From the NCBI GenBank assembly GCA_030681365.1, contig JAUXWH010000158.1, forward strand, positions 20,379 to 84,378: a stretch of DNA of 64,000 bases, in the 5' to 3' direction. A model generated the notes under the pieces. The model saw only the letters and a program-made list of their open reading frames with translations, searched no databases and was not told the DNA's origin. The DNA is from Bradyrhizobium sp. (GTDB lineage Bacteria; Pseudomonadota; Alphaproteobacteria; Rhizobiales; Xanthobacteraceae). Position numbers and translations under genes: made by a program. This document shows positions 1-64,000 of the stretch, piece after piece; the stretch's first letter is position 1, and each line of letters opens with the position of its first letter.

Positions 1-1
1 G

Positions 2-406
2 GCGATCGAGAACGGCGGCGACCGCGTCGGCCTCGCCGCCGGCCAGCGGGTCGGACGCAAGGACACCGGGTTCAAGAAGCTGCAGTCGCGCACCGCCAAC
101 GGCATCCGCAACGCCATCCTGCACGACGGCACCCGCGACACCGGCTGCGGCCTGAAGGCGTTCCGGCGCGAGGTGTTCCTGATGATGCCCTATTTCGACG
201 GCCTGCATCGCTTTCTGCCGGCGCTGGTGCGCCGCGAGGGCTTTGACATCGTCTATGTCGACGTCATCGACCGTCCCAGACATTCCGGCGTGTCGAATTA
301 CGGCTTCTTCGATCGGCTATGGATCGGGATCATGGATCTCGCGGGGGTGTGGTGGCTGATCCGCCGCAAGAAGCCGACGCCCGTTGCGACCGAGGTGATG
401 CCATGA
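2..406 (+). CDS. Glycosyltransferase family 2, C-terminal part (truncated by window start)
   Basis: The open frame runs in from the window edge and ends at a TGA at 404-406, so only the last 134 residues are visible. They read as the C-terminal half of a dolichol-phosphate-mannose/undecaprenyl-phosphate type glycosyltransferase: a DTGCGLKAFRREVF stretch, then RFLPALVRREGF and a basic tail (RPRHSGVSNYG) typical of the GT2 polyprenyl-phosphate branch. No large C-terminal membrane domain follows. The stop overlaps the start of the next gene (ATGA), so the two are translationally coupled and probably serve the same envelope-lipid pathway. The donor and acceptor sugars cannot be read from the sequence. 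Confidence 0.8.
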   Translation, partial: AIENGGDRVGLAAGQRVGRKDTGFKKLQSRTANGIRNAILHDGTRDTGCGLKAFRREVFLMMPYFDGLHRFLPALVRREGFDIVYVDVIDRPRHSGVSNYGFFDRLWIGIMDLAGVWWLIRRKKPTPVATEVMP

Positions 407-732
407 CTGAGCTGTTCAACATGCTTGGCGCCTATCTGCATGATGTCTTCATCATCAAGTTCGATGGCTGGGTCATTCTGGGATTCGTGGCGCAGGGGTT
501 CTTCACCATGCGCTTCGTGGTGCAATGGATCGCCTCCGAGCGCGCGCGCAAGAGCGTGATCCCGGTGGCGTTCTGGTTCTTCTCGATCGGCGGCGGCATC
601 CTGCTGCTGATCTATGCGCTGTACCGCCGCGACCCGGTGTTCATCGCGGGGCAGGCGCTCGGCCTGCTGGTCTATTTCCGCAATCTGTATTTTATCATTG
701 TCACCGGCCGCCAGTCGTCGGCGAAGGATTGA
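403..732 (+). CDS. Lipid-A-disaccharide synthase N-terminal-domain (Lab_N) membrane protein
   Basis: This is a 109-residue protein starting at the ATG that overlaps the preceding stop; the longer ORF-track start at 319 would run deep into the upstream gene. It has three hydrophobic helices, with FVVQWIASERARKSVIPVAFWFFSIGGG and YFRNLYFI motifs characteristic of the Lab_N domain. That small membrane module occurs alone or fused to lipid A enzymes. It travels with GT2 polyprenyl-phosphate glycosyltransferases in alphaproteobacteria and is thought to act in lipid A or envelope glycolipid modification. The biochemical role is inferred from this pairing, not proven. Confidence 0.8.
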   Translation: MTELFNMLGAYLHDVFIIKFDGWVILGFVAQGFFTMRFVVQWIASERARKSVIPVAFWFFSIGGGILLLIYALYRRDPVFIAGQALGLLVYFRNLYFIIVTGRQSSAKD

Positions 733-908
733 GCAACGTCCTCGCATGGGGACATCCAAAAATCGCGAAAACAACCCCATGTACAGAAAGCAACCCGATG
801 AAAAGACTGGTGTTTCCGTCGCAGTCCGCGTGCGCTTTAGCGGTATAAAAATACCGTGAAACTGTCGTCCCACACCTTCCACACCTCGCCATTCGAGTTG
901 TTTCCCTG

Positions 909-2003
909 ATGCCGCATCGTTCGAGCCTGGAAGTGTCTGCGCGGATTGATCATTGGTGGTCGATCGCGAATGGCGATTTCGTTGTCGATCCGTTCGGACC
1001 GATGGCGAGGGCCGGCCTGTTCCAGATCGGCCTGCCGGGCGCGGACGCCGCGTTCGACAGCTATCGGGCGATAGCAGCCGCTGAACAGGCGATTGCCGGA
1101 AAGACCGGGCTGTTGGGGCTGGCAAGCGCTTTCACCGCCCGGCAGGTGATCGCGCGCTTCTTCATCTCGGGTTTTGCCACCGCCGACCAGCGCGCCGCGT
1201 GGCTGCCGCGGATTGCCGCCGGCGAGGTCTGCACGGCGGTTGCGATCTCCGAGCCCGGCGCCGGTGCGCATCCCAAGCATCTGCAGACCACCGCCGAATC
1301 CCGTGGCGCGGGATATGTCATCCGTGGCCGCAAGGCCTGGGTGACCAACGGCCCGGTCGCCGACCTGTTCCTGGTACTGGCGGTGGTCGCGGTCGAGGAC
1401 GGCCGCAAGCGCTATGGCCTGTTCATGCTGCCGAAGACGACGCCCGGCCTTGTGATAAAGCCGATGGCGGCGCTGGACGTGCTGTTGCCGGCGACGCATT
1501 GCGAGCTCGAACTCGATGGCTGCGAGGTGCCGGCGTCCGCGCGGGTCGGCGAATTGCCGGACGCCTATCCGGCCATGGCGATGCCGTTTCGCGATGTCGA
1601 GGACACCGTCGGAACGGCGAATGTCGCGGGGTTGCTGAGCTGGCTGCTCGACAAGGCCGCAAGCCGCATCGAGCGCACGGAAGAGAATGCCTTGCGGCTC
1701 GGCCGCATCGCGGGTCTGGTGTCCCTGGTGCAGGCGGCGAGCCGGCTTGCGGTGGCGGCCCTCGACGGCGAAGGAGACGATGTTCCGGCGCGCGTGATCG
1801 GCGTAAGACTGCTGGCGCGCGACATCGTCGGCGAAATCCGCGAACTGCTGGGGCAAAGCGCGACCGACGACGAGACGATGGCCCGGGCGCTGGCCGCGTT
1901 CGACATGCTGGCCTCGGTCGCGCGCGAGCCGCGCAAGATCAGGCGGATCAGGCTTGGTAGTTCAATCTGGCCTGGAAATTCAATCGGAAGCGAGAACCAT
2001 TAA
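909..2003 (+). CDS. Acyl-CoA dehydrogenase family flavoprotein
   Basis: The 364-residue protein has acyl-CoA dehydrogenase signatures. The middle-domain flavin segment CTAVAISEPGAGAHPKHLQT (about residues 107-126) is followed by GYVIRGRKAWVTNGPVADLFLVLA, the usual beta-barrel that holds FAD. Family members oxidise acyl-CoA thioesters to enoyl-CoA and pass electrons to ETF. At 364 residues it is slightly short, and its C-terminal helical domain is divergent, so I cannot point to the catalytic glutamate. It is directly followed by the moxR gene, with no intergenic base, suggesting one transcript with the MoxR/VWA pair. The substrate is unknown. Confidence 0.85.
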   Translation: MPHRSSLEVSARIDHWWSIANGDFVVDPFGPMARAGLFQIGLPGADAAFDSYRAIAAAEQAIAGKTGLLGLASAFTARQVIARFFISGFATADQRAAWLPRIAAGEVCTAVAISEPGAGAHPKHLQTTAESRGAGYVIRGRKAWVTNGPVADLFLVLAVVAVEDGRKRYGLFMLPKTTPGLVIKPMAALDVLLPATHCELELDGCEVPASARVGELPDAYPAMAMPFRDVEDTVGTANVAGLLSWLLDKAASRIERTEENALRLGRIAGLVSLVQAASRLAVAALDGEGDDVPARVIGVRLLARDIVGEIRELLGQSATDDETMARALAAFDMLASVAREPRKIRRIRLGSSIWPGNSIGSENH

Positions 2004-2951
2004 ATGAATACCCAACTGCCGGCGGATTCGATCGAAGCCGTCACCCGTGGCCTGGCGTCAGCCGGCTATATCGCCAGCAAGCAGATTGCGACCGCGGTCT
2101 ATCTGGCCGAGAAGATCGAAAAGCCCATCCTGGTGGAAGGGCCGGCCGGTGTCGGCAAGACCGAGTTGGCAAAGGCGCTGGCGGCTTGGCGCGGCATGAA
2201 GATGATCCGCATGCAGTGCTACGAAGGCCTCGATGAAGCCAAGGCGCTGTATGAATGGAAATATGCAAAACAGCTGCTCTACACCCAGATCCTGAAGGAC
2301 AAGCTCGGCGAAGTGCTTGGCGGAGCCGACACGCTGGCCGCCGCGCTCGGCAAGCTGCACGATTTCGGCGACGTGTTCTTCTCCAAGGAATTCGTCGAGC
2401 CGCGGCCGCTGCTGCAGGCGCTGGAGCAGGCCAATGGCTGCGTGCTCCTGGTTGACGAGATCGACAAGTCGGACGCCGAATTCGAATCCCTGCTGCTGGA
2501 GATCCTCAGCGACTACCAGGTTTCGATCCCCGAACTCGGCACCGTCACGGCGATCGTCAAGCCCACGGTGATCCTGACCTCCAACGGCGAGCGTGATCTC
2601 TCCGACGCTTTGAAGCGCCGCTGCCTGCATCTGCATATCGGCTTTCCCGAGCAGAAGCTGGAGGAACGCATTGTCGAGAGCCGCGTCCCCGGCATCTCCG
2701 CGACCTTGCGCAAGCAGATCGTCGGCTTCATCAACCAGGTCCGTGCGCTCGACCTTAAGAAGCTGCCCTCGGTCAGCGAGACCATCGACTGGGCCCGCGT
2801 GCTGGTGCTGCTGCAGTCGAGCGAACTCGATCATGAGACCGTCAAGGACACGCTCAACGTGCTCCTGAAATACGAGGCCGACATCGAGACCACGATACCG
2901 CAAGTGTCGAGCTTCGTCGCCAAGTCCGGCCGCCAGGGCGTGTTCGGCTGA
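2004..2951 (+). CDS. MoxR-family AAA+ ATPase (CoxD-like)
   Basis: The 315-residue AAA+ protein has Walker A (EGPAGVGKTELAKALA, about residues 41-56), Walker B (VLLVDEIDKSD, about 148-158) and a sensor-1 TSNGERDLSDALKRRC segment. MoxR ATPases act as chaperones that mature or insert cofactors into partner enzymes, usually with a VWA-domain protein encoded next door. Here the downstream gene is such a VWA protein, overlapping by one base (TGATG). The pair resembles CoxD/CoxE of carbon-monoxide dehydrogenase clusters, but no molybdenum hydroxylase subunit is present in this window. The enzyme it serves is therefore unknown, and the upstream acyl-CoA dehydrogenase is one candidate by position. Confidence 0.9.
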   Translation: MNTQLPADSIEAVTRGLASAGYIASKQIATAVYLAEKIEKPILVEGPAGVGKTELAKALAAWRGMKMIRMQCYEGLDEAKALYEWKYAKQLLYTQILKDKLGEVLGGADTLAAALGKLHDFGDVFFSKEFVEPRPLLQALEQANGCVLLVDEIDKSDAEFESLLLEILSDYQVSIPELGTVTAIVKPTVILTSNGERDLSDALKRRCLHLHIGFPEQKLEERIVESRVPGISATLRKQIVGFINQVRALDLKKLPSVSETIDWARVLVLLQSSELDHETVKDTLNVLLKYEADIETTIPQVSSFVAKSGRQGVFG

Positions 2952-4318
2952 TGCGCGAGGAACTGCATCGCTTCTTCCGGGCGGCGCGCGGCGCCGGCGT
3001 ACGGGTGAGCCCCGCGGAAAGCATCGATGCCATGAAGGCGGTGGCCGATGTCGGCTTTGCCGAGCGCGGCATCCTGCGCGACACGCTGCTGCTGACGCTG
3101 GCCAAGAGCCAGGAGGAAAAGCAGGCGCTGGGCGACTGCTTTGATCTGTTCTTCAGCCAGCCCGAAGTGCCGGAGGAAGCCGCGCCGGCGGATGCCGAAG
3201 ACAGCAAGGGCGGGGATGCCGCGCCAAACGAGAATGAGCGGGGCGCTCCGGGCGCACCGGCCCCGGAGCTCGGCGAGCTCGCGCAGATGCTGATGTCGCG
3301 CGACCGCAACGCGATCGCGGCCGCGATGGCGGCGGCATCGAACGCCGCCGCGCTGTCCGACATCCGCTATTTCACCCAGCGCGGCATCTTCTCGTCGCGG
3401 ATTCTCGAGCAGCTCGGCATCGAGCGCCTGCGCGACGATCTGGACGCGCTGATGGCGACCAGTCCCGGCGACGCCGAGCGGCTGGCGGCGGCGCTGGAGG
3501 CGTTGCGTGAAAACGTCCGCGAGGTCGTCAACCAGGCGCTGGTGCTGTATGGCCGCGAGGAAACCGAGAACCTGCGCAACGAAATCCTGCGCAACGCGCC
3601 GCTGGCCCGGCTGGAGCGCCGCCAGGTCGAGCAGATGAAGGCGCTGATCCGCGCCATCGCCCGGCGGCTGCGCGAACGCTACTCCAAGCCGCGCAAGCGC
3701 CAGCGGCGCGGCCATCTCGACACGCGAAAGACGTTGCGGCGCAACGCCGCCTGGGGCGGCGTGCCGTTCCTCACCTCCTGGAAGCGCCGCCACCGCGACC
3801 GGCCCAAGATCGTGGCGATCTGCGATGTCTCGGGATCGGTGGCGCAGGTGTCCGATTTCTTCCTGCTCCTGATCCACAGCCTGCACGAAGTGGTGGACGA
3901 CGTGCGCTCGTTCGCGTTCTCCGGCCACCTGATCGAAGTCAGCAACATCCTCGACACCAAGTCGCCCGAGGAGGCGATGAGCGAGATCATGTCGAAAGTC
4001 GGTTTCGGCTCGTCCGACTATGGCGGCTCGTTCGTCGATTTCGAAAAGAACTTTCTCCGCAGCGTGACGCCGAAGACCACGGTGATCGTGCTCGGCGATG
4101 CCCGCACCAATAACCTCGATCCGCGTGCCGACATTTTGCGCACGATCTCAGAGCGGTCCAAGCGCCTGGTCTGGCTCAACCCGGAGGGGCGGATGGCCTG
4201 GGGCTGGGGCGACTCCGAAATGCCGCGCTATGGCGCTTTCTGCACCGTGGTGCGGCAATGCTCGACGGCAAAACAGCTGGAGCGGGCGGTGTCGGACATC
4301 GTGGCGGCGTATCAGTAA
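2951..4318 (+). CDS. VWA-domain protein, CoxE-like partner of the MoxR ATPase
   Basis: The 455-residue soluble protein has an N-terminal helical region, an acidic low-complexity linker near residues 75-100, and a C-terminal von Willebrand A domain. The metal-ion-dependent adhesion motif is visible as ICDVSGSV (DxSxS, about residues 289-296). Later VWA landmarks follow, such as the GGSFVDF segment and VIVLGDARTNN. In MoxR-CoxE systems this protein binds the target enzyme while the ATPase supplies force. The start overlaps the moxR stop by one base, a coupled arrangement. The C-terminal half (RRHRDRPKIVAICDVSGSVA) is highly typical of CoxE/DUF58-type VWA proteins. Confidence 0.88.
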   Translation: MREELHRFFRAARGAGVRVSPAESIDAMKAVADVGFAERGILRDTLLLTLAKSQEEKQALGDCFDLFFSQPEVPEEAAPADAEDSKGGDAAPNENERGAPGAPAPELGELAQMLMSRDRNAIAAAMAAASNAAALSDIRYFTQRGIFSSRILEQLGIERLRDDLDALMATSPGDAERLAAALEALRENVREVVNQALVLYGREETENLRNEILRNAPLARLERRQVEQMKALIRAIARRLRERYSKPRKRQRRGHLDTRKTLRRNAAWGGVPFLTSWKRRHRDRPKIVAICDVSGSVAQVSDFFLLLIHSLHEVVDDVRSFAFSGHLIEVSNILDTKSPEEAMSEIMSKVGFGSSDYGGSFVDFEKNFLRSVTPKTTVIVLGDARTNNLDPRADILRTISERSKRLVWLNPEGRMAWGWGDSEMPRYGAFCTVVRQCSTAKQLERAVSDIVAAYQ

Positions 4319-4366
4319 CTTTGTCCAGCCGAATGCGGGTGGCAAACATTCGCACCGGCTCGTCGA

Positions 4367-4546
4367 TCATCCGATCATCCATCGGCCCTTGTGAATGTCG
4401 AACTTGACCGCGCCTTCGTCGCGCATTTTCAGCAGCAACGACTGGCAGGCCTCCTCGTTCGGAAGATTGGCGCGTTTCATCACCTCATAGATCTTGAGCG
4501 GCTTCTCGCGGAGCGCGGTCAGAATCTTTTCGCGATCGTTCAGCAT
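4367..4546 (-). CDS. Small winged-helix-like protein (below ORF-track size)
   Basis: This 59-codon frame on the minus strand was found by eye. Its product begins MLNDREKILTALREKPLK, contains a basic helical stretch (KIYEVMKRANLPNEEACQ) and ends DIHKGRWMIG. The pattern of short helices followed by a RDEGAVKF.IHKGRW hairpin looks like a minimal winged helix. The start is preceded on the minus strand by a purine-rich GAGGAA about ten bases upstream. It converges with the VWA gene. No function can be assigned; a small DNA-binding regulator is the simplest reading. Confidence 0.6.
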   Translation of the reverse strand: MLNDREKILTALREKPLKIYEVMKRANLPNEEACQSLLLKMRDEGAVKFDIHKGRWMIG

Positions 4547-4875
4547 CTCACGGGTTCCTCAATGGCGATCATTGGTCAGGGCAGGGGCACGAATTGCAAG
4601 CGGCAAGGACTGCCTCAAGCTGGTTGGCTTCCGCTGTTTTGGCGGCGCGCGCAAGGCGCTTTTTCCGGGACCGGTGCTTGAAGTTTCAGGCGGGCCTGGC
4701 GGGGCTCCCTGCTGTCGGGCAATGCCGCGCGGTCCACGGACTCCTTCTGTTCACGGAGAACGAACAGGGGTCGCAAAATCCGGTCGGATGACCGGTTAAG
4801 GAACCGTCATTAACCCAGTCTATTTGCAAATCATAAACGGCCCGCTGGCAGTCTGGAGGGGTCCAGGAGGGTGCC
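4547..4875. other. Intergenic stretch without a recognised gene
   Basis: About 330 bases separate the small minus-strand gene from the small plus-strand gene at 4876. The ORF track gives only short overlapping frames here, none with a credible ribosome-binding site or family signature. The right half turns AT-richer just before the next gene (around CATTAACCC and TTTGCAAATCATAAAC), so it probably holds the promoter of the 4876 gene. Confidence 0.5.
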
Positions 4876-5040
4876 ATGGTGATTTATCCCGTGCCTGCCG
4901 CGGTGACGCAGGCCAAGATCCGGCTTGTCATCGACGAGACGGCAAAGCAGCCGGCGACGGTCATCAACAGCGACGTGCGGGCGCTCATCGAGGCTCAGCG
5001 ACAGGCCGAGCAAGAGGCATTGATCGACGTCAAGGCCTAG
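4876..5040 (+). CDS. Small hypothetical protein with strong Shine-Dalgarno
   Basis: This 54-codon frame (MVIYPVPAAVTQAKIRLVID...) ends with TAG at 5040. A near-perfect AGGAGGG lies five to ten bases before the ATG, which decides the start. The product is soluble, begins with a short VIYPVP strand, and ends with a charged helix rich in Glu, Gln and Ala (EAQRQAEQEALIDVKA). I do not recognise the family. It lies 80 bases upstream of the universal stress protein gene and could share its transcript. Confidence 0.55.
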   Translation: MVIYPVPAAVTQAKIRLVIDETAKQPATVINSDVRALIEAQRQAEQEALIDVKA

Positions 5041-5123
5041 CATCGCGCCTGCCCTCACAATTGGTTTGACCGCGCCTGTAACGAGGCCGCGGCTTTCGCG
5101 CTATCCACCTGGGGGATGAATCC

Positions 5124-5570
5124 GTGTACAAGAATATCCTGATTGCAACCGACGGTTCCGAGCTTGCCGGCAAAGGTGTCAGACACGGTCTGGCGCTCGC
5201 GGAACAGCTCGGCGCCAAGGTCACTTTCCTGTCGGTTGTCGAGCCATTGCTGCCGGCGGCAATCCGGGCAGCCTTGGTCGGCGGCATCGAAGATCCCGTT
5301 GGCGGCTATGACCAGCAGATCGACGCGAGCATGAAGCAACGCTACGCGGAGCTCGAAAAGGAAGCCGCACAATATGGCATCAGCGTCGAAATGATGCACG
5401 AGATCGATGAAAATCCGGCAGAGGCGATCGTCAGATTCGCCGAAATGAAAGCCTGCGATCTCATCGTCATGGCGTCGCATGGGCGGCGCGGCATCAGGAG
5501 GGCTCTGCTGGGAAGCCAGACCGCGGAGGTGCTGGTGCATACTTCAATCCCGGTCCTCGTCATCCGGTAG
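5124..5570 (+). CDS. Universal stress protein UspA family
   Basis: The 148-residue single-domain Usp protein begins MYKNILIATDGSELAGKGV, the canonical first strand and nucleotide loop. It ends with MASHGRRGIRRALLGSQTAEVLVHTSIPVLVIR. The G-x-x-G...GS motif of ATP-binding Usp proteins is present in that final stretch, so it is likely of the nucleotide-binding type. Length is normal for a single Usp domain. Usp proteins help survival during starvation, oxidative or respiratory stress; which stress is not visible here. The next gene follows after 22 bases. Confidence 0.93.
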   Translation: MYKNILIATDGSELAGKGVRHGLALAEQLGAKVTFLSVVEPLLPAAIRAALVGGIEDPVGGYDQQIDASMKQRYAELEKEAAQYGISVEMMHEIDENPAEAIVRFAEMKACDLIVMASHGRRGIRRALLGSQTAEVLVHTSIPVLVIR

Positions 5571-5592
5571 TCGCGTCAGCGCGGGCGGCGCC

Positions 5593-6015
5593 ATGAACGA
5601 TCCGTTCCATCTCCAGCGCTTTCTCGATGCGCAGGCGCCGGTCTATCCGCTCGTCGTTGCAGAACTGCGGCGCGGTCAGAAGCAAAGCCATTGGATGTGG
5701 TTCATCTTTCCGCAGCTCGCCGGGCTCGGACACAGCCCGATGGCCCGGCGATTTGCGATCTCCGCACGCGAGGAGGCCGTCGCCTATCTCGCGGATGCCG
5801 TCCTGGGATCCCGGCTCAGGGAGTGCACGGCGCTCGTCAACGCCGTCGAGGGCCGCACGATCCGCGAAATTCTCGGCAGTCCCGATGACGTCAAATTCCG
5901 CTCGTCGATGACCTTGTTTGGTGCGGTGTCTTCCGACCCGGAATTCGCCGAAGCGCTCGCGAAGTTCTACGGCGGCAAGCCGGACCAAAGGACGCTGGCC
6001 CTGCTTGCGCAATAG
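5593..6015 (+). CDS. DUF1810 family protein
   Basis: The 140-residue protein starts at the ATG at 5593; the longer ORF-track frame would overlap the Usp gene. The sequence DPFHLQRFLDAQAPVYPLVVAELRRGQKQSHWMWFIFPQLAGLG is the hallmark of DUF1810, a compact helical family, and FRSSMTLFGAV falls in its conserved C-terminal half. The biochemical role of DUF1810 is not established. It probably shares a transcript with the upstream usp gene. Confidence 0.9.
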   Translation: MNDPFHLQRFLDAQAPVYPLVVAELRRGQKQSHWMWFIFPQLAGLGHSPMARRFAISAREEAVAYLADAVLGSRLRECTALVNAVEGRTIREILGSPDDVKFRSSMTLFGAVSSDPEFAEALAKFYGGKPDQRTLALLAQ

Positions 6016-6089
6016 GCCGTCGCCGCGTTTTCCGGGTGTGCCCGAGTCGCTTGCCGGGCGAGGTCGGTCTGAAGCTCCGGGAGGATGGT

Positions 6090-7283
6090 CTACGCGGCGT
6101 TGAAGGCCGCAAATCCGCGTTCGAGGTCGGCCTTGAGGTCTTCGACATCCTCCAGTCCGATATGCAGCCGCAACGCCGGGCCGCCCGGCGCCCATTCCGT
6201 GGCGGTGCGATAGGGCGCGCAGTCGAAGGGAATGGCGAGACTTTCAAATCCGCCCCAGGAATAGCCCATTCCGAACAGCTTGACGGTGTCGAGCAGGGTG
6301 TCGACGGCGGCTTGCGGCTTGGGCTGCAGCACGATGCTGAACAGGCCGGAGGCGCCGGTAAAATCCCGTTTCCAGATCGCATGGCCGGGATGGCTTTCGA
6401 GGGCAGGGTGCAGCACCCTGACGACCTCGGGCCGGCCGGCCAGCCAGCGGGCCATTTCGAGACCGGAGCGATGATGCTGCGCCAGCCGCACCGACAGCGT
6501 GCGCAGGCCGCGCAGCGCCAGGAATACGTCATCGGGCCCGGCGCAGACGCCGAGCAGCTGGATCGCCTCGGCCACCAGCGGCCAGGCCGTGGCATTGGCC
6601 GCGATGGTGCCGAACATGATGTCGGAATGGCCGCCGATATATTTGGACGCCGCCTGCATGCTGATATCGACGCCTTGCTCCAGCGAGCGGTGATACAGCG
6701 CCGTCGCCCAGGTGTTGTCGTCGATGACGAGCGCGCCGCGCGCATGCGCGACCGCGGATATCGCGGGAATGTCCGGCATTTCGAAGGATTGCGAGCCCGG
6801 CGCCTCGATCACCACCGCCCTTGTATTGGGTTTGAACAGGCCGGCGATGCCGGCGCCGATCAGCGGATCGAAATAGCTGGTCTCGACGCCGTAGCGGGTC
6901 AGGATGCCGTTGCAGAAATTGCGGGTGGGACGGTAGACATTGTCGCAGACCAGCAGATGGTCGCCGGCCTTGAGCACCGCAAGCAGGGTGGTGGTGATCG
7001 CGGCCAGCCCCGAGGGCGCGATGCCGACGCCGGCGCATTGCGGTCCCTCCAGCGCCATCAGCGCTTGCTGCAGGGCCTTGGTGGTCGGGGTTCCCCGTCT
7101 TCCATACTGGTATTCGCCGCGATGGGCATGCAGGTCCGCGGCGGTCGGATACAGCACCGTGGAACCGTGGACCACCGGCGGATTGACGAAGCCCTTCTGC
7201 GCCTTGGTGTCGCGGCCCGCCGTCACCAAGAGGGTGTCGGCCTTGAGCGGGCTCGTCGGTCCGCCGTCCTCAGAAAAGCTCAT
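6090..7283 (-). CDS. metC: Cystathionine beta-lyase (Cys/Met metabolism PLP enzyme)
   Basis: The protein has 397 residues from the ATG at 7283; the 47 extra residues in the ORF track are proline/arginine-rich and unlike the family. It shows the gamma-family PLP fold: YQYGRRGTPTTKAL near the N-terminus, VCDNVYRPTRNF, and the PLP-lysine region QAASKYIGGHSDIMFG (about residues 205-220). Cystathionine beta-lyase cleaves cystathionine to homocysteine, ammonia and pyruvate in methionine synthesis. The GYSWGGFESLAIP segment near the C-terminus is typical of MetC rather than gamma-lyases. It is divergent from aapJ across a 320-base spacer. Confidence 0.9.
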   Translation of the reverse strand: MSFSEDGGPTSPLKADTLLVTAGRDTKAQKGFVNPPVVHGSTVLYPTAADLHAHRGEYQYGRRGTPTTKALQQALMALEGPQCAGVGIAPSGLAAITTTLLAVLKAGDHLLVCDNVYRPTRNFCNGILTRYGVETSYFDPLIGAGIAGLFKPNTRAVVIEAPGSQSFEMPDIPAISAVAHARGALVIDDNTWATALYHRSLEQGVDISMQAASKYIGGHSDIMFGTIAANATAWPLVAEAIQLLGVCAGPDDVFLALRGLRTLSVRLAQHHRSGLEMARWLAGRPEVVRVLHPALESHPGHAIWKRDFTGASGLFSIVLQPKPQAAVDTLLDTVKLFGMGYSWGGFESLAIPFDCAPYRTATEWAPGGPALRLHIGLEDVEDLKADLERGFAAFNAA

Positions 7284-7605
7284 GCGCTCGCCGCCATCAT
7301 TTTGCCCGGCCGCAACCTTCGAAATCCCCGCCGGACGGCGGGCTCGGGGCGGTCGGCTAATAACAGGACAGGGAAGACAGCCGTCAACCCCTTGACCCGG
7401 CACGCCAGTCGTTCTGTGATGCACGCGAACTATTCAGTCGCTGCACGTTGAGGGGCCTGCCGCGACCGCCGATCCATCGCCTGGCCGGACTGCGCATCGA
7501 ACTGCCTGTCAGGCATGCCGTTTGCAGGGATGGATTATCGGATCGGCCCGTCGGCGTGCGCGAGAATAGGCAACCGTTCCGGACGACCCTTGAAAGGCCT
7601 TTGCC

Positions 7606-8622
7606 ATGAAACGTGTATCGCTGGTTTTCACCCTTGCTCTCGCCGCCGCCTTTTCCACCGAGGCCGCCACCGCGCAAACGCTCAAGACGGTCAAGGACCG
7701 GGGCATGCTGTCCTGCGGCGTCAGCCAGGGCCTGCCGGGCTTCTCGTCCCCCGACGACAAGGGCAACTGGACCGGCTTCGACGTCGATATCTGCCGCGCG
7801 ATCGCCGCCGCCATCTTCAACGATGCGACCAAGATCAAATTCGTGCCGTTGTCGGCGAAGGATCGCTTCACCGCGCTGCAATCCGGCGAAATCGACGTGC
7901 TGTCGCGCAATACGACCTGGACGCTTTCCCGCGATACCTCGCTGGGCGCCAATTTCACCGGCGTGACCTATTATGACGGCCAGGGCTTTCTGGTGAAGAA
8001 GTCGCTCAAAGTGAATTCGGCGCTGGAACTCAACAGCGCCTCGGTTTGCGTGCAGACCGGCACCACGACCGAGCAGAACCTCGCCGACTACTTCAAGGGC
8101 AACAACATGAAGTATGAGGTGATCGCGTTCGGAACCGCCGACGAGACCATCAAGGCCTACGAGTCCGGGCGCTGCGACGTCTTCACCTCTGATGTCTCGC
8201 AGCTCTATGCCGAGCGGCTGAAGGTCGCCAATCCCGCCGACCATGTCGTGCTTCCGGAGGTGATCTCGAAGGAACCGCTCGGCCCGATGGTGCGTCATGG
8301 CGACGACCAGTGGTTCGATATCGTCAAGTGGACATTGTTTGCGATGGTGGGCGCCGAAGAACTCGGCATCACCCAGAAGAACGCCGATGAACTGGCGAAA
8401 TCGAACAAGCCCGAACTCCGGCGCGCCTTCGGCACCGACGGCAATCTCGGCGAACAGCTTGGCCTGACCAAGGACTGGCTGCTGCGAATCGTGAAGGCGG
8501 TCGGCAATTACGGCGAATCGTTCGATCGCAACGTCGGCCCTGGTTCCAAGCTCGGGATCGCCCGCGGGCTTAACCAGCTCTGGAACAAGGGCGGGATCCA
8601 GTACGCGCCGCCGATCCGCTGA
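7606..8622 (+). CDS. aapJ: General L-amino acid ABC transporter, periplasmic binding protein
   Basis: The 338-residue precursor has a clear signal peptide (MKRVSLVFTLALAAAFSTEAATAQ, cleavage after about residue 24). The mature part begins TLKTVKDRGMLSCGVSQGLPGFS and holds the family-3 solute-binding fold with GFDVDICRAIAAAIF and DVLSRNTTWTLSRD. It captures many L-amino acids in the periplasm for the AapQMP translocator encoded immediately downstream. In rhizobia the Aap system is a major broad-specificity amino acid importer, important in symbiosis. Gene order J-Q-M-P and length match the known operon. Confidence 0.95.
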   Translation: MKRVSLVFTLALAAAFSTEAATAQTLKTVKDRGMLSCGVSQGLPGFSSPDDKGNWTGFDVDICRAIAAAIFNDATKIKFVPLSAKDRFTALQSGEIDVLSRNTTWTLSRDTSLGANFTGVTYYDGQGFLVKKSLKVNSALELNSASVCVQTGTTTEQNLADYFKGNNMKYEVIAFGTADETIKAYESGRCDVFTSDVSQLYAERLKVANPADHVVLPEVISKEPLGPMVRHGDDQWFDIVKWTLFAMVGAEELGITQKNADELAKSNKPELRRAFGTDGNLGEQLGLTKDWLLRIVKAVGNYGESFDRNVGPGSKLGIARGLNQLWNKGGIQYAPPIR

Positions 8623-8645
8623 TCGCTGGCCCGGAGGCTGCGGCG

Positions 8646-9851
8646 ATGAGCATCGAGCCCCGAAAACCGCCGCCGCAGTTCACCGCCAAACTGCAGCGCG
8701 CGCTCGGGGGCAGGGCCGGCTGGGCCGGCTTTGCGCTGCAGATCCTGTTCGTCGCTGCCTTGGCCTGGCTTTGCTACGAGATCGTCGCCAATGCCCGCGC
8801 CAATTTGCAGGCGCAGCGGATCACGGCCGGTTTCGGCTTCATGGCGAATACGGCGGGGTTTGACGTCAGCCAGGCCCTGATTCCCTATTCCGGATCCGAC
8901 TCCTATACCCGTGTGTTCCTGGTCGGCCTGCTCAATACGCTGCTGGTCTCGATCATCGGCATCTTCTTCGCCACGCTGATCGGGTTTCTCGTGGCGCTGG
9001 GGCGGTTGTCGCCGAACTGGCTGCTGTCGCGGATTTCCGGCGGCTATGTCGAACTGATCCGCAACCTGCCGCTGCTGTTCCAGATCCTGTTCTGGTATCT
9101 GGCGGTGCTGGCGGCGCTGCCGAGCCCGCGGCAGAGCATCTCGCTGTTCGACAGCTTCTTTCTGAGCAACCGCGGTTTCGTCGTTCCAAGACCGATCGGC
9201 AATCCCGGCTTCGAGCCGTTCGTGGCCGCCATCGTCATTGCGGTGATCGCCACCCTGCTGCTGCAGCGCTACGCCCGCAAGCAGCTGTTCGACCATGGCC
9301 GGATGATCCGGACCTTGCCCTATGTGCTGGGGATGCTGATCGGCCTGCCGCTGCTGAGCGCGCTATTGTTCGGCGCGCCGGTCAAGTTTGAATATCCCGA
9401 ACTCAAGGGCTTCAATTTCGCCGGCGGCTCGCGCGTCATTCCGGAGTTCGTGGCGCTGACGCTGGCGCTGTCGACCTATACCGCGGCCTTCATCGCCGAG
9501 ATCGTCCGCGCCGGCATCCAGTCGGTGCACAAGGGGCAGATGGAAGCCGGCTCCTCGCTGGGGCTGCAGCGCGGCTCGACGCTGCGGCTGATCGTGGTGC
9601 CGCAGGCGATGCGGGTGATCCTGCCGCCGCACACCAACCAGTATCTCAACCTCACCAAGAACTCGTCGCTGGCGGTCGCGATCGGCTATCCCGATCTGGT
9701 CTCGGTGTTCGCAGGCACGACGCTGAGCCAGACCGGGCAGGCGATCGAGATCATCGCCATCACCATGGGCGTCTATCTGGTGATTTCGCTGGTGACCAGT
9801 GCGATCATGAGCTTTTACGGATGGCGGCTTGGACGGAGCCTCGGCCCATGA
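8646..9851 (+). CDS. aapQ: General L-amino acid ABC transporter permease
   Basis: The 401-residue inner-membrane permease of the His/Glu/Gln/Arg/opine family carries several hydrophobic helices. The cytoplasmic EAA loop that docks the ATPase is visible as [24 protein letters not shown] (about residues 299-322). A long insertion between early helices, in which [14 protein letters not shown] falls, is typical of AapQ. It pairs with AapM to make a heteromeric pore. The stop overlaps the aapM start in an ATGA, so translation is coupled. Confidence 0.94.
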
Positions 9852-11383
9852 GCGAGTTGGAGAGCGAACTTTCGACCCCGGCCTTCATCCGCCAGGATCT
9901 GGTTCCGGAGCGCGCCGCGCCGATCAAGACCACCGGTTTTGTCGGGTTCCTGCGCACCCGGCTGTTCAATTCCCCGACCAACATTCTGCTCACCATCGTC
10001 AGCGTCCTGCTGCTGTGGGTCACGATCGTTCCCACGGTAAAGTTCCTGCTGATCGATGCGGTCTGGACCGGTACCGACCGCACCGCATGCCTCGAGGAGA
10101 CCGCGAAACGCACCGTCGGAGCCTGCTGGCCGTTCGTGCAGGCGAAATTCAGCCAGTTCATCTACGGCTTTTATCCGGAGGCGGAGCGGTGGCGGGTCAA
10201 CCTGACCTTTGTGCTCGCCGCCGTACTGCTGCTGCCGCTGCTGATTCCGCGACTGCCGGCCAAGGGTCTCAATGCGGGCCTGTTCTTTATTGCACTTCCC
10301 GTCGTCGCATTCTTCCTGCTGCATGGCGGCGGATTGAAGGGATTTGGCGTGAGCTGGACCGCCGCGCTGCTGGGGGGATTCAACGACAGCATCGGCGACG
10401 GCGGCGCCAAACTTGCCAATGTCAGCGAAACAATCGCGGTGATCGGACCGGTACTCTGGCTGCTTGGCAAGCTCCTGGTCCTGATCAGTACCGTCATCTT
10501 CTATGTGCTGTGGCCGCTGACCTGGCTGCGCGACCAGATCCAGGCGTCCGACAGCCCGGTCTGGGCCGATTTCGCCGCGACCGCCGCGATCGTTTCGCTG
10601 CTGCTGTTCTTCGCGGGCGGCGGCGTGCGCACCGGCTGGCGCGCGCTGATCGTCAGCCTGGCGGTCTTTGCGGGAATCGGCATCGTCATCGCGGTCATGG
10701 GCCTCGACCGCGGCGGACTGCCGGTGGTCGATACGCGGCTGTGGGGTGGCCTGCTGGTGACGCTGGTGGTCTCGGTGACGGGGATCGTGGCGTCGATGCC
10801 GGTGGGCATCGCGCTGGCGCTCGGCCGTCGCTCGACGATTCCATTGATCCGGATATTCTCGATCGCCTTCATCGAGTTCTGGCGCGGGGTGCCGCTGATC
10901 ACGGTGCTGTTCTTCGCGACCTACATGCTGCCGCTGTTCGTTCCCGCAGGGTTCACCATCGACGGACTGATGCGCGCCCTGATCGGCATCGCGCTGTTTG
11001 CCGGGGCCTATCAGGCCGAGGTCATCAGGGGCGGCCTGCAGGCGATCCCGCGCGGGCAAAGCGAGGCGGCAAGCGCGCTCGGCCTGTCCTACTGGAAGAC
11101 GACGGGGCTGATCGTGATGCCGCAGGCGCTGCGCCACGTCATCCCCGGCCTCGTCAACAGCTTCATCGCGCTGTTCAAGGATACCTCGCTGGTCTCGATC
11201 GTGGCGCTGTTCGATCTGCTGGGACAGCTGCGGGCATCCTTCAGCGACCCGGTATGGTCGACGCCGACGACCTTGTTCACGGGCTTTGCCTTCACCGGCA
11301 TGGTCTACTTCGTGTTCTGCTTTGGAATGTCGCGCTATTCACTGTTCGTCGAGAACAGGCTCAATGCACACCGCCGGAACTGA
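9848..11383 (+). CDS. aapM: General L-amino acid ABC transporter permease
   Basis: The protein has 511 residues from the ATG overlapping the aapQ stop; the ORF-track start nine codons upstream lies inside aapQ. It is longer than AapQ because of extra N-terminal helices. The EAA loop reads [31 protein letters not shown] near the C-terminus, followed by a final helix ([21 protein letters not shown]). It forms the second half of the translocation channel for amino acids delivered by AapJ. Eight bases separate it from aapP. Confidence 0.94.
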
Positions 11384-11391
11384 GTGATCAC

Positions 11392-12132
11392 ATGACCGCC
11401 AACCCGATTGTCTCCATCGACGGCCTCAACAAATGGTTCGGCGATTTCCACGTGCTGCGTGACATCAACCTCGATGTCGCCAAAGGCGAGCGCATCGTGG
11501 TCTGCGGTCCGTCGGGCTCGGGCAAGTCGACTCTGATCCGCTGCATCAATGCGCTGGAGGAATTCCAGGAAGGCAAGATCGTGGTCGACGGCATCGAACT
11601 CGGGCCGAACCTGCGGCGCGTCGACGAAGTCCGGCGCGAGGTCGGCATGGTGTTCCAGAGTTTCAACCTCTTCCCGCATCTGACGGTGCTGGACAATTGC
11701 ACGCTGGCGCCGATCTGGGTGCGCAACATCCCGAAAAAGGACGCCGAAGCCGCGGCCATGAAATATCTCGAGCGGGTCAAGATCCCGCATCAGGCCAACA
11801 AGTTTCCCGGCCAGATGTCCGGCGGCCAGCAGCAGCGCGTCGCGATCGCCCGCGCCCTCACCATGAGTCCGAAGGTGATGCTGTTCGACGAGCCGACCTC
11901 GGCGCTGGATCCCGAAATGGTCAAGGAAGTGCTCGACACCATGGTCGATCTCGCCGAGGAAGGCATGACCATGCTGGTGGTGACCCACGAAATGGGCTTT
12001 GCCAGGGAAGTGGCCAACCGCATCGTGTTCATGGACGCCGGCCAGATCATCGAGTCCAACACGCCGGCGAATTTCTTTGCCAATCCGCAGCATTCGCGCA
12101 CGAAACTGTTCCTGAGCCAGATCTTGCGGTGA
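11392..12132 (+). CDS. aapP: General L-amino acid ABC transporter ATP-binding protein
   Basis: The 246-residue nucleotide-binding subunit starts at the ATG at 11392, just after the aapM stop; the 767-residue ORF-track entry is an upstream read-through in a frame unrelated to aapM. Walker A is [15 protein letters not shown] (about residues 36-50), the signature is [15 protein letters not shown], and Walker B is [14 protein letters not shown] with the H-loop in [13 protein letters not shown]. It powers uptake through AapQM. It is the last gene of the operon and is followed by a palindromic repeat. Confidence 0.95.
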
Positions 12133-12140
12133 TGTTTCTG

Positions 12141-12285
12141 CCTCATGGTGAGGAGCGCGTCAGGCACCGCCTGATGCGCGTCTCGAACCATCCAGCACAT
12201 TGCCTGTTGCCATCCTTCGAGACGCCGCGCGAAGCGTGCGCGGCTCCTCCAGCGACAACGACGAAGCCGTTGCGCGGGGATGAGG
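12141..12285. repeat. Palindromic intergenic repeat element (rhizobial REP-like)
   Basis: The segment between aapP and cysK folds back on itself. CCTCATGGTGAGGAGCGC and GCGTCTCGAACCAT on the left mirror CATCCTTCGAGACGC, CGGCTCCTC and GGATGAGG on the right. It is noncoding and sits between convergent genes. The CCTTCGAG core recurs at 58376, so this is one copy of a dispersed family. Such elements may act as transcription stops or be non-autonomous transposon remnants. Confidence 0.65.
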
Positions 12286-12306
12286 TCGGAGTTCGTTGCT
12301 GTTAGC

Positions 12307-13347
12307 TCACACCTTTTCGAACGGCAACTCGATCTGGCTGCGCTTCTCGAGCCAGGCCGGCACCGGCAGGTTCTTCGAGCGCATGAAGGCCGGATTGAAC
12401 AGTTTTGACTGATAGCGGCCCCCGGAATCGCAGAGGATCGTGACGATGGTCTTGCCGGGCCCGAGCTGCCTGGCGAGCCGGATCGCGCCGGCGACGTTGA
12501 TGCCGGTGGAGCCGCCGAGGCACAGGCCTTCATGCTCCAGCAGATCGTAGATCACGGTCACGGCTTCCTCGTCCGAAACCAGGAACGCGTCATCGACCAC
12601 GGCGGTCTCGACCACCGGCGTGACGCGGCCGAGGCCGATGCCCTCGGTGATCGAATCGCCCGGTGTCGATTTGGCCTTGCCGTTCTTGAACAGCTCATAC
12701 ATCGCGAAACCATGCGGGTCGGCGCAGGCAACGACGATGTCCTTGTTCTTTTCCTTCAGTGCCCGGCTGGTGCCGGCGAGCGTGCCGCCGGTGCCGACCG
12801 AACAGATGAAACCGTCGATCTTGCCGCCGGTCTGTTCCCAGATCTCGGGGCCGGTCGAATCGTAATGCGCCTTGGCGTTATCCAGATTGTTCCACTGATC
12901 GGCGAACAGCACGCCGTTGGGCTCGGTCTTGCGCAATTGCGCGGCCAGCCTCCTGCCGACATGCTGATAATTGTTGGGATTGCTGTAGGGCAGGGCAGGT
13001 ACTTCGACCAGCTCCGCGCCGCACAGGCGAAGCATGTCCTTCTTTTCCTGGCTCTGGGTTTCCGGGATCAGGATCAGGGTCCGGTACCCGCGCGCGCTCG
13101 CCACCACGGCAAGGCCGATGCCGGTGTTGCCCGCGGTCGCTTCCACCACCAGCCCGCCGGGCTTGAGGTCGCCGCGCTTTTCCGCTTCCAGGATCATCCA
13201 TTTGCCGGCGCGGTCCTTGACCGACTGGCCGGGATTCATGAACTCGGCCTTGCCGAGGATGGTGCAGCCGGTCGCCTCCGAGGCGTGCTTCAGCTTGATG
13301 AGCGGCGTGTTGCCGATCGCCTGAACGACGTCGTTGTTGAAGGTCAT
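12307..13347 (-). CDS. cysK: Cysteine synthase family PLP enzyme (CysK-like)
   Basis: The protein has 346 residues from the ATG at 13347; the upstream 31 residues in the track lack family similarity. The start MTFNNDVVQAIGNTPLIKLKHAS and the PLP-lysine motif NPGQSVKDRAGKWMI (about residues 39-53) are diagnostic. EATAGNTGIGLA and the phosphate-binding CSVGTGGTLAGTSRAL complete the fold-type II signature. The enzyme replaces the acetyl of O-acetylserine with sulfide to form cysteine. It is somewhat longer than typical CysK (about 310), close to the alphaproteobacterial CysK2/CBS-like subgroup, so a cystathionine-beta-synthase-like activity cannot be excluded. Confidence 0.88.
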   Translation of the reverse strand: MTFNNDVVQAIGNTPLIKLKHASEATGCTILGKAEFMNPGQSVKDRAGKWMILEAEKRGDLKPGGLVVEATAGNTGIGLAVVASARGYRTLILIPETQSQEKKDMLRLCGAELVEVPALPYSNPNNYQHVGRRLAAQLRKTEPNGVLFADQWNNLDNAKAHYDSTGPEIWEQTGGKIDGFICSVGTGGTLAGTSRALKEKNKDIVVACADPHGFAMYELFKNGKAKSTPGDSITEGIGLGRVTPVVETAVVDDAFLVSDEEAVTVIYDLLEHEGLCLGGSTGINVAGAIRLARQLGPGKTIVTILCDSGGRYQSKLFNPAFMRSKNLPVPAWLEKRSQIELPFEKV

Positions 13348-13587
13348 GTCCTGAAATTTGCCAGTTGTTTCCTCACCGCCGATGACCCTAAAGGACGGCT
13401 GCAGTGCATACAAGCCAGCGCAGAGCATACCTGCGAGCATGCTGCGAGGAGCCGCGGATCAAAGCTCTGCTGCTGACCGGGCTTGGCATGGAATAAAATT
13501 GCCTGAAAAGGTCTTCTGGAAGGCGGCGCCTGCGGTACCGATTACCGCGCCGGCTTTCGGCCGCAGCTGACGGCAAGCCAAGCTTCA

Positions 13588-14820
13588 TTATTGCCGTTCG
13601 ATTTTATGGAGCCCGACGTTCAGCACGCCGATTTCGAAGCCGAGTCGGCAATAGGCCAGATAGTATTCCCACATCCGCTTGAAGCGAAGATCGAACCCCA
13701 GGGCGCTGATATCAGGCCATGCCTGTAGAAACCGGGTGTGCCAATCGGCCAGTGTGCGCGCATAGCTGTCGCCAAAGAACTCCGAGGAAACCAATCGCAA
13801 TCCCGCCTGGCCGATCTGTCGTTCGAGAATGCCCGTCGTCGGCAGCATGCCGCCCGGAAAAATGTAGCGTTGAATGAATTCCGGTCGTCGGCGGTAACTC
13901 TCGAAGCGGCTTTGGTCGATCGTAATTACCTGGAGGACGGCCGCACCCTGCGGATTCAGCCGTTGCCGCAGATTTGCGAAGAATGTAGGCCAATAGGCCT
14001 CGCCTACGGCTTCCAGCATCTCGATCGACACCACACGATCGTAAGTGCCGCCGGCGTCGCGATAATCCTGAAGCCGCAGGTCCGATTTTTCGGCAAAGCC
14101 GCGCCGGGCCAGTTGCTGTCGCGCATAGGCGAGTTGTTCGGTGGACAGCGTCAATCCGGTCACATGACTACCGGTGCGCTCGATGATGCGCTCGGCAAGC
14201 CCGCCCCAACCGCAGCCGATTTCCAGGATGCGTTCGCCACCATCCAGTTCGAGACATTCAATCACCCGATCAAGCTTGGTGCGCTGTGCATTCTCGAGAG
14301 ACTCGTCCGGCGACGAATAAATCGCGGAGGAGTACATCATGCTTGAATCGAGCCATAATCGATAGAAGGCGTTGCCGAGATCGTAGTGGGCCGCGATGTT
14401 TCGGCGGCTGCCGCGCCTGGTATTGCGGTTCAATGCGTGACGAATTCTGGTCAGGGGCTGAGGCGGCTTCAACCTCTCGAACGATATGCTGTCGCCTGAA
14501 CGGTGTCCCGCGGCGCGCAGGAATGCGTGGATATCGGGCGTCGACCACTCGCCCGCCAGATAGCCCTCGGCAAAACCGAGATCGCCGCTGGTCAACAGTC
14601 GGATCATGCATTTCCAGCTATGGATCGTCAGCTGTGCCTGCTCGCCCGATCGCTTGCCGCCGATCAGGATGCGCCGCCCGCCCGGCGTCTGCAGCAGGAT
14701 CTCGTCGCAGTCGACCTTGCGGAGCACGCGCTGCATGAAGGATTTGAGCAGGGCAGGCGACGTCGATGTTCCCGAAAGGTCGAGCGACCGGGGCGCGGTT
14801 TGTTGGTTTTCAGACGACAT
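13588..14820 (-). CDS. cfa: CFA-synthase-like SAM-dependent fatty-acyl methyltransferase
   Basis: The 410-residue protein ends a three-gene minus-strand operon. The SAM-binding motif is ILEIGCGWGGLAERI (about residues 197-211), preceded by the fatty-acid-facing NIAAHYDLGNAFYRLWLD and followed by SIEMLEAVGEAYWPTFF. Cyclopropane-fatty-acyl-phospholipid synthases add a methylene from SAM across a lipid double bond. Close relatives in the Rhodobacter sigmaE regulon methylate unsaturated acyl chains on the way to furan fatty acids, so either product is possible. The start overlaps the DUF1365 gene stop by 11 bases. It is expected to be under ECF sigma control through the site at 17021-17048. Confidence 0.9.
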   Translation of the reverse strand: MSSENQQTAPRSLDLSGTSTSPALLKSFMQRVLRKVDCDEILLQTPGGRRILIGGKRSGEQAQLTIHSWKCMIRLLTSGDLGFAEGYLAGEWSTPDIHAFLRAAGHRSGDSISFERLKPPQPLTRIRHALNRNTRRGSRRNIAAHYDLGNAFYRLWLDSSMMYSSAIYSSPDESLENAQRTKLDRVIECLELDGGERILEIGCGWGGLAERIIERTGSHVTGLTLSTEQLAYARQQLARRGFAEKSDLRLQDYRDAGGTYDRVVSIEMLEAVGEAYWPTFFANLRQRLNPQGAAVLQVITIDQSRFESYRRRPEFIQRYIFPGGMLPTTGILERQIGQAGLRLVSSEFFGDSYARTLADWHTRFLQAWPDISALGFDLRFKRMWEYYLAYCRLGFEIGVLNVGLHKIERQ

Positions 14821-15610
14821 GCGGATCGATCCGGTTTGACGTGTTGATGGCGGTGGTGGAATTGCGCGTGGGCGCGACAGGTCTGGTGCGCCACCGCATT
14901 CCTTTCAGCCAGAGGCGCAGCGCCTCCCAATGGATCGCCAGGGTGACTTTTGCGGTAATCAGCGGAATCCCGACAAAGGTCTGCAGCAGCGCACGGTCGG
15001 TCAGTTCGCGGCGAAGCCCGGCGAGGCTGGCGTGAAGGACGCGTTCGCCGCCCTTGCTGGCGTTGATGCCGACCGCGACGCGTCTGGTGGGTTCGATCAG
15101 CCGAAAGTGGTAAACGAGGTCCATATCCATGAACGGCGATACGTAGAACGCCTTGCGGCAGTTTTGCCGGATCTCGCCGGAGCTGGCTTCGATCGCGGCA
15201 ACGTAGGAGTGGCGCTCGCCAAAGGTGTTGTGGACTTCGTAAATGATCGCGGCGAGTTCGCCGCCGGGCCGGTGGCAGTAATAGATGCTGATCGGATTGA
15301 AGCTGTAGCCGAGCGTTCGCGGCATGCAGAGCAGGCGAATCGCGCCATCTGCAATGTCGATACCTGCTTCCGTCAGCAGCCGTTCGGCCTGGATGCGAAG
15401 CGGTGTCGGGCTGCCGTCGCCGAGATCTGCCTCGTGCAATGCGAACAGGTTGAAGCGGTTGTGGGAGAACAGTTTCAGCCGGGCGGTCAGCACAGGCAGT
15501 TCATCGAGGTCGATCAGCAGCCAGAAGGCGCGGTAGCGAAAGTGATGCACCTTGGGCCGCAGCCGCCGGTGCATCACCGCGCCGACATAGAGCGCCGATC
15601 GGAAACTCAT
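14810..15610 (-). CDS. DUF1365 protein of the CFA/COG2907 cluster
   Basis: The 266-residue protein starts at the ATG at 15610, which overlaps the upstream stop (ATGA). Motifs RSALYVGAVMHRRLRPKVHHFRYRAFWLLIDLDELP and RTLGYSFNPISIYYC are DUF1365 hallmarks. The family almost always sits between a COG2907 flavoprotein and a CFA-type methyltransferase. From memory, members of this gene set in Rhodobacter are linked to the desaturation and oxygenation steps of methylated furan fatty acid synthesis. The exact step for DUF1365 is inferred here. No membrane anchor is obvious. Confidence 0.88.
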   Translation of the reverse strand: MSFRSALYVGAVMHRRLRPKVHHFRYRAFWLLIDLDELPVLTARLKLFSHNRFNLFALHEADLGDGSPTPLRIQAERLLTEAGIDIADGAIRLLCMPRTLGYSFNPISIYYCHRPGGELAAIIYEVHNTFGERHSYVAAIEASSGEIRQNCRKAFYVSPFMDMDLVYHFRLIEPTRRVAVGINASKGGERVLHASLAGLRRELTDRALLQTFVGIPLITAKVTLAIHWEALRLWLKGMRWRTRPVAPTRNSTTAINTSNRIDPHVV

Positions 15611-16968
15611 GGCTGCAGCTCCAGCATCGCCGCGCCCACGGCCTTGCGTCCGAGCACGATGCGTCCGGACTCGTCGGGCACCTTCCACGGTCGCCGCAGC
15701 CCGCCGAGCTGTTCGGCGACGGCGAGGCCGGCCTGCAGTCCGTCTTCATGGAAACCCGCACCGAAATGAGCGCCGCAGAACCAGACGTTGCCCTGTCCTT
15801 GCAGCGACCAGAGCCGGCGCTGCGCCGCTATCGCGGCGGCATCGAAGATCGGATGATGGTAAATTTCGCTGCGATACAGCGTCGCCGCGTGCGGCGCACG
15901 CGGCGGGTTGAGCGTGAGAAACAGCGGCGAACGATCCGGAATGCCTTGCAGCCGGTTCATCCAATAGGTGACGGCGACCTTGTCGGCGGACGCATCGCCT
16001 GAACCGATATAGTTCCAACTCGACCAAGCCGCGCGACGCCGTGGCATGAAACTCGCGTCCGAGTGCAGCACGGCGAGATTGCGGCTGTAGCGAAACGCGC
16101 CGAGCAGTTCGGTTTCGTCCGCCGTCGGATCGGCGAGGGCCGACAAGGCCTGATCGGCATGCGTAGCCATGACGACATGGTCATAGCGGCTCGATTCGCC
16201 GCGCGAGTCCGTCACGATGACACCGTCGGGGACACGCCGAACCGCGACGACTCCTGTGTCGAGCCTGATCCAGTCGGCAAAGGGCTGAATCAGCCGCTGC
16301 ACATACACGGTGCTTCCGCCAACCACGGTTTCCCAGGCGGGACGCCGGGAAAGCTGCAACAGGCCATGATTACGATGGAAGCGAAGGAAGGTCGCGACCG
16401 GGAATGACAGGATCTCGCTCGGCGGCGCCGACCAAATCGCGCTGGCCATCGGCAGCAAGTGATCGTCCCGGAACGCGGCGCCATAGCCGCCGGCCGCGAG
16501 ATAGTCGCCGAGGCTTATGGCTTCGTCCTTCAACAGGTCCGCATCCCGCGTCGCCTGCCGGTAGAATTTCACGAGATCGCGCAGCATCGACCAGAAACGT
16601 GGACGGAACAGGTTGCCCGGCTGTGCGAACAGGCCTTGCAGGCCGGTACCGGAATATTCGAGAGCGCCGTCATGCAGCGACACGGCAAGCGACATGTCGG
16701 AGGTTTTTGTGGGAACCCCCAAGTGCTCGAACATCGCCGACAGGTTGGGATAGGCCTGTCGATTGAAGACGATGAAGCCGGTATCGACGGGGATGCTATC
16801 CCCACCGACCCGCGCAACGACGGTATTGGCATGGCCGCCGATCCGTTCGGCCCGTTCGTACACCGTCACATCGTGGCGCTGGCTCAGCAGCCATGCGGCG
16901 GCCAGGCCGGAAATCCCGGTTCCAACCACCGCCACCTTCAATCGGATACCATCCCGCACGAAGTCCAC
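15607..16968 (-). CDS. FAD-dependent oxidoreductase, COG2907 type
   Basis: The 453-residue flavin amine-oxidase-like protein is the first gene of the minus-strand operon. The N-terminal dinucleotide fold is VAVVGTGISGLAAAWLLSQ followed by VYERAERIGGHANTV (about residues 12-48), and GFIVFNRQAYPNLSAMF is typical of COG2907. The C-terminal GNVWFCGAHFGAGFHEDGLQAG closes the FAD site. Relatives act on unsaturated or methylated acyl chains of membrane lipids during singlet-oxygen stress. A TGATCC-N16-CGTTTC promoter-like site lies about 50 bases upstream of its start and faces it. Confidence 0.9.
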   Translation of the reverse strand: MDFVRDGIRLKVAVVGTGISGLAAAWLLSQRHDVTVYERAERIGGHANTVVARVGGDSIPVDTGFIVFNRQAYPNLSAMFEHLGVPTKTSDMSLAVSLHDGALEYSGTGLQGLFAQPGNLFRPRFWSMLRDLVKFYRQATRDADLLKDEAISLGDYLAAGGYGAAFRDDHLLPMASAIWSAPPSEILSFPVATFLRFHRNHGLLQLSRRPAWETVVGGSTVYVQRLIQPFADWIRLDTGVVAVRRVPDGVIVTDSRGESSRYDHVVMATHADQALSALADPTADETELLGAFRYSRNLAVLHSDASFMPRRRAAWSSWNYIGSGDASADKVAVTYWMNRLQGIPDRSPLFLTLNPPRAPHAATLYRSEIYHHPIFDAAAIAAQRRLWSLQGQGNVWFCGAHFGAGFHEDGLQAGLAVAEQLGGLRRPWKVPDESGRIVLGRKAVGAAMLELQP

Positions 16969-17020
16969 TCCATCGCCTCAGCCTGTCCAGCGGGCCGCTC
17001 GGCCGGCGAACGCCCTACTT

Positions 17021-17048
17021 GAAACGAACCGCAAGCGGGTTTGGATCA
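17021..17048 (-). promoter_or_regulatory. Predicted RpoE promoter for COG2907-DUF1365-cfa operon
   Basis: On the minus strand TGATCC (17048-17043) is followed after 16 bases by CGTTTC (17026-17021). TGATCC is the -35 sequence known for the Rhodobacter sigmaE/ChrR regulon. The CGTT-type -10 and 16-base spacing are usual for ECF sigma factors. The start codon at 16968 lies about 50 bases downstream. Confidence 0.65.
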
Positions 17049-17066
17049 CCTCGAGTGATCCAAACC
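17038..17066. promoter_or_regulatory. Palindrome joining two back-to-back ECF promoter -35 elements
   Basis: A perfect 12-bp inverted repeat (GGTTTGGATCAC and GTGATCCAAACC, five-base spacer) lies between the divergent oxidoreductase and rpoE genes. Each arm contains TGATCC pointing outward. The two promoters are therefore fused head to head and share about 29 bases, so RNA polymerase at one could compete with the other. Confidence 0.75.
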
Positions 17067-17083
17067 GGGCAAGTCTGCGTTTT
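17056..17083 (+). promoter_or_regulatory. Predicted autoregulatory RpoE promoter for rpoE-chrR
   Basis: TGATCC (17056-17061) is followed after 16 bases by CGTTTT (17078-17083), the mirror image of the site on the other strand. It faces the rpoE gene, leaving an untranslated leader of about 105 bases. Autoregulation by the sigma factor is the expected arrangement for this family. Confidence 0.65.
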
Positions 17084-17197
17084 GTCGGTATGCAAACGCT
17101 GGCGCGACATCTTCCATCTCGCGGCGCTCTGGCCAGCGCCACGGCGATCCGGTACTCACGTCCGGCATGCGGTGGCAGATCGGAGCGTGCGGGCAGC

Positions 17198-17785
17198 ATG
17201 GTGAACGAGACACCCAACGGCGCGACGTCGGACGCTGCGAGGTGGGCCGCCCTGATCGAGGCCGTGGCGACGCGCGGGGACCGCGCGGCGTTCGCGGCGT
17301 TGTTCGAACACTTTGCGCCGCGGATCAAAACCTTCATGCGGCGTTCCGGCGCCAGCGAACAAAGCGCTGATGAATTCGCGCAGGAAGCCTTGTTGGCGGT
17401 CTGGTCGAAGGCGCGATTGTTCGATCCCGGGAGCGTTGGGGCCGCAGCGTGGATATTCACGATCGCCCGCAATCTGCGCATCGATGTCCTCCGCCGGGAA
17501 AAGCGCGGCGGCAGGGATCATACGGTCGAGATCGACCCCGAGTTTCACGTCGATGAAGGGCCGCAACCGGATGCGGGCCTGGCCGCGTCGGAGGTGGAAT
17601 CGAGGGTGAGGGACGCCCTGACCCATTTGTCCGAGGATCAACTGCGGGTGATCGAGTTGTCCTTTTTTGATGAAAAGGCCCATGCGGAAATTGCGCAGAC
17701 GCTTCAGATCCCGCTCGGAACGGTCAAGTCGCGACTGCGGCTGGCGATGAATCGGTTGCGTGGACAGCTGGGTGACTTCTCATGA
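17198..17785 (+). CDS. rpoE: ECF RNA polymerase sigma factor (RpoE of RpoE-ChrR type)
   Basis: The protein has 195 residues from ATG 17198; the 340-residue track ORF reads through the divergent promoter. Region 2 is RDRAAFAALFEHFAPRIKTFMRRSGASEQSADEFAQEALLAVW, continuing with WIFTIARNLRIDVLRREKR. Region 4 is LSEDQLRVIELSFFDEKAHAEIAQTLQIPLGTVKSRLRLAMNRLR, the helix-turn-helix that reads the -35. The stop overlaps chrR (ATGA), and the anti-sigma factor has a ChrR zinc domain. This assigns it to the singlet-oxygen-responsive ECF group. Three matching promoter sites lie in the adjoining genes. Confidence 0.93.
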   Translation: MVNETPNGATSDAARWAALIEAVATRGDRAAFAALFEHFAPRIKTFMRRSGASEQSADEFAQEALLAVWSKARLFDPGSVGAAAWIFTIARNLRIDVLRREKRGGRDHTVEIDPEFHVDEGPQPDAGLAASEVESRVRDALTHLSEDQLRVIELSFFDEKAHAEIAQTLQIPLGTVKSRLRLAMNRLRGQLGDFS

Positions 17786-18432
17786 CGATCCATCACCACC
17801 CCCCGGAGGAACTGCTGGTGGCGTTTGCGGCGGGCTTGCTCGATCTGGGCCAGCACGTAGCTGTGGCAACACACCTTGTCGGTTGTCCGCATTGTCGCGC
17901 CATGGTGCGCACGATGGAGCATGTCGGCGGGTTGGTGCTGGCCGATCTGCCGCCGACTGCGATGTCCGTCGGTGCCCTGGCGGCCGTCGAAGCGAGGCTG
18001 GACGGGCCTGGTTCTTCCCTCGCAGTGCCGCCCCGAGTTGGTGCAGGGCTGGCTGATGTACCGGGTCTGCCCCCGTTTGTGCGCGAATACTCCGCCGGAC
18101 CATGGAGGTGGATCGCTCCCAAGGTGCATTTGCGTGCCATTCAGCTGCCCGTAGCCAGCGCGACGCGGGTCTTTCTGTTGAGATCCCGGCCGGGCACCAA
18201 GATGATCGAGCACACCCATACCGGTTTCGAAATGAGTTGCGTGCTGTCGGGAAGCTTTGTTCATGCCGGCGGGCATTTCGGGCCGGGGGATTTCGATTTC
18301 GGTGACGGCACTGACGATCACGAGATCATGATCGACTCGGCAGAGGATTGCATCTGTCTGGTCGCAATGCAGGGCGATCTCAAACTGAATGGCATGATCG
18401 GCCGCCTGCTGCAGCCGTTGATCCGGATGTGA
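17782..18432 (+). CDS. chrR: ChrR-type zinc-binding cupin anti-sigma factor
   Basis: The 216-residue protein starts in the ATGA overlap with rpoE. The N-terminal anti-sigma domain carries the zinc ligands as HLVGCPHC (His-x3-Cys-x2-Cys, about residues 31-38) plus an upstream HHHPPEELL. The C-terminal cupin has EHTHTGFEMSCVLSGSF and GDGTDDHEIMI, supplying the second metal site. ChrR holds RpoE inactive and releases it when singlet oxygen or certain peroxides attack. Domain order and length match the family. Confidence 0.93.
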   Translation: MTIHHHPPEELLVAFAAGLLDLGQHVAVATHLVGCPHCRAMVRTMEHVGGLVLADLPPTAMSVGALAAVEARLDGPGSSLAVPPRVGAGLADVPGLPPFVREYSAGPWRWIAPKVHLRAIQLPVASATRVFLLRSRPGTKMIEHTHTGFEMSCVLSGSFVHAGGHFGPGDFDFGDGTDDHEIMIDSAEDCICLVAMQGDLKLNGMIGRLLQPLIRM

Positions 18433-18478
18433 TTTCGCGAGCCGCTGCCATGAGCATGTACCCTACGGAAGATGCGAC

Positions 18479-19288
18479 ATGAGTCTGCTCGAGCTGGCCT
18501 TGCTTGCGGCGGCGATGGGAGTGGCACTCTCGGCGATCATGGCCGTCGCCTGGCAGGTGCAACGAACCACGGGGCATACCGGCTGGATCGACGTCTGCTG
18601 GACCTTTGGAACCGGCACGGTGGCCGCGCTTGGCAGCCTGACTCCATCCGGCGCAAATCATCCCCCCGACGCACGCCAGATCATGGTCGCCGCGCTGATC
18701 GCGTTCTGGTCGCTGCGCCTCGGCGGGCACATTCTGCTGCGCACCCGCGAAGTCGGCGACGATCCGCGCTACCGGGATCTCATCAGGCAATGGGGCGCTA
18801 ATGCCGATCGGCGGATGTTCCTGCAGCTGCAGTCGCAGGCGGCGGTCGGCCTGATCCTGGCGATCTCGGTAGCACTTGCGGCACACAATACGCCGCCAAA
18901 TCTCGGTTGGCAGGATTTCCTGGGGATGGCGCTGCTGATCGGCGCGCTGGCCGGGGAGGCGGTGTCCGACTGGCAATTGCGCCGGTTCAGGTCCGATTCC
19001 GCCAATCGCGGGCGGATTTGCGAGGCGGGACTTTGGAGCCTGTCGCGCCATCCGAACTACTTCTTCGAATGGCTGTGCTGGCTCGCTTATCCTGTCATCG
19101 CGATCGATCTGTCAGGAGCCAACCCGCTTGGCTGGATCAGCCTGCTGGCGCCCGCCTGCATGTACTGGGTGCTGGTCCATGTTTCCGGCATTCCGCCGCT
19201 TGAGGCGCACATGTTGCGAACGCGCGGCGAGCAATTTCGCGCACTGCAGGCCCGCACGCGGGCGTTCTTTCCGATCCCCAAGGGATGA
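18479..19288 (+). CDS. DUF1295 (steroid 5-alpha-reductase-like) membrane protein
   Basis: The 269-residue polytopic membrane protein has VCWTFGTGTVAALGS near the N-terminus and the C-terminal GLWSLSRHPNYFFEWLCWLAYPV, the NADPH/sterol-reductase-like signature of DUF1295 (COG3752). It lies 46 bases after chrR on the same strand, so it probably shares the RpoE-driven transcript. DUF1295 genes commonly accompany COG2907-DUF1365-CFA sets, suggesting a role in reducing or remodelling modified acyl chains. The reaction is not established. Confidence 0.85.
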   Translation: MSLLELALLAAAMGVALSAIMAVAWQVQRTTGHTGWIDVCWTFGTGTVAALGSLTPSGANHPPDARQIMVAALIAFWSLRLGGHILLRTREVGDDPRYRDLIRQWGANADRRMFLQLQSQAAVGLILAISVALAAHNTPPNLGWQDFLGMALLIGALAGEAVSDWQLRRFRSDSANRGRICEAGLWSLSRHPNYFFEWLCWLAYPVIAIDLSGANPLGWISLLAPACMYWVLVHVSGIPPLEAHMLRTRGEQFRALQARTRAFFPIPKG

Positions 19289-19295
19289 TCGCAGG

Positions 19296-19697
19296 TCAGA
19301 CCGCGAGCTTGACCGTCACCCAGTAGCCTGCCGCCGCCGCGATGGCGCCGAGCAGTGTTCCCCAACCCGCATCGACGAGGGTGAGCTGCGTGGTCCAGTT
19401 CCGCAGTGTCGCCTGGTTCGTCAGGTCGTAGGTGATGTAGGTGAAGAAACCGAACAGCGCGCCGCCAAGCATGGCCTGAGCGAGGCTACCGGACTTCAGC
19501 GCTGGAAGGATGGCGAAATAGACCAGCCCGACCGGGTAGATCAGATAGAACGCTATTCCTGCCGGCAGGTTGACGGTCGTGAGCATGATATCGCCCAGCG
19601 TGGGGCGATAAAATCGGCTGGCCATCGTTCCGAGCCAGGCCATGTCGACGAACACGAAAACCACCAGGGTGGACAAGTAAGCGGTGACATAAATCAT
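19296..19697 (-). CDS. DUF2177 membrane protein
   Basis: The protein has 133 residues from the ATG at 19697; the upstream 16 residues in the track are not membrane-like. Four predicted helices include MIYVTAYLSTLVVFVFVDMAWLGTMASRFY and GGALFGFFTYITYDLTNQATL, matching DUF2177. It converges with the DUF1295 gene, leaving seven bases between stops. A TGATCC-N16-CGTTAC promoter-like site lies upstream at 19763-19790, so it appears to be a third transcription unit of the same sigma regulon. Its function is unknown; membrane lipid or carotenoid protection is a guess from context. Confidence 0.85.
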   Translation of the reverse strand: MIYVTAYLSTLVVFVFVDMAWLGTMASRFYRPTLGDIMLTTVNLPAGIAFYLIYPVGLVYFAILPALKSGSLAQAMLGGALFGFFTYITYDLTNQATLRNWTTQLTLVDAGWGTLLGAIAAAAGYWVTVKLAV

Positions 19698-19762
19698 CTT
19701 GGAATGCCCAATTCTGGAGCAATGCCGCAGCGACATCGATCGCATCTGGTGAACGCAGGACT

Positions 19763-19790
19763 GTAACGATGAAAATTCCTGTCTGGATCA
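19763..19790 (-). promoter_or_regulatory. Third predicted RpoE promoter, facing the DUF2177 gene
   Basis: Minus-strand TGATCC (19790-19785) is separated by exactly 16 bases from CGTTAC (19768-19763). Spacing and sequence match the two sites at 17.0 kb. The start codon at 19697 is about 65 bases downstream. Confidence 0.6.
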
Positions 19791-20170
19791 CGGGCGGGTG
19801 ACGGGTTTCGCGAGCTGACCCGGTCTTGCACATCAACTCGAGCGCCGCGACCGTCGCGCCACATGAAATCTTGGTAAGGCTGCCGCGCCTTCCGGGCGCA
19901 TCGAAACGTCAAAAACCCTTGAAGCAAGGGCGCAAGTAGGCTTTTTCCTCCGTTGCCGTCGGCAACGGCGCCGGGATAACGGGCCGAACAGGACTGTCCG
20001 CCCCGGCATCGCCCGGCTAGGATGGAATCGGGTGCCAAGAGATCAGGCTCCAAGGAAAGCATCACAGCGGTGACCGTGTCGCAGGCCGTCTCCATAAGCG
20101 TCATGAGCGGATCGGTCCGGGGGATCTCGCATCGCCGGATGCCGGGCGTTGCGCCCGGCGGAGGGCGGAC
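19791..20170. other. Intergenic region upstream of the RND operon
   Basis: No convincing gene is seen here. The minus-strand frames on the track have no ribosome-binding site or recognisable product. Just before the outer-membrane-factor start is a compact hairpin, GCCGGGCG/CGCCCGGC with a three-base loop (about 20142-20160), which could stall transcription or be part of a leader. Confidence 0.5.
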
Positions 20171-21649
20171 GTGAGACAACGCGCTGACGCGGCGGCCGGC
20201 CGGCTTGCGGCCATTCCGGGCGGAAATCGTGCAGTACGATGGCTGGCGGCGCTGTGCATGATCGTCAGTTCCACGGGCTGCATTCTGACCAAGGATCTGC
20301 CCGACCCGGCGCTGGACATCCCTGAAGGCTACAAGGCCGCGCGATTGACCCGCACCGACGCCCCGCCCACGCTGGACTGGTGGCGCGGCTTCCGCTCGCC
20401 GGAACTGACTTCGCTGATGGAGGAAGCCCAGACCGTCAATCTGGACATCGCCGCGGCTACCGCGCGCTTCATCCAGGCGGACGCCCAGGCGCGCGTGACG
20501 GGTGCTGCGCTGTTGCCGAGCCTCAGCGGCACGGGTCAACAGACCTATTCCCGCAGTTCCGGGTCCAGTTCCAGCGGCTTGACCAATGGCGGCCGTGAAG
20601 TCGTCAACTACCAGTCCTCGCTCAGCGCCAGCTACGAGCTCGATTTCTGGGGCAAGAACCGCGACGCCGCGCAGGCGGCGGAAGAGACTGCCATCGCCAC
20701 CCGCTTCGATCGCGACGTGGTGGCGCTGACCGCGCTGGTCAGCGTTGCCAACGCCTATTTTCAGGTGCTGGCGGCGCAGGACCGGATTCGAACCGCCGAA
20801 CGCAACATCGCCAGCGCGCAGCGCATTCTAGACGCCATCAAGCAGCGTTTGAGCGCCGGCACCGGAACCGACCTCGACGTCGCGCAGCAGGAAGCCGTGC
20901 TGGCCAATCAGCGCGCGGCGGTGCCGACCCTGCGCCAGACGCTGGCGCAAAACGTCAACGCCCTGGCCACGCTGGTGTCGCGGCCGCCGGAAAGCGTGCG
21001 CGTTAAAGGCGGCTCGCTCAACCGGATTTCGTCGCCGCGGGTGACGCCGGGCCTGCCGTCGGAATTGCTGACACAGCGGCCGGACATCAGGCGCCAGGAA
21101 GCGTACCTCGCCGCCGCCACCGCCAATGTCGGCAGCGCCCGCGCGCAGTTCTTTCCGTCGATTCAGCTGACCGGGTCGGGCGGCTATCAGAGTTCGTCGC
21201 TGGCATCGTTGTTCCAGCCGCAAGCCGCGTTCTTCAACGTGGTCGGCGGCCTGACCCAGCCGATCTTCGATGGTGGCAGAATTCTGGGCAATTTCGAATT
21301 CACCAAAGCGAGGCAGGACGAGCTGCTGCAGACCTACCGCAAGACGGTGGTCCAGTCGTTTGCCGATGTCGACAATGCGCTGGTGGCGATCCGCCAGACC
21401 ACCGAGAGGCTGCGGCTGCAGCGCGAGGTTCTGGCGGCCTCGCGGCGGGCGTTTCAACTGTCCGAGCAGCAGCTGCGCGCCGGCACGGCGGACATCGTAA
21501 CCGTGCTAAATACGCAACTGACGTTGTTTCAGGCGGAGGATTCGCTGTCGCAGGCCCAACTGGCGCGGCTGCTGGCGATCGTCAGCCTGTATCAGGCGCT
21601 GGGGGGCGGCTGGGAGCCAAGGATGGAAAGACCGGTCGATGCTCTTTAA
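20171..21649 (+). CDS. RND efflux outer-membrane lipoprotein factor (NodT/OprM family)
   Basis: The 492-residue protein has a GTG start. Its N-terminal segment LAALCMIVSSTGCILTKDL looks like a lipoprotein signal with cysteine at about residue 36, which suits the OprM/NodT family although the lipobox is imperfect. Two repeated coiled-coil halves follow, with TLDWWRGFRSPELTSLMEEA and SYELDFWGKNRDAAQAAEET, then FDGGRILGNFE. It forms the trimeric outer-membrane exit duct for the adaptor and pumps encoded downstream. The stop overlaps the adaptor start by 11 bases. Confidence 0.9.
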   Translation: MRQRADAAAGRLAAIPGGNRAVRWLAALCMIVSSTGCILTKDLPDPALDIPEGYKAARLTRTDAPPTLDWWRGFRSPELTSLMEEAQTVNLDIAAATARFIQADAQARVTGAALLPSLSGTGQQTYSRSSGSSSSGLTNGGREVVNYQSSLSASYELDFWGKNRDAAQAAEETAIATRFDRDVVALTALVSVANAYFQVLAAQDRIRTAERNIASAQRILDAIKQRLSAGTGTDLDVAQQEAVLANQRAAVPTLRQTLAQNVNALATLVSRPPESVRVKGGSLNRISSPRVTPGLPSELLTQRPDIRRQEAYLAAATANVGSARAQFFPSIQLTGSGGYQSSSLASLFQPQAAFFNVVGGLTQPIFDGGRILGNFEFTKARQDELLQTYRKTVVQSFADVDNALVAIRQTTERLRLQREVLAASRRAFQLSEQQLRAGTADIVTVLNTQLTLFQAEDSLSQAQLARLLAIVSLYQALGGGWEPRMERPVDAL

Positions 21650-23003
21650 GCCGGATGTGGACACTGCGAAAACCGCCGGCAAAGGCGTCGCGCGCAGCGC
21701 GGTCCGCCGCATGGTTTCGATCACGCTCACGCTCGTGATACTCGCCGGCCTCGGCTACATCGGCTGGACAGCGCTGCAGCAGAAACCGACCGCCGGACGC
21801 GGCGGCGGCATGCCGCGCGATCTGCCGGTGCCGGTGCTGGCGGCGACGCCGCGCGTCCAGGACGTGCCTGTTTATCTCGACGGCGTCGGCTCGGTCCGCG
21901 CGCTCAACAACGTGGTGGTGCGCGCCCAGGTCGACGGCAAGCTGATCTCGGTCAATTTCACCGAGGGGCAGGACGTCAAGAAGGGTGACGTGCTCGGCGA
22001 GATCGATCCCGTGATCTACAAGGCGCAGTACGACCAAGCGGTCGCCAAGAAGGCGCAGGACGAAGCGCAGCTCGCCAATATGCGGCTCGATCTCGCGCGC
22101 TACCAGCAACTCGCCGCCTCCAATGCCGGCTCCAAGCAGCAGGCCGACACCCAGCGCGCGGTGGTGGCGCAGCAGGAAGCGCTTGTAAACGCCGACCAGG
22201 CCGCGATCGACAATGCGCAGGCGATGCTCGGTTACACCAAAATCATCGCGCCCTTGTCGGGCCGCGCCGGGCTGCGGCAGGTCGACCAGGGCAACATCAT
22301 CCGCGCTTCCGACCCGACCGGTCTCGTCATCATCACCCATCTGCAGCCGATCGCCGTGCAGTTCAGCCTGCCGCAGCAGCAGATCGTGCGGGTCAACGCC
22401 GCCTCCGCCAGGGGCACGCTGGCCGTCGATGTGTTCGGCAATGACGGCGTCACGGTGGTCGACACCGGAACGCTGAAGGGCATCGACAACCAGGTCGATC
22501 CGACTACCGGGACGCTCAAGCTCAAGGCCGAATTTCCCAACGCCAACTTCCAGCTCTGGCCGGGCCAGTTCGTCAATATCCGGCTGAAGGTCGAAACCCT
22601 TGCCAACGCGCTGGTGGTACCGACCTCCGCGGTGCAGCGCGGCCCGCTCGGAACTTTCAGCTACGTGATCGGCGAGGGGGATGTGGTAACGGCCAAGCCG
22701 GTCGTGGTGACGCAGCAGAACGAAACCGATGCCGTGATATCAAGCGGACTGACGGCTTCCGATCGCGTCGTGACCACGGGTTTTGCCAATCTGTCGGATG
22801 GCGCCAAGGTCTTCATCGGCAAAGACGATCAGACGCCATCAGCCGATCTCGCCCCACGCAAGCGGACCCGGGCACCGGACGCGGCAGGCAAGGCCAGCGA
22901 GCGCCGCGGCAAGAAGGGCGAGGGTGATCAAAAGGGGCAGACCGGACCGGCACCGGCGGAGGGGAGCATCAAGTCAGGCAGCGGAGCGAAGTCGCCGCCA
23001 TGA
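21639..23003 (+). CDS. RND efflux periplasmic adaptor (MdtA-like)
   Basis: The 454-residue membrane-fusion protein has one N-terminal helix (MVSITLTLVILAGLGYIGW). The lipoyl/barrel-sandwich half is VRAQVDGKLISVNFTEGQDVKKGDVLGEID, then an alpha-hairpin (QYDQAVAKKAQDEAQLANMRLDLARYQQL), then GYTKIIAPLSGRAGLRQVDQGNII. The C-terminal 50 residues are a charged, low-complexity tail (KRTRAPDAAGKASERRGKKGEGD) not needed for the fold. It bridges pump and outer-membrane factor. The MdtA-like sequence and two pumps downstream suggest an MdtABC-type system. Confidence 0.92.
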   Translation: MLFKPDVDTAKTAGKGVARSAVRRMVSITLTLVILAGLGYIGWTALQQKPTAGRGGGMPRDLPVPVLAATPRVQDVPVYLDGVGSVRALNNVVVRAQVDGKLISVNFTEGQDVKKGDVLGEIDPVIYKAQYDQAVAKKAQDEAQLANMRLDLARYQQLAASNAGSKQQADTQRAVVAQQEALVNADQAAIDNAQAMLGYTKIIAPLSGRAGLRQVDQGNIIRASDPTGLVIITHLQPIAVQFSLPQQQIVRVNAASARGTLAVDVFGNDGVTVVDTGTLKGIDNQVDPTTGTLKLKAEFPNANFQLWPGQFVNIRLKVETLANALVVPTSAVQRGPLGTFSYVIGEGDVVTAKPVVVTQQNETDAVISSGLTASDRVVTTGFANLSDGAKVFIGKDDQTPSADLAPRKRTRAPDAAGKASERRGKKGEGDQKGQTGPAPAEGSIKSGSGAKSPP

Positions 23004-23070
23004 CCGAACCATTCGGCGCCTGCAGAATCCCGAACTGAACACATGACTTCGCAAGCGTGAACGCACAGCC

Positions 23071-26000
23071 ATGAGCGTCTCGGAACCCTTCATTCGCCGC
23101 CCGATCGCGACCTCGCTGCTGGGGGTCGCGCTGCTGATCGGCGGCGCGCTCGGCTACTGGGCATTGCCGGTATCGGCACTGCCGCAGGTCGACTTCCCGA
23201 CGGTGCAGGTGTCGACGCAATTGCCGGGCGCCAGCCCCGACGTGATCGCCTCGCTGATCACCGCACCGCTGGAGCGCCAGCTCGGCCAGATCCCGTCGCT
23301 GACGTCGATGCAGTCCACCAGTTCGTTCGGCGTCAGCCAGATTTCGCTGCAGTTCGATCTTAGCCGCGACATCGACGGCGCGACGCAGGACGTGCAGGCC
23401 GCGATCAATGCCGCGGCCGGAATCCTGCCGAAGAACCTGCCGTATCCGCCCGTCTACGCCAAGGTCAATCCGGCGGATGCGGCGGTCATGACGCTGGCGC
23501 TGACGTCGGAGACGATTTCGCTGCGCGCCATGAGCGATCTCGCCGACACCATTCTGGCGCAACGCCTGAGTCAGATTTCGGGAGTGGGGCGCGTCGCGGT
23601 GCTCGGTGGCCTGAAGCCCGCGGTGCGGGTACAGGCCGATCTGGCGCGGCTCGCCGCCTACGGCATTTCGATGGAGGATCTGCGCGCCGCGATCGCCGGC
23701 GCCAATGTCTCCGGCCCGAAGGGATCGCTGGACGGCGCACAGCAGGCCTACACCATCGCCGCCAACGACCAGATCGCGGCGGCGGAAGCCTACAAGCCGA
23801 TCATCATCGCCTATCGCAACGGCGCGCCGGTCACCATCGGCGACGTCGCCATCATCGTCGACGGGCTGGAAAACGACCGCACCGGCGGCTGGTACCAGGG
23901 CACGCCGGCGGTCATCATCGACATCCAGCGGCAGCCCGGCGCCAACGTCATCGAGGTGGTGCGCCAGATCCGCGAAGCCATTCCGAAGGTGCAGCGCGCC
24001 ATGCCGGCCGGCATCACCCTGACCGTGGTCAGCGACCGCACCGTCACCATCCGCGCCTCGGTGCATGACGTGCAGTTCACGCTGATCCTGAGCGTGGTGC
24101 TGGTGACGCTGGTGGTGCTTCTGTTCCTGCGCTCGCTGCGCGCCACTTTGATCGCCGGCGTGGCGCTGCCGCTGTCGCTGATCACCTCGTTCGGTATCAT
24201 GTATTTCGCGGGTTTCAGTCTCGACAATCTGTCGCTGATGGCGCTGACGATCGGCACCGGCTTCGTGGTCGACGACGCCATCGTGATGATCGAGAACATC
24301 GTCCGTCACATGGAGAACGGCGATTCCGCGATGGAAGCGTCGCTCAAGGGCGCCAGGGAAATCGGCTTCACGGTCATTTCGCTGACGGTATCGCTGATCG
24401 CCGTGTTCATTCCGATGTTGTTCATGTCGGGATTGATCGGGCGCATGTTCCGCGAGTTCGCGCTGACCCTGACGATCGCGGTGGTGACCTCGGCGGTGGT
24501 CTCGCTGACGCTGACGCCGATGATGTGCTCGCGGCTGTTGAAGCATGCTCGCGAGGAGTTCCAGGTTCCCGGCCTTGCCGCGGTCTCCCGGGGCATCGAC
24601 CGCATGGTCGAATTCTATCACCGCACGTTGCTGTGGGTGCTGCAGCGCCAGCGCGCCACCTTGCTGCTCACCTTTGTCACCATCGCCGCCACCCTGGTTC
24701 TCTACGTCATCGCGCCCAAGGGATTTTTGCCGCTGCAGGACACCGGATCGATCACCGCGGTGACCCAGGCCGGTCCCGACGTTTCGTTTGCGGAGATGCA
24801 GGCACGGCAGAGCAGGGCGGCGGCAGCGATCCAGGCCGATCCGGACGTGATCGGCGTCGTCTCGGTGATCGGCGCCGGTTCGGTCAACCCGACCACCAAT
24901 GTCGGCCGCCTGGTGATGACGCTGAAGCCGCGCGGCGAACGGCGTGACGACGTTTCCGCCGTCGTCGTGCGCCTCAAGGAACGGACGGCGTCGATCCCGG
25001 GGATGACGATCTATTTCCAGCCGGTGCAGGATGTACAGATCTCGACCCAGTCGAGCCGTTCGCAATACCAGTACACGCTGACCGGTACCGACGCGGCGCT
25101 GGTGAGCCTGTGGGCCAACCGACTGGTGGCCGAACTGCGCGGGGATCCCTTGTTCCGCGACGTCTCGTCGGAGGCTCAGGACGGCGGCCTGCGCGCCTCG
25201 CTCGATATCAACCGGCAGCGCGCCGGCCAGCTCGGTGTCAGCATCCAGGCGATCAACGACACCTTGAACGACGCCTTCGCGCAACGCCAGATTTCCACCA
25301 TCTACGGGCAGGCCAACCAGTACCGGGTGGTGCTGGAGGCGATGCCGGTCTACCAGCGCGATCCCTCGATCCTCTCCAAGCTCTATCTGCCGGGGGTGGC
25401 CGGCGCGCAGGTGCCGCTGTCGGCGGTGGCCACCCTGACCCGCACCACGGCGCCGCTGGCGATCTCGCATCACGCGCAGTTTCCCGCGGTCTCGCTCAGC
25501 TTCAACCTGGCGCCGGGCGAGGCGCTCGGCGACGCCGTCAAGGCCGTCAAATCGATCGAGCAGCGCATCGGCATGCCCGGCAGCATCGTCGGCGTTTACT
25601 CGGGCGACGCCGCCGAATTCTCGAAGTCGCTGGCCGGCCAGCCGTGGCTGATCCTGGCGGCGCTGGTCACCATCTACATCGTGCTCGGCGTGCTCTATGA
25701 GAGCTACATTCACCCGATCACCATTCTTTCGACGCTGCCGTCGGCCGGCGTCGGCGCCATCCTGGCGCTGATGCTGTTCGGACAGGACCTGTCGGTGATC
25801 GGTCTGATCGGCATCATCCTGTTGATGGGCATCGTCAAGAAGAACGCCATCATGATGATCGACTTCGCGCTGGAAGCGGAGCGGCGCCAGGGCATGTCGC
25901 CGGCGGATGCGATCGTGCAGGCCTGCCTGCTCCGGTTCCGCCCGATCATGATGACGACGCTGGCCGCCCTGTTCGGTGCATTGCCGCTGGCGGTGGAAAG

Positions 26001-26205
26001 CGGCACCGGCTCCGAGCTGCGCTTTCCCTTGGGCATTTCCATCATCGGCGGCCTGCTGCTGAGCCAGCTCTTGACGCTCTACACCACGCCGGTGATTTAT
26101 CTGGCGCTCGACCGGCTCAACCGCCGGATCGAAAAGGCGGTGCCGCCGCCGGCGCCGGGAGTGCCGTCACCGCCGGTCGCGGGAGCCACCGAGGGGATGC
26201 AGTAA
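23071..26205 (+). CDS. RND multidrug efflux pump, MdtB-like subunit
   Basis: The 1044-residue inner-membrane RND transporter begins PFIRRPIATSLLGVALLIGGALGY. The proton-relay aspartates of helix 4 are visible in GTGFVVDDAIVMIENIVRHM, and the helix-10 lysine in LLMGIVKKNAIMMIDFALEAERR. Two large periplasmic loops separate helices 1-2 and 7-8 as expected. MdtB and MdtC form a heterotrimer that exports bile salts, novobiocin and similar compounds in enterobacteria; substrates here are unknown. The stop overlaps the next pump gene by one base. Confidence 0.93.
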   Translation: MSVSEPFIRRPIATSLLGVALLIGGALGYWALPVSALPQVDFPTVQVSTQLPGASPDVIASLITAPLERQLGQIPSLTSMQSTSSFGVSQISLQFDLSRDIDGATQDVQAAINAAAGILPKNLPYPPVYAKVNPADAAVMTLALTSETISLRAMSDLADTILAQRLSQISGVGRVAVLGGLKPAVRVQADLARLAAYGISMEDLRAAIAGANVSGPKGSLDGAQQAYTIAANDQIAAAEAYKPIIIAYRNGAPVTIGDVAIIVDGLENDRTGGWYQGTPAVIIDIQRQPGANVIEVVRQIREAIPKVQRAMPAGITLTVVSDRTVTIRASVHDVQFTLILSVVLVTLVVLLFLRSLRATLIAGVALPLSLITSFGIMYFAGFSLDNLSLMALTIGTGFVVDDAIVMIENIVRHMENGDSAMEASLKGAREIGFTVISLTVSLIAVFIPMLFMSGLIGRMFREFALTLTIAVVTSAVVSLTLTPMMCSRLLKHAREEFQVPGLAAVSRGIDRMVEFYHRTLLWVLQRQRATLLLTFVTIAATLVLYVIAPKGFLPLQDTGSITAVTQAGPDVSFAEMQARQSRAAAAIQADPDVIGVVSVIGAGSVNPTTNVGRLVMTLKPRGERRDDVSAVVVRLKERTASIPGMTIYFQPVQDVQISTQSSRSQYQYTLTGTDAALVSLWANRLVAELRGDPLFRDVSSEAQDGGLRASLDINRQRAGQLGVSIQAINDTLNDAFAQRQISTIYGQANQYRVVLEAMPVYQRDPSILSKLYLPGVAGAQVPLSAVATLTRTTAPLAISHHAQFPAVSLSFNLAPGEALGDAVKAVKSIEQRIGMPGSIVGVYSGDAAEFSKSLAGQPWLILAALVTIYIVLGVLYESYIHPITILSTLPSAGVGAILALMLFGQDLSVIGLIGIILLMGIVKKNAIMMIDFALEAERRQGMSPADAIVQACLLRFRPIMMTTLAALFGALPLAVESGTGSELRFPLGISIIGGLLLSQLLTLYTTPVIYLALDRLNRRIEKAVPPPAPGVPSPPVAGATEGMQ

Positions 26206-29200
26206 TGGCATCGATCTCGGAGCCGTTCATTCGCCGGCCGGTCGGCACTACATTGCTGGCGATCGGGCTGTTTCTGGTCGGCATGGTGGCCTACGTGTTT
26301 TTGCCGGTGGCCGCGGTTCCCAATGTCGACTTCCCAATGATCCGGGTATCGGCGTCGCGTCCGGGCGCCGATCCCTCGATCATGGCGGCGACCGTGGCCG
26401 CTCCGCTGGAACGGCGGCTCGGCGAGATCGCCGGCATCACCCAGATCACGTCGACGAGTTCGCTGGGATCGACCAGCATCCAGCTGCAATTCGCCATCGG
26501 CCGCGACATCGACCGCGCCGCGCGCGACGTGCAGGCCGCCATCAACGCCTCGCTGGCGGATCTGCCGACCGATCTGCCGTCCCTGCCTCGGTTCCGCAAA
26601 GCCAATCCGGCGGCGGCGCCGGTGTTCGTGCTGGCGCTGACGTCGAAGACGATTGGCTCGAGCGCGATGTATGACGTGGCCGACACCGTGATCGCCCAGC
26701 GCATCTCGCAGGTGCCCGGGGTGGGCGAGGTGACCGTGAGCGGCGCCGACCAGCCCGCGGTCCGCATCGCGCTCAACCCGGTCGCGCTGTCCAATGCGGG
26801 AATTTCGACCGATGCGGTCCGGCTCGCGATCGTCGGCGCCAATCCGCTCGGCCCGGTCGGCATCTTCGATGGCGAGCGCCAGAGCGAGACCCTGTCGACC
26901 AACCGGCAGATGCGGACCGCGGTCGAATTCCGCGACATCCTGATCAAGAGTTCGAACGGCAATTATGTCCGGCTGTCCGACGTGGCCGAGGTCGAGGACT
27001 CCGTGCGCAACACCCGTTCGATCGCCTGGTTCAACAAGCAGCCGGCCGTGCTGATTCAGATTACAAAACAGGGCGACGCCAACGTCATCGACACCGTCGA
27101 CCGCGTGAAGGCGCTGATCCCTGAACTGAAGCAGTGGATCCCTGCCGGGGTCGAGATCTCGACCCTGGTCGATCGCACCGGAACCATCCGCGCCAGCGTG
27201 GAGGACATGGAATGGACGCTGCTGGCGACGGCCTTCCTGGTCATGTTGGTGGTATTCACCTTCCTGCGCCGGACCACGCCGACCATCGCCGCCGGCGTAG
27301 CAGTGCCGTTGGCGCTGGCCGGCACCTGCGCCGGGATGTGGCTGGCCGGTTTCTCCATCAACAATTTGACGCTGATGGCGCTGGCGATTTCGGTCGGCTT
27401 CGTGGTCGACGACGCCATCGTCATGATCGAGAACATGTACCGCAACCTTGAACGGGGCATGAAGCCGTATCAGGCTGCACTGGAAGGCGCCAAACAGATC
27501 GGCTTCACGGTGCTGTCGATCAGCCTGTCGCTGATCGCGGCCTTCACGCCGCTGGTGTTCATGGACGGGATTGTCGGCCGGCTGTTGCGGGAATTCTCGC
27601 TGACCCTGACCTTCGCCATCGTGGTTTCCACCGTGGTGTCGCTGACGGTCACGCCGATGATCTGCGCGCATTACATCAAGCAGGCGACGTCCCACAACGC
27701 CACCTGGTTCGACCGCGCCGTCGAAGGCACGCTGTCGCGGATCGTCGCCTTCTATACGCGGACGCTGCGCGTGGTGCTGGGATTTCCGATCCTGACCCTG
27801 ATCGTGTTTTTCGCCACCATCGCGCTGACGGTGGTGCTCTATATCAAAACGCCCAAGGGCTACTTCCCGGTCGACGATTCCGGCTTTGTGATCGGCGGGA
27901 CCCGGGCGTCGCCCGACACCTCGTTCCAGGCGATGCTGAAGCTGCAGCAGCAGCTCGCCGACATCGTCATGGCCGACCCGGCGGTGGCTGGAATCGGGTC
28001 GATGCTTGGCGGCGAGGGCGGCCCGGGAGGCGGGGGGTCCAATCGCGGCAGGATGTTCATAAGCCTCAAGCCACCCGCGGAGCGGGGCGGCATGTCGACC
28101 CAGCTCGTGATCGACCGGCTGCGCAAGGATCTCTATCGCGTCGCCGGCATCCGGCTGTTCATGTTTGCGGCGCAGGATATCCGCGCCGGCGGCCGGCAGA
28201 GTGATTCCGATTTCCAGTACACGCTGACCAGTCCCGATCTCGCGCTGCTGCAGAAATGGGCGCCGATCGTCGGCAAGCGCATGGAGAGCGTCGAGGGCAT
28301 CACCGACATTTCCAGCGACCGCGATCCCGGGGGCCTGCAATTGACCCTGGCGATCGACCGCAAGACCGCATCGAGCCTCGGCGTTCGCGTCCAGGACATC
28401 GACAACGCTCTCAACAATGCGTTCTCGCAGCGGCAGATCTCGATCATCTACACCCAGCGCAACCAGTACATGGTGGTGCTGGAGATCGACCCGAAATTCC
28501 AGGCCGATCCGTCCAACCTCGAGCAGATCTTCGTCGCCGGCGCCAACGGCGCGCAGGTGCCGCTCTCCGCCGTGGTGCGCACCAGCCGCGGATTGTCGCC
28601 GCTCGCGGTCTATCATTCGCAGTCGTTTCCCTCGACCACGGTGTCGTTCAACCTGCTTCCCGATGTGCCGCTGGAGGTCGCGACCACCAACATCCAGCGC
28701 GCGGTCGACGAATTGCATATTCCGGAGGGCATCCGGGGCAGCTTCGATGGCAATGCCGGCGATTTCAACAGGACCACCGGGCGGCAGCCGCTGCTGATCC
28801 TCGGCGCGCTGGTGGCGATGTATATCGTGCTGGGGGTGCTGTACGAGAGTCTGGCCCATCCCCTGACCATCATCTCGACGCTGCCTTCCGCCGGGTTGGG
28901 CGCGCTGCTGGCGCTGCAGGTCACCAATACGCCGCTGACCGTGATCGCCTTCGTCGGCATCATCCTGTTGATCGGCATCGTCAAAAAGAACGGCATCATG
29001 ATGGTGGATTTTGCCCTGGACGCCGAACGGAATCGCGGCCTGTCGTCCGCCGACGCTATTTTCGAGGCATGCAGGGCCCGGTTCCGCCCGATCCTGATGA
29101 CGACGCTGGCGGCCCTGTTCGCCGGGATTCCGCTGGTGATCGCCACCGGCCCCGGCACCGAGCTGCGCCGGCCGCTCGGCATCACCATCATCGGCGGGCT

Positions 29201-29315
29201 GCTCGTGTCGCAGGTCCTGACGCTCTACACGACGCCGGTGATCTATCTCCTGATCGACCGGCTGCGGCGGCGGTGGCGATCCCGGCCTCAAGCGGTCGCG
29301 TTACCCGCGGAATAG
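26205..29315 (+). CDS. RND multidrug efflux pump, MdtC-like subunit
   Basis: This 1036-residue RND pump has an ATG that shares its A with the stop of the previous gene (TAATG). Signature motifs are SVGFVVDDAIVMIENMYRNL (helix 4 aspartate pair) and LLIGIVKKNGIMMVDFALDAERN. It differs from the upstream pump by a glycine-rich GGEGGPGGGGSNRG insertion in the second porter loop. The tandem of two distinct pumps behind one adaptor is the MdtABC architecture. It is the last gene of the operon. Confidence 0.93.
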   Translation: MASISEPFIRRPVGTTLLAIGLFLVGMVAYVFLPVAAVPNVDFPMIRVSASRPGADPSIMAATVAAPLERRLGEIAGITQITSTSSLGSTSIQLQFAIGRDIDRAARDVQAAINASLADLPTDLPSLPRFRKANPAAAPVFVLALTSKTIGSSAMYDVADTVIAQRISQVPGVGEVTVSGADQPAVRIALNPVALSNAGISTDAVRLAIVGANPLGPVGIFDGERQSETLSTNRQMRTAVEFRDILIKSSNGNYVRLSDVAEVEDSVRNTRSIAWFNKQPAVLIQITKQGDANVIDTVDRVKALIPELKQWIPAGVEISTLVDRTGTIRASVEDMEWTLLATAFLVMLVVFTFLRRTTPTIAAGVAVPLALAGTCAGMWLAGFSINNLTLMALAISVGFVVDDAIVMIENMYRNLERGMKPYQAALEGAKQIGFTVLSISLSLIAAFTPLVFMDGIVGRLLREFSLTLTFAIVVSTVVSLTVTPMICAHYIKQATSHNATWFDRAVEGTLSRIVAFYTRTLRVVLGFPILTLIVFFATIALTVVLYIKTPKGYFPVDDSGFVIGGTRASPDTSFQAMLKLQQQLADIVMADPAVAGIGSMLGGEGGPGGGGSNRGRMFISLKPPAERGGMSTQLVIDRLRKDLYRVAGIRLFMFAAQDIRAGGRQSDSDFQYTLTSPDLALLQKWAPIVGKRMESVEGITDISSDRDPGGLQLTLAIDRKTASSLGVRVQDIDNALNNAFSQRQISIIYTQRNQYMVVLEIDPKFQADPSNLEQIFVAGANGAQVPLSAVVRTSRGLSPLAVYHSQSFPSTTVSFNLLPDVPLEVATTNIQRAVDELHIPEGIRGSFDGNAGDFNRTTGRQPLLILGALVAMYIVLGVLYESLAHPLTIISTLPSAGLGALLALQVTNTPLTVIAFVGIILLIGIVKKNGIMMVDFALDAERNRGLSSADAIFEACRARFRPILMTTLAALFAGIPLVIATGPGTELRRPLGITIIGGLLVSQVLTLYTTPVIYLLIDRLRRRWRSRPQAVALPAE

Positions 29316-29373
29316 GGCCTGAACCGGACTTTGCGTTGTTGAAGCGCAGGCCCGGCAAGCGTATAGCGGGCCC

Positions 29374-30105
29374 ATGTCAAAACATCCCGAGCCTGAAATG
29401 GCCGCCGCCGTGGAGGTGGTGCCGGACTGTCCGCAGTGCCAGAAGCCGATGCCGCTGTGCATCTGCGACAGCATCACGCCGATCGAAAACAAGATCTCGC
29501 TGTTGATCCTGCAGCATCCGCAGGAGCAGGACAGGGCGCTCGGAACGGCGCGGCTGACCGCGCTGCATTTTCCGAACGCGGTGCTCAAGATCGGGCTGTC
29601 GTGGCCGAGCCTGTCCAAGGCGCTGGGACGCCGGGTGCTCGATCCCTCGCGCTGGGCGGTGCTCTATCTCGGTTCCGCCAAGGTCGCGGACCTCGAGACC
29701 GACCGCGATATCGTCGCCATCGACCACAAGGGCCGGGCCGAGGAGACCCAACGCGGCCTCCTGAAAGACATCGAGGGCATCGTGCTGCTCGACGGCACCT
29801 GGAGCCAGGCCAAGGCGCTGTGGTGGCGCAACGCCTGGATGCTGAAATGCCAGCGCGTCATCCTTGGGCCCACGCAGCCGTCGCGCTATGGCAAGCTGCG
29901 CAAGGAGCCGCGCGGCGACGGCCTGTCGACCATCGAGGCGGCGGCGATGCTGTTGTCCGGGCTCGAAAAGCGGCCCGATATCGCCGAGACGCTGCACGCC
30001 AGTTTCGAGCGGATGCTGGCGAGATATCGAGAAGTGCAGAACACCATGCCGGCGATCGCGCCGAAGCCGAAAAAGAAGGATTATCGCCGGCGCAAGCGGG
30101 CTTGA
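29374..30105 (+). CDS. DTW-domain tRNA-uridine aminocarboxypropyltransferase
   Basis: The 243-residue protein has an N-terminal zinc-ribbon-like CPQCQKPMPLCIC (about residues 21-33). The DTW motif appears as the DGTW variant in VLLDGTWSQAKALWWRN, with LGPTQPSRYGKLRKEPRGDGLSTIEAAA downstream. TapT/DTWD enzymes transfer the aminocarboxypropyl group of SAM to uridine to make acp3U in tRNA. It sits 90 bases upstream of the tRNA-Cys attachment site of the integrated element, but nothing suggests it belongs to that element. Confidence 0.88.
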   Translation: MSKHPEPEMAAAVEVVPDCPQCQKPMPLCICDSITPIENKISLLILQHPQEQDRALGTARLTALHFPNAVLKIGLSWPSLSKALGRRVLDPSRWAVLYLGSAKVADLETDRDIVAIDHKGRAEETQRGLLKDIEGIVLLDGTWSQAKALWWRNAWMLKCQRVILGPTQPSRYGKLRKEPRGDGLSTIEAAAMLLSGLEKRPDIAETLHASFERMLARYREVQNTMPAIAPKPKKKDYRRRKRA

Positions 30106-30195
30106 ACAAGGCGGTTCGAGCGAAGCCGGCGCGTCATCCGGGACTGTCAGGCTCTTGGTTGCCTATCCCGGGCAGGCCGTATATGAGTTCGCCCC

Positions 30196-30238
30196 CAATG
30201 GGGCCACGTGGCGGAGTGGTTACGCAACGGTCTGCAAA
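30196..30238 (+). repeat. attL: 43-bp direct repeat with 5' half of tRNA-Cys
   Basis: This copy is identical over 43 bases to 40991-41033. It contains bases 1-37 of tRNA-Cys, stopping just past the anticodon GCA, and then diverges into element DNA. It is a broken tRNA copy and cannot make a functional tRNA. It probably lies next to the original chromosomal tRNA promoter. Confidence 0.9.
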
Positions 30239-30356
30239 GACTATTCCGGCCGTAGCGGGTAGGGGCGGCCAGTACCGAAACGTCCCATTTCATAGGCGTT
30301 TCTGAGCGAGCCGCGCCCATCCCGTCCCTTGCAGTATTGGCCTGTTTTATTGAGTT

Positions 30357-30376
30357 GGGTGCCATTTCGGGTGCCA
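30357..30376 (+). promoter_or_regulatory. Putative integrase arm-type sites, left end
   Basis: Two direct copies of GGGTGCCA start 12 bases apart (30357 and 30369), about 120 bases inside attL. The same pair occurs at the right end at 40922 and 40933. Paired short direct repeats at both ends of a tyrosine-integrase element are what arm-type binding sites look like. Confidence 0.55.
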
Positions 30377-30424
30377 ACTCCTCATCCATGGTCGGGGCCG
30401 ACGGGTTCGCCTTTCGAAGCCGAA

Positions 30425-30604
30425 CTAGCTGCTCCGCTTGGACATCTCTTCACGTAAATCCGCAATCGCCTGCCCGGTCTCTTCTAACGCGCCAACGAGG
30501 CCGCGCATGATCCCGTTGGCCTGTTCCTGCAGCTCGTTCTGCTTATCGACCGACTTTTGTAACTGATACAGCGCGTTTTCAAGGTCGGCGTGGTCATTGT
30601 CCAT
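30425..30604 (-). CDS. Small coiled-coil protein of the element
   Basis: The protein has 59 residues from the ATG at 30604, chosen because GGAAAG sits just upstream; an ATG four codons earlier is possible. The product (DLENALYQLQKSVDKQNELQEQ...) is an amphipathic helix with heptad-like leucines, then LVGALEETGQAIADLREEM. I do not recognise it. It is the outermost gene at the left end, transcribed in the same direction as the head genes but separated from them by a plus-strand gene. Confidence 0.6.
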   Translation of the reverse strand: MDNDHADLENALYQLQKSVDKQNELQEQANGIMRGLVGALEETGQAIADLREEMSKRSS

Positions 30605-30781
30605 GGTGCTTTCCATTCTGTTGTTTGCGGCGTAGCTTAGGCGCCGGCCGGGGTGCTGGTAACACCCCGACCGACTTGCCATCAACAGCCGTAAGCGGGC
30701 CGCCGATGACCGATTCCCCAGATACCACGAATCTAACTGGCTGCCCGCCTCGGCGTTTTCAACGCACAGGGAGGCTGAGCC

Positions 30782-31030
30782 ATGAGGTTCTTTGATCCAG
30801 GAAATGTCGCTGACTTTTTCGTCCACAATATCGAGCGCGTCGACAGCATGGGGAGCACGTCTCGGATCGTGTTCTGCACTCCCAAGTCTGATCGGGGCGA
30901 GACAGTCAACGAATCAGTTTTGTCGCTGATAGTACCGACCGACCAACTCGCCGGCATGGTAGGGAAGCTTATGCAGGCGCCGAGCGCTTCGATCACCCGC
31001 AAAGTCGAGAGCGACGAGGTTCTGCACTAG
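30782..31030 (+). CDS. Small hypothetical protein of the element, opposite strand
   Basis: This 82-residue protein is preceded by an excellent GGGAGG about seven bases before the ATG. The product (MRFFDPGNVADFFVHNIERVD...) is soluble, with alternating strands (SRIVFCTPKS, ESVLSLIVPTDQLAGMVGKLM) and no Cys-rich or membrane segment. No family is recognised. It is transcribed against the structural genes near the left end, the usual place for accessory or host-interaction genes in satellites. Confidence 0.65.
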   Translation: MRFFDPGNVADFFVHNIERVDSMGSTSRIVFCTPKSDRGETVNESVLSLIVPTDQLAGMVGKLMQAPSASITRKVESDEVLH

Positions 31031-31056
31031 CCCGCGCGCCGGGCGGCGGGGGGTTA

Positions 31057-31977
31057 CTACTCCGCCGCCTCGCACCGGATCGTGGCCCGCAGCCGATACG
31101 CACGATTGTTACAGGCTGCGCTGCAATAGAGCGCGTTTTTCTTCGCGGGACAGAATGGCCGGCCACATATGGCGCAGGGCCTCTCGGGCGGCGGCGGAAC
31201 CGCATGGTAAGCCTTATTGTACGCCTTCACACCCGCCCGGCGGCAGTCAGGCGAACACCACTGGTTATGGGCGCGCGAAGGATAAAACTCCCTTCCGCAT
31301 TGCGCGCAAGGGCGCGGCTCAATGGCAAATTTCCGTTTCCCGGAGCAAGTGTGCGAGCAAAAGCGATAGCCTTGTGGCTTCCATAGCCGCTCGAATCGAG
31401 TGCCGCAGCCTTCGCAGATGTATTCGCCGACCGACTTTTGACGCGATTTGGTCCGAGCTGCCATGACGGCCCGCATGCCGGCCTCGCCCTCGATCTGTGT
31501 GAGCCGCCACCGGAACGCCGACTGAGCGGCGCTATTGCAAGTTCGGCTGCAAAACTTGGTTCCGTCACGGGCATCGGCATCGAGAGGCTTTCCGCAGCGC
31601 TGGCAAAGAACGTAGCGGGTCGCCGTGTATCCGTCCTGGCACCACTCGGGCTGACCTTCGTGCCACATCGGCCGCGTCGCACCGATGCGTCGCAGCGCCT
31701 CGCTGACGATGGCAGACGCACGAGCGTCAGCTTTGCTCCAAGTCATGCCTTCGAGGCAGAAGGTCGACCGCAGCCCATGTCGCACCGCGCCCTCGAATTG
31801 AAACCGGCTGGAATGTCCGGCTTCCAGAATCTCGATCGCGCGCGGGACCAGAATTTCATTATCTTTCCGGCTCAGATTTTCGCGCTTGCGCGGTGTCCCG
31901 GCGAGCGTGATCTCCGTGGACCGGCGGCCTGCACGCGACCGCAGGTACGCCGCCAATTGATGCGAGATTTGAAGCAT
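31057..31977 (-). CDS. Cys-rich multi-zinc-ribbon protein downstream of the head genes
   Basis: The 306-residue protein has a basic N-terminal half (QLAAYLRSRAGRRSTEITLAG...) and a C-terminal half packed with CxxC pairs: LCQRCGKPLD...FCSRTC, ICEGCGTRFE...FCSHTC, PCAQCGREF...WCSPDC and PCAICGRPFC...YCSAAC. These are four tandem treble-clef or zinc-ribbon units about 35-50 residues apart. GAGGA lies eight bases before its ATG. It is the last gene of the head operon, ten bases after the portal. I cannot name the family; nucleic-acid binding is the likely mode. Confidence 0.7.
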   Translation of the reverse strand: MLQISHQLAAYLRSRAGRRSTEITLAGTPRKRENLSRKDNEILVPRAIEILEAGHSSRFQFEGAVRHGLRSTFCLEGMTWSKADARASAIVSEALRRIGATRPMWHEGQPEWCQDGYTATRYVLCQRCGKPLDADARDGTKFCSRTCNSAAQSAFRWRLTQIEGEAGMRAVMAARTKSRQKSVGEYICEGCGTRFERLWKPQGYRFCSHTCSGKRKFAIEPRPCAQCGREFYPSRAHNQWCSPDCRRAGVKAYNKAYHAVPPPPERPCAICGRPFCPAKKNALYCSAACNNRAYRLRATIRCEAAE

Positions 31978-31986
31978 GGCGCGTCC

Positions 31987-33042
31987 TCATGCGTCCCCAA
32001 GGCTGCGCTCCCACGCGTCGTTCACATCGGTATCCGACAGTCCGGCTTCCTTGGCTTGCGCCAGCGCGGCAACGATGCCGGCGAAGGCACGTGCACGGCC
32101 GCCATGATCGACGGCGCCCGTCGGGGTGACGACATCGATGGACACCGAGCCGCCTAGCTTTGCGGTTGCTTCCTCGGCGAGCAGCGCGGCAATGGGCGAA
32201 AGGGTCCAGGTTGCGAGATGCCGTTGTGCTTCCCGTACAAGCGGCCCCTGAGCTTGATTGCTCCACAGGGCGGGTAGGACGCCGAACGCTTGCGATACCG
32301 CATCACGCGCAGCCGCAAGCGTTTCCGTCGACATCGTGCGCTCGAGGTCAGGCGAAAGGCTTGCCGGCTTCCAGTCGGTTTGCGGTACAGGGCCGCCAGC
32401 CGCTGAGACAGCAACGGATTCCCGCAGCAGGACTCGGCCCCTTTGACCTCGGAATGACCGTCCGAGCGCCGTGCTGTCGGTCTCCGCCTGTTCGGGCATA
32501 GGCACAACCTGGCTCCCGATCGGAGCTAATTCGAAAACCTCCTCCAAGGCGCTTTCGACGGCATGCAGGAGCCCAGCTGAGAGGCTGGAGCGACGCAGCG
32601 GTGCCGTCCCGCAATAAGGCGCCACCGGATCGCAACCGATCCTGACATGCAGCACCTCGCCCGCGAGAGCAGTCTGCGTGGTGCCTCCGCCGGCCTCGCT
32701 GATCGAGGCTCGATAAGCAACCGGCATTCCGTTGCGGGTCGACACTTCCCAATCCGAGCACGGCACCAGGCCATCGCGGATCAGGAAGACACTTTCGCCA
32801 CGCAGCGCCAGGCTGCGACCGATCAGGGCCATGGTGCGCCGGTCGAGCATGGTGGTGCCGCTCACGGCCGCCAAGCTGAGGCCGCCTTCCCACAGGCTGA
32901 CGCAGCTCTGCGCCGTCGCCGTCAATTCAGCGAGGCCGCGCCGGCCGGAGATGTACGCTTCGCGAGCTGCTATGATCTCGGCCGTAAAGCCGGACGCGGC
33001 GGAACGTTTCTCGGTGCGGCGAAACCAATTCAGAATACCCAC
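31987..33042 (-). CDS. Phage portal protein
   Basis: The portal is 351-353 residues. The track begins at TTG 33048, but GGAGGG sits only one base before it and exactly seven bases before GTG 33042, so I prefer the GTG. Portal features include ILNWFRRTEKR at the N-terminus, TAQSCVSLWEGGLSLA, MALIGRSLALRGESVFLI, the conserved VLHVRIGCDP and a C-terminal AQGPLVREAQRHL segment. Portals form the dodecameric DNA gate of the head. It is shorter than HK97-type portals (about 400). Unusually it lies at the downstream end of the head cluster. Confidence 0.78.
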   Translation of the reverse strand: MGILNWFRRTEKRSAASGFTAEIIAAREAYISGRRGLAELTATAQSCVSLWEGGLSLAAVSGTTMLDRRTMALIGRSLALRGESVFLIRDGLVPCSDWEVSTRNGMPVAYRASISEAGGGTTQTALAGEVLHVRIGCDPVAPYCGTAPLRRSSLSAGLLHAVESALEEVFELAPIGSQVVPMPEQAETDSTALGRSFRGQRGRVLLRESVAVSAAGGPVPQTDWKPASLSPDLERTMSTETLAAARDAVSQAFGVLPALWSNQAQGPLVREAQRHLATWTLSPIAALLAEEATAKLGGSVSIDVVTPTGAVDHGGRARAFAGIVAALAQAKEAGLSDTDVNDAWERSLGDA

Positions 33043-33044
33043 CG

Positions 33045-33587
33045 TCAAGCCCTCCGATACGGACGCAGCAGATCGCCCGCGCCGCTATTCTGCATTGCGC
33101 GCGCCATCCATGACGCCACGCGGCTCACCTCGTGCGTCCTCACGCCAGGAATCTCTTCTCGCTCGGATGCCGCACCGGGCGCGCCGGGCTCGGCGGCGAA
33201 GTATTCGGCAAGCCGCCGGAACGCCTCATCGACGGCCGCCGGAACGACTCCGCCACCGACAGACGCGGAGAACCGATAGGGTCCACTTGCGGGAAGGTAG
33301 TAACCACCGAGCGGCGAAGCATCTAGTTCGGCCGTTTCCCATTCGCTCGCGCCGCACGACCAGACTTCGACCGTATCCATCGTTGCCGGCGTGAGCGGCG
33401 GGTGCCACTCGCCGCAGCCCTCGACGACCCACGTCACGTCGCGCGACGTCCAGCGGTGCGCGATGTATGTCTCGATCCGTTGCCAGATCATGTCGGAGTC
33501 GAGCGCCGCCGCAGCGGTGGAGAGGCCATCCGGCGCGTCGGGATAGTCAGCCGGAAGCGATTCCGTCTGTTGGATTGTGGTCAACAT
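33045..33587 (-). CDS. Probable head-tail connector/adaptor protein
   Basis: The 180-residue protein lies between protease and portal genes; its start shares one base with the protease stop and its end abuts the portal start. Residues DMIWQRIETYIAHRWTSRDVTWVV and AAVDEAFRRLAEYFAAEP suggest a helical bundle flanking a beta-rich centre (GYYLPASGPYRFSASVGGG). That outline resembles gp6-type connectors that join portal and tail, but no diagnostic motif settles it. The assignment rests mainly on position and size. Confidence 0.5.
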   Translation of the reverse strand: MLTTIQQTESLPADYPDAPDGLSTAAAALDSDMIWQRIETYIAHRWTSRDVTWVVEGCGEWHPPLTPATMDTVEVWSCGASEWETAELDASPLGGYYLPASGPYRFSASVGGGVVPAAVDEAFRRLAEYFAAEPGAPGAASEREEIPGVRTHEVSRVASWMARAMQNSGAGDLLRPYRRA

Positions 33588-34102
33588 TATGCCCTCCAGC
33601 GCGCGAGCGTGCGGTGCAGGCCGGCATCAAGCCGCTCGGAACGATGCCGCGCTTGCACAACCGTGCCGTCATAGGCGGGAAAGCTGCTCACGATCGAAAT
33701 CTCGTGAAGGTTGAGGCTGCGAAGCTCGCGGCGGCTGCCTTGCCAGCGCTCGCCGTCTTTTTGCACCGTGAAGCCAAAGGAAGCGCCGCCGACATCACCG
33801 CGCTCCGCCAGTTCAAGGATGTCTCGGCCGAACGAGGTGTTTGGCACGTCGAAATCGAAGTGCAGCCCGCGCGCGTCCTCTGCAAGACGAAGCGTGCCGC
33901 TCCTGGTGCGAGCCAGGACCGCCTTCGCTTCATGGTCGGCAAGGGCGAGAACGTCACGCCCTTCCCTTAGCGTGTCAGTGAAAGCGCCGGGCAGGATGAC
34001 CTCGGTGAAGTCACGGATGAGCGTGTCCTGCAGGAAGACGGCGGCATAGCCCTCCAGCCTCCGGCCGACTGCGCGTAGTTCGATGCCAACCCGGCGTTCC
34101 AT
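33587..34102 (-). CDS. Prohead protease, HK97 family
   Basis: The protein has 171 residues from the ATG at 34102; the longer track frame overlaps the capsid gene. Typical features are LEGYAAVFLQDTLIRDFTEVILPGAFTDTL and DVLALADHEAKAVLARTRSGTLRL, where the histidine of the Ser-His pair is expected (DHE). SFGFTVQKDGERWQ and LHEISIVSSFPAYDGT complete the U35/HK97 protease signature. It cleaves the capsid scaffold and itself during maturation. It is encoded after the capsid gene rather than before it. Confidence 0.88.
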   Translation of the reverse strand: MERRVGIELRAVGRRLEGYAAVFLQDTLIRDFTEVILPGAFTDTLREGRDVLALADHEAKAVLARTRSGTLRLAEDARGLHFDFDVPNTSFGRDILELAERGDVGGASFGFTVQKDGERWQGSRRELRSLNLHEISIVSSFPAYDGTVVQARHRSERLDAGLHRTLARWRA

Positions 34103-34107
34103 CTGTT

Positions 34108-35370
34108 TTACTCGACGTTGATCGCGGTCAACAAATGCAACTGCGCGAGCCGTGAAACCGCCACGTCGAAGGTGGCGATAGCCGTCAGGCGAAGCATGCC
34201 GCTCTGCGCGTCGCTGTAAGGATCGCGAATCAGATCGATCCCGCCCCATGATCCAATCCAGATCGGAGCGACACCGCCCGCACTCGTGGCGAGCAGCGCG
34301 ACCGAGGTATCCGGGGTCGCGGATGTCAGCGTCGCCTGCGACGACAGGACGTTGTTCTGCGCGGGGAAATTCTTGACATGCCGATCCCACTCGGAAACCG
34401 CGGTGCCCGTCACGAGCTCCGAGTCCATGAAGTTCCACATAGCGGGATGCATAAGAACCTTCACGTCCGCCGGGCTGTTCGCCGAGTTGGCGGTCATAAA
34501 CGTGCCAGCCACAGTGCGGAAGATGCTGGACGAAGCGTCGGCACTGATCGCGGTGGTGCCGTAGCCGTGCGTGCCCTGGCCGGAGATCACACCAACGGGC
34601 TGACCGTTCGCGCCGGTGCCGTTGAACACGCCAGTGTCGAGCACGGCCTGCATGGTGCCGGAAATGTCACGACGAACCGCTTGCTCCAGAGCGTCGCCGC
34701 TCTGTTTGAGCGACTTGCGCGTGATCTTGACCTGGATGCCCAGGTTATGGTCCGGCGACAGCGTGCGCTCAGTCGTGGCGAACACGGTCGGCCCCGCCAC
34801 GTTGGCGGTCTCGCCATCCGCCCAGCCTGCCGAAACGCTTGAGGTGGTCAGGGGGTATTCGACCAGGCCCGTGTCGATGTTGACCATCTGCGCGCCCATG
34901 CGAGCCGCCGCGCTATCCGGGAAGAGTCGATCGATAACCGGCCGTACCTGCTTCGGGTCGAAGATGCCGCTGGCGATTGTCTCGCCGACGCGCCGCTCCA
35001 GGGCGGCCCACGGAATCGGCAAACCGCGGTAACCTCCTTTGCTTCGCAGCTCCTGCACGACTTCAGCAGTCGCGCCATCGAGCACTCGGCCCTCGTCGAG
35101 AGCGAGCACCACCTGGCGCATCTCGAACTTGTTGACGAGATCGGAATATTCACGATCGCCACGGGTTTCGAGGCTGGCACCGGCTTCGCGGCGCTCGGTA
35201 TCCTCGGCGATCAACGCCGCACGAAAGCGCGCCTCATTCGTTTGGTACTCGGTATCGAGCTCAGTCATGCTGCGCTGTTCGGTTTCGTCCGGCTTTTCCT
35301 TGCCGACCAACGCGGCAAGGTGCTGACGAATCTCCGACTGACGTTTCTGAATCTTCACTGAGGTAAGCAA
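34108..35370 (-). CDS. HK97-type major capsid protein
   Basis: I place the start at TTG 35370, giving 420 residues: AAAGGAG ends seven bases upstream, and the longer track start would lie inside the HNH gene. The N-terminal third is a charged helical scaffold-like region (KIQKRQSEIRQHLAALVGKEKPDETEQRSMTELD), then the HK97-fold body with AQMVNIDTGLVEYPLTTSS and QVKITRKSLKQSGDALEQAV. The SVAL...IGSWGGIDLIRDPYSDA and C-terminal FDVAVSRLAQLHLL match the fold's closing strands. It overlaps the HNH gene by 16 bases. Confidence 0.87.
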   Translation of the reverse strand: MLTSVKIQKRQSEIRQHLAALVGKEKPDETEQRSMTELDTEYQTNEARFRAALIAEDTERREAGASLETRGDREYSDLVNKFEMRQVVLALDEGRVLDGATAEVVQELRSKGGYRGLPIPWAALERRVGETIASGIFDPKQVRPVIDRLFPDSAAARMGAQMVNIDTGLVEYPLTTSSVSAGWADGETANVAGPTVFATTERTLSPDHNLGIQVKITRKSLKQSGDALEQAVRRDISGTMQAVLDTGVFNGTGANGQPVGVISGQGTHGYGTTAISADASSSIFRTVAGTFMTANSANSPADVKVLMHPAMWNFMDSELVTGTAVSEWDRHVKNFPAQNNVLSSQATLTSATPDTSVALLATSAGGVAPIWIGSWGGIDLIRDPYSDAQSGMLRLTAIATFDVAVSRLAQLHLLTAINVE

Positions 35371-35642
35371 GCTGTGTCTCCTTTCAGGAGGTCTATCCAC
35401 GCTTGGCGCGCGGGTGATGGAAGCTGGCCTCTTTCGGCCAGCGTTTCGGTGATGTGACAGGTGCGGCACAACGTAACGACGTTGCCCATGCTGAATGCGA
35501 GTGCGGGCTCCTGTCGCGCCCGGATCAGGTGATGAACTTCGAGGTTTGCAGGCGAGCCGCATTTCGTGCACTGCCAGCCGTCGCGCCGCTTGGCAGCGAA
35601 GCGTACGGCCTTCCAACGCTTATCGTTGTAGTTCATGCCCAT
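35355..35642 (-). CDS. HNH homing/packaging-type endonuclease
   Basis: The 95-residue HNH nuclease has zinc-ligand pairs CTKCGSPANLEVHHLIRARQE and CRTCHITETLAERG. The LEVHHLI segment supplies the His-His of the beta-beta-alpha-metal site and NVVTLC the asparagine. GAAGG lies seven bases before the ATG at 35642. Small HNH nucleases next to terminase are needed for DNA packaging in many cos-type phages such as HK97 and are common in satellite islands. It overlaps the terminase stop and the capsid start. Confidence 0.9.
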   Translation of the reverse strand: MGMNYNDKRWKAVRFAAKRRDGWQCTKCGSPANLEVHHLIRARQEPALAFSMGNVVTLCRTCHITETLAERGQLPSPARQAWIDLLKGDTACLPQ

Positions 35643-37264
35643 TGCGGCGCCTTCGCTTTGCGAATGGTGCGGCCTGCAACGCGCGATCCTTCTCCAATAG
35701 CCATTACGGTGGCCGTGGCGGCGTCGACGCGGGAGTGACTGCGAGCTTTCGCGATCTTCGCCGCGCCTGTCGGATCAACCAGCGTAATGCAATCGGCAAG
35801 TGCCGATCGTAGCAACAACGACGGCGCGACCGCGATGCGCTTGTCAAAGACGAACTGACGAAACCGCTCGACGTCCTCAGCGGAATCCTTCCAGCCCTGT
35901 CCGCGCCATGTCGGCACGACATTGAGGGACGTCTTCCCCAATGCTTCCAGAAACTCACTCTGACGAAATCGGTCACAGCAAATCGACTGGATGGCGTAGC
36001 CTTCGAGCTTGCCGATCATGGCGGAAACGAACGCGGGGATGTCGACCACCTGCTGGCCGCACACCATCAACTCGCCGGCTTCTTGCATCTGTTGATACCG
36101 GCCGCCGACACCATCATTCCGGCCGCGATCCAGCAATTCAGGCGAGGTTGGGAACGCGCCGTGGCATTCGAGCCGCCCGGTTTGCGGCCAATAATTGGTC
36201 CAGGCTGACATGGACGATGAGCCGCCCAAATCTATACCGACACAGAGCGGCCCGGAGCGCGGCGGAAGTGCCGCCGGCTGTACCTCACACGCCAGCCAGC
36301 GGTCGACGCTGATCAAGACCGCTCTGTTCTCGGCAGAACAGCGCTGATTGAGATGAAATAGGCGATAGTTTGAGAGCGCACTGCCACCACGCTGCACAGC
36401 GCGTCTGGCGGCTGCTTGCAGCCATTCGAGAGAGCCACCGATCCCTTCAGCGGCGCCCGGATTGGCAGCTAGAATTGCCTCCGCGCTGTCAGGCGTCAGG
36501 CCTTCCGGTGCGCGATACTCGGCGACGAAGATACCATCGCTAGGATCGTCGAGGAGCCGCGAGAATGGATGACTGTCCGATGGCGCCGAAGTCGAGATCA
36601 GCAACACCTTGCCGTTGCGCTTGCCGCACGCCGAGGTGATCGCGTTCTCGAGGCTGTCGCCCTTGTCGTCCGGCCAAAAACCTCTTTCGTCACATAACGC
36701 GAAGACAGGCGACAAGCCGAGCGCATTCTTCGCGTCCGACGCCAGAACGTCGAGCGTGTGTCCGCCACCGTCACTCGCGAAGCGAATTTGTAAGCGAGGA
36801 GCGCGGACGAACGTCAGAGCCTTGCGAACCTTGAGCGGAAGTGATTGCGCCAGGCCCTCGATGTACTTCCAGGCAATGGCGCCCTGATCCTTCGTTTTCG
36901 CCGCGATTAGCACAGAACGCCGCGGCTGCTTGTCGAGAACGCCAATCAACGACGCCAGCGCCAAGCCGGCGCCGAGCATGGTCTTCCCGTTGCCTCGGCC
37001 GACGCTGAGAGCGGCAATCGAGGTACCCTCAGCCAATGCGCCGCGAATCCAGGCCTTTTGAAATTCGGCCAGCCTGATCTTTTTCCCGGCAAGGGGACCT
37101 TCCGGGACCTTCAGGCCTTCGAGGAACGCAATTGCAGCCTCGGCCGCCGAGAGCGAATTTTTGCGAGGCCCCATGCGGTTGCCCACCCCAGAGGATTCTC
37201 GGGGATTGGCACCGTCGTGGGGGCATGCCAGTTTGGCGCTTGTGCTAGTTCGCCTTGAAGCCAT
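35633..37264 (-). CDS. Terminase large subunit
   Basis: The protein has up to 543 residues. The ATPase domain has Walker A IAALSVGRGNGKTMLGAGLA (about residues 83-102) and Walker B with its catalytic glutamate PVFALCDERGFW. The C-terminal nuclease domain contains CVGIDLGGSSSMSA and DFIR-like acidic positions (ICCDRFRQSEFLE), ending with RVDAATATVMAIGEG. It pumps DNA into the prohead through the portal. The start is uncertain: ATG 37264 has no clear Shine-Dalgarno, and ATG 37174 (GGGGTGG upstream) would remove 30 residues. No small terminase gene is recognisable nearby. Confidence 0.9.
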   Translation of the reverse strand: MASRRTSTSAKLACPHDGANPRESSGVGNRMGPRKNSLSAAEAAIAFLEGLKVPEGPLAGKKIRLAEFQKAWIRGALAEGTSIAALSVGRGNGKTMLGAGLALASLIGVLDKQPRRSVLIAAKTKDQGAIAWKYIEGLAQSLPLKVRKALTFVRAPRLQIRFASDGGGHTLDVLASDAKNALGLSPVFALCDERGFWPDDKGDSLENAITSACGKRNGKVLLISTSAPSDSHPFSRLLDDPSDGIFVAEYRAPEGLTPDSAEAILAANPGAAEGIGGSLEWLQAAARRAVQRGGSALSNYRLFHLNQRCSAENRAVLISVDRWLACEVQPAALPPRSGPLCVGIDLGGSSSMSAWTNYWPQTGRLECHGAFPTSPELLDRGRNDGVGGRYQQMQEAGELMVCGQQVVDIPAFVSAMIGKLEGYAIQSICCDRFRQSEFLEALGKTSLNVVPTWRGQGWKDSAEDVERFRQFVFDKRIAVAPSLLLRSALADCITLVDPTGAAKIAKARSHSRVDAATATVMAIGEGSRVAGRTIRKAKAPQWA

Positions 37265-37327
37265 GCAGCGAAATTACCCGCTGCGCGTATTGCTTCGCCA
37301 CCGGACGTCGGGACACGCAGTCAAGTG

Positions 37328-37882
37328 CTACCTACCTGGTAGATATATGTGTTCCGCTACAGCATCCGATGCAGTGTCAGAAACGGCCTCTACGCTTCCG
37401 CTACAGCATCCGTCAGCGGTATCTGATTGCAGGCTCGTTCCGCAGCAGCATCCGATCGCTTCCCCTACAGCATCCGTACGCTTCCGCTGGGGAAACCGTG
37501 CTTTGTTTTTCTCCGGCGTCCAACGCAGGAAGTCTTTGGTGGACAGTTCGTTGCTGACGTCGCACTTGAAGCACGTCAGGCGCCATTCGCTGGCGTGGCG
37601 AACCTTGAAACTGAAGGCGCCCTTCTTCACCGCCACGATGAAGCCGCGATCCTGCAAATCATCCAGCGCGCGCTTCGCGGTGGCGTTGCCGATGTGCAGT
37701 TCTCTGACGGCGCAGCGGATCGAGTAGCCGATCCTGCCGTTGTTGCTGCCGTGGTAGCGTTTGGCGATGTCGACGTAGACGGCGCGGGGGATAGCTCCCA
37801 GGCCCTTCCAGGCCTGGGAGTCCATCAGGTGATGGAAGATCATCACATGCCGCGGCGATTTATTGCGGGAGTGTTTGGCCAC
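37328..37882 (-). CDS. Winged-helix replication-initiator candidate with embedded iterons
   Basis: The 184-residue protein starts at GTG 37882, with GAGGAAG about ten bases upstream. The N-terminal 115 residues form a helix-turn-helix/winged module (MIFHHLMDSQAWKGLGAIPRAVYVDIAKRYHG...GYSIRCAVRELHIGNATAKRALDDLQDRGFIVAVKKG), like phage-type replication proteins. The C-terminal 45 residues are low-complexity. They are encoded by four 20-bp direct repeats read in two different frames, so the DNA rather than the peptide is conserved. Together this looks like the lambda O arrangement: initiator with the origin inside its gene. Confidence 0.65.
   Translation of the reverse strand: MAKHSRNKSPRHVMIFHHLMDSQAWKGLGAIPRAVYVDIAKRYHGSNNGRIGYSIRCAVRELHIGNATAKRALDDLQDRGFIVAVKKGAFSFKVRHASEWRLTCFKCDVSNELSTKDFLRWTPEKNKARFPQRKRTDAVGEAIGCCCGTSLQSDTADGCCSGSVEAVSDTASDAVAEHIYLPGR
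37351..37490 (-). repeat. Iteron array: candidate replication origin of the element
   Basis: On the minus strand the 17-bp core CGGATGCTGTAGCGGAA occurs at 37478-37459 (one change), 37456-37437 (two changes), 37414-37395 and 37370-37351 (both perfect), with a half copy near 37490-37481. Starts are 22, 42 and 44 bases apart, all multiples or near-multiples of 22. Downstream lies a short AT tract (ACATATATCT). The array lies within the 3' part of the winged-helix gene. Confidence 0.75.
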
Positions 37883-37889
37883 GGCTGGG

Positions 37890-38183
37890 CTACTTCCTCA
37901 GCTTCTCAGCCATGCCTTCCATGAAGGCGGTGGCAAACTCTGGCGCGATGAAGACGAAGGTATCTTCATCAGGCCAGCTGCGTTGGCGGATGATTACCTC
38001 CCCGCTGCGGTTGCGATAAACGGCGGTCGCCCGCTGCTCCCGCAACACGATCGACTCCTCGTCAGGGTTGTTCCAGTCGAAGTCATCCTCTGAATGCGCC
38101 GGGATCACGACAGGATCGCGTACCTCGGCGTTCCCCGTAACGGTCGGCAGCGGCAATTCGTTCTTATTGAGAGGCTTAGTCAT
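37890..38183 (-). CDS. Hypothetical protein of the element
   Basis: The 97-residue acidic protein (NELPLPTVTGNAEVRDPVVIPAHSEDDFDWNNPDEESIVL) has a beta-rich centre REQRATAVYRNRSGEVIIRQRSWPDEDTFVFI and a short C-terminal helix. Its start overlaps the preceding gene by eight bases and it ends seven bases before the initiator candidate, so it belongs to the same early operon. No family is recognised. It could be a replication or regulation helper by position. Confidence 0.65.
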   Translation of the reverse strand: MTKPLNKNELPLPTVTGNAEVRDPVVIPAHSEDDFDWNNPDEESIVLREQRATAVYRNRSGEVIIRQRSWPDEDTFVFIAPEFATAFMEGMAEKLRK

Positions 38184-38505
38184 GGCGAGCCCTCCAGATC
38201 ATGACGCTGTTGCCTCCGGCGTTCTTTGTGCGATCCTCGGTGCGCTTCACCTTGCCGTCGCGGTACAACTCGCTGATCCGGGGACGGACGGCATACTGCG
38301 TCAGGCCGACACGCTTGCCGATCTCCTCGGAGCAGAGGCCACTAGGCTCAGCCTGGAGCGCAGCCAGGATCATGTCGCGATGGCTGCTTGCGATGCCTGC
38401 AATGCGATCGGCAGCCTTGAAGGCCGTTTCGGGTGATCCGGCTTTAGTGCCGGGACTGTCGGGGTAAGCCGCCCTTGCGGTTGGCTCGGCAAAACTGTAT
38501 TTCAT
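38176..38505 (-). CDS. Winged-helix DNA-binding protein of the element
   Basis: The protein has 109 residues from the ATG at 38505; the track's extra 34 residues are proline-rich and lie upstream of an AGAGAGAA site. The C-terminal 70 residues form a winged helix: HRDMILAALQAEPSGLCSEEIGKRVGLTQYAVRPRISELYRDGKVKRTEDRTKN. This is the pattern of phage and mobile-element regulators that read a promoter or origin. It precedes the hypothetical gene with an eight-base overlap. Confidence 0.75.
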   Translation of the reverse strand: MKYSFAEPTARAAYPDSPGTKAGSPETAFKAADRIAGIASSHRDMILAALQAEPSGLCSEEIGKRVGLTQYAVRPRISELYRDGKVKRTEDRTKNAGGNSVMIWRARHD

Positions 38506-38581
38506 TGATGTTCTCTCTTTTTCCAAGTTGGGGGGAATTGAAGGTCCGGGCGCCGCCCCAGCGCTTCGGGCCTTCGTCGTT

Positions 38582-38812
38582 TCAGGCGACATCGGGCCAG
38601 GCGACAAGCGGCAGGCCGAGGCGAATGCGGGCTTCGTGATCGCGCTCGCGGGCCTCCTCGACGCGCGGCAGCACCATCACGCGGTTCAGTGACGGCTCCT
38701 CGTAGAACACGCGTAGGAGGCCGCTACTGGCCCAACGCGAGACGGTGCGTTCCGACTTGCCGAGATCGTGGGCGATACGGCGCCTGCCGCGGATGGAGTG
38801 GCGGCTGCTCAT
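38582..38812 (-). CDS. Small HTH DNA-binding protein of the element
   Basis: The 76-residue protein has an N-terminal helix-turn-helix (RRIAHDLGKSERTVSRWASSGLLRVF) and a charged C-terminal helix (LPRVEEARERDHEARIRLGL). Its ATG shares the last base of the upstream stop TAA, so translation is coupled to the excisionase-like gene. Small proteins of this layout are common regulators in integrated islands. Its target is unknown. Confidence 0.75.
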   Translation of the reverse strand: MSSRHSIRGRRRIAHDLGKSERTVSRWASSGLLRVFYEEPSLNRVMVLPRVEEARERDHEARIRLGLPLVAWPDVA

Positions 38813-39006
38813 TAGGCTGCCTCCACTTTCTTTGCTGCGTCGTCGAGCATCTGTTCGAGGGCGCGAACGGGCACCCGCAAAAGCTTTCCGATCTTGATTG
38901 TTGGAATTTCGCCGCGCTCGGCGGCGGCATAGGCGGCATTACGGCTCAATTCAAAGTATCGCTTACCCGCTTCCGGTACCGAAAGCGTAAGGGGAATGTC
39001 GTCCAT
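38812..39006 (-). CDS. Excisionase-like HTH protein
   Basis: This 64-residue protein matches the HTH_17/AlpA-excisionase outline: TLSVPEAGKRYFELSRNAAYAAAERGEIPTIKIGKLLRVPVRALEQML. Such proteins bend att-site DNA and steer the integrase toward excision, and in satellites also regulate early genes. It is the first gene of the minus-strand operon, divergent from the RHH gene across a 112-base control region with a perfect inverted repeat. Confidence 0.82.
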   Translation of the reverse strand: MDDIPLTLSVPEAGKRYFELSRNAAYAAAERGEIPTIKIGKLLRVPVRALEQMLDDAAKKVEAA

Positions 39007-39082
39007 CGATAGCTCCTATTTGGTTCGACCGAGAACTAATATGGACAAAGCGGGACGCGTCTGCCATACTGTTTTCGTGCGA

Positions 39083-39104
39083 TTTGTATAAGTCGCTATA
39101 CAAA
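39083..39104. promoter_or_regulatory. Inverted-repeat operator in the divergent control region
   Basis: TTTGTATA and TATACAAA form perfect 8-bp arms around a six-base spacer. The site lies 15 bases before the RHH-protein ATG and is AT-rich, unlike the flanking genes. It is a likely binding site for the RHH regulator or a helper-phage derepressor and may overlap the plus-strand promoter. Confidence 0.6.
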
Positions 39105-39118
39105 ATAAGGAACAGAGC

Positions 39119-39790
39119 ATGGCACCGAGAAAGCGCGCACCCGGCGGGGGTCGGAAGCCCCTCGACCCCATAGCCAAGACCGCCAACTTCTCGACCCGGT
39201 GTACGCCCGAAATGCGCGCACGGTTGGAGGCCCTTGCGGCCGAGAAGGGAAAGTCAATTTCACAGATTTCGGAAAAGATTCTAGAGTTGGGCCTGCAGCA
39301 ATACGCCAACGATCAGCTGTCTAGCCCGATCCGCGCGTTGGCATATTTGCTTCGGTTGCTCGCGCTTCGATGCAGCTACGTCGATACGAGTGTTTCGGAC
39401 GATGATCGAGAGTGGCACAACGATCCGTTTGCGTTCGATGCATTCGCTCGCGCTATCCAAATGCTGCTTGAGCGGATTCGTCCCGCAGGCGAGATCAAGA
39501 CGCCGAAAGAGGTCTTTCCCGGACTTCCAACTTGGCCAACCTCAGAGAGGCAGGCGGAGGTAGCGTTTGCAGATGTTTGGCGTCAGGTGATGACTCTCGA
39601 GCCCATCAGCAAGACAAAAGTGATCGATCGCGACAAACAGCCGAGCAAGGCAAAAGAGCTTGCCGCACAACGCGGCTGGAAACTTGGTCCGATATCGGAC
39701 GAATGGGCCGGCCGCATTTCAGGACGTTCCTATTCGATGGACGACATACGCCGCACGTTTGGAATCAAATCAGAGGTGAAGAAATCATGA
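39119..39790 (+). CDS. Ribbon-helix-helix-like regulator upstream of integrase
   Basis: The 223-residue protein has AAGGAACAG ahead of its ATG. Residues 20-60 (KTANFSTRCTPEMRARLEALAAEKGKSISQISEKILELGLQQY) look like a ribbon-helix-helix DNA-binding domain with an Arc-type strand and two helices. The rest is helical with no recognised domain. The stop overlaps the integrase ATG (ATGA), so the two are coupled. A role as the element's repressor or integrase regulator is inferred from position and domain. Confidence 0.7.
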   Translation: MAPRKRAPGGGRKPLDPIAKTANFSTRCTPEMRARLEALAAEKGKSISQISEKILELGLQQYANDQLSSPIRALAYLLRLLALRCSYVDTSVSDDDREWHNDPFAFDAFARAIQMLLERIRPAGEIKTPKEVFPGLPTWPTSERQAEVAFADVWRQVMTLEPISKTKVIDRDKQPSKAKELAAQRGWKLGPISDEWAGRISGRSYSMDDIRRTFGIKSEVKKS

Positions 39791-40914
39791 AGGGCCACAT
39801 TCAACAACGCGGCAAACACTCTTGGCGCCTGAAGTTCGATGCCGGCCGTGACGAAAAGACGGGCGAGCGCCGCTCTCAATTCGTCACGTTTCGCGGCACC
39901 AAGCGCGAAGCACAGGTCAAGATGGCTGAGCTGATCGCGTCGGTCGCGCAAGCCAAATATGTAGAGCCTCACAAGACCACCGTTACCGAATGGGTGCGCG
40001 CTCGCGTGGACCATTGGGAGGCCTCGAGCGAGATCAGCGCACGGACGGCGCAACGCTATCGACAATTGGTCGAGCACCAGATCGTACCGCATATCGGCGC
40101 GAAGCTGCTGCAAAAGTTGCGAACACTTGATATCGAGGGATGGCACGCGACGTTGCGGACAAGCGGGCGGGTACGAGGGAAGGGCGATCTATCGGCCCGC
40201 ACCGTTGGCCATGCGCATCGCGTTCTCAACAAAGCGCTGCGAGAGGCCACCAAGAACGAGCTAGTCACCAAGAACGTGGTCGCACTTGAAGCCGCGCCAA
40301 AGGTCGCCAGCGAAGAAATGGAGATCGTGCAGGACGTGCCGGCCTTCGTTGAAAAGATGCGGGGCCACCGCCTATTCACCATGGGAATGATCGGGCTGTT
40401 GACAGGCATGCGGCTCGGCGAAGTGTTGGCGCTGCGTTGGGGCAGGGTGGACATTGACGGGAAGGTAATTCAGGTCCGGGAGGCGCTGGAGGCGACCAAG
40501 AAATACGGCATCCGGTTCAAGGTGCCGAAATCGAAGGCCGGCCGCCGCGACATCACCTTGCCCGATTTGCTGGTCGACGCACTGCGCGACTTCCGGCGGG
40601 AGCAACTGGAATTGCGGCTCAAGCTTGGATCCGGGAAGCTGCCCGACGACGGCCTTCTGTTTGGGAACGTCGAAGGTGAACCGCGCTCGCCGTCGTCGGT
40701 CTCGCGCGCTTGGGGCGATGCTACGGGCGTTGGCTACCACAACCTGCGCCACACCCACGCTAGCCAGCTTATCGCCGCAGATGTGGATATTGTCACGATT
40801 AGCAAGCGGCTCGGGCATGCGAGCCCGGCAATTACTCTTGCGGTCTACGCGCACATGTTCAATAAGACCGACGCCAAGGCGGCAGCGGCGATCAATGCGG
40901 CGCTGAATCGCTAA
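39787..40914 (+). CDS. Tyrosine recombinase (integrase) of the element
   Basis: The protein has 375 residues from ATG 39787; the longer track ORF runs through the RHH gene out of frame. The N-terminal arm/core-binding domains (HSWRLKFDAGRDEKTGER and the SAM-like TVTEWVRARVDHWEASSEISARTAQRYRQLVEHQIVPHIG) precede the catalytic domain. Catalytic residues are visible: Arg in GLLTGMRLGEVLALRW, His-x-x-Arg in HNLRHTHASQL, the second His in KRLGHASPAIT and Tyr in AVYAHMF. It lies 76 bases from attR and inserts the element at tRNA-Cys. Confidence 0.95.
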   Translation: MKGHIQQRGKHSWRLKFDAGRDEKTGERRSQFVTFRGTKREAQVKMAELIASVAQAKYVEPHKTTVTEWVRARVDHWEASSEISARTAQRYRQLVEHQIVPHIGAKLLQKLRTLDIEGWHATLRTSGRVRGKGDLSARTVGHAHRVLNKALREATKNELVTKNVVALEAAPKVASEEMEIVQDVPAFVEKMRGHRLFTMGMIGLLTGMRLGEVLALRWGRVDIDGKVIQVREALEATKKYGIRFKVPKSKAGRRDITLPDLLVDALRDFRREQLELRLKLGSGKLPDDGLLFGNVEGEPRSPSSVSRAWGDATGVGYHNLRHTHASQLIAADVDIVTISKRLGHASPAITLAVYAHMFNKTDAKAAAAINAALNR

Positions 40915-40921
40915 ACGCCAG

Positions 40922-40940
40922 GGTGCCAATTGGGTGCCAA
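40922..40940 (+). promoter_or_regulatory. Putative integrase arm-type sites, right end
   Basis: GGGTGCCA occurs at 40922 and 40933, eleven bases apart, just after the integrase stop and about 50 bases before attR. It is the same pair and orientation as at the left end. Confidence 0.55.
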
Positions 40941-40990
40941 CTTCGTGGTTTGTTCTCTCGGGAATGCCCGCTAAGTGCTTGATAAGTCTA

Positions 40991-41033
40991 CAATGGGGCC
41001 ACGTGGCGGAGTGGTTACGCAACGGTCTGCAAA
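40991..41033 (+). repeat. attR: 43-bp direct repeat inside intact tRNA-Cys
   Basis: This copy is identical to 30196-30238 over 43 bases. It begins six bases before the mature tRNA and ends in the anticodon loop. Right of it the chromosomal 3' half of the tRNA continues unbroken. Confidence 0.9.
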
Positions 41034-41070
41034 ACCGTGCACTCGGGTTCGATTCCCGACGTGGCCTCCA
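40997..41070 (+). tRNA. tRNA-Cys (GCA)
   Basis: This 74-base tRNA includes an encoded CCA. The acceptor strand GGCCACG pairs fully with CGTGGCC, the anticodon loop is CTGCAAA giving anticodon GCA (Cys), and GGTTCGATTCC forms the T arm. It is the target of the integrated element and remains complete. Its 5' half and upstream sequence now come from the element side, so its promoter lies in element DNA. Confidence 0.95.
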
Positions 41071-41129
41071 TCAACATAATCAACGCCTTGCGCTAATCAG
41101 CTCAGAGACCGAAGGAAGCCGCGCGCGTT

Positions 41130-41309
41130 TCAGCAGACGGCGTGCCAGCCTTCCGGAAACGGCACCAGCGGCCAAGCCATCTGGTTGTCATTGGCGGCTT
41201 TCGGCGGCTCTTCGAAAAGCGGCAGCTCGGCCAAGAAGCCTTCCTGCGGCGCGGGTTCAATCGCCATCCTGACGCTCTCCAGCAATCGATTGTATTCAAC
41301 TTCGCTCAT
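41130..41309 (-). CDS. Small hypothetical protein
   Basis: The protein has 59 residues from the ATG at 41309, with GGGAGAG seven bases upstream on the minus strand; the ten extra N-terminal residues in the track are unlikely. The product MSEVEYNRLLESVRMAIEPAP...LPLFEEPPKAANDNQMAWPLVPFPEGWHAVC is acidic and Pro-rich with an AANDN motif seen in many small alphaproteobacterial proteins. Function is unknown. It lies just outside attR. Confidence 0.55.
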   Translation of the reverse strand: MSEVEYNRLLESVRMAIEPAPQEGFLAELPLFEEPPKAANDNQMAWPLVPFPEGWHAVC

Positions 41310-41432
41310 GGCGCTCTCCCTCGTTCGAGAGCGCACCATCTCAAAAGTGTTTTGGTTCCAGATTGAACGGATCGCTCAAGTTTTATCGATCGAGCGATCG
41401 CGGCCGTCTTGGTTACTGATGTCTTAAAAGTC

Positions 41433-41463
41433 CCGCGGGCACCCTAGGTGGTTCCGCCCGCGG
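41433..41463. terminator. GC-rich hairpin, possible terminator
   Basis: CCGCGGGC and GCCCGCGG form a perfect 8-bp stem with a 15-base loop, followed by CCCTTTG. The loop is long and the T-run is weak, so termination is uncertain. Confidence 0.35.
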
Positions 41464-41557
41464 CCCTTTGTGAGAAAAATCACATTTCGCCGAAAAATCT
41501 TGCCGTATTTCCCAGACCACCACGGCTTTCGCGAGCCGTCAACACGGGAGAGCGGCC

Positions 41558-41776
41558 ATGACCGCGAGGTTTGACCGGGCCTTCGCCAAGGCGAGCCGCG
41601 CCAGTCTCCTGCTGGCGCTGTCGGCATCGCAGCCCGCATCCGCCGCGCCGGCGACGCCGGAGCAGTGCAGGGCCCGCAAGCCGGACGCCAGCCGCCCTTT
41701 GTCCCGGCGAAATCCCCAACGTCCGCGCCATAACCAACCGCCTGCGCCGGAAGAGGCGAGCCTCAGCGAGGCGTGA
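41558..41776 (+). CDS. Possible small exported protein (weak)
   Basis: GGGAGAG precedes this 72-codon frame by about seven bases. The N-terminus (RASLLLALSASQPASAAP) resembles a signal peptide with an Ala-x-Ala cleavage site, but the remainder is Arg/Pro-rich and low in structure. Overlapping frames on both strands are also open because of the GC content, so this may be spurious. I see no other gene between 41310 and 42070. Confidence 0.25.
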   Translation: MTARFDRAFAKASRASLLLALSASQPASAAPATPEQCRARKPDASRPLSRRNPQRPRHNQPPAPEEASLSEA

Positions 41777-42070
41777 CGGGCGGTATTCGAGCAGTGAGGG
41801 GATGACGCCGCAGCCCGGCGCGGCGGACATCGGCACACGCAGACAGGCAACGACGAACGGTCGAAGCATCCGCGAAAAACACCCCGTCACTCTGGACGGG
41901 GTGAAGGTCGGGAGAGCGGCGGCAGAACACAAGCGCGCCGTGCGATCAATGATGCCACGTTCGGCCTCTAGAAGTTGCGTATCGCAATCTTCGAAAACCC
42001 ACCACGGCCTCGTCGTCCCCGAAGCGCGCAAAGGACGAGGCCGTGCCCATTGAGTTGGGCCGTGAAGTCC

Positions 42071-42343
42071 TCACCGGGCCTGGAGATCGTCTATGTTCCT
42101 GCAACCATAAGACTTCGCCTGTCCCTTGTTCCATGCCTGCCTGAGCTTTCGATTACATCTTCGCTCGGCGCGGCGGCAGGCACCGCTCTTCTTTATGCCG
42201 CTGGCATACCCGTCGATCGAGCGCGCCATTTCCCTGGACCATGGATCGAATGCAACAAACCAGCAATTGGCCGCGCTGGCGGGAGTCGCTAGGCCATTCA
42301 ACAGAACCACCGATGCGGTGGCGAGCAGCAACCTGCGGAACAT
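42071..42343 (-). CDS. Small exported Cys-containing protein
   Basis: The 90-residue protein is preceded by a near-consensus AAAGGAGG six bases before the ATG. A clear signal peptide (MFRRLLLATASVVLLNGLATPASAA, cleavage around residue 25) leads into a 65-residue mature part with four cysteines (NCWFVAF, SGACRRAERRC, SYGC). That is enough for two disulfides in the periplasm. The family is not recognised. It is a believable gene because signal, cysteines and ribosome site agree. Confidence 0.7.
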   Translation of the reverse strand: MFRRLLLATASVVLLNGLATPASAANCWFVAFDPWSREMARSIDGYASGIKKSGACRRAERRCNRKLRQAWNKGQAKSYGCRNIDDLQAR

Positions 42344-42683
42344 GGGATGCCTCCTTTGGATCCAGATCAGAACCGAGCATGTTTCTGTCGCAACGTGGAA
42401 AAGCGAAGTTCAAATAGCTCGCGCGGTATCCTCGCCGCATTCGCCATGCGGCTCCGCAGTTTCGTGTGTGGAAGCGGGCATGGCGAAGGGAACGCAGATT
42501 CGCCTCAGGTAGAAGCGAATGATCAAGGGGAACAGTCTCGTAAGACCGCGCCACCGCCAAGGTCGATGGCACCGGCGCCTATCCGACGGGAGAGGGAGAA
42601 GTCTGCAAATTTCCAGACTTGAACGAGGGCAGTCGCTTGGACCGGTTCGAAATCCCTATCTATCGGGCGCTGAGCTGGCTTTT
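42344..42683. other. Intergenic stretch without a recognised gene
   Basis: About 340 bases lie upstream of the exported-protein gene and downstream of tRNA-Asn. Only short open frames lacking ribosome-binding sites or family features are present. The part nearest 42343 presumably carries that gene's promoter. Confidence 0.5.
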
Positions 42684-42758
42684 TGGCTCCCCGGGCTGGA
42701 TTCGAACCAGCGACCATTCGATTAACAGTCGAATGCTCTACCGCTGAGCTACCGAGGA
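42684..42758 (-). tRNA. tRNA-Asn (GTT)
   Basis: On the minus strand a 75-base tRNA includes CCA. Acceptor TCCTCGG pairs with CCGGGGA (one T-G pair), the anticodon stem-loop reads CGACTGTTAATCG with GTT, and GGTTCGAATCC forms the T arm. No integration repeat is seen at this tRNA. Confidence 0.93.
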
Positions 42759-43029
42759 ACAGGCGAAACAATCGTTCGCAAGCCGGCTGCGTATAACAAA
42801 GCCTTCCGGGCTTGCAAAGGACGAAATCGCCCGTTCCGACGCGTCATCAGGAAGACGGCGAAACTGCCTGCGCCACAACGATTTCTCGGGTTTCCGGACG
42901 ATCGGGCCGCGGTCCCGGCGCCTGACCGGCGCATGGCCACCACCCGCGTTCAGCACGGGTCAGCCGTCAAAAGGGCCCATTCGCCGGCGATCTTCGGTGG
43001 TGCCGGAGCCGAACCCTCGAGGTGATTCG

Positions 43030-43209
43030 ATGCCAGACGTCTTGACCGAACTCGCAAAACCGGTGCCGTCGATCGTTCCAAGCGATATTCCGGCACTCAG
43101 CGACGACGAATGCCTGCTCCGGCTCTCCCGGGCCATCGCCGAGCATGATTCCGACCATCTGGACGAGGTGGCGCGGTTGATCGGGCGGCTCGCGGTGCCC
43201 ATCGAATAG
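43030..43209 (+). CDS. Small hypothetical protein
   Basis: The protein has 59 residues from ATG 43030, with GAGGTG six bases upstream; a GTG eleven codons earlier is less likely. The product (MPDVLTELAKPVPSIVPSDIPALSDDECLLRLSRAIAEHDSDHLDEVARLIGRLAVPIE) is acidic and largely helical. No family is recognised. It sits alone between tRNA-Asn and the Pcm-like gene. Confidence 0.5.
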   Translation: MPDVLTELAKPVPSIVPSDIPALSDDECLLRLSRAIAEHDSDHLDEVARLIGRLAVPIE

Positions 43210-43362
43210 ACCGGCTGGGGGGTCCCGGACCGGCTCATCGGGGAGGTGGCGTACCCGCTTCAGCCGCTCCCGGCAGCATGTTGCGTTTTGACGATCCTTG
43301 TACCAAAGATGGCGCGGTTTCGCCCCGCGGGCTTGCGCCCGCACCGCTTGCAAGGTCCGCTC

Positions 43363-44028
43363 ATGTCCGGTTTTTCGACCGCGCGCCAGAAGATGGTCGA
43401 TGGCCAGGTGCGCCCCAGCGACGTCACCGATATCAGGATCCTCGACGCCATGCTGGCGGTGCCGCGCGAGGTCTTTGTCCCTGCCAGCCAGCGCGCGCTG
43501 GCCTATCTCGACCTCGATCTCGATGTCAGCGAGGGGGCTTCGGCCAAGCGATTCCTGATCAAGCCGGCGGTCACGGCCAAGATGCTGCAGGCGGCCGAGA
43601 TCAAGGAAGGCGACCACGTTCTGGTGGTGGGCTGCGCCACCGGCTATGCGGCGGCGATCATCGCCAGGCTGGCCGGGCAGGTGACGGCGACCGAGAGCGA
43701 CGCCTCGCTCTCCGCGAAGGCGAGCGAGGTTCTGGCCGGGCTGGGGCTGGCGAATGTCACGGTCCGGACGGCGGCCGCGGGCGAGGGCGAACCGGCCAGC
43801 GCGCCCTATGATGTGATCATCCTCAATGGCGCGACCGAGATCGTGCCGGACCGGCTGTACGCTCAACTCAAGGAGGGAGGCCGGCTGGTCGGCGTTTTCG
43901 CTGCCACGCAGCCGCCGCGGGCCACCCTCGTGACGCGCTCCCATGGCGATTTCGGGAACCGGGCGCTGTTTGACGCCGCGGTTCCGGTTCTTCCCGGCCT
44001 GGAGAGGGTTGCCGCCTTCGTTTTCTAG
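43363..44028 (+). CDS. pcm: Protein-L-isoaspartate O-methyltransferase family
   Basis: The protein has 221 residues from ATG 43363 (MSGFSTARQKMVDGQVRPSDVTD), the usual family start; the track adds a non-homologous 39-residue leader. The SAM site is HVLVVGCATGYAAAIIARLAGQVTATESD, and AKRFLIKPAVTAKMLQAAEIKEGD precedes it. Pcm-type enzymes methylate isoaspartyl residues in aged proteins. This subgroup, encoded next to tolC in rhizobia, is divergent in the substrate loop, so its target may differ. Confidence 0.85.
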   Translation: MSGFSTARQKMVDGQVRPSDVTDIRILDAMLAVPREVFVPASQRALAYLDLDLDVSEGASAKRFLIKPAVTAKMLQAAEIKEGDHVLVVGCATGYAAAIIARLAGQVTATESDASLSAKASEVLAGLGLANVTVRTAAAGEGEPASAPYDVIILNGATEIVPDRLYAQLKEGGRLVGVFAATQPPRATLVTRSHGDFGNRALFDAAVPVLPGLERVAAFVF

Positions 44029-44269
44029 GCCGTTTCGGTCTTTTGCCGGCCATTGTTCGGGGCTTTCCGCCTTGCTCGTGCTTGCCCATTCTTGGCCACC
44101 GGCAAAATTCCGTTCCCGATCAGAAGTGTGGCCCAGATGCCCCACGTCGAGAGTTTCCGCTGCATAAGGGTGCGGGGTGGTTCCGTCGCGCCTATGTGCG
44201 GAATAAGGTGAGCCGGGACTCACTTGACTGCAGCGATGTCCGGCTTATCGTTCGAGCCGGCGATCAAGA

Positions 44270-45694
44270 ATGAATGGATTGCCAGGGATGCATGGTGTGA
44301 AGGCCTTTACCGGAGCTGCGGCTGCGGTCCTTCTGTTGGCATGGATGGGCCCGACGCCCGCCTTGGCCGACACCATCGAGGCCGCGCTGGTGCGCGCCTA
44401 TCAGAATAATCCGCAGCTCAACGCGCAACGCGCCTCGGTCCGAGCGACCGACGAGAACGTGCCGCAGGCATTGTCAGGCTATCGCCCGCGCGTCGCGATC
44501 ACCGGCAGCGCCGGTTACCAATACACCGAATCGATCTCCACCGCGGGCGGCTCGCCCGACACCCTCGTCCGAACCGGCATTCGCGGCGCCAACTCGCCGC
44601 GTAGCATCGGCACGACAGTGACGCAGACGCTGTTCAACGGACAGCAGACCGCGAACCGGACCCGCGCGGCGGAGAGCCAGGTGTCCGGCGCGCGCGAAGC
44701 GCTGCGGGTGCTCGAACAGACGGTGCTGCTGCAGGCCGCCACCATCTACATGGACTACCTGCGCGACTCCGCGATCGTCGAAGTGCAGAAGAGCAACGTC
44801 CGCGTTCTCGAACAGACGCTGAAACAGACCAAGGACCGCTTCAGCGTCGGCGAGGTCACGCGCACCGACGTCGCGCAGTCCGAGGCGCAACTGGCCGCCG
44901 GCAATACCCAGCTGCTGACCGCCGAAGCCAATCTGAACACGACGCGATCGAATTTCCGCCGCATCATCGGCAACGAGCCGGTCGCTCTCGCGCCGGGTTC
45001 GCCGGTCGACCGCTTTCTGCCGGGAGCGCTGCCCGCCGCGGTGGAACTGGCGTTGACGCAAAATCCCAACGTGACCGCCGCGATGTTCGGCATCGATGTC
45101 AGCTATCTCCAGGTCAAGGTCAACGAGGGCGCGCTGTTGCCGACGGTGACGCTGCAGGCCTCGGTGCAGCAGTCCTACGAACAGACCATGACCGTCCAGC
45201 GCTCGTTCGGCGCCTCGGCGATCGCTCAGCTGTCGGTCCCGGTCTATCAGGGCGGCGGAGAGTACGCGCTGATCCGCCAGTCCAAGGAAAGCCTGGCGCA
45301 GCAACGTCTCGCCCTCGAACAGGTCCGCGACCAGACCCGCGCCAATGTGGTGACGGCATGGGGACAGCTGGTGGCGGGCAAGGCGCAGGTTCGGTCGGCG
45401 CAGTCGCAGGTGTCGGCATCCGAGATCGCGCTCAACGGCGTGCGCGAAGAGGCCAAGGCCGGACAGCGCACCACGCTCGACGTGCTGAACGCGCAGCAGG
45501 CGCTGGTCAACGCCCGCGTCGCGCTGGTCACCGCGCAGCACGATCGCGTGGTGGCGTCATACTCCGTCCTGGACAAGGTCGGACGGCTGTCGCCGATAGT
45601 GCTCAAGCTTCCCACCACCGTCTACGACCCCAGTGTGCATTATCACCAGGTCCGCGACAGCTGGTACGGCGTTCGCACGCCCGACGGCCGCTGA
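44270..45694 (+). CDS. tolC: TolC-family outer-membrane channel protein
   Basis: The protein has up to 474 residues. A signal peptide (TGAAAAVLLLAWMGPTPALA) leads into DTIEAALVRAYQNNPQLNAQRASVRATDENVPQALSGYRP, the canonical TolC opening. Two repeated hairpins follow (SQVSGAREALRVLEQTVLLQAATIYMDYL; QVSASEIALNGVREEAKAGQRTTLDVLNAQQALVNARV). It forms the trimeric tunnel for type I secretion and efflux. ATG 44270 is kept, though ATG 44288 is equally plausible. It follows the Pcm-like gene on the same strand. Confidence 0.93.
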   Translation: MNGLPGMHGVKAFTGAAAAVLLLAWMGPTPALADTIEAALVRAYQNNPQLNAQRASVRATDENVPQALSGYRPRVAITGSAGYQYTESISTAGGSPDTLVRTGIRGANSPRSIGTTVTQTLFNGQQTANRTRAAESQVSGAREALRVLEQTVLLQAATIYMDYLRDSAIVEVQKSNVRVLEQTLKQTKDRFSVGEVTRTDVAQSEAQLAAGNTQLLTAEANLNTTRSNFRRIIGNEPVALAPGSPVDRFLPGALPAAVELALTQNPNVTAAMFGIDVSYLQVKVNEGALLPTVTLQASVQQSYEQTMTVQRSFGASAIAQLSVPVYQGGGEYALIRQSKESLAQQRLALEQVRDQTRANVVTAWGQLVAGKAQVRSAQSQVSASEIALNGVREEAKAGQRTTLDVLNAQQALVNARVALVTAQHDRVVASYSVLDKVGRLSPIVLKLPTTVYDPSVHYHQVRDSWYGVRTPDGR

Positions 45695-46040
45695 TCGTCA
45701 CCATCGCTGCATGAGCATAGGCCGCCTCCTTGAGCGCTCGCGCGCGTGAAAGGGGTGGCGCGTTGCTTGCAATCAATTGTTGCCATGACATACCGTTATT
45801 GGAGGCAGCAGGGCGATTCGCGCCGCATCTGAGTCAGCACTCGAGTTGGCAGGATCCTGGCCGCGACGCTTCGGTACCCTGAGCAGGGGCGGGATCCCGA
45901 ACGATGTGGTGAGCGGCGCTTGATCTGGGGACAAGTCAGGCTTGAGCGGTGAAAATCCCGACCTGTATCTCGAGAACCGGAAAATCCTGTCTGGCTTGGT
46001 GTAAAACGCACCGGAGGGCGTTGATGATGTGGAGTCGGCG
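45695..46040. other. Intergenic stretch upstream of popZ
   Basis: About 345 bases hold no recognised gene. Plus-strand frames are short, and minus-strand frames here are shadows of popZ. The AT-richer stretch GAAAATCCTGTCTGGCTTGG about 50 bases before popZ is the likeliest promoter area, but I cannot define one. Confidence 0.45.
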
Positions 46041-46808
46041 ATGACGCAACCTGCAAAGGTCCAGGAACCCTCGATGGAGGAGATTCTGGCGTCGATCCGT
46101 CGCATCATTGCCGACGACGAAGCCAAGCCGCCGGTTGCCGAAAAGCCCGCCAGCCCGGCGGCCCCGGCGAAGCCGGTTGCGCCGGCGCCCGCTGCCAAGC
46201 CGGCCGCCATGACCAATATTCCGCCTTCGGCGATTGCCGCGGCTGCGAAGCCCGCACCCCCGCCGGCCAAACCCGCACCGCCTCCGCCCCCCGCCGCGCC
46301 GGCACCGGCGGCCGCCGCATCCAACAGCCAGGACGACATCGACGCCCTGCTCAACGGCCTCGACGAGGCGACCGTGCCGGAGGAAATCCGCCCGCCCTTG
46401 CCCGACGGCGATGTGTTCGAACTCACCGACGATATGGCGGTGGCGATGGCGGAGACGCCAGCGCCCCCGCAGCCTTCGTTCCAGAAGGTCGAACCGCAGG
46501 ACGACCTCGAATTCGCCGAGAGCGCGGCCCGCATGGCGCCGCGGCAGCCCGCCTTCGAACCGCCGCCGTTTGAAAGTGCCGCGCCCGTGCAGCAGATGCT
46601 GTCGCATACCACCGTGTCGGCCGTGGAATCCGCCTTCAACTCGCTCGCCAACACCGTGCTCAGCAACAATGCCCGCACGCTGGAAGACCTCGTCAAGGAA
46701 ATGCTGCGGCCGATGCTGAAGTCCTGGCTCGACGACAACCTGCCGGGCCTCGTCGAGCGCATCGTCAAGGCGGAAATCGAGCGGGTTTCCCGCGGCGGCA
46801 GGACGTAA
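46041..46808 (+). CDS. popZ: PopZ-like polar organizing protein (DUF2497)
   Basis: The protein has 255 residues from ATG 46041; a GTG four codons upstream is less likely. The N-terminus PSMEEILASIRRIIADDEA is the PopZ short helix. A long Pro/Ala-rich disordered linker with acidic patches occupies residues 35-170. The C-terminal oligomerisation helices are ARTLEDLVKEMLRPMLKSWLDDNLPGLVERIVKAEIERV. PopZ condenses at cell poles and anchors the chromosome origin through ParB. It lies upstream of valS, as in other alphaproteobacteria. Confidence 0.9.
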   Translation: MTQPAKVQEPSMEEILASIRRIIADDEAKPPVAEKPASPAAPAKPVAPAPAAKPAAMTNIPPSAIAAAAKPAPPPAKPAPPPPPAAPAPAAAASNSQDDIDALLNGLDEATVPEEIRPPLPDGDVFELTDDMAVAMAETPAPPQPSFQKVEPQDDLEFAESAARMAPRQPAFEPPPFESAAPVQQMLSHTTVSAVESAFNSLANTVLSNNARTLEDLVKEMLRPMLKSWLDDNLPGLVERIVKAEIERVSRGGRT

Positions 46809-46981
46809 TCCGCCCGACCCGGCGGGGCCGGCTCCTCGCCGGCCTCTGACCGGCCCTCATTCAGTCCCAGATCCGGCCTAATCCTGCGTCCTTGGCGCCG
46901 GTGATGTTGACTTGTCAGGTTGACTTGCCGCGCTGCGGCGGCTTTCTAGCCCGTTCCATAGCCCAAAGATTGCATTTTCCG

Positions 46982-49846
46982 ATGATCGAGAAGAACTACC
47001 AGCCCGCCGATATCGAAACCCGCATGGCCCGCCTCTGGGAGGAAGCCGGGGCGTTCAAGGCCGGCCGCCCCGAGCGACGCGACGCCAGACCCTTTACGGT
47101 GGTGATCCCGCCGCCGAACGTGACGGGCTCGCTGCATATGGGGCACGCGCTCAACAACACGCTGCAGGATATCCTGTGCCGCTTCGAGCGGATGCGCGGA
47201 CGTGACGTGTTGTGGCAGCCCGGCACCGATCACGCGGGAATCGCGACCCAGATGGTGGTCGAGCGGCAGTTGATGGAGCGCCAGGAACCGGGTCGCCGCG
47301 ACATGGGCCGCGCCAAATTCCTCGAGCGGGTCTGGCAGTGGAAGGCCGAGAGCGGCGGCGTCATCGTCAACCAGCTGAAGCGGCTCGGCGCCTCCTGCGA
47401 CTGGTCGCGCGAACGCTTTACGATGGACGAGGGACTGTCGCGCGCCGTCGCCAAAGTGTTCGTCGAACTGCACCGCGAAGGGCTGATCTACAAGGACAAG
47501 CGGCTGGTCAACTGGGATCCGAAATTGCTGACCGCCATTTCCGATCTCGAGGTGCAGCAGATCGAGGTCAAGGGCAGCCTCTGGTACCTGCGCTATCCCA
47601 TCGAGGGCAAGAGCTTCAATCCCGACGACCCCGCGACCTTCATCGTGGTCGCCACCACGCGGCCGGAAACCATGCTGGGCGATACGGCGGTGGCCGTGAA
47701 TCCGGACGATGAGCGCTATGCCGACCTGGTCGGCAAGCACGTCATCCTGCCGCTGGTGGGACGAAAGATCCCGATTGTCGCCGACGAATATTCCGATCCC
47801 GAGAAGGGCTCGGGCGCGGTCAAGGTCACGCCGGCGCACGACTTCAACGATTTCGAGGTCGGCCGCCGGCACAACCTGCCGCAGATGAGCGTGCTCGACC
47901 AGGAGGGCTGCCTCGCGCTGGTCGGCAACGAGGATTATCTGCGCGGACTGCCGGAGGGCGCCTCGCAGCTCGCGGAAGAACTGCATGGCATCGATCGGTT
48001 TGCCGCGCGAAAATTGATCGTGGCGCGGCTGGAGGATTTCGGGTTCCTGGAGCGGATCGAGCCGAACACGCATATGGTGCCGCATGGCGACCGTTCCGGC
48101 GTCGTCATCGAGCCCTATCTCACCGACCAGTGGTATGTCGACGCCCACACCATGGCGCAGCCCGCGATCGCGGCGGTGCGCAGCGGCGCGACGACATTTG
48201 TGCCAAAGAACTGGGAGAAAACCTACTTCGAGTGGATGGAGAATATCCAGCCCTGGTGCATCTCGCGCCAGCTGTGGTGGGGCCACCAGATTCCGGCGTG
48301 GTACGGGCCCGACGGCAAGGTGTTCGTCGCCGAGACCGAGGAGGAAGCGGTCGGCAACGCGCTCGGCTATTACGTCGAGCAGGAAGTCATCACGCCGGAG
48401 CAGGGCGACGAGATGGCGCGCGATCCGGCCAGGCGCGAGGGCTTCATCACCCGCGACGAGGACGTGCTCGACACCTGGTTCTCCTCGGCGCTGTGGCCGT
48501 TCTCGACGCTGGGCTGGCCCGACGACGAGACCGACGTGAAGCGCCATTATCCGACCGACGTCCTCGTCACCGGATTCGACATCATCTTCTTCTGGGTCGC
48601 CCGCATGATGATGATGGGCATGCACTTCATGAAGGACGTGCCGTTCCCGACCGTTTATATCCACGCCCTCGTCCGCGACGAGAAGGGCGCCAAGATGTCG
48701 AAGTCGAAAGGCAACGTCATCGATCCCCTGCATCTGATCGACGATTACGGCGCCGACGCGCTGCGCTTCACCCTGGCGGCGATGGCGGCGCAGGGCCGCG
48801 ACATCAAGCTCGCTCCCCAACGCGTCGAGGGTTACCGCAATTTCGCGACCAAGCTGTGGAATGCCTGCCGTTTTGCGGAAATGAACGGCTGCGCGCTGCC
48901 GGCGGATTTCGACGCCACACAGGCGACGCAAACGCTGAACCGCTGGATTGCGCACGAGACCGTGCGCGCCACGCGCGAGGTCACCGAGGCGATCGAAGCC
49001 TATCGTTTCAACGACGCCGCGGCGTCGATCTATCGCTTCGTCTGGAACGTCTATTGCGACTGGTATCTGGAACTCGCAAAGCCGGTGCTGATGGGCGAGG
49101 AGGGCGCCGCCAAGTCCGAAACGCGGGCCATGGTAGCCTGGGCGCGCGATGAAATTCTGAAGCTGCTGCACCCGTTCATGCCCTTCATTTCAGAGGAATT
49201 GTGGGCGGTGACGGCCAGGCGTGACGGCCTGCTGGTGCTGACGGAATGGCCGCGCAAGGCCGGTCTGACGTCGGACGAGGCCGTGCTGATGGCGACCACG
49301 AGCCCGAACGACGGGCTGCTGCCGCCGGTCCTGCTGGCGCTCGATACCGGGGAATTCAGCGATCCCGCCGCGGAGGCCGAGATCGGCTGGGTGGTCGATC
49401 TCGTCACCGCGATCCGATCGGTGCGGGCGGAAATGAACGTCACCCCGGCGACGCTGACGCCGCTGGTGCTGGCAGGCGCTTCGGACGAGACCAGGGCGCG
49501 CGCGCAACGCTGGAACGACGTGATTAGGCGGATGGCGCGGCTCGGCGATATTTCCTTTGCCGACCGTCCTCCGGAAGGCGCGGTGCAGTTGCTGGTGCGC
49601 GGCGAGGTCGCGGCCCTGCCGCTCAAGGGCGTGATCGATCTTGCGGCCGAGAAGACGCGGCTCGACAAGGAACTGGCCAAGGCCGATGCCGACATCAAGC
49701 GCGTCGATGCCAAGCTGGGCAACGAGAAATTCGTCGCCAACGCGCCGGAGGAAATCGTCGAGGAAGAAAAGGAAAAGCGCGAGGCCGCGGTGGCGCGAAA
49801 GACAAAAATCCTCGAGGCGCTGGAGCGGCTGAAGAACGCGGCGTAG
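46982..49846 (+). CDS. valS: Valine-tRNA ligase
   Basis: The protein has 954 residues from ATG 46982 (MIEKNYQPADIETRMARLWEEAGAF); the track's TTG start adds an unrelated leader. The HIGH-type motif is PPPNVTGSLHMGHALNN (about residues 41-57) and the KMSKS motif is GAKMSKSKGNVIDPLHLIDDYG. The editing domain lies between, with ATTRPETMLGDTAVAVNPDDERY. The C-terminal tRNA-binding coiled coil LAAEKTRLDKELAKADADIKRVDAKLGNEKFVANAPEEIVEEEKEK is complete. It charges tRNA-Val and clears threonyl errors. Confidence 0.97.
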   Translation: MIEKNYQPADIETRMARLWEEAGAFKAGRPERRDARPFTVVIPPPNVTGSLHMGHALNNTLQDILCRFERMRGRDVLWQPGTDHAGIATQMVVERQLMERQEPGRRDMGRAKFLERVWQWKAESGGVIVNQLKRLGASCDWSRERFTMDEGLSRAVAKVFVELHREGLIYKDKRLVNWDPKLLTAISDLEVQQIEVKGSLWYLRYPIEGKSFNPDDPATFIVVATTRPETMLGDTAVAVNPDDERYADLVGKHVILPLVGRKIPIVADEYSDPEKGSGAVKVTPAHDFNDFEVGRRHNLPQMSVLDQEGCLALVGNEDYLRGLPEGASQLAEELHGIDRFAARKLIVARLEDFGFLERIEPNTHMVPHGDRSGVVIEPYLTDQWYVDAHTMAQPAIAAVRSGATTFVPKNWEKTYFEWMENIQPWCISRQLWWGHQIPAWYGPDGKVFVAETEEEAVGNALGYYVEQEVITPEQGDEMARDPARREGFITRDEDVLDTWFSSALWPFSTLGWPDDETDVKRHYPTDVLVTGFDIIFFWVARMMMMGMHFMKDVPFPTVYIHALVRDEKGAKMSKSKGNVIDPLHLIDDYGADALRFTLAAMAAQGRDIKLAPQRVEGYRNFATKLWNACRFAEMNGCALPADFDATQATQTLNRWIAHETVRATREVTEAIEAYRFNDAAASIYRFVWNVYCDWYLELAKPVLMGEEGAAKSETRAMVAWARDEILKLLHPFMPFISEELWAVTARRDGLLVLTEWPRKAGLTSDEAVLMATTSPNDGLLPPVLLALDTGEFSDPAAEAEIGWVVDLVTAIRSVRAEMNVTPATLTPLVLAGASDETRARAQRWNDVIRRMARLGDISFADRPPEGAVQLLVRGEVAALPLKGVIDLAAEKTRLDKELAKADADIKRVDAKLGNEKFVANAPEEIVEEEKEKREAAVARKTKILEALERLKNAA

Positions 49847-49855
49847 CAGGTTTTC

Positions 49856-49939
49856 CGTCATGGCCGGGCTTCGTCCCGGTCATCCACGCCTGCTGGTACC
49901 GCTGAAACGTGGATGCCCGGCACAAGGCCGGGCATGACG
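49856..49939. repeat. Palindromic repeat after valS
   Basis: Two roughly 32-bp arms face each other: the left begins CGTCATGGCCGGGCTTCG and the right is nearly its complement, ending GGGCATGACG. Each arm also holds a smaller GCCGGG/CCCGG hairpin. It fills the 112-base gap before the VOC gene and could stop transcription from valS. The sequence type is frequent in Bradyrhizobium intergenic DNA. Confidence 0.7.
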
Positions 49940-49958
49940 ATTTTGCCGGGGATTATCG

Positions 49959-50345
49959 ATGCTGGACCACGTCTCCATCACCGTCTCGGACATAACGGCG
50001 GCCGAGCGCTTCTACGACGCGATCATGAAGGAGCTCGGCGTCGTCAAGGTCGGCAGTCGTGAGGATTTTCTCGGCTACGGCGAACGGGCCCGAGCGGCCT
50101 ATCCGGAGCGGGTCTACATCGCCATCTACAAGGGCCCCAAGCCCGAAGCGGGCTCCCGTCGCCATTGGTGCTTCAAGGCGAAGTGGCGGAGCCAGGTCGA
50201 TGCATTCTGGGATGCCGGGATCGCCAACGGCGGCACTGACGACGGCCCGCCCGGCCTGCGCGAATATCATGCGTCCTATTATGCGGCATTCCTGCGCGAT
50301 CCCGACGGCAACCGGATCGAAGCCGTCTGCCACCACGCGGTGTGA
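49959..50345 (+). CDS. VOC-superfamily (glyoxalase/dioxygenase fold) protein
   Basis: The 128-residue protein begins MLDHVSITVSDITAAERFYDAIMKELGV, the classic VOC strand-helix start, and ends YYAAFLRDPDGNRIEAVCHHAV, the second half-motif with its metal-ligand glutamate. One module pair is expected to dimerise around a metal ion. Members include glyoxalases, antibiotic-resistance proteins and isomerases, and this one cannot be narrowed. It stands between valS and a convergent AraC gene. Confidence 0.88.
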   Translation: MLDHVSITVSDITAAERFYDAIMKELGVVKVGSREDFLGYGERARAAYPERVYIAIYKGPKPEAGSRRHWCFKAKWRSQVDAFWDAGIANGGTDDGPPGLREYHASYYAAFLRDPDGNRIEAVCHHAV

Positions 50346-50379
50346 GCTGGACGACGACGAATTCGATCTCTCCGAGCCA

Positions 50380-51309
50380 TCACAGCATTTGCTGCCAGGC
50401 CGGCGAGGCGCGCAGACGGGCGATGTCGCGGGCAGGGGGAGCGCCGAAAGTGCGCTTGTATTCCCTGCTGAATTGCGAGGGACTTTCATAGCCCACCGCA
50501 TGGCCGGCCATCGCCGCATCGAGCGACTGCGACAGAATGAGACGGCGCGCTTCCTGCAGCCGCAACTGCTTCTGGTACTGCAGGGGACTCATGGACGTCA
50601 CGGCCTTGAAATGTTCATGCAGCGTCGATGGGCTCATGCGAGCTTCGGCGGCCACGGTTTCGACCCTGAAGGAATCGCGATAATTGCGCTTGATCCATCC
50701 GATCGCGCGGTTGATTTGCTGCAACTTGCCTTCGGCCAGAGCGATCTGGCGCAATTTCGTGGATTGCTCACCCGTCAACAGCCGATACAGCATCTCCCGC
50801 TCAGCGAGCGGCGCGAGGATCGGGATGTCGCGCGGAGCAGCCAGCAGCCGCACCAGCCGGACGGCGGCGTCGAGAATCTCGGACGTGACGGTGCTGAGCG
50901 ACAGACCCGGTTCGGGCAAATCGCTGGCCTTCTTGGGAACATCCGCCTCGAGCATCAGCGCGCCGATCACCGACGGATCGAGGTCAAGGCGCAAACAGAG
51001 ATAGGGATCCGCGGGACTGGCTTCCATGATCTGGCCGATGATGGGGATATCGACCGAGGCGATCAGGTACTTGGCGCGATCGTAGAGATAGACCGACGTC
51101 CCGGCCATGACCTGCTTGCGACCCTGCGCAACGATACAGACGGCCGGCTGCTGGACGGCATGAAGTTGCTCGGTCGGATGCGACGACCGGATCAGGACGA
51201 CGCGCGGTATCGATGTGGCATGGACGCCGTCCGTGCCGGTGAATTGTTCAATCAGGCCGCCGAGTTCGCGGACCGCGGACAGGCTTCGATCGTCGGCAAT
51301 CTGTAACAA
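50380..51309 (-). CDS. AraC-family transcriptional regulator
   Basis: The 309-residue protein has an AraC_N-type sensor half (RVVLIRSSHPTEQLHAVQQPAVCIVAQGRKQVMAGTSVYLYDRAKYLIASVDIPIIGQI) and a C-terminal double helix-turn-helix: LQQINRAIGWIKRNYRDSFRVETVAAEARMSPSTLHEHFKAVTSMSPLQYQKQLRLQEARRLI. The final GHAVGYESPSQFSREYKRTFGAPP is the second HTH. It is divergent from the SDR gene across 184 bases and probably controls that operon. The ligand is unknown. Confidence 0.92.
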   Translation of the reverse strand: MLQIADDRSLSAVRELGGLIEQFTGTDGVHATSIPRVVLIRSSHPTEQLHAVQQPAVCIVAQGRKQVMAGTSVYLYDRAKYLIASVDIPIIGQIMEASPADPYLCLRLDLDPSVIGALMLEADVPKKASDLPEPGLSLSTVTSEILDAAVRLVRLLAAPRDIPILAPLAEREMLYRLLTGEQSTKLRQIALAEGKLQQINRAIGWIKRNYRDSFRVETVAAEARMSPSTLHEHFKAVTSMSPLQYQKQLRLQEARRLILSQSLDAAMAGHAVGYESPSQFSREYKRTFGAPPARDIARLRASPAWQQML

Positions 51310-51493
51310 GTTCCACCTACAAGCGAGTAAGCCCCGGTCGCGACTATAGACCAGCCCTTACTTCCTGCCGAGGCCGCACCCGTCGGTTCCGGAGGATTGG
51401 GCAAGGAGTGGCGAGGTCTGGTCTACCGTCTCGCCGCCGGCGCGCGCATTTTTCTCTCCGACCAGGCCAATCCGGAATGCGAGAGAAAATCCC

Positions 51494-52228
51494 ATGTCGA
51501 ATATCGAGAGTAAGGTTGTCGTGATCACCGGCGCATCCAGCGGCATTGGCGAGGCCACAGCGCTTCAGCTCGCCGCCAGTGGCGCCCGCGTCGTCGCGGC
51601 AGCCCGCCGTACAGAGCGCCTCGAGACGCTGGTCGACCACATCACGAAGAGTGGCGGCTCGGCCCGCTTTCGCGGCGTCGACGTCACGAAGCTGGCCGAC
51701 ATGCAGGGCCTCGTCGATTACGCCAAGGCCGAATTCGGCCGGGTCGACGTCCTCGTCAATAACGCCGGCGTGATGCCGCTTTCCCCGCTGAGTGCGATCA
51801 AGGTCGCGGAATGGGACCGGATGATCGACGTCAATATCCGTGGCGTCCTGCACGGGATAGCCGCCGTACTGCCCGACATGAAGGCGCGCGGCGAAGGCCA
51901 TATCGTCAACGTGGCCTCCATCGGCGCCCACGTGGTGGTTCCCACGGCCGCGGTCTACTGCGCCACGAAATATGCGGTCTGGGCGCTATCGGAGGGGCTG
52001 CGTCAGGAGAACAACGATTTGCGTGTGACGGTCATCTCGCCCGGCGTCGTCCAGTCGGAACTGGCGGACACCATCTCAGACGCCGCCACGGCGGAACTCA
52101 TCCGGGATTACCGCCGCATCGCGATTGAGCCGGACGCAGTCGCCCGGGCCATTGCATTCGCGATCGCACAACCCCGACACGTCGACGTCAGCGAGATCAT
52201 CGTTCGTCCGACCGCAAGCCCCAACTGA
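51494..52228 (+). CDS. Short-chain dehydrogenase/reductase
   Basis: The 244-residue SDR has an NAD(P)-binding TGxxxGIG motif VVITGASSGIGEATALQLA, an NNAG motif DVLVNNAGVMPLS and the catalytic VASIGAHVVVPTAAVYCATKYAVWALSE, giving Ser, Tyr-x3-Lys. The RRTERLE at about residues 37-43 suggests an NADP(H) preference. It is the first gene of a probable operon with a CMD-family and an Atu4866-family gene, divergent from AraC. Substrate unknown; the family often reduces aldehydes or ketones. Confidence 0.92.
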   Translation: MSNIESKVVVITGASSGIGEATALQLAASGARVVAAARRTERLETLVDHITKSGGSARFRGVDVTKLADMQGLVDYAKAEFGRVDVLVNNAGVMPLSPLSAIKVAEWDRMIDVNIRGVLHGIAAVLPDMKARGEGHIVNVASIGAHVVVPTAAVYCATKYAVWALSEGLRQENNDLRVTVISPGVVQSELADTISDAATAELIRDYRRIAIEPDAVARAIAFAIAQPRHVDVSEIIVRPTASPN

Positions 52229-52274
52229 CATGGCCGAACACTTCACCCGCCCAACCTGCCAACGGGAGAAACCC

Positions 52275-52754
52275 ATGACGACTCGCCTGACACCCCTTGC
52301 AACAATGGCTGCCGCCTGCGTGCTGATGGTCGCCGGTAGCGGAAGCGCCCCGGCACAGCAATCGCATCCGGATCGCCTGCAGCGCGGTGAGGAGGTCATG
52401 CGGATGCTGAACGCGGGGAAAACACAGCCGACCCTCGAGGAGCTTCGCCGCGAGTTTCCGTTCCTGGCCGATGCGATAACCGGCTACGCGCTGGGCGATG
52501 TCTGGGGCCGGTCGGGCCTCGACCATCGCACGCGGCAGATTGCGGCGGTCGCAGCGTTCGCGGCGCTGGGGCACCGGCCCTTCATGAAAATTCACGCAGG
52601 CTATGCCCTGAATCTCGGCGTCACCGCCGAGGAACTGAAGGAGGTCGTCTATCTGACGACGGTACATGCCGGATTTCCCCGCGCCATCGAGGCGGCGCAG
52701 ACGCTCGCCGAACTGTTCAGGGAACGCGAGCAGCAGGCTGGAGGCGCGAAATGA
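52275..52754 (+). CDS. Exported carboxymuconolactone decarboxylase-family protein
   Basis: The protein has 159 residues from ATG 52275 with GGGAGAA seven bases upstream; the longer track start is unsupported. It has a signal peptide (LATMAAACVLMVAGSGSAPAQQ), then a CMD/AhpD-like helical core (DVWGRSGLDHRTRQIAAVAAFAALGHRPFMKIHAGYALNLGVTAEELKEVVYLTTVHAGFPRAIEAAQTL). The redox CxxC of AhpD is absent, so it is the gamma-CMD type. Export of a CMD protein is less common and may fit envelope detoxification. Confidence 0.85.
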   Translation: MTTRLTPLATMAAACVLMVAGSGSAPAQQSHPDRLQRGEEVMRMLNAGKTQPTLEELRREFPFLADAITGYALGDVWGRSGLDHRTRQIAAVAAFAALGHRPFMKIHAGYALNLGVTAEELKEVVYLTTVHAGFPRAIEAAQTLAELFREREQQAGGAK

Positions 52755-53146
52755 GCAAACCTGGATGGCCAAGGCGCGGATTCGTTCGCACCGGCGCCGG
52801 ACTGCTGGCCACGGCGTTGTTCGACTGTGGGCTGACGGGAATATCCATCGCGCAACTGCACCAGGGCGCGCTGGCGATCGAGGTCAGAGCGAAAGGAAAC
52901 GAGGTCATGCCTGCGCACGCGTTTGTTGGAATGTGGGTGACCGCCGACGGCCGTGTTCGCCACGAACTGCTGCCCAACGGCCGTTACGACGAGGCGAGGG
53001 GCGGCAGAAAGAGCGCCTACCAGGGACGCTACGAGATTCGCGGCAACCACATCGACTATTGGGATGACACCGGCTTTACCGCCGATGGCGACTTCATCGA
53101 CGGGGTGCTGCATCACGGCGGCATGATTCTGCGGCGCGAGGAATAG
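52751..53146 (+). CDS. Atu4866-like small exported protein
   Basis: The 131-residue protein starts in an ATGA overlap with the CMD gene. An N-terminal twin-arginine-like segment (PRRGFVRTGAGLLATALFD) may be a secretion signal. The domain AFVGMWVTADGRVRHELLPNGRYDEARGGRKSAYQGRYEIRGNHIDYWDDTGFTADGDFIDGVLHHGGMILRRE matches the Atu4866 beta-barrel family of unknown function. It completes the SDR-CMD set that faces AraC. Confidence 0.8.
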   Translation: MSKPGWPRRGFVRTGAGLLATALFDCGLTGISIAQLHQGALAIEVRAKGNEVMPAHAFVGMWVTADGRVRHELLPNGRYDEARGGRKSAYQGRYEIRGNHIDYWDDTGFTADGDFIDGVLHHGGMILRREE

Positions 53147-53174
53147 TGCGTCGTCACGCCGTCCTCGCTTTCCG

Positions 53175-54044
53175 TCAGTAGCGCGCGACCACCGGGCCGC
53201 CGAAGCGGTAGTTGAGACGCGCGGTGGCCTGATCGACGGTCAGCCGCCCGCTGGTCGTCACGGTTGCGAAGGTGCCGCCCAATCCATCGGGAATGTTGGC
53301 GGTCGCGGCCCGCGTGCCGAAATCGGTGTGGCGGTACTCGCCGGCCAGGCTCCAGTTGTTGTTGAAAGCCCATTCGATGCCGCCGCCGACCGTCCAGCCC
53401 CAGCGGGTGGTGGAGCCGCCGCTCGTCGACGTGAACGTTCCCGTCGGCAGCGCGATCGCCGGCCCGTTGACGAGCGTGGCGCTGGCGCCGCCGATCTCCG
53501 CGACTGCGGCGCCGCCGGTGGCGTAGAACAGCGCGCGATCCGCGGCGAAACCAATGCGCCCGCGGAACGAGGCCATCCAGTCGATGCGGCCGGTATCGAC
53601 GGTCACTGTCTGGGAGGTGCCGCCGCCGAAGTCACGCGTGGCGCTGGCGCTGGCACCCTTCAGATCCGTGCCGACCACGTCCGCTTCGACACCCAGAACG
53701 AATTGCCTGACCTGCCAGTTGTAGCCGATCTGGCCGCCGCCGATGACGCCGCTTCGGCCATCGGATCCGGCCAGCGAACCCATCTGGCCGAGGATGATGG
53801 TCGGCACCACCGTGACCGGCGGGAGCAGGAGAAATGGCGGAAACAGTGGTCCAACATCGGAGCCGCCCGAGTCGGAAGTCCAGCCTCCGCCGACATTGGC
53901 GCCGACGTAGAAGCCGGTCCAGCTGAAGGCCGGGGGAGGGACCGCCAGCGGAAGCGCCTTGACCGGCATGTCGGCGGCCTCCGTCACGGCGATGCCGCCC
54001 ACCCACGCACGTCCCACAATGGCCGCGATTGCAATCCCGCGCAT
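53175..54044 (-). CDS. Outer-membrane beta-barrel protein (Omp25/RopB-like)
   Basis: The protein has 289 residues from ATG 54044; the 734-residue track ORF continues through the divergent LuxR gene and is spurious upstream. The signal peptide IAAIVGRAWVGGIAVTEAA is followed by PPPAFSWTGFYVGANVGGGW, the typical opening of rhizobial 8-strand barrel proteins. Alternating strands and the terminal LNYRFGGPVVARY (aromatic end) close the barrel. AGGAGG lies somewhat far (about 13 bases) from the ATG. It probably contributes to membrane integrity. Confidence 0.88.
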   Translation of the reverse strand: MRGIAIAAIVGRAWVGGIAVTEAADMPVKALPLAVPPPAFSWTGFYVGANVGGGWTSDSGGSDVGPLFPPFLLLPPVTVVPTIILGQMGSLAGSDGRSGVIGGGQIGYNWQVRQFVLGVEADVVGTDLKGASASATRDFGGGTSQTVTVDTGRIDWMASFRGRIGFAADRALFYATGGAAVAEIGGASATLVNGPAIALPTGTFTSTSGGSTTRWGWTVGGGIEWAFNNNWSLAGEYRHTDFGTRAATANIPDGLGGTFATVTTSGRLTVDQATARLNYRFGGPVVARY

Positions 54045-54341
54045 GTTTGCCCCCAACCTCCTGCACGGTAACGAGACACCGGGTAGTGAACGTCGCACGA
54101 TGCAATCTGTGAGATCATTAAAATGGGAGTCGCTGGAGTCCGCACCTGTCAAATGGCTAGTTCCGTCCGATCGGAGTGTGATTTGTTTTCGGATGTTGCA
54201 TTTCCGCACTAATCGCAGTGAACTACCCCACGACATTCTGGCGTGCGGCGCACCCCGCAGGTAACGGAACCGCGGCGGCACGCTTTTGATTGGATTTTTT
54301 GCCGGCTCCAGCCGGGCCATTTCATTGCGACGAGACGACCG

Positions 54342-55460
54342 ATGATGGATGCGGCCGAGGTCTCCGGAATACTCGATGCGGTGTATGAATCGGCGATTTT
54401 CCCCGAGCGCTGGCCGCAGGCCCTGGAAAGGCTGGGACAGGCTTTCGACTGCAGATGCGTCGCGCTGATCGACCGGAATCTGCGCACCCTTGAAGCCAGG
54501 GTCGACACGTCGGGCGTCGATGCTTCCAGCCAGCGCGAGTTTCTCGATGTCTGGAGCGCGCGCGATCTGGTGCGCCTGCGAACCCGGGAATGGCGGCCCG
54601 GCGCGATCGAGATCGATCATCAAATCGTGCCGAAGTCCGAGCTGCTCGCGAGCGACTATTACAACGGCTTCATGAAGCCGCGCGACATGCACACGGTGAT
54701 GCGGTTGACGCTGGCGCACCGCAATCGATTTCTCACCATCATCAGTCTGGTGCGTCCGCCTTCCGCCGACGAATTCGATGCCGCCGCGATCGAGCAATGC
54801 CGGGTGCTGATGCCGCATCTGGAGCGCGCGGCCCATATCCGTTTCCACGCGCAAGGCGCCAGCGCGATGCTCGGTGGACTTTCCGATGTCGCCGACCGCT
54901 CGGTCACGGCCGTGCTGCTGCTGGAGCGCGACGGGCGGGTGAAGTTTGCCAACAAGGCCGCACGCGCCATGGCGGCTGCCGCGGATGGCTTTCTGTTTCG
55001 CGGCGATCAGTTCGAAATACTGGATCGAAGCGGCGATGCCGCATTTCAGCGTCTCGTTGCGGGGGCGGTGGGCGCGCTGCCGAAGCTGGATGCGCCGCGC
55101 GGCGGCGTCATGCGACTGGCGCGCCGCTCGGGCAAGGGGAGCTACACCGTCACCGTTGCGCCGGTGAAACGCGAGGCGTCGTGGGTCGGACACGAGCCGA
55201 TGGCGCTGGTGCTGGTTGCCGATCCCGATGCAACGCCGAAGCCACCGAAGGAAATGCTGGCGCAGCTGTTTGGCTTCACGGCGGCGGAAATACGCGTCGC
55301 GGAACGTTTGATGATGGGCGACAGTCCGGAGCAGGCCGCGACATTCCTGCAGGTGAAGACCGCGACCGCGCGCTGGCATCTGGCCTCGATCTACCGCAAG
55401 ACGGGGACCAACCGGCAGGCCGAGCTGATCCGGCTGCTGCTGTCGCTGGCGATGATGTGA
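54342..55460 (+). CDS. LuxR-type helix-turn-helix regulator
   Basis: The protein has 372 residues from the ATG pair at 54342/54345. The N-terminal two thirds resemble a PAS/GAF-like sensor without a named domain: ILDAVYESAIFPERWPQALERLGQAFDCRCVALIDRN and VTAVLLLERDGRVKFANKAARAM. The C-terminal HTH is LAQLFGFTAAEIRVAERLMMGDSPEQAATFLQVKTATARWHLASIYRKTGTNRQAELIRLLLSL. There is no receiver domain or acyl-homoserine-lactone pocket signature. It is divergent from the outer-membrane protein gene across an AT-richer 297-base spacer. Confidence 0.85.
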   Translation: MMDAAEVSGILDAVYESAIFPERWPQALERLGQAFDCRCVALIDRNLRTLEARVDTSGVDASSQREFLDVWSARDLVRLRTREWRPGAIEIDHQIVPKSELLASDYYNGFMKPRDMHTVMRLTLAHRNRFLTIISLVRPPSADEFDAAAIEQCRVLMPHLERAAHIRFHAQGASAMLGGLSDVADRSVTAVLLLERDGRVKFANKAARAMAAAADGFLFRGDQFEILDRSGDAAFQRLVAGAVGALPKLDAPRGGVMRLARRSGKGSYTVTVAPVKREASWVGHEPMALVLVADPDATPKPPKEMLAQLFGFTAAEIRVAERLMMGDSPEQAATFLQVKTATARWHLASIYRKTGTNRQAELIRLLLSLAMM

Positions 55461-55515
55461 GTCGGATAACTCGCCCGGGCCTTGGCCCGGGCGAGCCTCT
55501 TCTCGTCGTATTCAA

Positions 55516-55788
55516 TCAATAGCGGGGATAGCAGATATTGATCGGGCCGTGGTGCGTCCACCTCCAGCAGCTGTGAACATAATAATGGCCATGCCGGTTA
55601 TGGCGACGCCCGTGATGACCGTGATGGCCATGTCCGTGATGACCGTGGGCGTGATGGCCGTGCCCGTGATGGCCGTGGCCCTTGCCGTGACCACCGCCGG
55701 CGAAGGCCTGACTCGGAACGGCCACAGAAGCAGTCGTCAGTGCCAGAGCAGCGATAGCGGCCATAACGAACTTGTTGATCCTAGTCAT
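55516..55788 (-). CDS. Exported His-rich protein
   Basis: The 90-residue protein has AGGAGAGG nine bases before its ATG. A signal peptide (VMAAIAALALTTASVAVPSQAFA) is followed by a Gly-His tract (GGHGKGHGHHGHGHHAHGHHGHGHHGHHG), then YYVHSCWRWTHHGPINICYPRY. There are 20 or more histidines within 45 residues plus two C-terminal cysteines. That composition suggests periplasmic binding of divalent nickel, zinc, copper or cobalt. The family is not named here. Confidence 0.75.
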   Translation of the reverse strand: MTRINKFVMAAIAALALTTASVAVPSQAFAGGGHGKGHGHHGHGHHAHGHHGHGHHGHHGRRHNRHGHYYVHSCWRWTHHGPINICYPRY

Positions 55789-55906
55789 GAACCTCTCCTG
55801 GGTTGGGCAGCGCGGGGATCGCTCTGCGTTGATCCAAACCTAGGGGAGCTGAATGCCGCGCGAAGTGATCGGAATCACAGAGTAGGCGGGCCCTCGCAGT
55901 CAGCCC

Positions 55907-56075
55907 CCCGTCGTCCCGGACAAGTGAGCGCAAGCGAGCGCAGATCCGACCCATAACCACCGTCGTCGGCGATGGCGCGCAAGCCGTCCAACAGCCTGTC
56001 TCAAAGCGGGCGCCGCGGCGTGTGGATCCCCGCTCAGCGGTCGCTGCGCTCCCTTGGCCGGGACGACGATAGAAA
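55907..56075. repeat. Palindromic repeat between convergence region and the glycosylase gene
   Basis: CGTCGTCCCGGACAAG on the left mirrors CCGGGACGACG on the right, with AGCGCAAGCGAGCGCAGATCC and GGATCC...GCTGCGCTCCC between. The whole unit occupies the 319-base gap before 56108; no gene is seen in this gap. It is another dispersed rhizobial-type repeat. Confidence 0.6.
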
Positions 56076-56107
56076 TCGCAGGACGGCGCGGCGCAACGCG
56101 CGTTAAA

Positions 56108-56713
56108 TCAAAACGGCTTGCTCAGAAACCGCGAACCCTTCAGCCCATATCGCCACGGCAGCTCGACCGCTTTCGTAATACCGATCCGCACCCCCGCGAC
56201 AATCTCCGGCTTTCTTGCCCGCGCATACAGCGAGATCGGCGGCGCATCCAGCGCCAGCCCATTATGCGCAACGGTGATTCCAAGCGCTTCCGTCAGTTTG
56301 CCCGGGCCGGAACACAGCGAACGCTCATCTTCAAGGCCACGTCGCCGCCGCATCGCGGCCAATCCATGGGTCGGCTCGAGCGCGCGGATCAACACCGCGC
56401 TGGCCGAGCCTTCTTTCTCGCAGACGAAGTTGACGCACCAGTGGATGCCATAGGAACGATAGACATAGGCAAAGCCTGCTGGCCCGAACATCACGAGGTT
56501 GCGCGGCGTCGGCCCGCGGAAGGAATGCGCGGCGGGATCGGTGTGATGATAGGCCTCGACCTCGACGATGACGCCGCCGACGCCGTCGACCAGCAGGGTG
56601 GCGCCGATCAGGTCGGGCGCCACCTCATGCACGCTGCGGGCAAAAAACGCGCGCTTCAGCGGCCGGCCCGGATCGGCGGCGGTCGGGACAGGGGAAATAC
56701 GGCTTCGAGCCAT
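56108..56713 (-). CDS. 3-methyladenine DNA glycosylase (AAG/MPG family)
   Basis: The 201-residue protein has motifs [77 protein letters not shown]. The active-site glutamate and tyrosines are in VEVEAYH and YVYRSYGIH, and [11 protein letters not shown] is the DNA-minor-groove loop. The enzyme excises 3-methyladenine, hypoxanthine and related lesions. Length matches bacterial MPG. It is divergent from lipA. Confidence 0.93.
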
Positions 56714-56844
56714 TCAAATCGGAGCTGGGGAGAGCGGAATGCGTCAGCCAAGGCAATATGCTAAAGCATGGCTGCCAACAAGCCGGGCGGTTGCGATTCC
56801 CCTTCAAGCGGATTAGCTAAGCCTCTAAGGGATAAAGATATTCC

Positions 56845-57804
56845 ATGGTCGTCGTCGTCGATACCATCTCCGCCACTCCGCTGCGCCCGCGCCACCCCGA
56901 AAAGGTGAACCGGCCGGATGCGCTGTCGCCACCGAAGCCGGACTGGATCAGGGTGCGCGCGCCGAATACCCGCGGCTATGCCGACACCCGCGCCATCGTC
57001 AAGGAAAACGGTCTGGTCACGGTGTGCGAGGAAGCCGGCTGCCCGAATATCGGCGAATGCTGGGACAAGAAGCACGCCACCTTCATGATCATGGGCGACA
57101 CCTGCACCCGCGCCTGCGCCTTCTGCAACGTCAAGACCGGCATGCCCACGGGGCTCGATGCGTCCGAGCCGGAACATGTCGCGGAGGCCACCTTCAAGCT
57201 CGGGCTCGCCCACATCGTGGTGACTTCGGTCGACCGCGACGATCTCGCCGATGGCGGCGCCGAACATTTTGCCCAGACCATTCGCGCCATCCGCGCGCGC
57301 TGCCCCTCGACCACGATCGAGATTTTGACGCCGGACTTCTTGCGCAAGGAAGGCGCGCTCGAAATCGTGGCAAAGGCAAAACCCGACGTATTCAACCACA
57401 ATCTGGAAACGGTGCCGTCGCGCTATCTCACGGTGCGCCCCGGCGCGCGCTATTTCCATTCGATCCGGCTGCTGCAGCGGGTCAAGGAAATCGATCCGAC
57501 CATCTTCACCAAGTCCGGCATCATGGTCGGCCTCGGCGAGGAGCGTCACGAGGTGCTGCAGGTGATGGACGATCTGCGCTCGGCGGATGTCGATTTTCTC
57601 ACCATCGGGCAGTATCTGCAGCCGACCCGCAAGCATCACGCCGTGATGCGCTACGTCACCCCTGATGAATTCGCCGGCTATGAGAAGGTGGCCTATACCA
57701 AGGGCTTCCTGATGGTATCGGCGAGCCCGCTGACCCGCTCGTCGCATCACGCCGGCGACGATTTCGCGAAGCTGCGGGTCGCGCGCGCGGCGCGAGCCGG
57801 CTGA
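56845..57804 (+). CDS. lipA: Lipoyl synthase
   Basis: The 319-residue radical-SAM enzyme shows both clusters. The auxiliary cluster is [13 protein letters not shown] (Cys-x4-Cys-x5-Cys, about residues 61-73), and the radical-SAM cluster is [10 protein letters not shown] (Cys-x3-Cys-x2-Cys). It inserts sulfur into octanoyl groups on the E2 and H proteins. The closing [13 protein letters not shown] carries the conserved RSSxHA serine that binds the auxiliary iron. It is followed eight bases later by the COQ10-like gene. Confidence 0.97.
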
Positions 57805-57812
57805 GTTCTTCG

Positions 57813-58298
57813 ATGCGGAAATTCTCCAGCAAGCGCCGGGTCATCCATAGCGCCGGGCAGATGTTCGACCTCGTCGCCGATGTCGAGCGCTATCCCGAAT
57901 TCGTGCCGCTGTGCCACGCACTCAAGATCCGGCAGCGCACGCCGGGGCCCGACGGCACCGAAATCGTGATCGCCGACATGACGGTGTCGTTCAAGCTGGT
58001 GCGGGAAGCCTTCACCAGCCGGGTCACGCTGGACCGCCCCAATCTGAAGATCATGGTGGAATATCTGAAGGGGCCGTTCAGCAATCTGGAAAACCGCTGG
58101 AGCTTCGAGCCGCGATCCGAAACCGCCTGCGACGTCGGGTTTTTCCTGTCCTACGAATTCAAGAGCCGGATGCTGGCGATGCTGATGGGCACCATGTTCG
58201 ACACCGCATTCCAGCGCTTTGCGGCGGCGTTCGAGAAGCGCGCGGATGCGATTTACGGGCAGGGTAGCGCAGCAAGCAAGCCGTCATCCCCGGGATGA
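57813..58298 (+). CDS. Ubiquinone-binding COQ10/RatA-like START-domain protein
   Basis: The 161-residue protein MRKFSSKRRVIHSAGQMFDLVADVERYPEFVPLCHALKIRQR is the start of the polyketide-cyclase/COQ10 START fold. FKLVREAFTSRVTLDRP and FLSYEFKSRMLAMLMGTMFDTAFQRFAAAFEKRAD complete it. COQ10 proteins bind ubiquinone and help its transfer to the respiratory chain. The RatA annotation used for relatives is a naming overlap, not evidence of toxicity. It probably shares the lipA transcript. Confidence 0.9.
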   Translation: MRKFSSKRRVIHSAGQMFDLVADVERYPEFVPLCHALKIRQRTPGPDGTEIVIADMTVSFKLVREAFTSRVTLDRPNLKIMVEYLKGPFSNLENRWSFEPRSETACDVGFFLSYEFKSRMLAMLMGTMFDTAFQRFAAAFEKRADAIYGQGSAASKPSSPG

Positions 58299-58337
58299 AC
58301 GCAATTGCGTTCACCCGTAAGGTGCGCGCTCTTGCGC

Positions 58338-58387
58338 GCCTCGAAGGATCCGCAGTGGGCACCGTAGTCGTCTCCATCCTTCGAGGC
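58338..58387. repeat. Palindromic repeat, same family as at 12.1 kb
   Basis: GCCTCGAAGGAT and ATCCTTCGAGGC form perfect 12-bp arms around a 26-base spacer. The ATCCTTCGAG core matches the element after aapP. It lies between the COQ10-like gene and the insertion sequence. Confidence 0.65.
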
Positions 58388-58411
58388 CGTCGCAAGCGCG
58401 ACGGCGCCTCA

Positions 58412-59964
58412 GAGCCTGTGAATCTTTTGAGGCTGCTCGACGAGCAAGTCTAGCCGAAGCCTGGTGCAATGTGATTCCCTGCGATCATGGATTCGCGGGA
58501 GGCGATGATGGCGACCGACGATTTGTTTGGGGAACCGCCGGAGCAGGGCAAGCCGCGGGCCGAAGCGACGCCGTCCGGAGCGCCGCGTCTGCGTGAACCC
58601 CAACGCGCCCAGATCGAGTTGCGGGCGGTGGATATCGAGAGTCTGATCGGAGAAGACCACCCGGTGCGCCTGATCTGGTCCTATGTCGAAGGGCTCGATC
58701 TGAGTGAACTGGAGAACCGGATCAAGGCCCGGGGCGACCGGCCCGGTCACCCGGCGACATCGCCGCGGCTTCTGCTGGCGCTGTGGCTCTATGCCACCAG
58801 CGAGGGCGTCGGCAGTGCTCGGGCGTTGGCGCGGCTGAGCGAGAACCACGACGCCTATCGCTGGCTGTGTGGCGGCGTGTCGGTGAACTATCACACGCTG
58901 GCGGACTTCCGGGTGGGTTGTGCCGATTTGCTCGACCGTCTGCTCGCCGAGCATTTGGCGGCGCTGTCGAAGGCCGGGCTGGTCAATCTGGAGACGCTGG
59001 CGCAGGACGGCGTGCGGGTACGGGCCAACGCGGGAGCCGCTTCGTTCCGACGCGAGGCGACGCTTGACCGGCACTTGGCAACGGCTGAGGCGGTGGTGGA
59101 CGATCTCAAGCGCGAGGTCGATGCGCATTCGGATGCCAGCAATCAGCGTATCCGGGCAGCCAGGGAACGGGCCGCGCGAGAGCGCAGCGAGCGCGTGCAA
59201 AAGGCGCAGACGGCGCTGGCCGAGATCAAGCGGCAGCGCCAGGAGCGCGAGGAAAAGCGCGGCAATGGCAAGAAGCCGAAGGAGCCGCGTGCTTCCACCA
59301 CGGATCCCGATGCACGGGTGATGAAGATGGCCGACGGCGGCTTCCGCCCTGGCTACAATGTGCAGGTGACAAGTCCGGCCGGCGAGCAGATCGTCGTTGG
59401 CGTCGAAATATCCAACAACGGGTCCGATCGCGGCCTGATGCGGCCGATGCTGGAGCGGCAGCGCAAGCGTCCCGGCGGCCTGCCCAAACGCCATCTCGCC
59501 GATGGCGGCTTTGGCAGCGCGGAAGATATCGAGTGGGCGCATGCCGAAGGCATCGAAGTATATTGCCCGCCCACCCAATCCAAGCATGGCACGGACCCCT
59601 ACCTGCCGCGGCGCGGCGACGGCCCGGGGGTATTGGCCTGGCGTGCCCGAATGGCGAGCGAATCCGGCAAGGCCACGTACAAGCCCCGCTCGGTATGCGA
59701 ATGCATCCATGCCCGCTGGCGCAACTGGGACCTGAGGCAGTTGCCCGTGCGCGGCATCGAAAAGGTCCGCGCCGTCGTGCTCTGGTACGCGCTCACCAAC
59801 AACATCCTGCAAGGCATCCGCCTCGCCAGCGAATAAATCGAGAGGTCGTCGAGCAAAAAATGAGAGGTCATCGACAAATCGAGGCTTAAAACGGCCATCG
59901 GCTGCGACGAAGTGTTGCCACCTCGTCGCAAAGCCCTGCAAAATCAGAAAGCTTCACATCCTGT
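58412..59964 (+). mobile_element. IS1182-type insertion sequence
   Basis: One transposase gene is flanked by imperfect inverted ends: left TGTGAATCTTTTGA (from 58418) and right, on the minus strand, TGTGAAGCTTTCTGA (from 59958). Length is about 1.55 kb, right for IS1182. Exact borders and target duplication are not resolved by eye. It separates the lipA-COQ10 genes from cinA. Confidence 0.65.
58487..59836 (+). CDS. IS1182-family DDE transposase
   Basis: The 449-residue transposase has an N-terminal helical domain (IELRAVDIESLIGEDHPVRLIWSYVEGLDLSELENRIKARGDRPGHPATSPRLLLALWLYATSEGVGSARALARL) and a DDE catalytic half: VNLETLAQDGVRVRANAG (first Asp), HLADGGFGSAEDIE (second Asp) and the C-terminal helix with IEKVRAVVLWYALTNNI. 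A charged coiled coil (RAARERAARERSERVQKAQTALAEIKRQRQEREEKR) lies in the middle. No frameshift is seen, so it may be active. Confidence 0.92.
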   Translation: MDSREAMMATDDLFGEPPEQGKPRAEATPSGAPRLREPQRAQIELRAVDIESLIGEDHPVRLIWSYVEGLDLSELENRIKARGDRPGHPATSPRLLLALWLYATSEGVGSARALARLSENHDAYRWLCGGVSVNYHTLADFRVGCADLLDRLLAEHLAALSKAGLVNLETLAQDGVRVRANAGAASFRREATLDRHLATAEAVVDDLKREVDAHSDASNQRIRAARERAARERSERVQKAQTALAEIKRQRQEREEKRGNGKKPKEPRASTTDPDARVMKMADGGFRPGYNVQVTSPAGEQIVVGVEISNNGSDRGLMRPMLERQRKRPGGLPKRHLADGGFGSAEDIEWAHAEGIEVYCPPTQSKHGTDPYLPRRGDGPGVLAWRARMASESGKATYKPRSVCECIHARWRNWDLRQLPVRGIEKVRAVVLWYALTNNILQGIRLASE

Positions 59965-59985
59965 CAGGATGACGGCGGAGTTCGT

Positions 59986-60588
59986 TTAGGGCCTGGACGG
60001 CCGCCGCCGCTTGACGGCGCTGCGGCGCGGCGTGCGGGCGACGCGGGGACGCAAACGGCTCATGGTCTGGCGGCGCTGTTTTGCCGGCGCCTGCGGGCCA
60101 CGCGCGATCTCGGTCAGCATGCGCAGCGCCTCGAGCACCGAGCGCAGGCGAACCGCGCTGCGGCCGATCGCACCGAACCGGCATTCGCGGTGCAGGATGC
60201 GGCCGTCGCGCGCGGCGACCGCGAGATGGACCAGGCCGACCGGCTTGCCCGGCGTCGCCCCGCCGGGGCCGGCGATGCCGGTGATGGAGACGGCGAGGTC
60301 GACGCCGGCTTTTTCCAGCGCGCCGAATGCCATGGCGGTCGCGGTCTCCTTGCTGACCGCGCCGAAGGTCGCAAGCGTGGTGGCCTTGACGCCGAGCATC
60401 GCGCGTTTTGCATCGTTCGAGTAGGTGACAAAACCGCGGTCGATGACGTCGGAGGAGCCGGGAATGTCGGTCAGCGCGGCGGCGACCATGCCGCCGGTGC
60501 AGGATTCGGCGGTGGCAATGGTGAGCTTGCGCATCCGGCACAAATCGAGCAGCGAGCGGGAGAGGGCGCGGGTGTCGCTGCCGCTCAT
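59986..60588 (-). CDS. CinA-family nicotinamide-nucleotide amidase (C-terminal domain form)
   Basis: The 200-residue protein has the PncC/CinA C-terminal signature RKLTIATAESCTGGMVAAALTDIPGSSDVIDRGFVTYSNDAKRAMLGV (catalytic serine in ESCTGG) and VDLAVSITGIAGPGGATPGKPVGLVHLAV. It lacks the N-terminal MoCF-like domain of full CinA. The reaction is deamidation of NMN to nicotinate mononucleotide. A basic C-terminal tail (RRQTMSRLRPRVARTPRRSAVKRRRPSRP) is unusual. It lies one base from the ispDF stop, so the two are co-transcribed. Confidence 0.92.
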   Translation of the reverse strand: MSGSDTRALSRSLLDLCRMRKLTIATAESCTGGMVAAALTDIPGSSDVIDRGFVTYSNDAKRAMLGVKATTLATFGAVSKETATAMAFGALEKAGVDLAVSITGIAGPGGATPGKPVGLVHLAVAARDGRILHRECRFGAIGRSAVRLRSVLEALRMLTEIARGPQAPAKQRRQTMSRLRPRVARTPRRSAVKRRRPSRP

Positions 60589-60589
60589 G

Positions 60590-61771
60590 CTACTCGCTCC
60601 AGGGCAGGCGGATGGTGGCGCTCGCGGTGGCGGCGATGCCTTCCCCGCGGCCGGTGAAGCCGAGCCGTTCGCTGGTGGTGGCCTTGACCGCGACGCGCGA
60701 GATGTCGAGCCCGGTGATATCGGCGATCCGCGCCCGCATGGTGTCGCGCAGCGGGCCGATTTTCGGCCGCTCGCAGATCATGGTGACTTCGAGGTTGGCG
60801 ATGCGCCCGCCGCGCGCGGTGACGCGGTCGACCGCGTATTTCAGGAAGCGGTCCGATGCCGCCCCCTTCCACTGCGGGTCGCTTGGCGGAAAATGCGAAC
60901 CGATATCGCCGTCGGCCAGCGCGCCAAGGATGGCGTCGACCAAGGCGTGCAGGCCGACATCGCCGTCGGAATGGGCGAGAAAGCCTCTGACATGCGGCAC
61001 GCGCACGCCGCAGATCATCAGATGATCGCCGTCGCCGAAGGCGTGCACGTCGTAGCCGGTGCCGATCCTGATATCGCCGAGCCGGGCGGCCAGGCGGGCT
61101 TCCTCGCGGACGAAATCTTCAGGGGTGGTCAGTTTCATGTTCGCAGGATCGCCTTCAAATGTCGCCACCGTCAATCCCGCCCACTCCGCCAGCGCCGCAT
61201 CGTCGGTGAAGTCGCTGCGGCCCTCGCGCGCGGCGCGGCGATGGGCGTCGAGAATCTCATCGAAGCGAAAGGCCTGCGGGGTTTGCGCGATCCGCAGCCG
61301 CGCGCGCTCCGGCGTCGCCTCGACATTGCCGCTGCCGTCGACCAGCTTGATGGTGTCGGTGACCGCGATGGCCGGAACCGCGGCGCCGGTGCGGCCGGCG
61401 GCCTCGATCGCGCGCGAGATCAGCGCCGCCGATACGAAAGGACGCGCCGCGTCGTGAATCAGGACCACATCCGGCTTCTGGCTGGCGAGCGCCTCCAGGC
61501 CGGCATGCACCGAGGCCTGCCGCGTCGCGCCGCCGTTGGCGGGTGGCGCGTGGCGCAACGTGCTGACCGCCTCGTTGAACATGGCGGTGTCATCGGGATT
61601 CAAAACCGGCTGCACGGCAAACACGTGGGGATGGCGGCAGAACGGCTCCATCGCCCGGAAGATCACGGTCTGGCCGCCGATCGAACGGTACTGCTTCGGT
61701 CCTCCTGACCCGGCGCGAAGCCCGCGCCCGGCTGCGACAAGGATAGCTGCAGTCCGGTCAGGTGCGGGCAT
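60590..61771 (-). CDS. ispDF: Bifunctional IspD/IspF isoprenoid enzyme
   Basis: The 393-residue fusion has an N-terminal IspD cytidylyltransferase ([41 protein letters not shown]). The C-terminal IspF cyclodiphosphate synthase begins at about residue 235 with [64 protein letters not shown], where metal ligands Asp and His are visible. It performs two steps of the MEP pathway. The fusion is usual in alphaproteobacteria. It is divergent from dusB across 251 bases. Confidence 0.96.
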
Positions 61772-62022
61772 CTGGATTAACTACTGACAATTCGGGGTTG
61801 ATGGAGGGAACGGAGGTCCGTTGGCGCCCTCCCTATCATGCCGAGGTCGTAAAAACAGGCCGTTTCCCAATAGTTGTGGGAAAAGGATATTTTGCTGCAG
61901 TGCACTTGCGCAATTGATAGAACTGTCTAAAGTGTAGGCATGAAGCTTGACTGCACAAGATTTGTGCTCAGAATGATTCCCTGTGGTCGCAATGCTGCGT
62001 CCGCCAGAAAAACGAGACGTCC

Positions 62023-63057
62023 GTGACAGCCCCGGAATGCTCAAAGCGTAAGCCTTTGAAGATAGGCGATATTGAGGTCGCCAACCGGGTCCTTCTGGCG
62101 CCGATGTCAGGCATCACCGATGCCCCGTTTCGGCGTCTGACCGCGACCCTCGGCGCGGGACTCGTCGTATCCGAGATGACCGCCAGCGATGATCTCGTCA
62201 ACGGCCGTCCGATGTCGCTGCTGCGCTGCGAGGCGACCGGCATTGGCCCGCACGTCGTTCAACTCGCGGGCTGCCAGGCGCACTGGATGGCGGAGGGCGC
62301 GCGGATCGCCGAGTCCGCCGGCGCCGACATCATCGATATCAACATGGGCTGTCCGGCGCGTCACGTCACCGGCGGTCAGTCCGGTTCGGCGCTGATGCGC
62401 GATCTCGATCACGCCTTGACGCTGATCGAAGCCACGGTCGCGGCGGTGAAAGTGCCGGTCACATTGAAGATGCGGCTCGGTTGGGACGATCGCTCGCTCA
62501 ACGCGCCGGAACTGGCGCGCCGCGCCGAATCCGCCGGGGTGCAGATGATTTCGGTGCATGGCCGCACCCGCTGCCAGTTCTACAAGGGCGAAGCCGACTG
62601 GGGCGCGGTGCGTGCCGTCCGGGATGCGATTGCCATTCCGCTGGTCGTCAACGGCGATATCACCTCGTTCGAGAAGGCGGTGACGGCGCTTGAAATGTCC
62701 GGCGCCGACGCGATCATGATGGGGCGTGGCGCACAGGGCCAGCCGTGGCTGCCGGGCCAGATCGGGCGCCAGCTCGAATCCGGCATCCCGGAGCACGCGC
62801 CTGATCTGGCGCAGCAGCTCGACTACGTCCGCGCGCTCTATGACGAAGTCTGCAGCCTCTACGGCCTGCGCATCGGACTGCGCCACGCCCGCAAGCATCT
62901 CGGCTGGGCGCTGGACGTCGCATCGCACACCAGCCGCGCGCCGGTGGCGACGCTCAAGGGCTGGCGGCAGAAGATATTGACTACCGACGTCCCGGACCGC
63001 GTTCACCAATCCCTTGAAGATGCATTCGACGACTTTGCATGGAGCGCTGCTGCATGA
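62023..63057 (+). CDS. dusB: tRNA-dihydrouridine synthase B
   Basis: The protein has 344 residues from a GTG start. The flavin-binding opening is [30 protein letters not shown]. The catalytic cysteine sits in [23 protein letters not shown], and [18 protein letters not shown] with [11 protein letters not shown], then [16 protein letters not shown], bind FMN. It reduces specific uridines in tRNA. The stop overlaps ntrB by an ATGA, the conserved dusB-ntrB pairing of alphaproteobacteria that couples tRNA modification and nitrogen control. Confidence 0.95.
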
Positions 63058-64000
63058 GCTTGGCTGCAGACCATCGCCGGCCGGCGCCGTCGGAAAGCGA
63101 GGCCATCCTCAACGCCTTGCCGAATCCGGTGCTGCTGATCGCGCCCGACGGCAAGATCATCGACGCCAACATGGCGGCGGAATCGTTTTTCGAGATTTCG
63201 ACCCAGTTTCTGCGGCGGCAGTCGCTGAGAGAACTGGTGCCGTTCGGCAGTCCGTTGCTGGCCCTGATCGACCAGGTGCGATCCAGCGGTTCGCCGGTCA
63301 ATGAATACAAGGTCGATCTCGGTACGCCGCGGATCGGCGGCGACCGCCAGGTCGATCTGCACGTCGCGCCGCTTACCGAGCGGCCCGGCCATATCGTGGT
63401 GATGCTGCAGGAACGCACCATCGCCGACAAGATGGACCGGCAGTTGACGCATCGAAGTGCGGCGCGTTCGGTGATCGCGCTGGCCGCGATGCTGGCGCAC
63501 GAAATCAAGAACCCGCTGTCCGGCATTCGCGGCGCGGCACAGCTGCTCGAGCAGGCGGCCTCGTCGGAAGACCGCATGCTGACGCGGCTGATCTGCGACG
63601 AGACGGACCGCATCGTCACGCTGGTCGATCGGATGGAGGTGTTCGGCGACGATCGTCCGGTGGCGCGCGGCCCGGTTAACATTCACAGCGTACTGGATCA
63701 CGTCAAACGGCTGGCCCAGTCCGGCTTCGCGCGCAATATTCGTTTTGTCGAGGACTACGATCCGTCGCTGCCGCCGGTGCTGGCCAATCAGGACCAGCTG
63801 ATCCAGGTATTTCTCAATCTGGTGAAAAACGCCGCCGAGGCGGTGGTCGATCTCGGCAGCGACGCCGAAATCCAGCTCACCACCGCGTTCCGGCCGGGCG
63901 TTCGCCTTTCGGTGCCCGGCAAGAAATCGCGGGTGTCGCTGCCGCTCGAATTCTGCGTCAAGGACAATGGCGCCGGCGTGCCGGACGACCTGCTGCCGAA
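63054..64000 (+). CDS. ntrB: Nitrogen regulation sensor kinase NtrB (truncated by window end)
   Basis: The first 315 residues are visible, without a stop before the window edge, which is why the ORF track omits it. The start overlaps dusB. A PAS domain ([35 protein letters not shown]) is followed by the dimerisation/H-box [23 protein letters not shown] with the phospho-accepting His. N-box residues [10 protein letters not shown] and the G1 box [15 protein letters not shown] follow. NtrB senses nitrogen status through PII and phosphorylates NtrC, expected just downstream. Confidence 0.95.

What the first reader, a model, noticed from the sequence alone, without database searches (positions are those of the whole stretch)
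37351..37490. Iterons embedded in the initiator gene, read in two frames: a lambda-O-like origin
Four 20-bp repeats (core CGGATGCTGTAGCGGAA) lie inside the 3' part of the winged-helix gene at a 22-base period. Two copies are translated as SDAVAE/TDAVGE and two as DGCCSG/IGCCCG, so selection acts on DNA rather than on the peptide. In phage lambda the origin iterons lie inside gene O, whose product binds them. The same layout here would give the satellite autonomous replication.
Basis: partly seen in the sequence, partly recalled or inferred. Interest (0 to 1): 0.75.

Follow-up and report, generated by a model that had tools for sequence, protein, structure and literature searches.

The report
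Replication origin inside its initiator gene
A small virus-parasite integrated in a soil-type bacterium appears to carry its DNA-copying start site inside the very gene whose protein should recognise it, and the same arrangement, with an extra conserved sequence of unknown role, recurs in dozens of unrelated mobile elements.

Summary
Four near-identical ~18-bp repeats lie in the 3' part of a winged-helix gene (37328-37882, minus strand), two in each of two reading frames. The spacing is not a uniform 22 but 22, 42 and 44 bp. I collected about 55 distinct relatives of the gene. In 33 distinct loci the region after the DNA-binding domain holds 3-6 iterons. Their sequence is lineage-specific, but they are spaced at whole turns of the helix (phase 10.7 bp). 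In 25 loci at least two copies lie inside the ORF, and in 19 of those they are in different frames.

Directly after the last iteron comes a lineage-independent box, consensus ACATATAG-(0-6)-TACCATAGGGGG (window 37328-37350). Searching with the box alone recovered new contigs with iterons and an initiator of this family. In the closest orthologue, iterons and box sit together, inverted and outside the ORF, so this is a polar DNA module and not a peptide repeat.

Best explanation: a lambda-O-like iteron origin and its initiator, in a ~10.8-kb capsid-gene-carrying satellite. It is not a lambda O family member: the C-terminal domain and P gene are missing. Protein binding and replication are inferred, not shown. 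The box's role is unknown.

The parts
37328..37882 (-). Initiator-like winged-helix gene (184 aa, GTG start). DNA-binding domain about residues 10-122; C-terminal ~60 aa are encoded by the iteron region
   Evidence: AlphaFold pLDDT 94-98 in residues ~11-90 and 53-67 in the iteron-encoded tail; PHROG initiator families in most relatives
37459..37476 (-). Iteron 1 in gene order (frame 1, TDAVGEAI)
37437..37454 (-). Iteron 2 (frame 2, IGCCCGTS), most diverged copy
37395..37412 (-). Iteron 3 (frame 2, DGCCSGSV)
37351..37368 (-). Iteron 4 (frame 1, SDAVAEHI), adjacent to the box
37479..37499 (-). Possible degenerate fifth iteron, 22 bp before iteron 1
   Evidence: 76% identity
37328..37350 (-). Conserved box ACATATATcTACCAGGTAGGTAG directly after the last iteron; overlaps the stop codon
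   Evidence: family consensus ACATATAG-(0-6)-TACCATAGGGGG
30196..41033 (.). Host element: ~10.8-kb integrated satellite-like island bounded by a 43-bp direct repeat (30196-30238 = 40991-41033) that overlaps the 5' half of tRNA-Cys (40997-41070)
39532..40914 (+). Tyrosine integrase of the element
   Evidence: Pfam PF00589 E 1.8e-16
38812..39006 (-). Excisionase/AlpA-like HTH_17 protein
35633..37264 (-). Terminase large subunit, directly downstream of the origin
31987..35642 (-). Portal, putative adaptor, prohead protease, major capsid protein and HNH endonuclease genes
   Evidence: same set and order beside the initiator in L022

Best explanation
The 37328-37500 region is the replication origin of a ~10.8-kb phage-satellite-like element. 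The winged-helix protein is its cognate initiator. It would bind four helically phased, partly palindromic 18-bp iterons in the 3' part of its own gene and assemble a nucleoprotein complex on one face of the DNA. It would then open or hand over the adjacent AT-rich conserved box so that host replicative helicase and primase can load. Shown here: the repeats, their multi-frame embedding, their conserved phasing, the linked conserved box, and the co-occurrence of all three with this protein family. Inferred: that the protein binds the iterons, that replication starts there, that the box is the melting or helicase-loading site, and that host replication proteins are used.
For: (1) Iterons are found with the gene across the family: 30 of 53 regions had at least 3 copies against 7 of 159 control windows, giving 33 distinct origins after adding new loci. 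(2) Spacings cluster at multiples of 10.7 bp (R = 0.85; 0 of 5000 random sets reach it; also when only distinct spacing patterns above 24 bp are used). (3) 19 of 25 origins with at least two copies inside the ORF use two or more frames. (4) L014 and L022 have identical spacing 21-52-44, but all four copies differ in concert between them. (5) The box lies right after the last iteron in 25 of 33 origins and in 35 of 55 loci above the 99th percentile of controls, against 4 on the opposite strand. (6) Searching with the box alone gave 7 contigs not brought in by the earlier viral scan, with 3-4 iterons upstream; exactly those 7 encode the initiator beside them. The longer box pattern gave 6 hits: five of those seven plus L204, which carries iterons and the initiator too. 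(7) In L002 iterons and box are inverted as a unit. (8) PHROG matches of relatives are mostly initiators or helicase loaders: 40 of 56 DnaD-like, 35 replication initiation, 15 and 11 O-like. hhalign against the lambda O domain gave probability 91%, E 1e-6 for a single comparison. Best PDB folds are RepA initiators. (9) No iteron copies elsewhere in any locus.
Against: No binding or replication data. The window protein alone matches O-like PHROGs only weakly (E 0.008). Window iterons are poor palindromes. No recognisable helicase loader, primase or helicase was seen among the element's proteins scanned, so replisome recruitment is unexplained. The box's AT tract is only ~14 bp, shorter than lambda's AT-rich region. 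About 20 of 53 family loci show no iteron set at the criterion used.
Confidence: 0.87

Rival explanations
1. The repeats are operators: the winged-helix protein is a transcriptional regulator that binds them to control the downstream packaging genes or itself.
For: The family also matches MarR, Crp and GntR-type helix-turn-helix models. The box contains TATA-like sequence. The module lies upstream of TerL in the window and L022.
Against: No copies occur near the gene's own promoter or anywhere else in the loci. The genes next to the module differ between elements: TerL, a terminase small subunit, portal, no packaging gene. Most PHROG matches are initiators. An inverted module (L002) would point a promoter the wrong way.
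Confidence: 0.07
2. The repeats and box are a DNA-packaging (cos/pac) site and the protein is a terminase-small-subunit-like recognition protein.
For: Adjacent to TerL in the window and in L022, and to a terminase small subunit in L008. An HNH gene, common in cos packaging, is nearby. lambda cosB also uses repeats bound by a winged-helix protein (own knowledge).
Against: Some loci with the module have a separate terminase small subunit far away: ~4.7 kb in L103, ~3 kb in L019. L012 has an integrase but no packaging PHROG among the neighbours tested. No relative matched a terminase PHROG among the 25 families listed.
Confidence: 0.04
3. The repeats are a tandem or low-complexity peptide feature, or chance similarity, without a DNA role.
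For: They lie in a predicted disordered tail, where coding constraint is weak.
Against: Two frames, non-codon spacing, helical phasing, concerted changes, presence outside the ORF in relatives, and shuffles.
Confidence: 0.02

Closest known systems
Phage lambda O / ori-lambda and relatives (phi80 gp15, P22 gp18, Stx phages)
   Same: Winged-helix N-terminal domain collinear by profile. Four ~18-bp iterons lie inside the initiator gene just after the DNA-binding domain; the lambda record annotates them at 39034-39118 within the CDS 38686-39585, phi80 has four gp15 sites inside gene 15. An AT-rich tract follows (PMC7466680).
   Different: No O-like C-terminal domain and no P helicase-loader gene. 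The ORF ends within or near the origin. Spacing includes 4-5-turn gaps. A conserved sequence box replaces the longer AT-rich region. The module can lie outside and inverted relative to the gene.
RepA_N plasmid initiators and the RepA of the Vibrio satellite PLE (PMC7145576)
   Same: Closest solved folds are RepA initiators 4pql, 4pt7, 5kbj and 4pta. They bind semi-palindromic iterons. PLE RepA is a satellite initiator without predicted helicase or primase activity.
   Different: Only 3 of 56 relatives match the RepA_N Pfam model, and weakly. PLE iterons lie in a non-coding region. No conserved box of this kind was found in the passages read.
Capsid-forming phage-inducible chromosomal islands (cf-PICI)
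   Same: Small integrated element with integrase, excisionase, terminase, protease, capsid and portal genes.
   Different: I could not compare their replication module: no full description was found in the held library. Helper dependence not testable here.

Membership tests
lambda O initiator family | N-terminal origin-binding winged-helix domain homologous to O | tested here: met
   hhalign 91 collinear columns, probability 91%, E 1e-6 for one comparison; O-like PHROGs match 15 and 11 of 56 relatives. Remote homology only.
lambda O initiator family | Iterons inside the initiator gene, just after the DNA-binding domain | tested here: met
   lambda and phi80 annotations
lambda O initiator family | C-terminal domain that recruits P/helicase, with P or helicase gene adjacent | tested here: not met
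   Protein ends in the iteron-encoded low-confidence tail; the downstream gene is TerL
lambda O initiator family | AT-rich region beside the iterons | tested here: inconclusive
   Only a ~14-bp AT tract within the conserved box
RepA_N initiators | RepA_N N-terminal domain | tested here: inconclusive
   Best PDB folds are RepA initiators but E 0.002-0.01; PF06970 matches 3 of 56 relatives and not the window protein
cf-PICI satellites | Integrase, att sites, own terminase/portal/capsid genes | tested here: met
cf-PICI satellites | No tail genes; uses helper tails | tested here: inconclusive
   No tail gene recognised among the element's proteins scanned, but not every small ORF was scanned; helper use not testable
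Iteron-type theta origin | Cognate initiator binds the repeats and replication starts there | not testable with these tools
   needs binding and replication assays

The most novel reading that the evidence does not exclude
The lineage-independent box ACATATAG...TACCATAGGGGG is a new kind of origin element: a fixed sequence read by a conserved host factor (or forming a defined single-stranded loading site), to which fast-evolving initiator-iteron pairs are attached. Small satellites could then fire replication with a ~120-residue initiator and no helicase, primase or loader of their own.
Probability: 0.3. Interest if true: 0.75.

Novelty: new variant of a known kind. Interest (0 to 1): 0.6.

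Why it matters
It defines, from sequence alone, a widespread replication module of mobile elements, mostly alphaproteobacterial: minimal initiator, helically phased iterons and a conserved box. That gives a direct handle on how capsid-carrying satellites replicate. It also shows an origin whose position relative to its initiator gene drifts (inside, across or beyond the stop codon, or inverted) while its DNA geometry is held. The box makes helicase loading without an element-encoded loader testable.

Tried and rejected
Single-protein search of IMG/VR found nothing; the alignment query was needed. Box variants CACTATTAGTTTACCA and ACATATAGNTTACCAGGTGG gave only chance-like hits or none. Box searches of plasmids and of 385 class genomes found nothing relevant; the latter pattern was probably too strict. 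tblastn of relatives in phage and plasmid collections added little. Sequence search of PDB gave only weak generic hits. Considered and rejected: the box as a sigma-70 -10/RBS pair (geometry wrong, G-run conserved), rolling-circle nick site (no nuclease domain in the initiator), DnaA box (no good match); these rest on inspection, not on a scan. The strand-naive iteron list of L002 first looked out of order, then proved to be the whole module inverted. The literature searches found no description of this family, but the library lacks most subscription papers.

Full report
Observation. The four repeats exist as described. In gene sense (minus strand, gene 37328-37882) they read CGGATGCTGTAGCGGAA with start spacings 22, 42 and 44 bp. 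Two copies are in one frame and two in another. Neither dinucleotide shuffles nor synonymous-codon permutations of the gene produce four copies. A fifth, degenerate copy may precede them.

Setting. The gene sits in an island bounded by a 43-bp direct repeat, 30196-30238 = 40991-41033. The right copy overlaps the 5' half of an intact tRNA-Cys. The island encodes an integrase, an excisionase-like protein, terminase large subunit, HNH endonuclease, capsid, protease and portal. An IMG/VR contig (L022) carries a relative of the initiator (about 31% identical), an origin of the same plan, and the head genes in the same order at 40-62% protein identity. This resembles a capsid-carrying phage satellite. 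The nearest initiator relative is in a Pseudolabrys genome (L007, the same record as L002).

Relatives. Searches of the host family, order, GTDB genomes, IMG/VR, phages and plasmids gave about 55 distinct relatives. In the order, 57 of 398 genomes match the four-sequence profile, though many of those matches are weak. Relatives occur in Hyphomicrobiales, Caulobacterales, other alphaproteobacteria and some gammaproteobacteria. They lie in satellites, apparent prophages (L103, L118) and integrated elements of megaplasmids (L005, L006).

Iterons. In 30 of 53 regions after the DNA-binding domain a 16-bp word recurs at least three times, against 7 of 159 control windows. After adding contigs, 33 distinct origins were tabulated. 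The words differ by lineage. Many are partly palindromic, of the form AGTCC-N8-GGACA. Their spacings fall at 21-23, 31-35, 42-45, 52-55, 76, 85-87 and 95-99 bp (one outlier at 67), a helical phase of 10.7 bp (R 0.85; none of 5000 random sets). In 25 origins two or more copies are inside the ORF, and in 19 of these they use different frames. L014 and L022 share the spacing 21-52-44, yet all four copies differ together: GTCTCACCAGTGCGAC in one, GTCCCACCAGCGGGAC in the other. The box ranges from 429 bases before the stop codon to about 150 bases after it, so the ORF end drifts while the DNA geometry stays.

The box. Directly after the last iteron most lineages have a second element that does not change with the iterons: ACATATAG, a short spacer, TACCATAGGGGG. 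A leave-one-out matrix finds it above the 99th percentile of controls in 35 of 55 loci, against 4 on the opposite strand. Several of the others show recognisable variants by eye. Searching IMG/VR with ACATATAGNTATACCA alone returned 120 stretches or more, mostly chance. Seven that the protein-based viral scan had not brought in have at least three iterons immediately upstream, and those same seven encode the initiator. A longer version gave six hits: five of those seven plus L204, another origin with its initiator. In L002, the orthologue at 56% identity, iterons and box are inverted together and lie outside the ORF. The module is therefore polar, coherent and independent of the reading frame.

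The protein. The window protein itself matches O-like PHROG 345 only at E 0.008. Among 56 relatives most PHROG matches are to DnaD-like loaders, replication initiation proteins and O-like initiators. The family profile aligns with nine lambda-O-type domains over 91 columns (probability 91%). AlphaFold predicts a confident winged-helix domain and a low-confidence tail exactly where the iterons are encoded. The best solved folds are plasmid RepA initiators, and viral matches include replication initiators and an O protein.

Mechanism. Most likely the protein binds the iterons, the phased array wraps or stacks on one face, and the AT-rich left half of the box opens. In lambda the iterons bind O and the neighbouring AT-rich tract is unwound (PMC7466680). 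PLE RepA shows that a satellite initiator without predicted helicase or primase activity can drive replication, there only during phage infection (PMC7145576). Which host or helper factor loads here is unknown, and the box is the candidate site. Binding, melting and replication are inferred.

Verdict. It works like lambda ori-O but is not a member of that family: the C-terminal domain and P partner are absent. Origins inside initiator genes are known, so this is a new variant of a known kind. The helical phasing rule, the drifting and invertible placement and the conserved box are the parts worth following.

Noticed in passing
window 30196-41033: Apparent phage satellite of ~10.8 kb with its own head genes; the 43-bp att repeat covers the 5' half of tRNA-Cys rather than the more usual 3' end.
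   Followed up: partly
L022 (IMGVR_UViG_3300040801_006064), 1-11161: Contig with integrase, initiator, origin, TerL, HNH, capsid, protease, adaptor and portal in the same order as the window element: a second member of the satellite family.
   Followed up: partly
L002, downstream of the initiator gene: The whole iteron-plus-box module is inverted relative to the gene and outside the ORF, followed by a small helix-turn-helix ORF and an integrase-like ORF.
   Followed up: partly
L004 (PP003913.1, Pseudomonas phage vB_Pae_U1): Deposited as a 16-kb phage but looks like a satellite: O-like protein with GGTACAGAAACTGTACC iterons in and beyond the gene, a primase, no head genes annotated.
   Followed up: no
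L009 11219-13930: 903-aa ORF of which residues 539-844 match a major head protein PHROG, shortly downstream of the origin; the rest is unassigned.
   Followed up: no
L016 around 2380-2400: Box-like sequence on both strands just after the initiator stop, possibly a two-sided origin.
   Followed up: no
window 38176-38607 and 37890-38183: A winged-helix protein (PHROG 1123, unknown) and a 97-aa protein keep company with the initiator in L002 (both) and L019/L044 (the 97-aa one); possible replication or regulatory partners.
   Followed up: partly
L051, L052 after the initiator stop: Subfamily with 5-6 GACATAGAAACTATGTC-like iterons outside the ORF and a variant box ending TACCACGTAG.
   Followed up: partly
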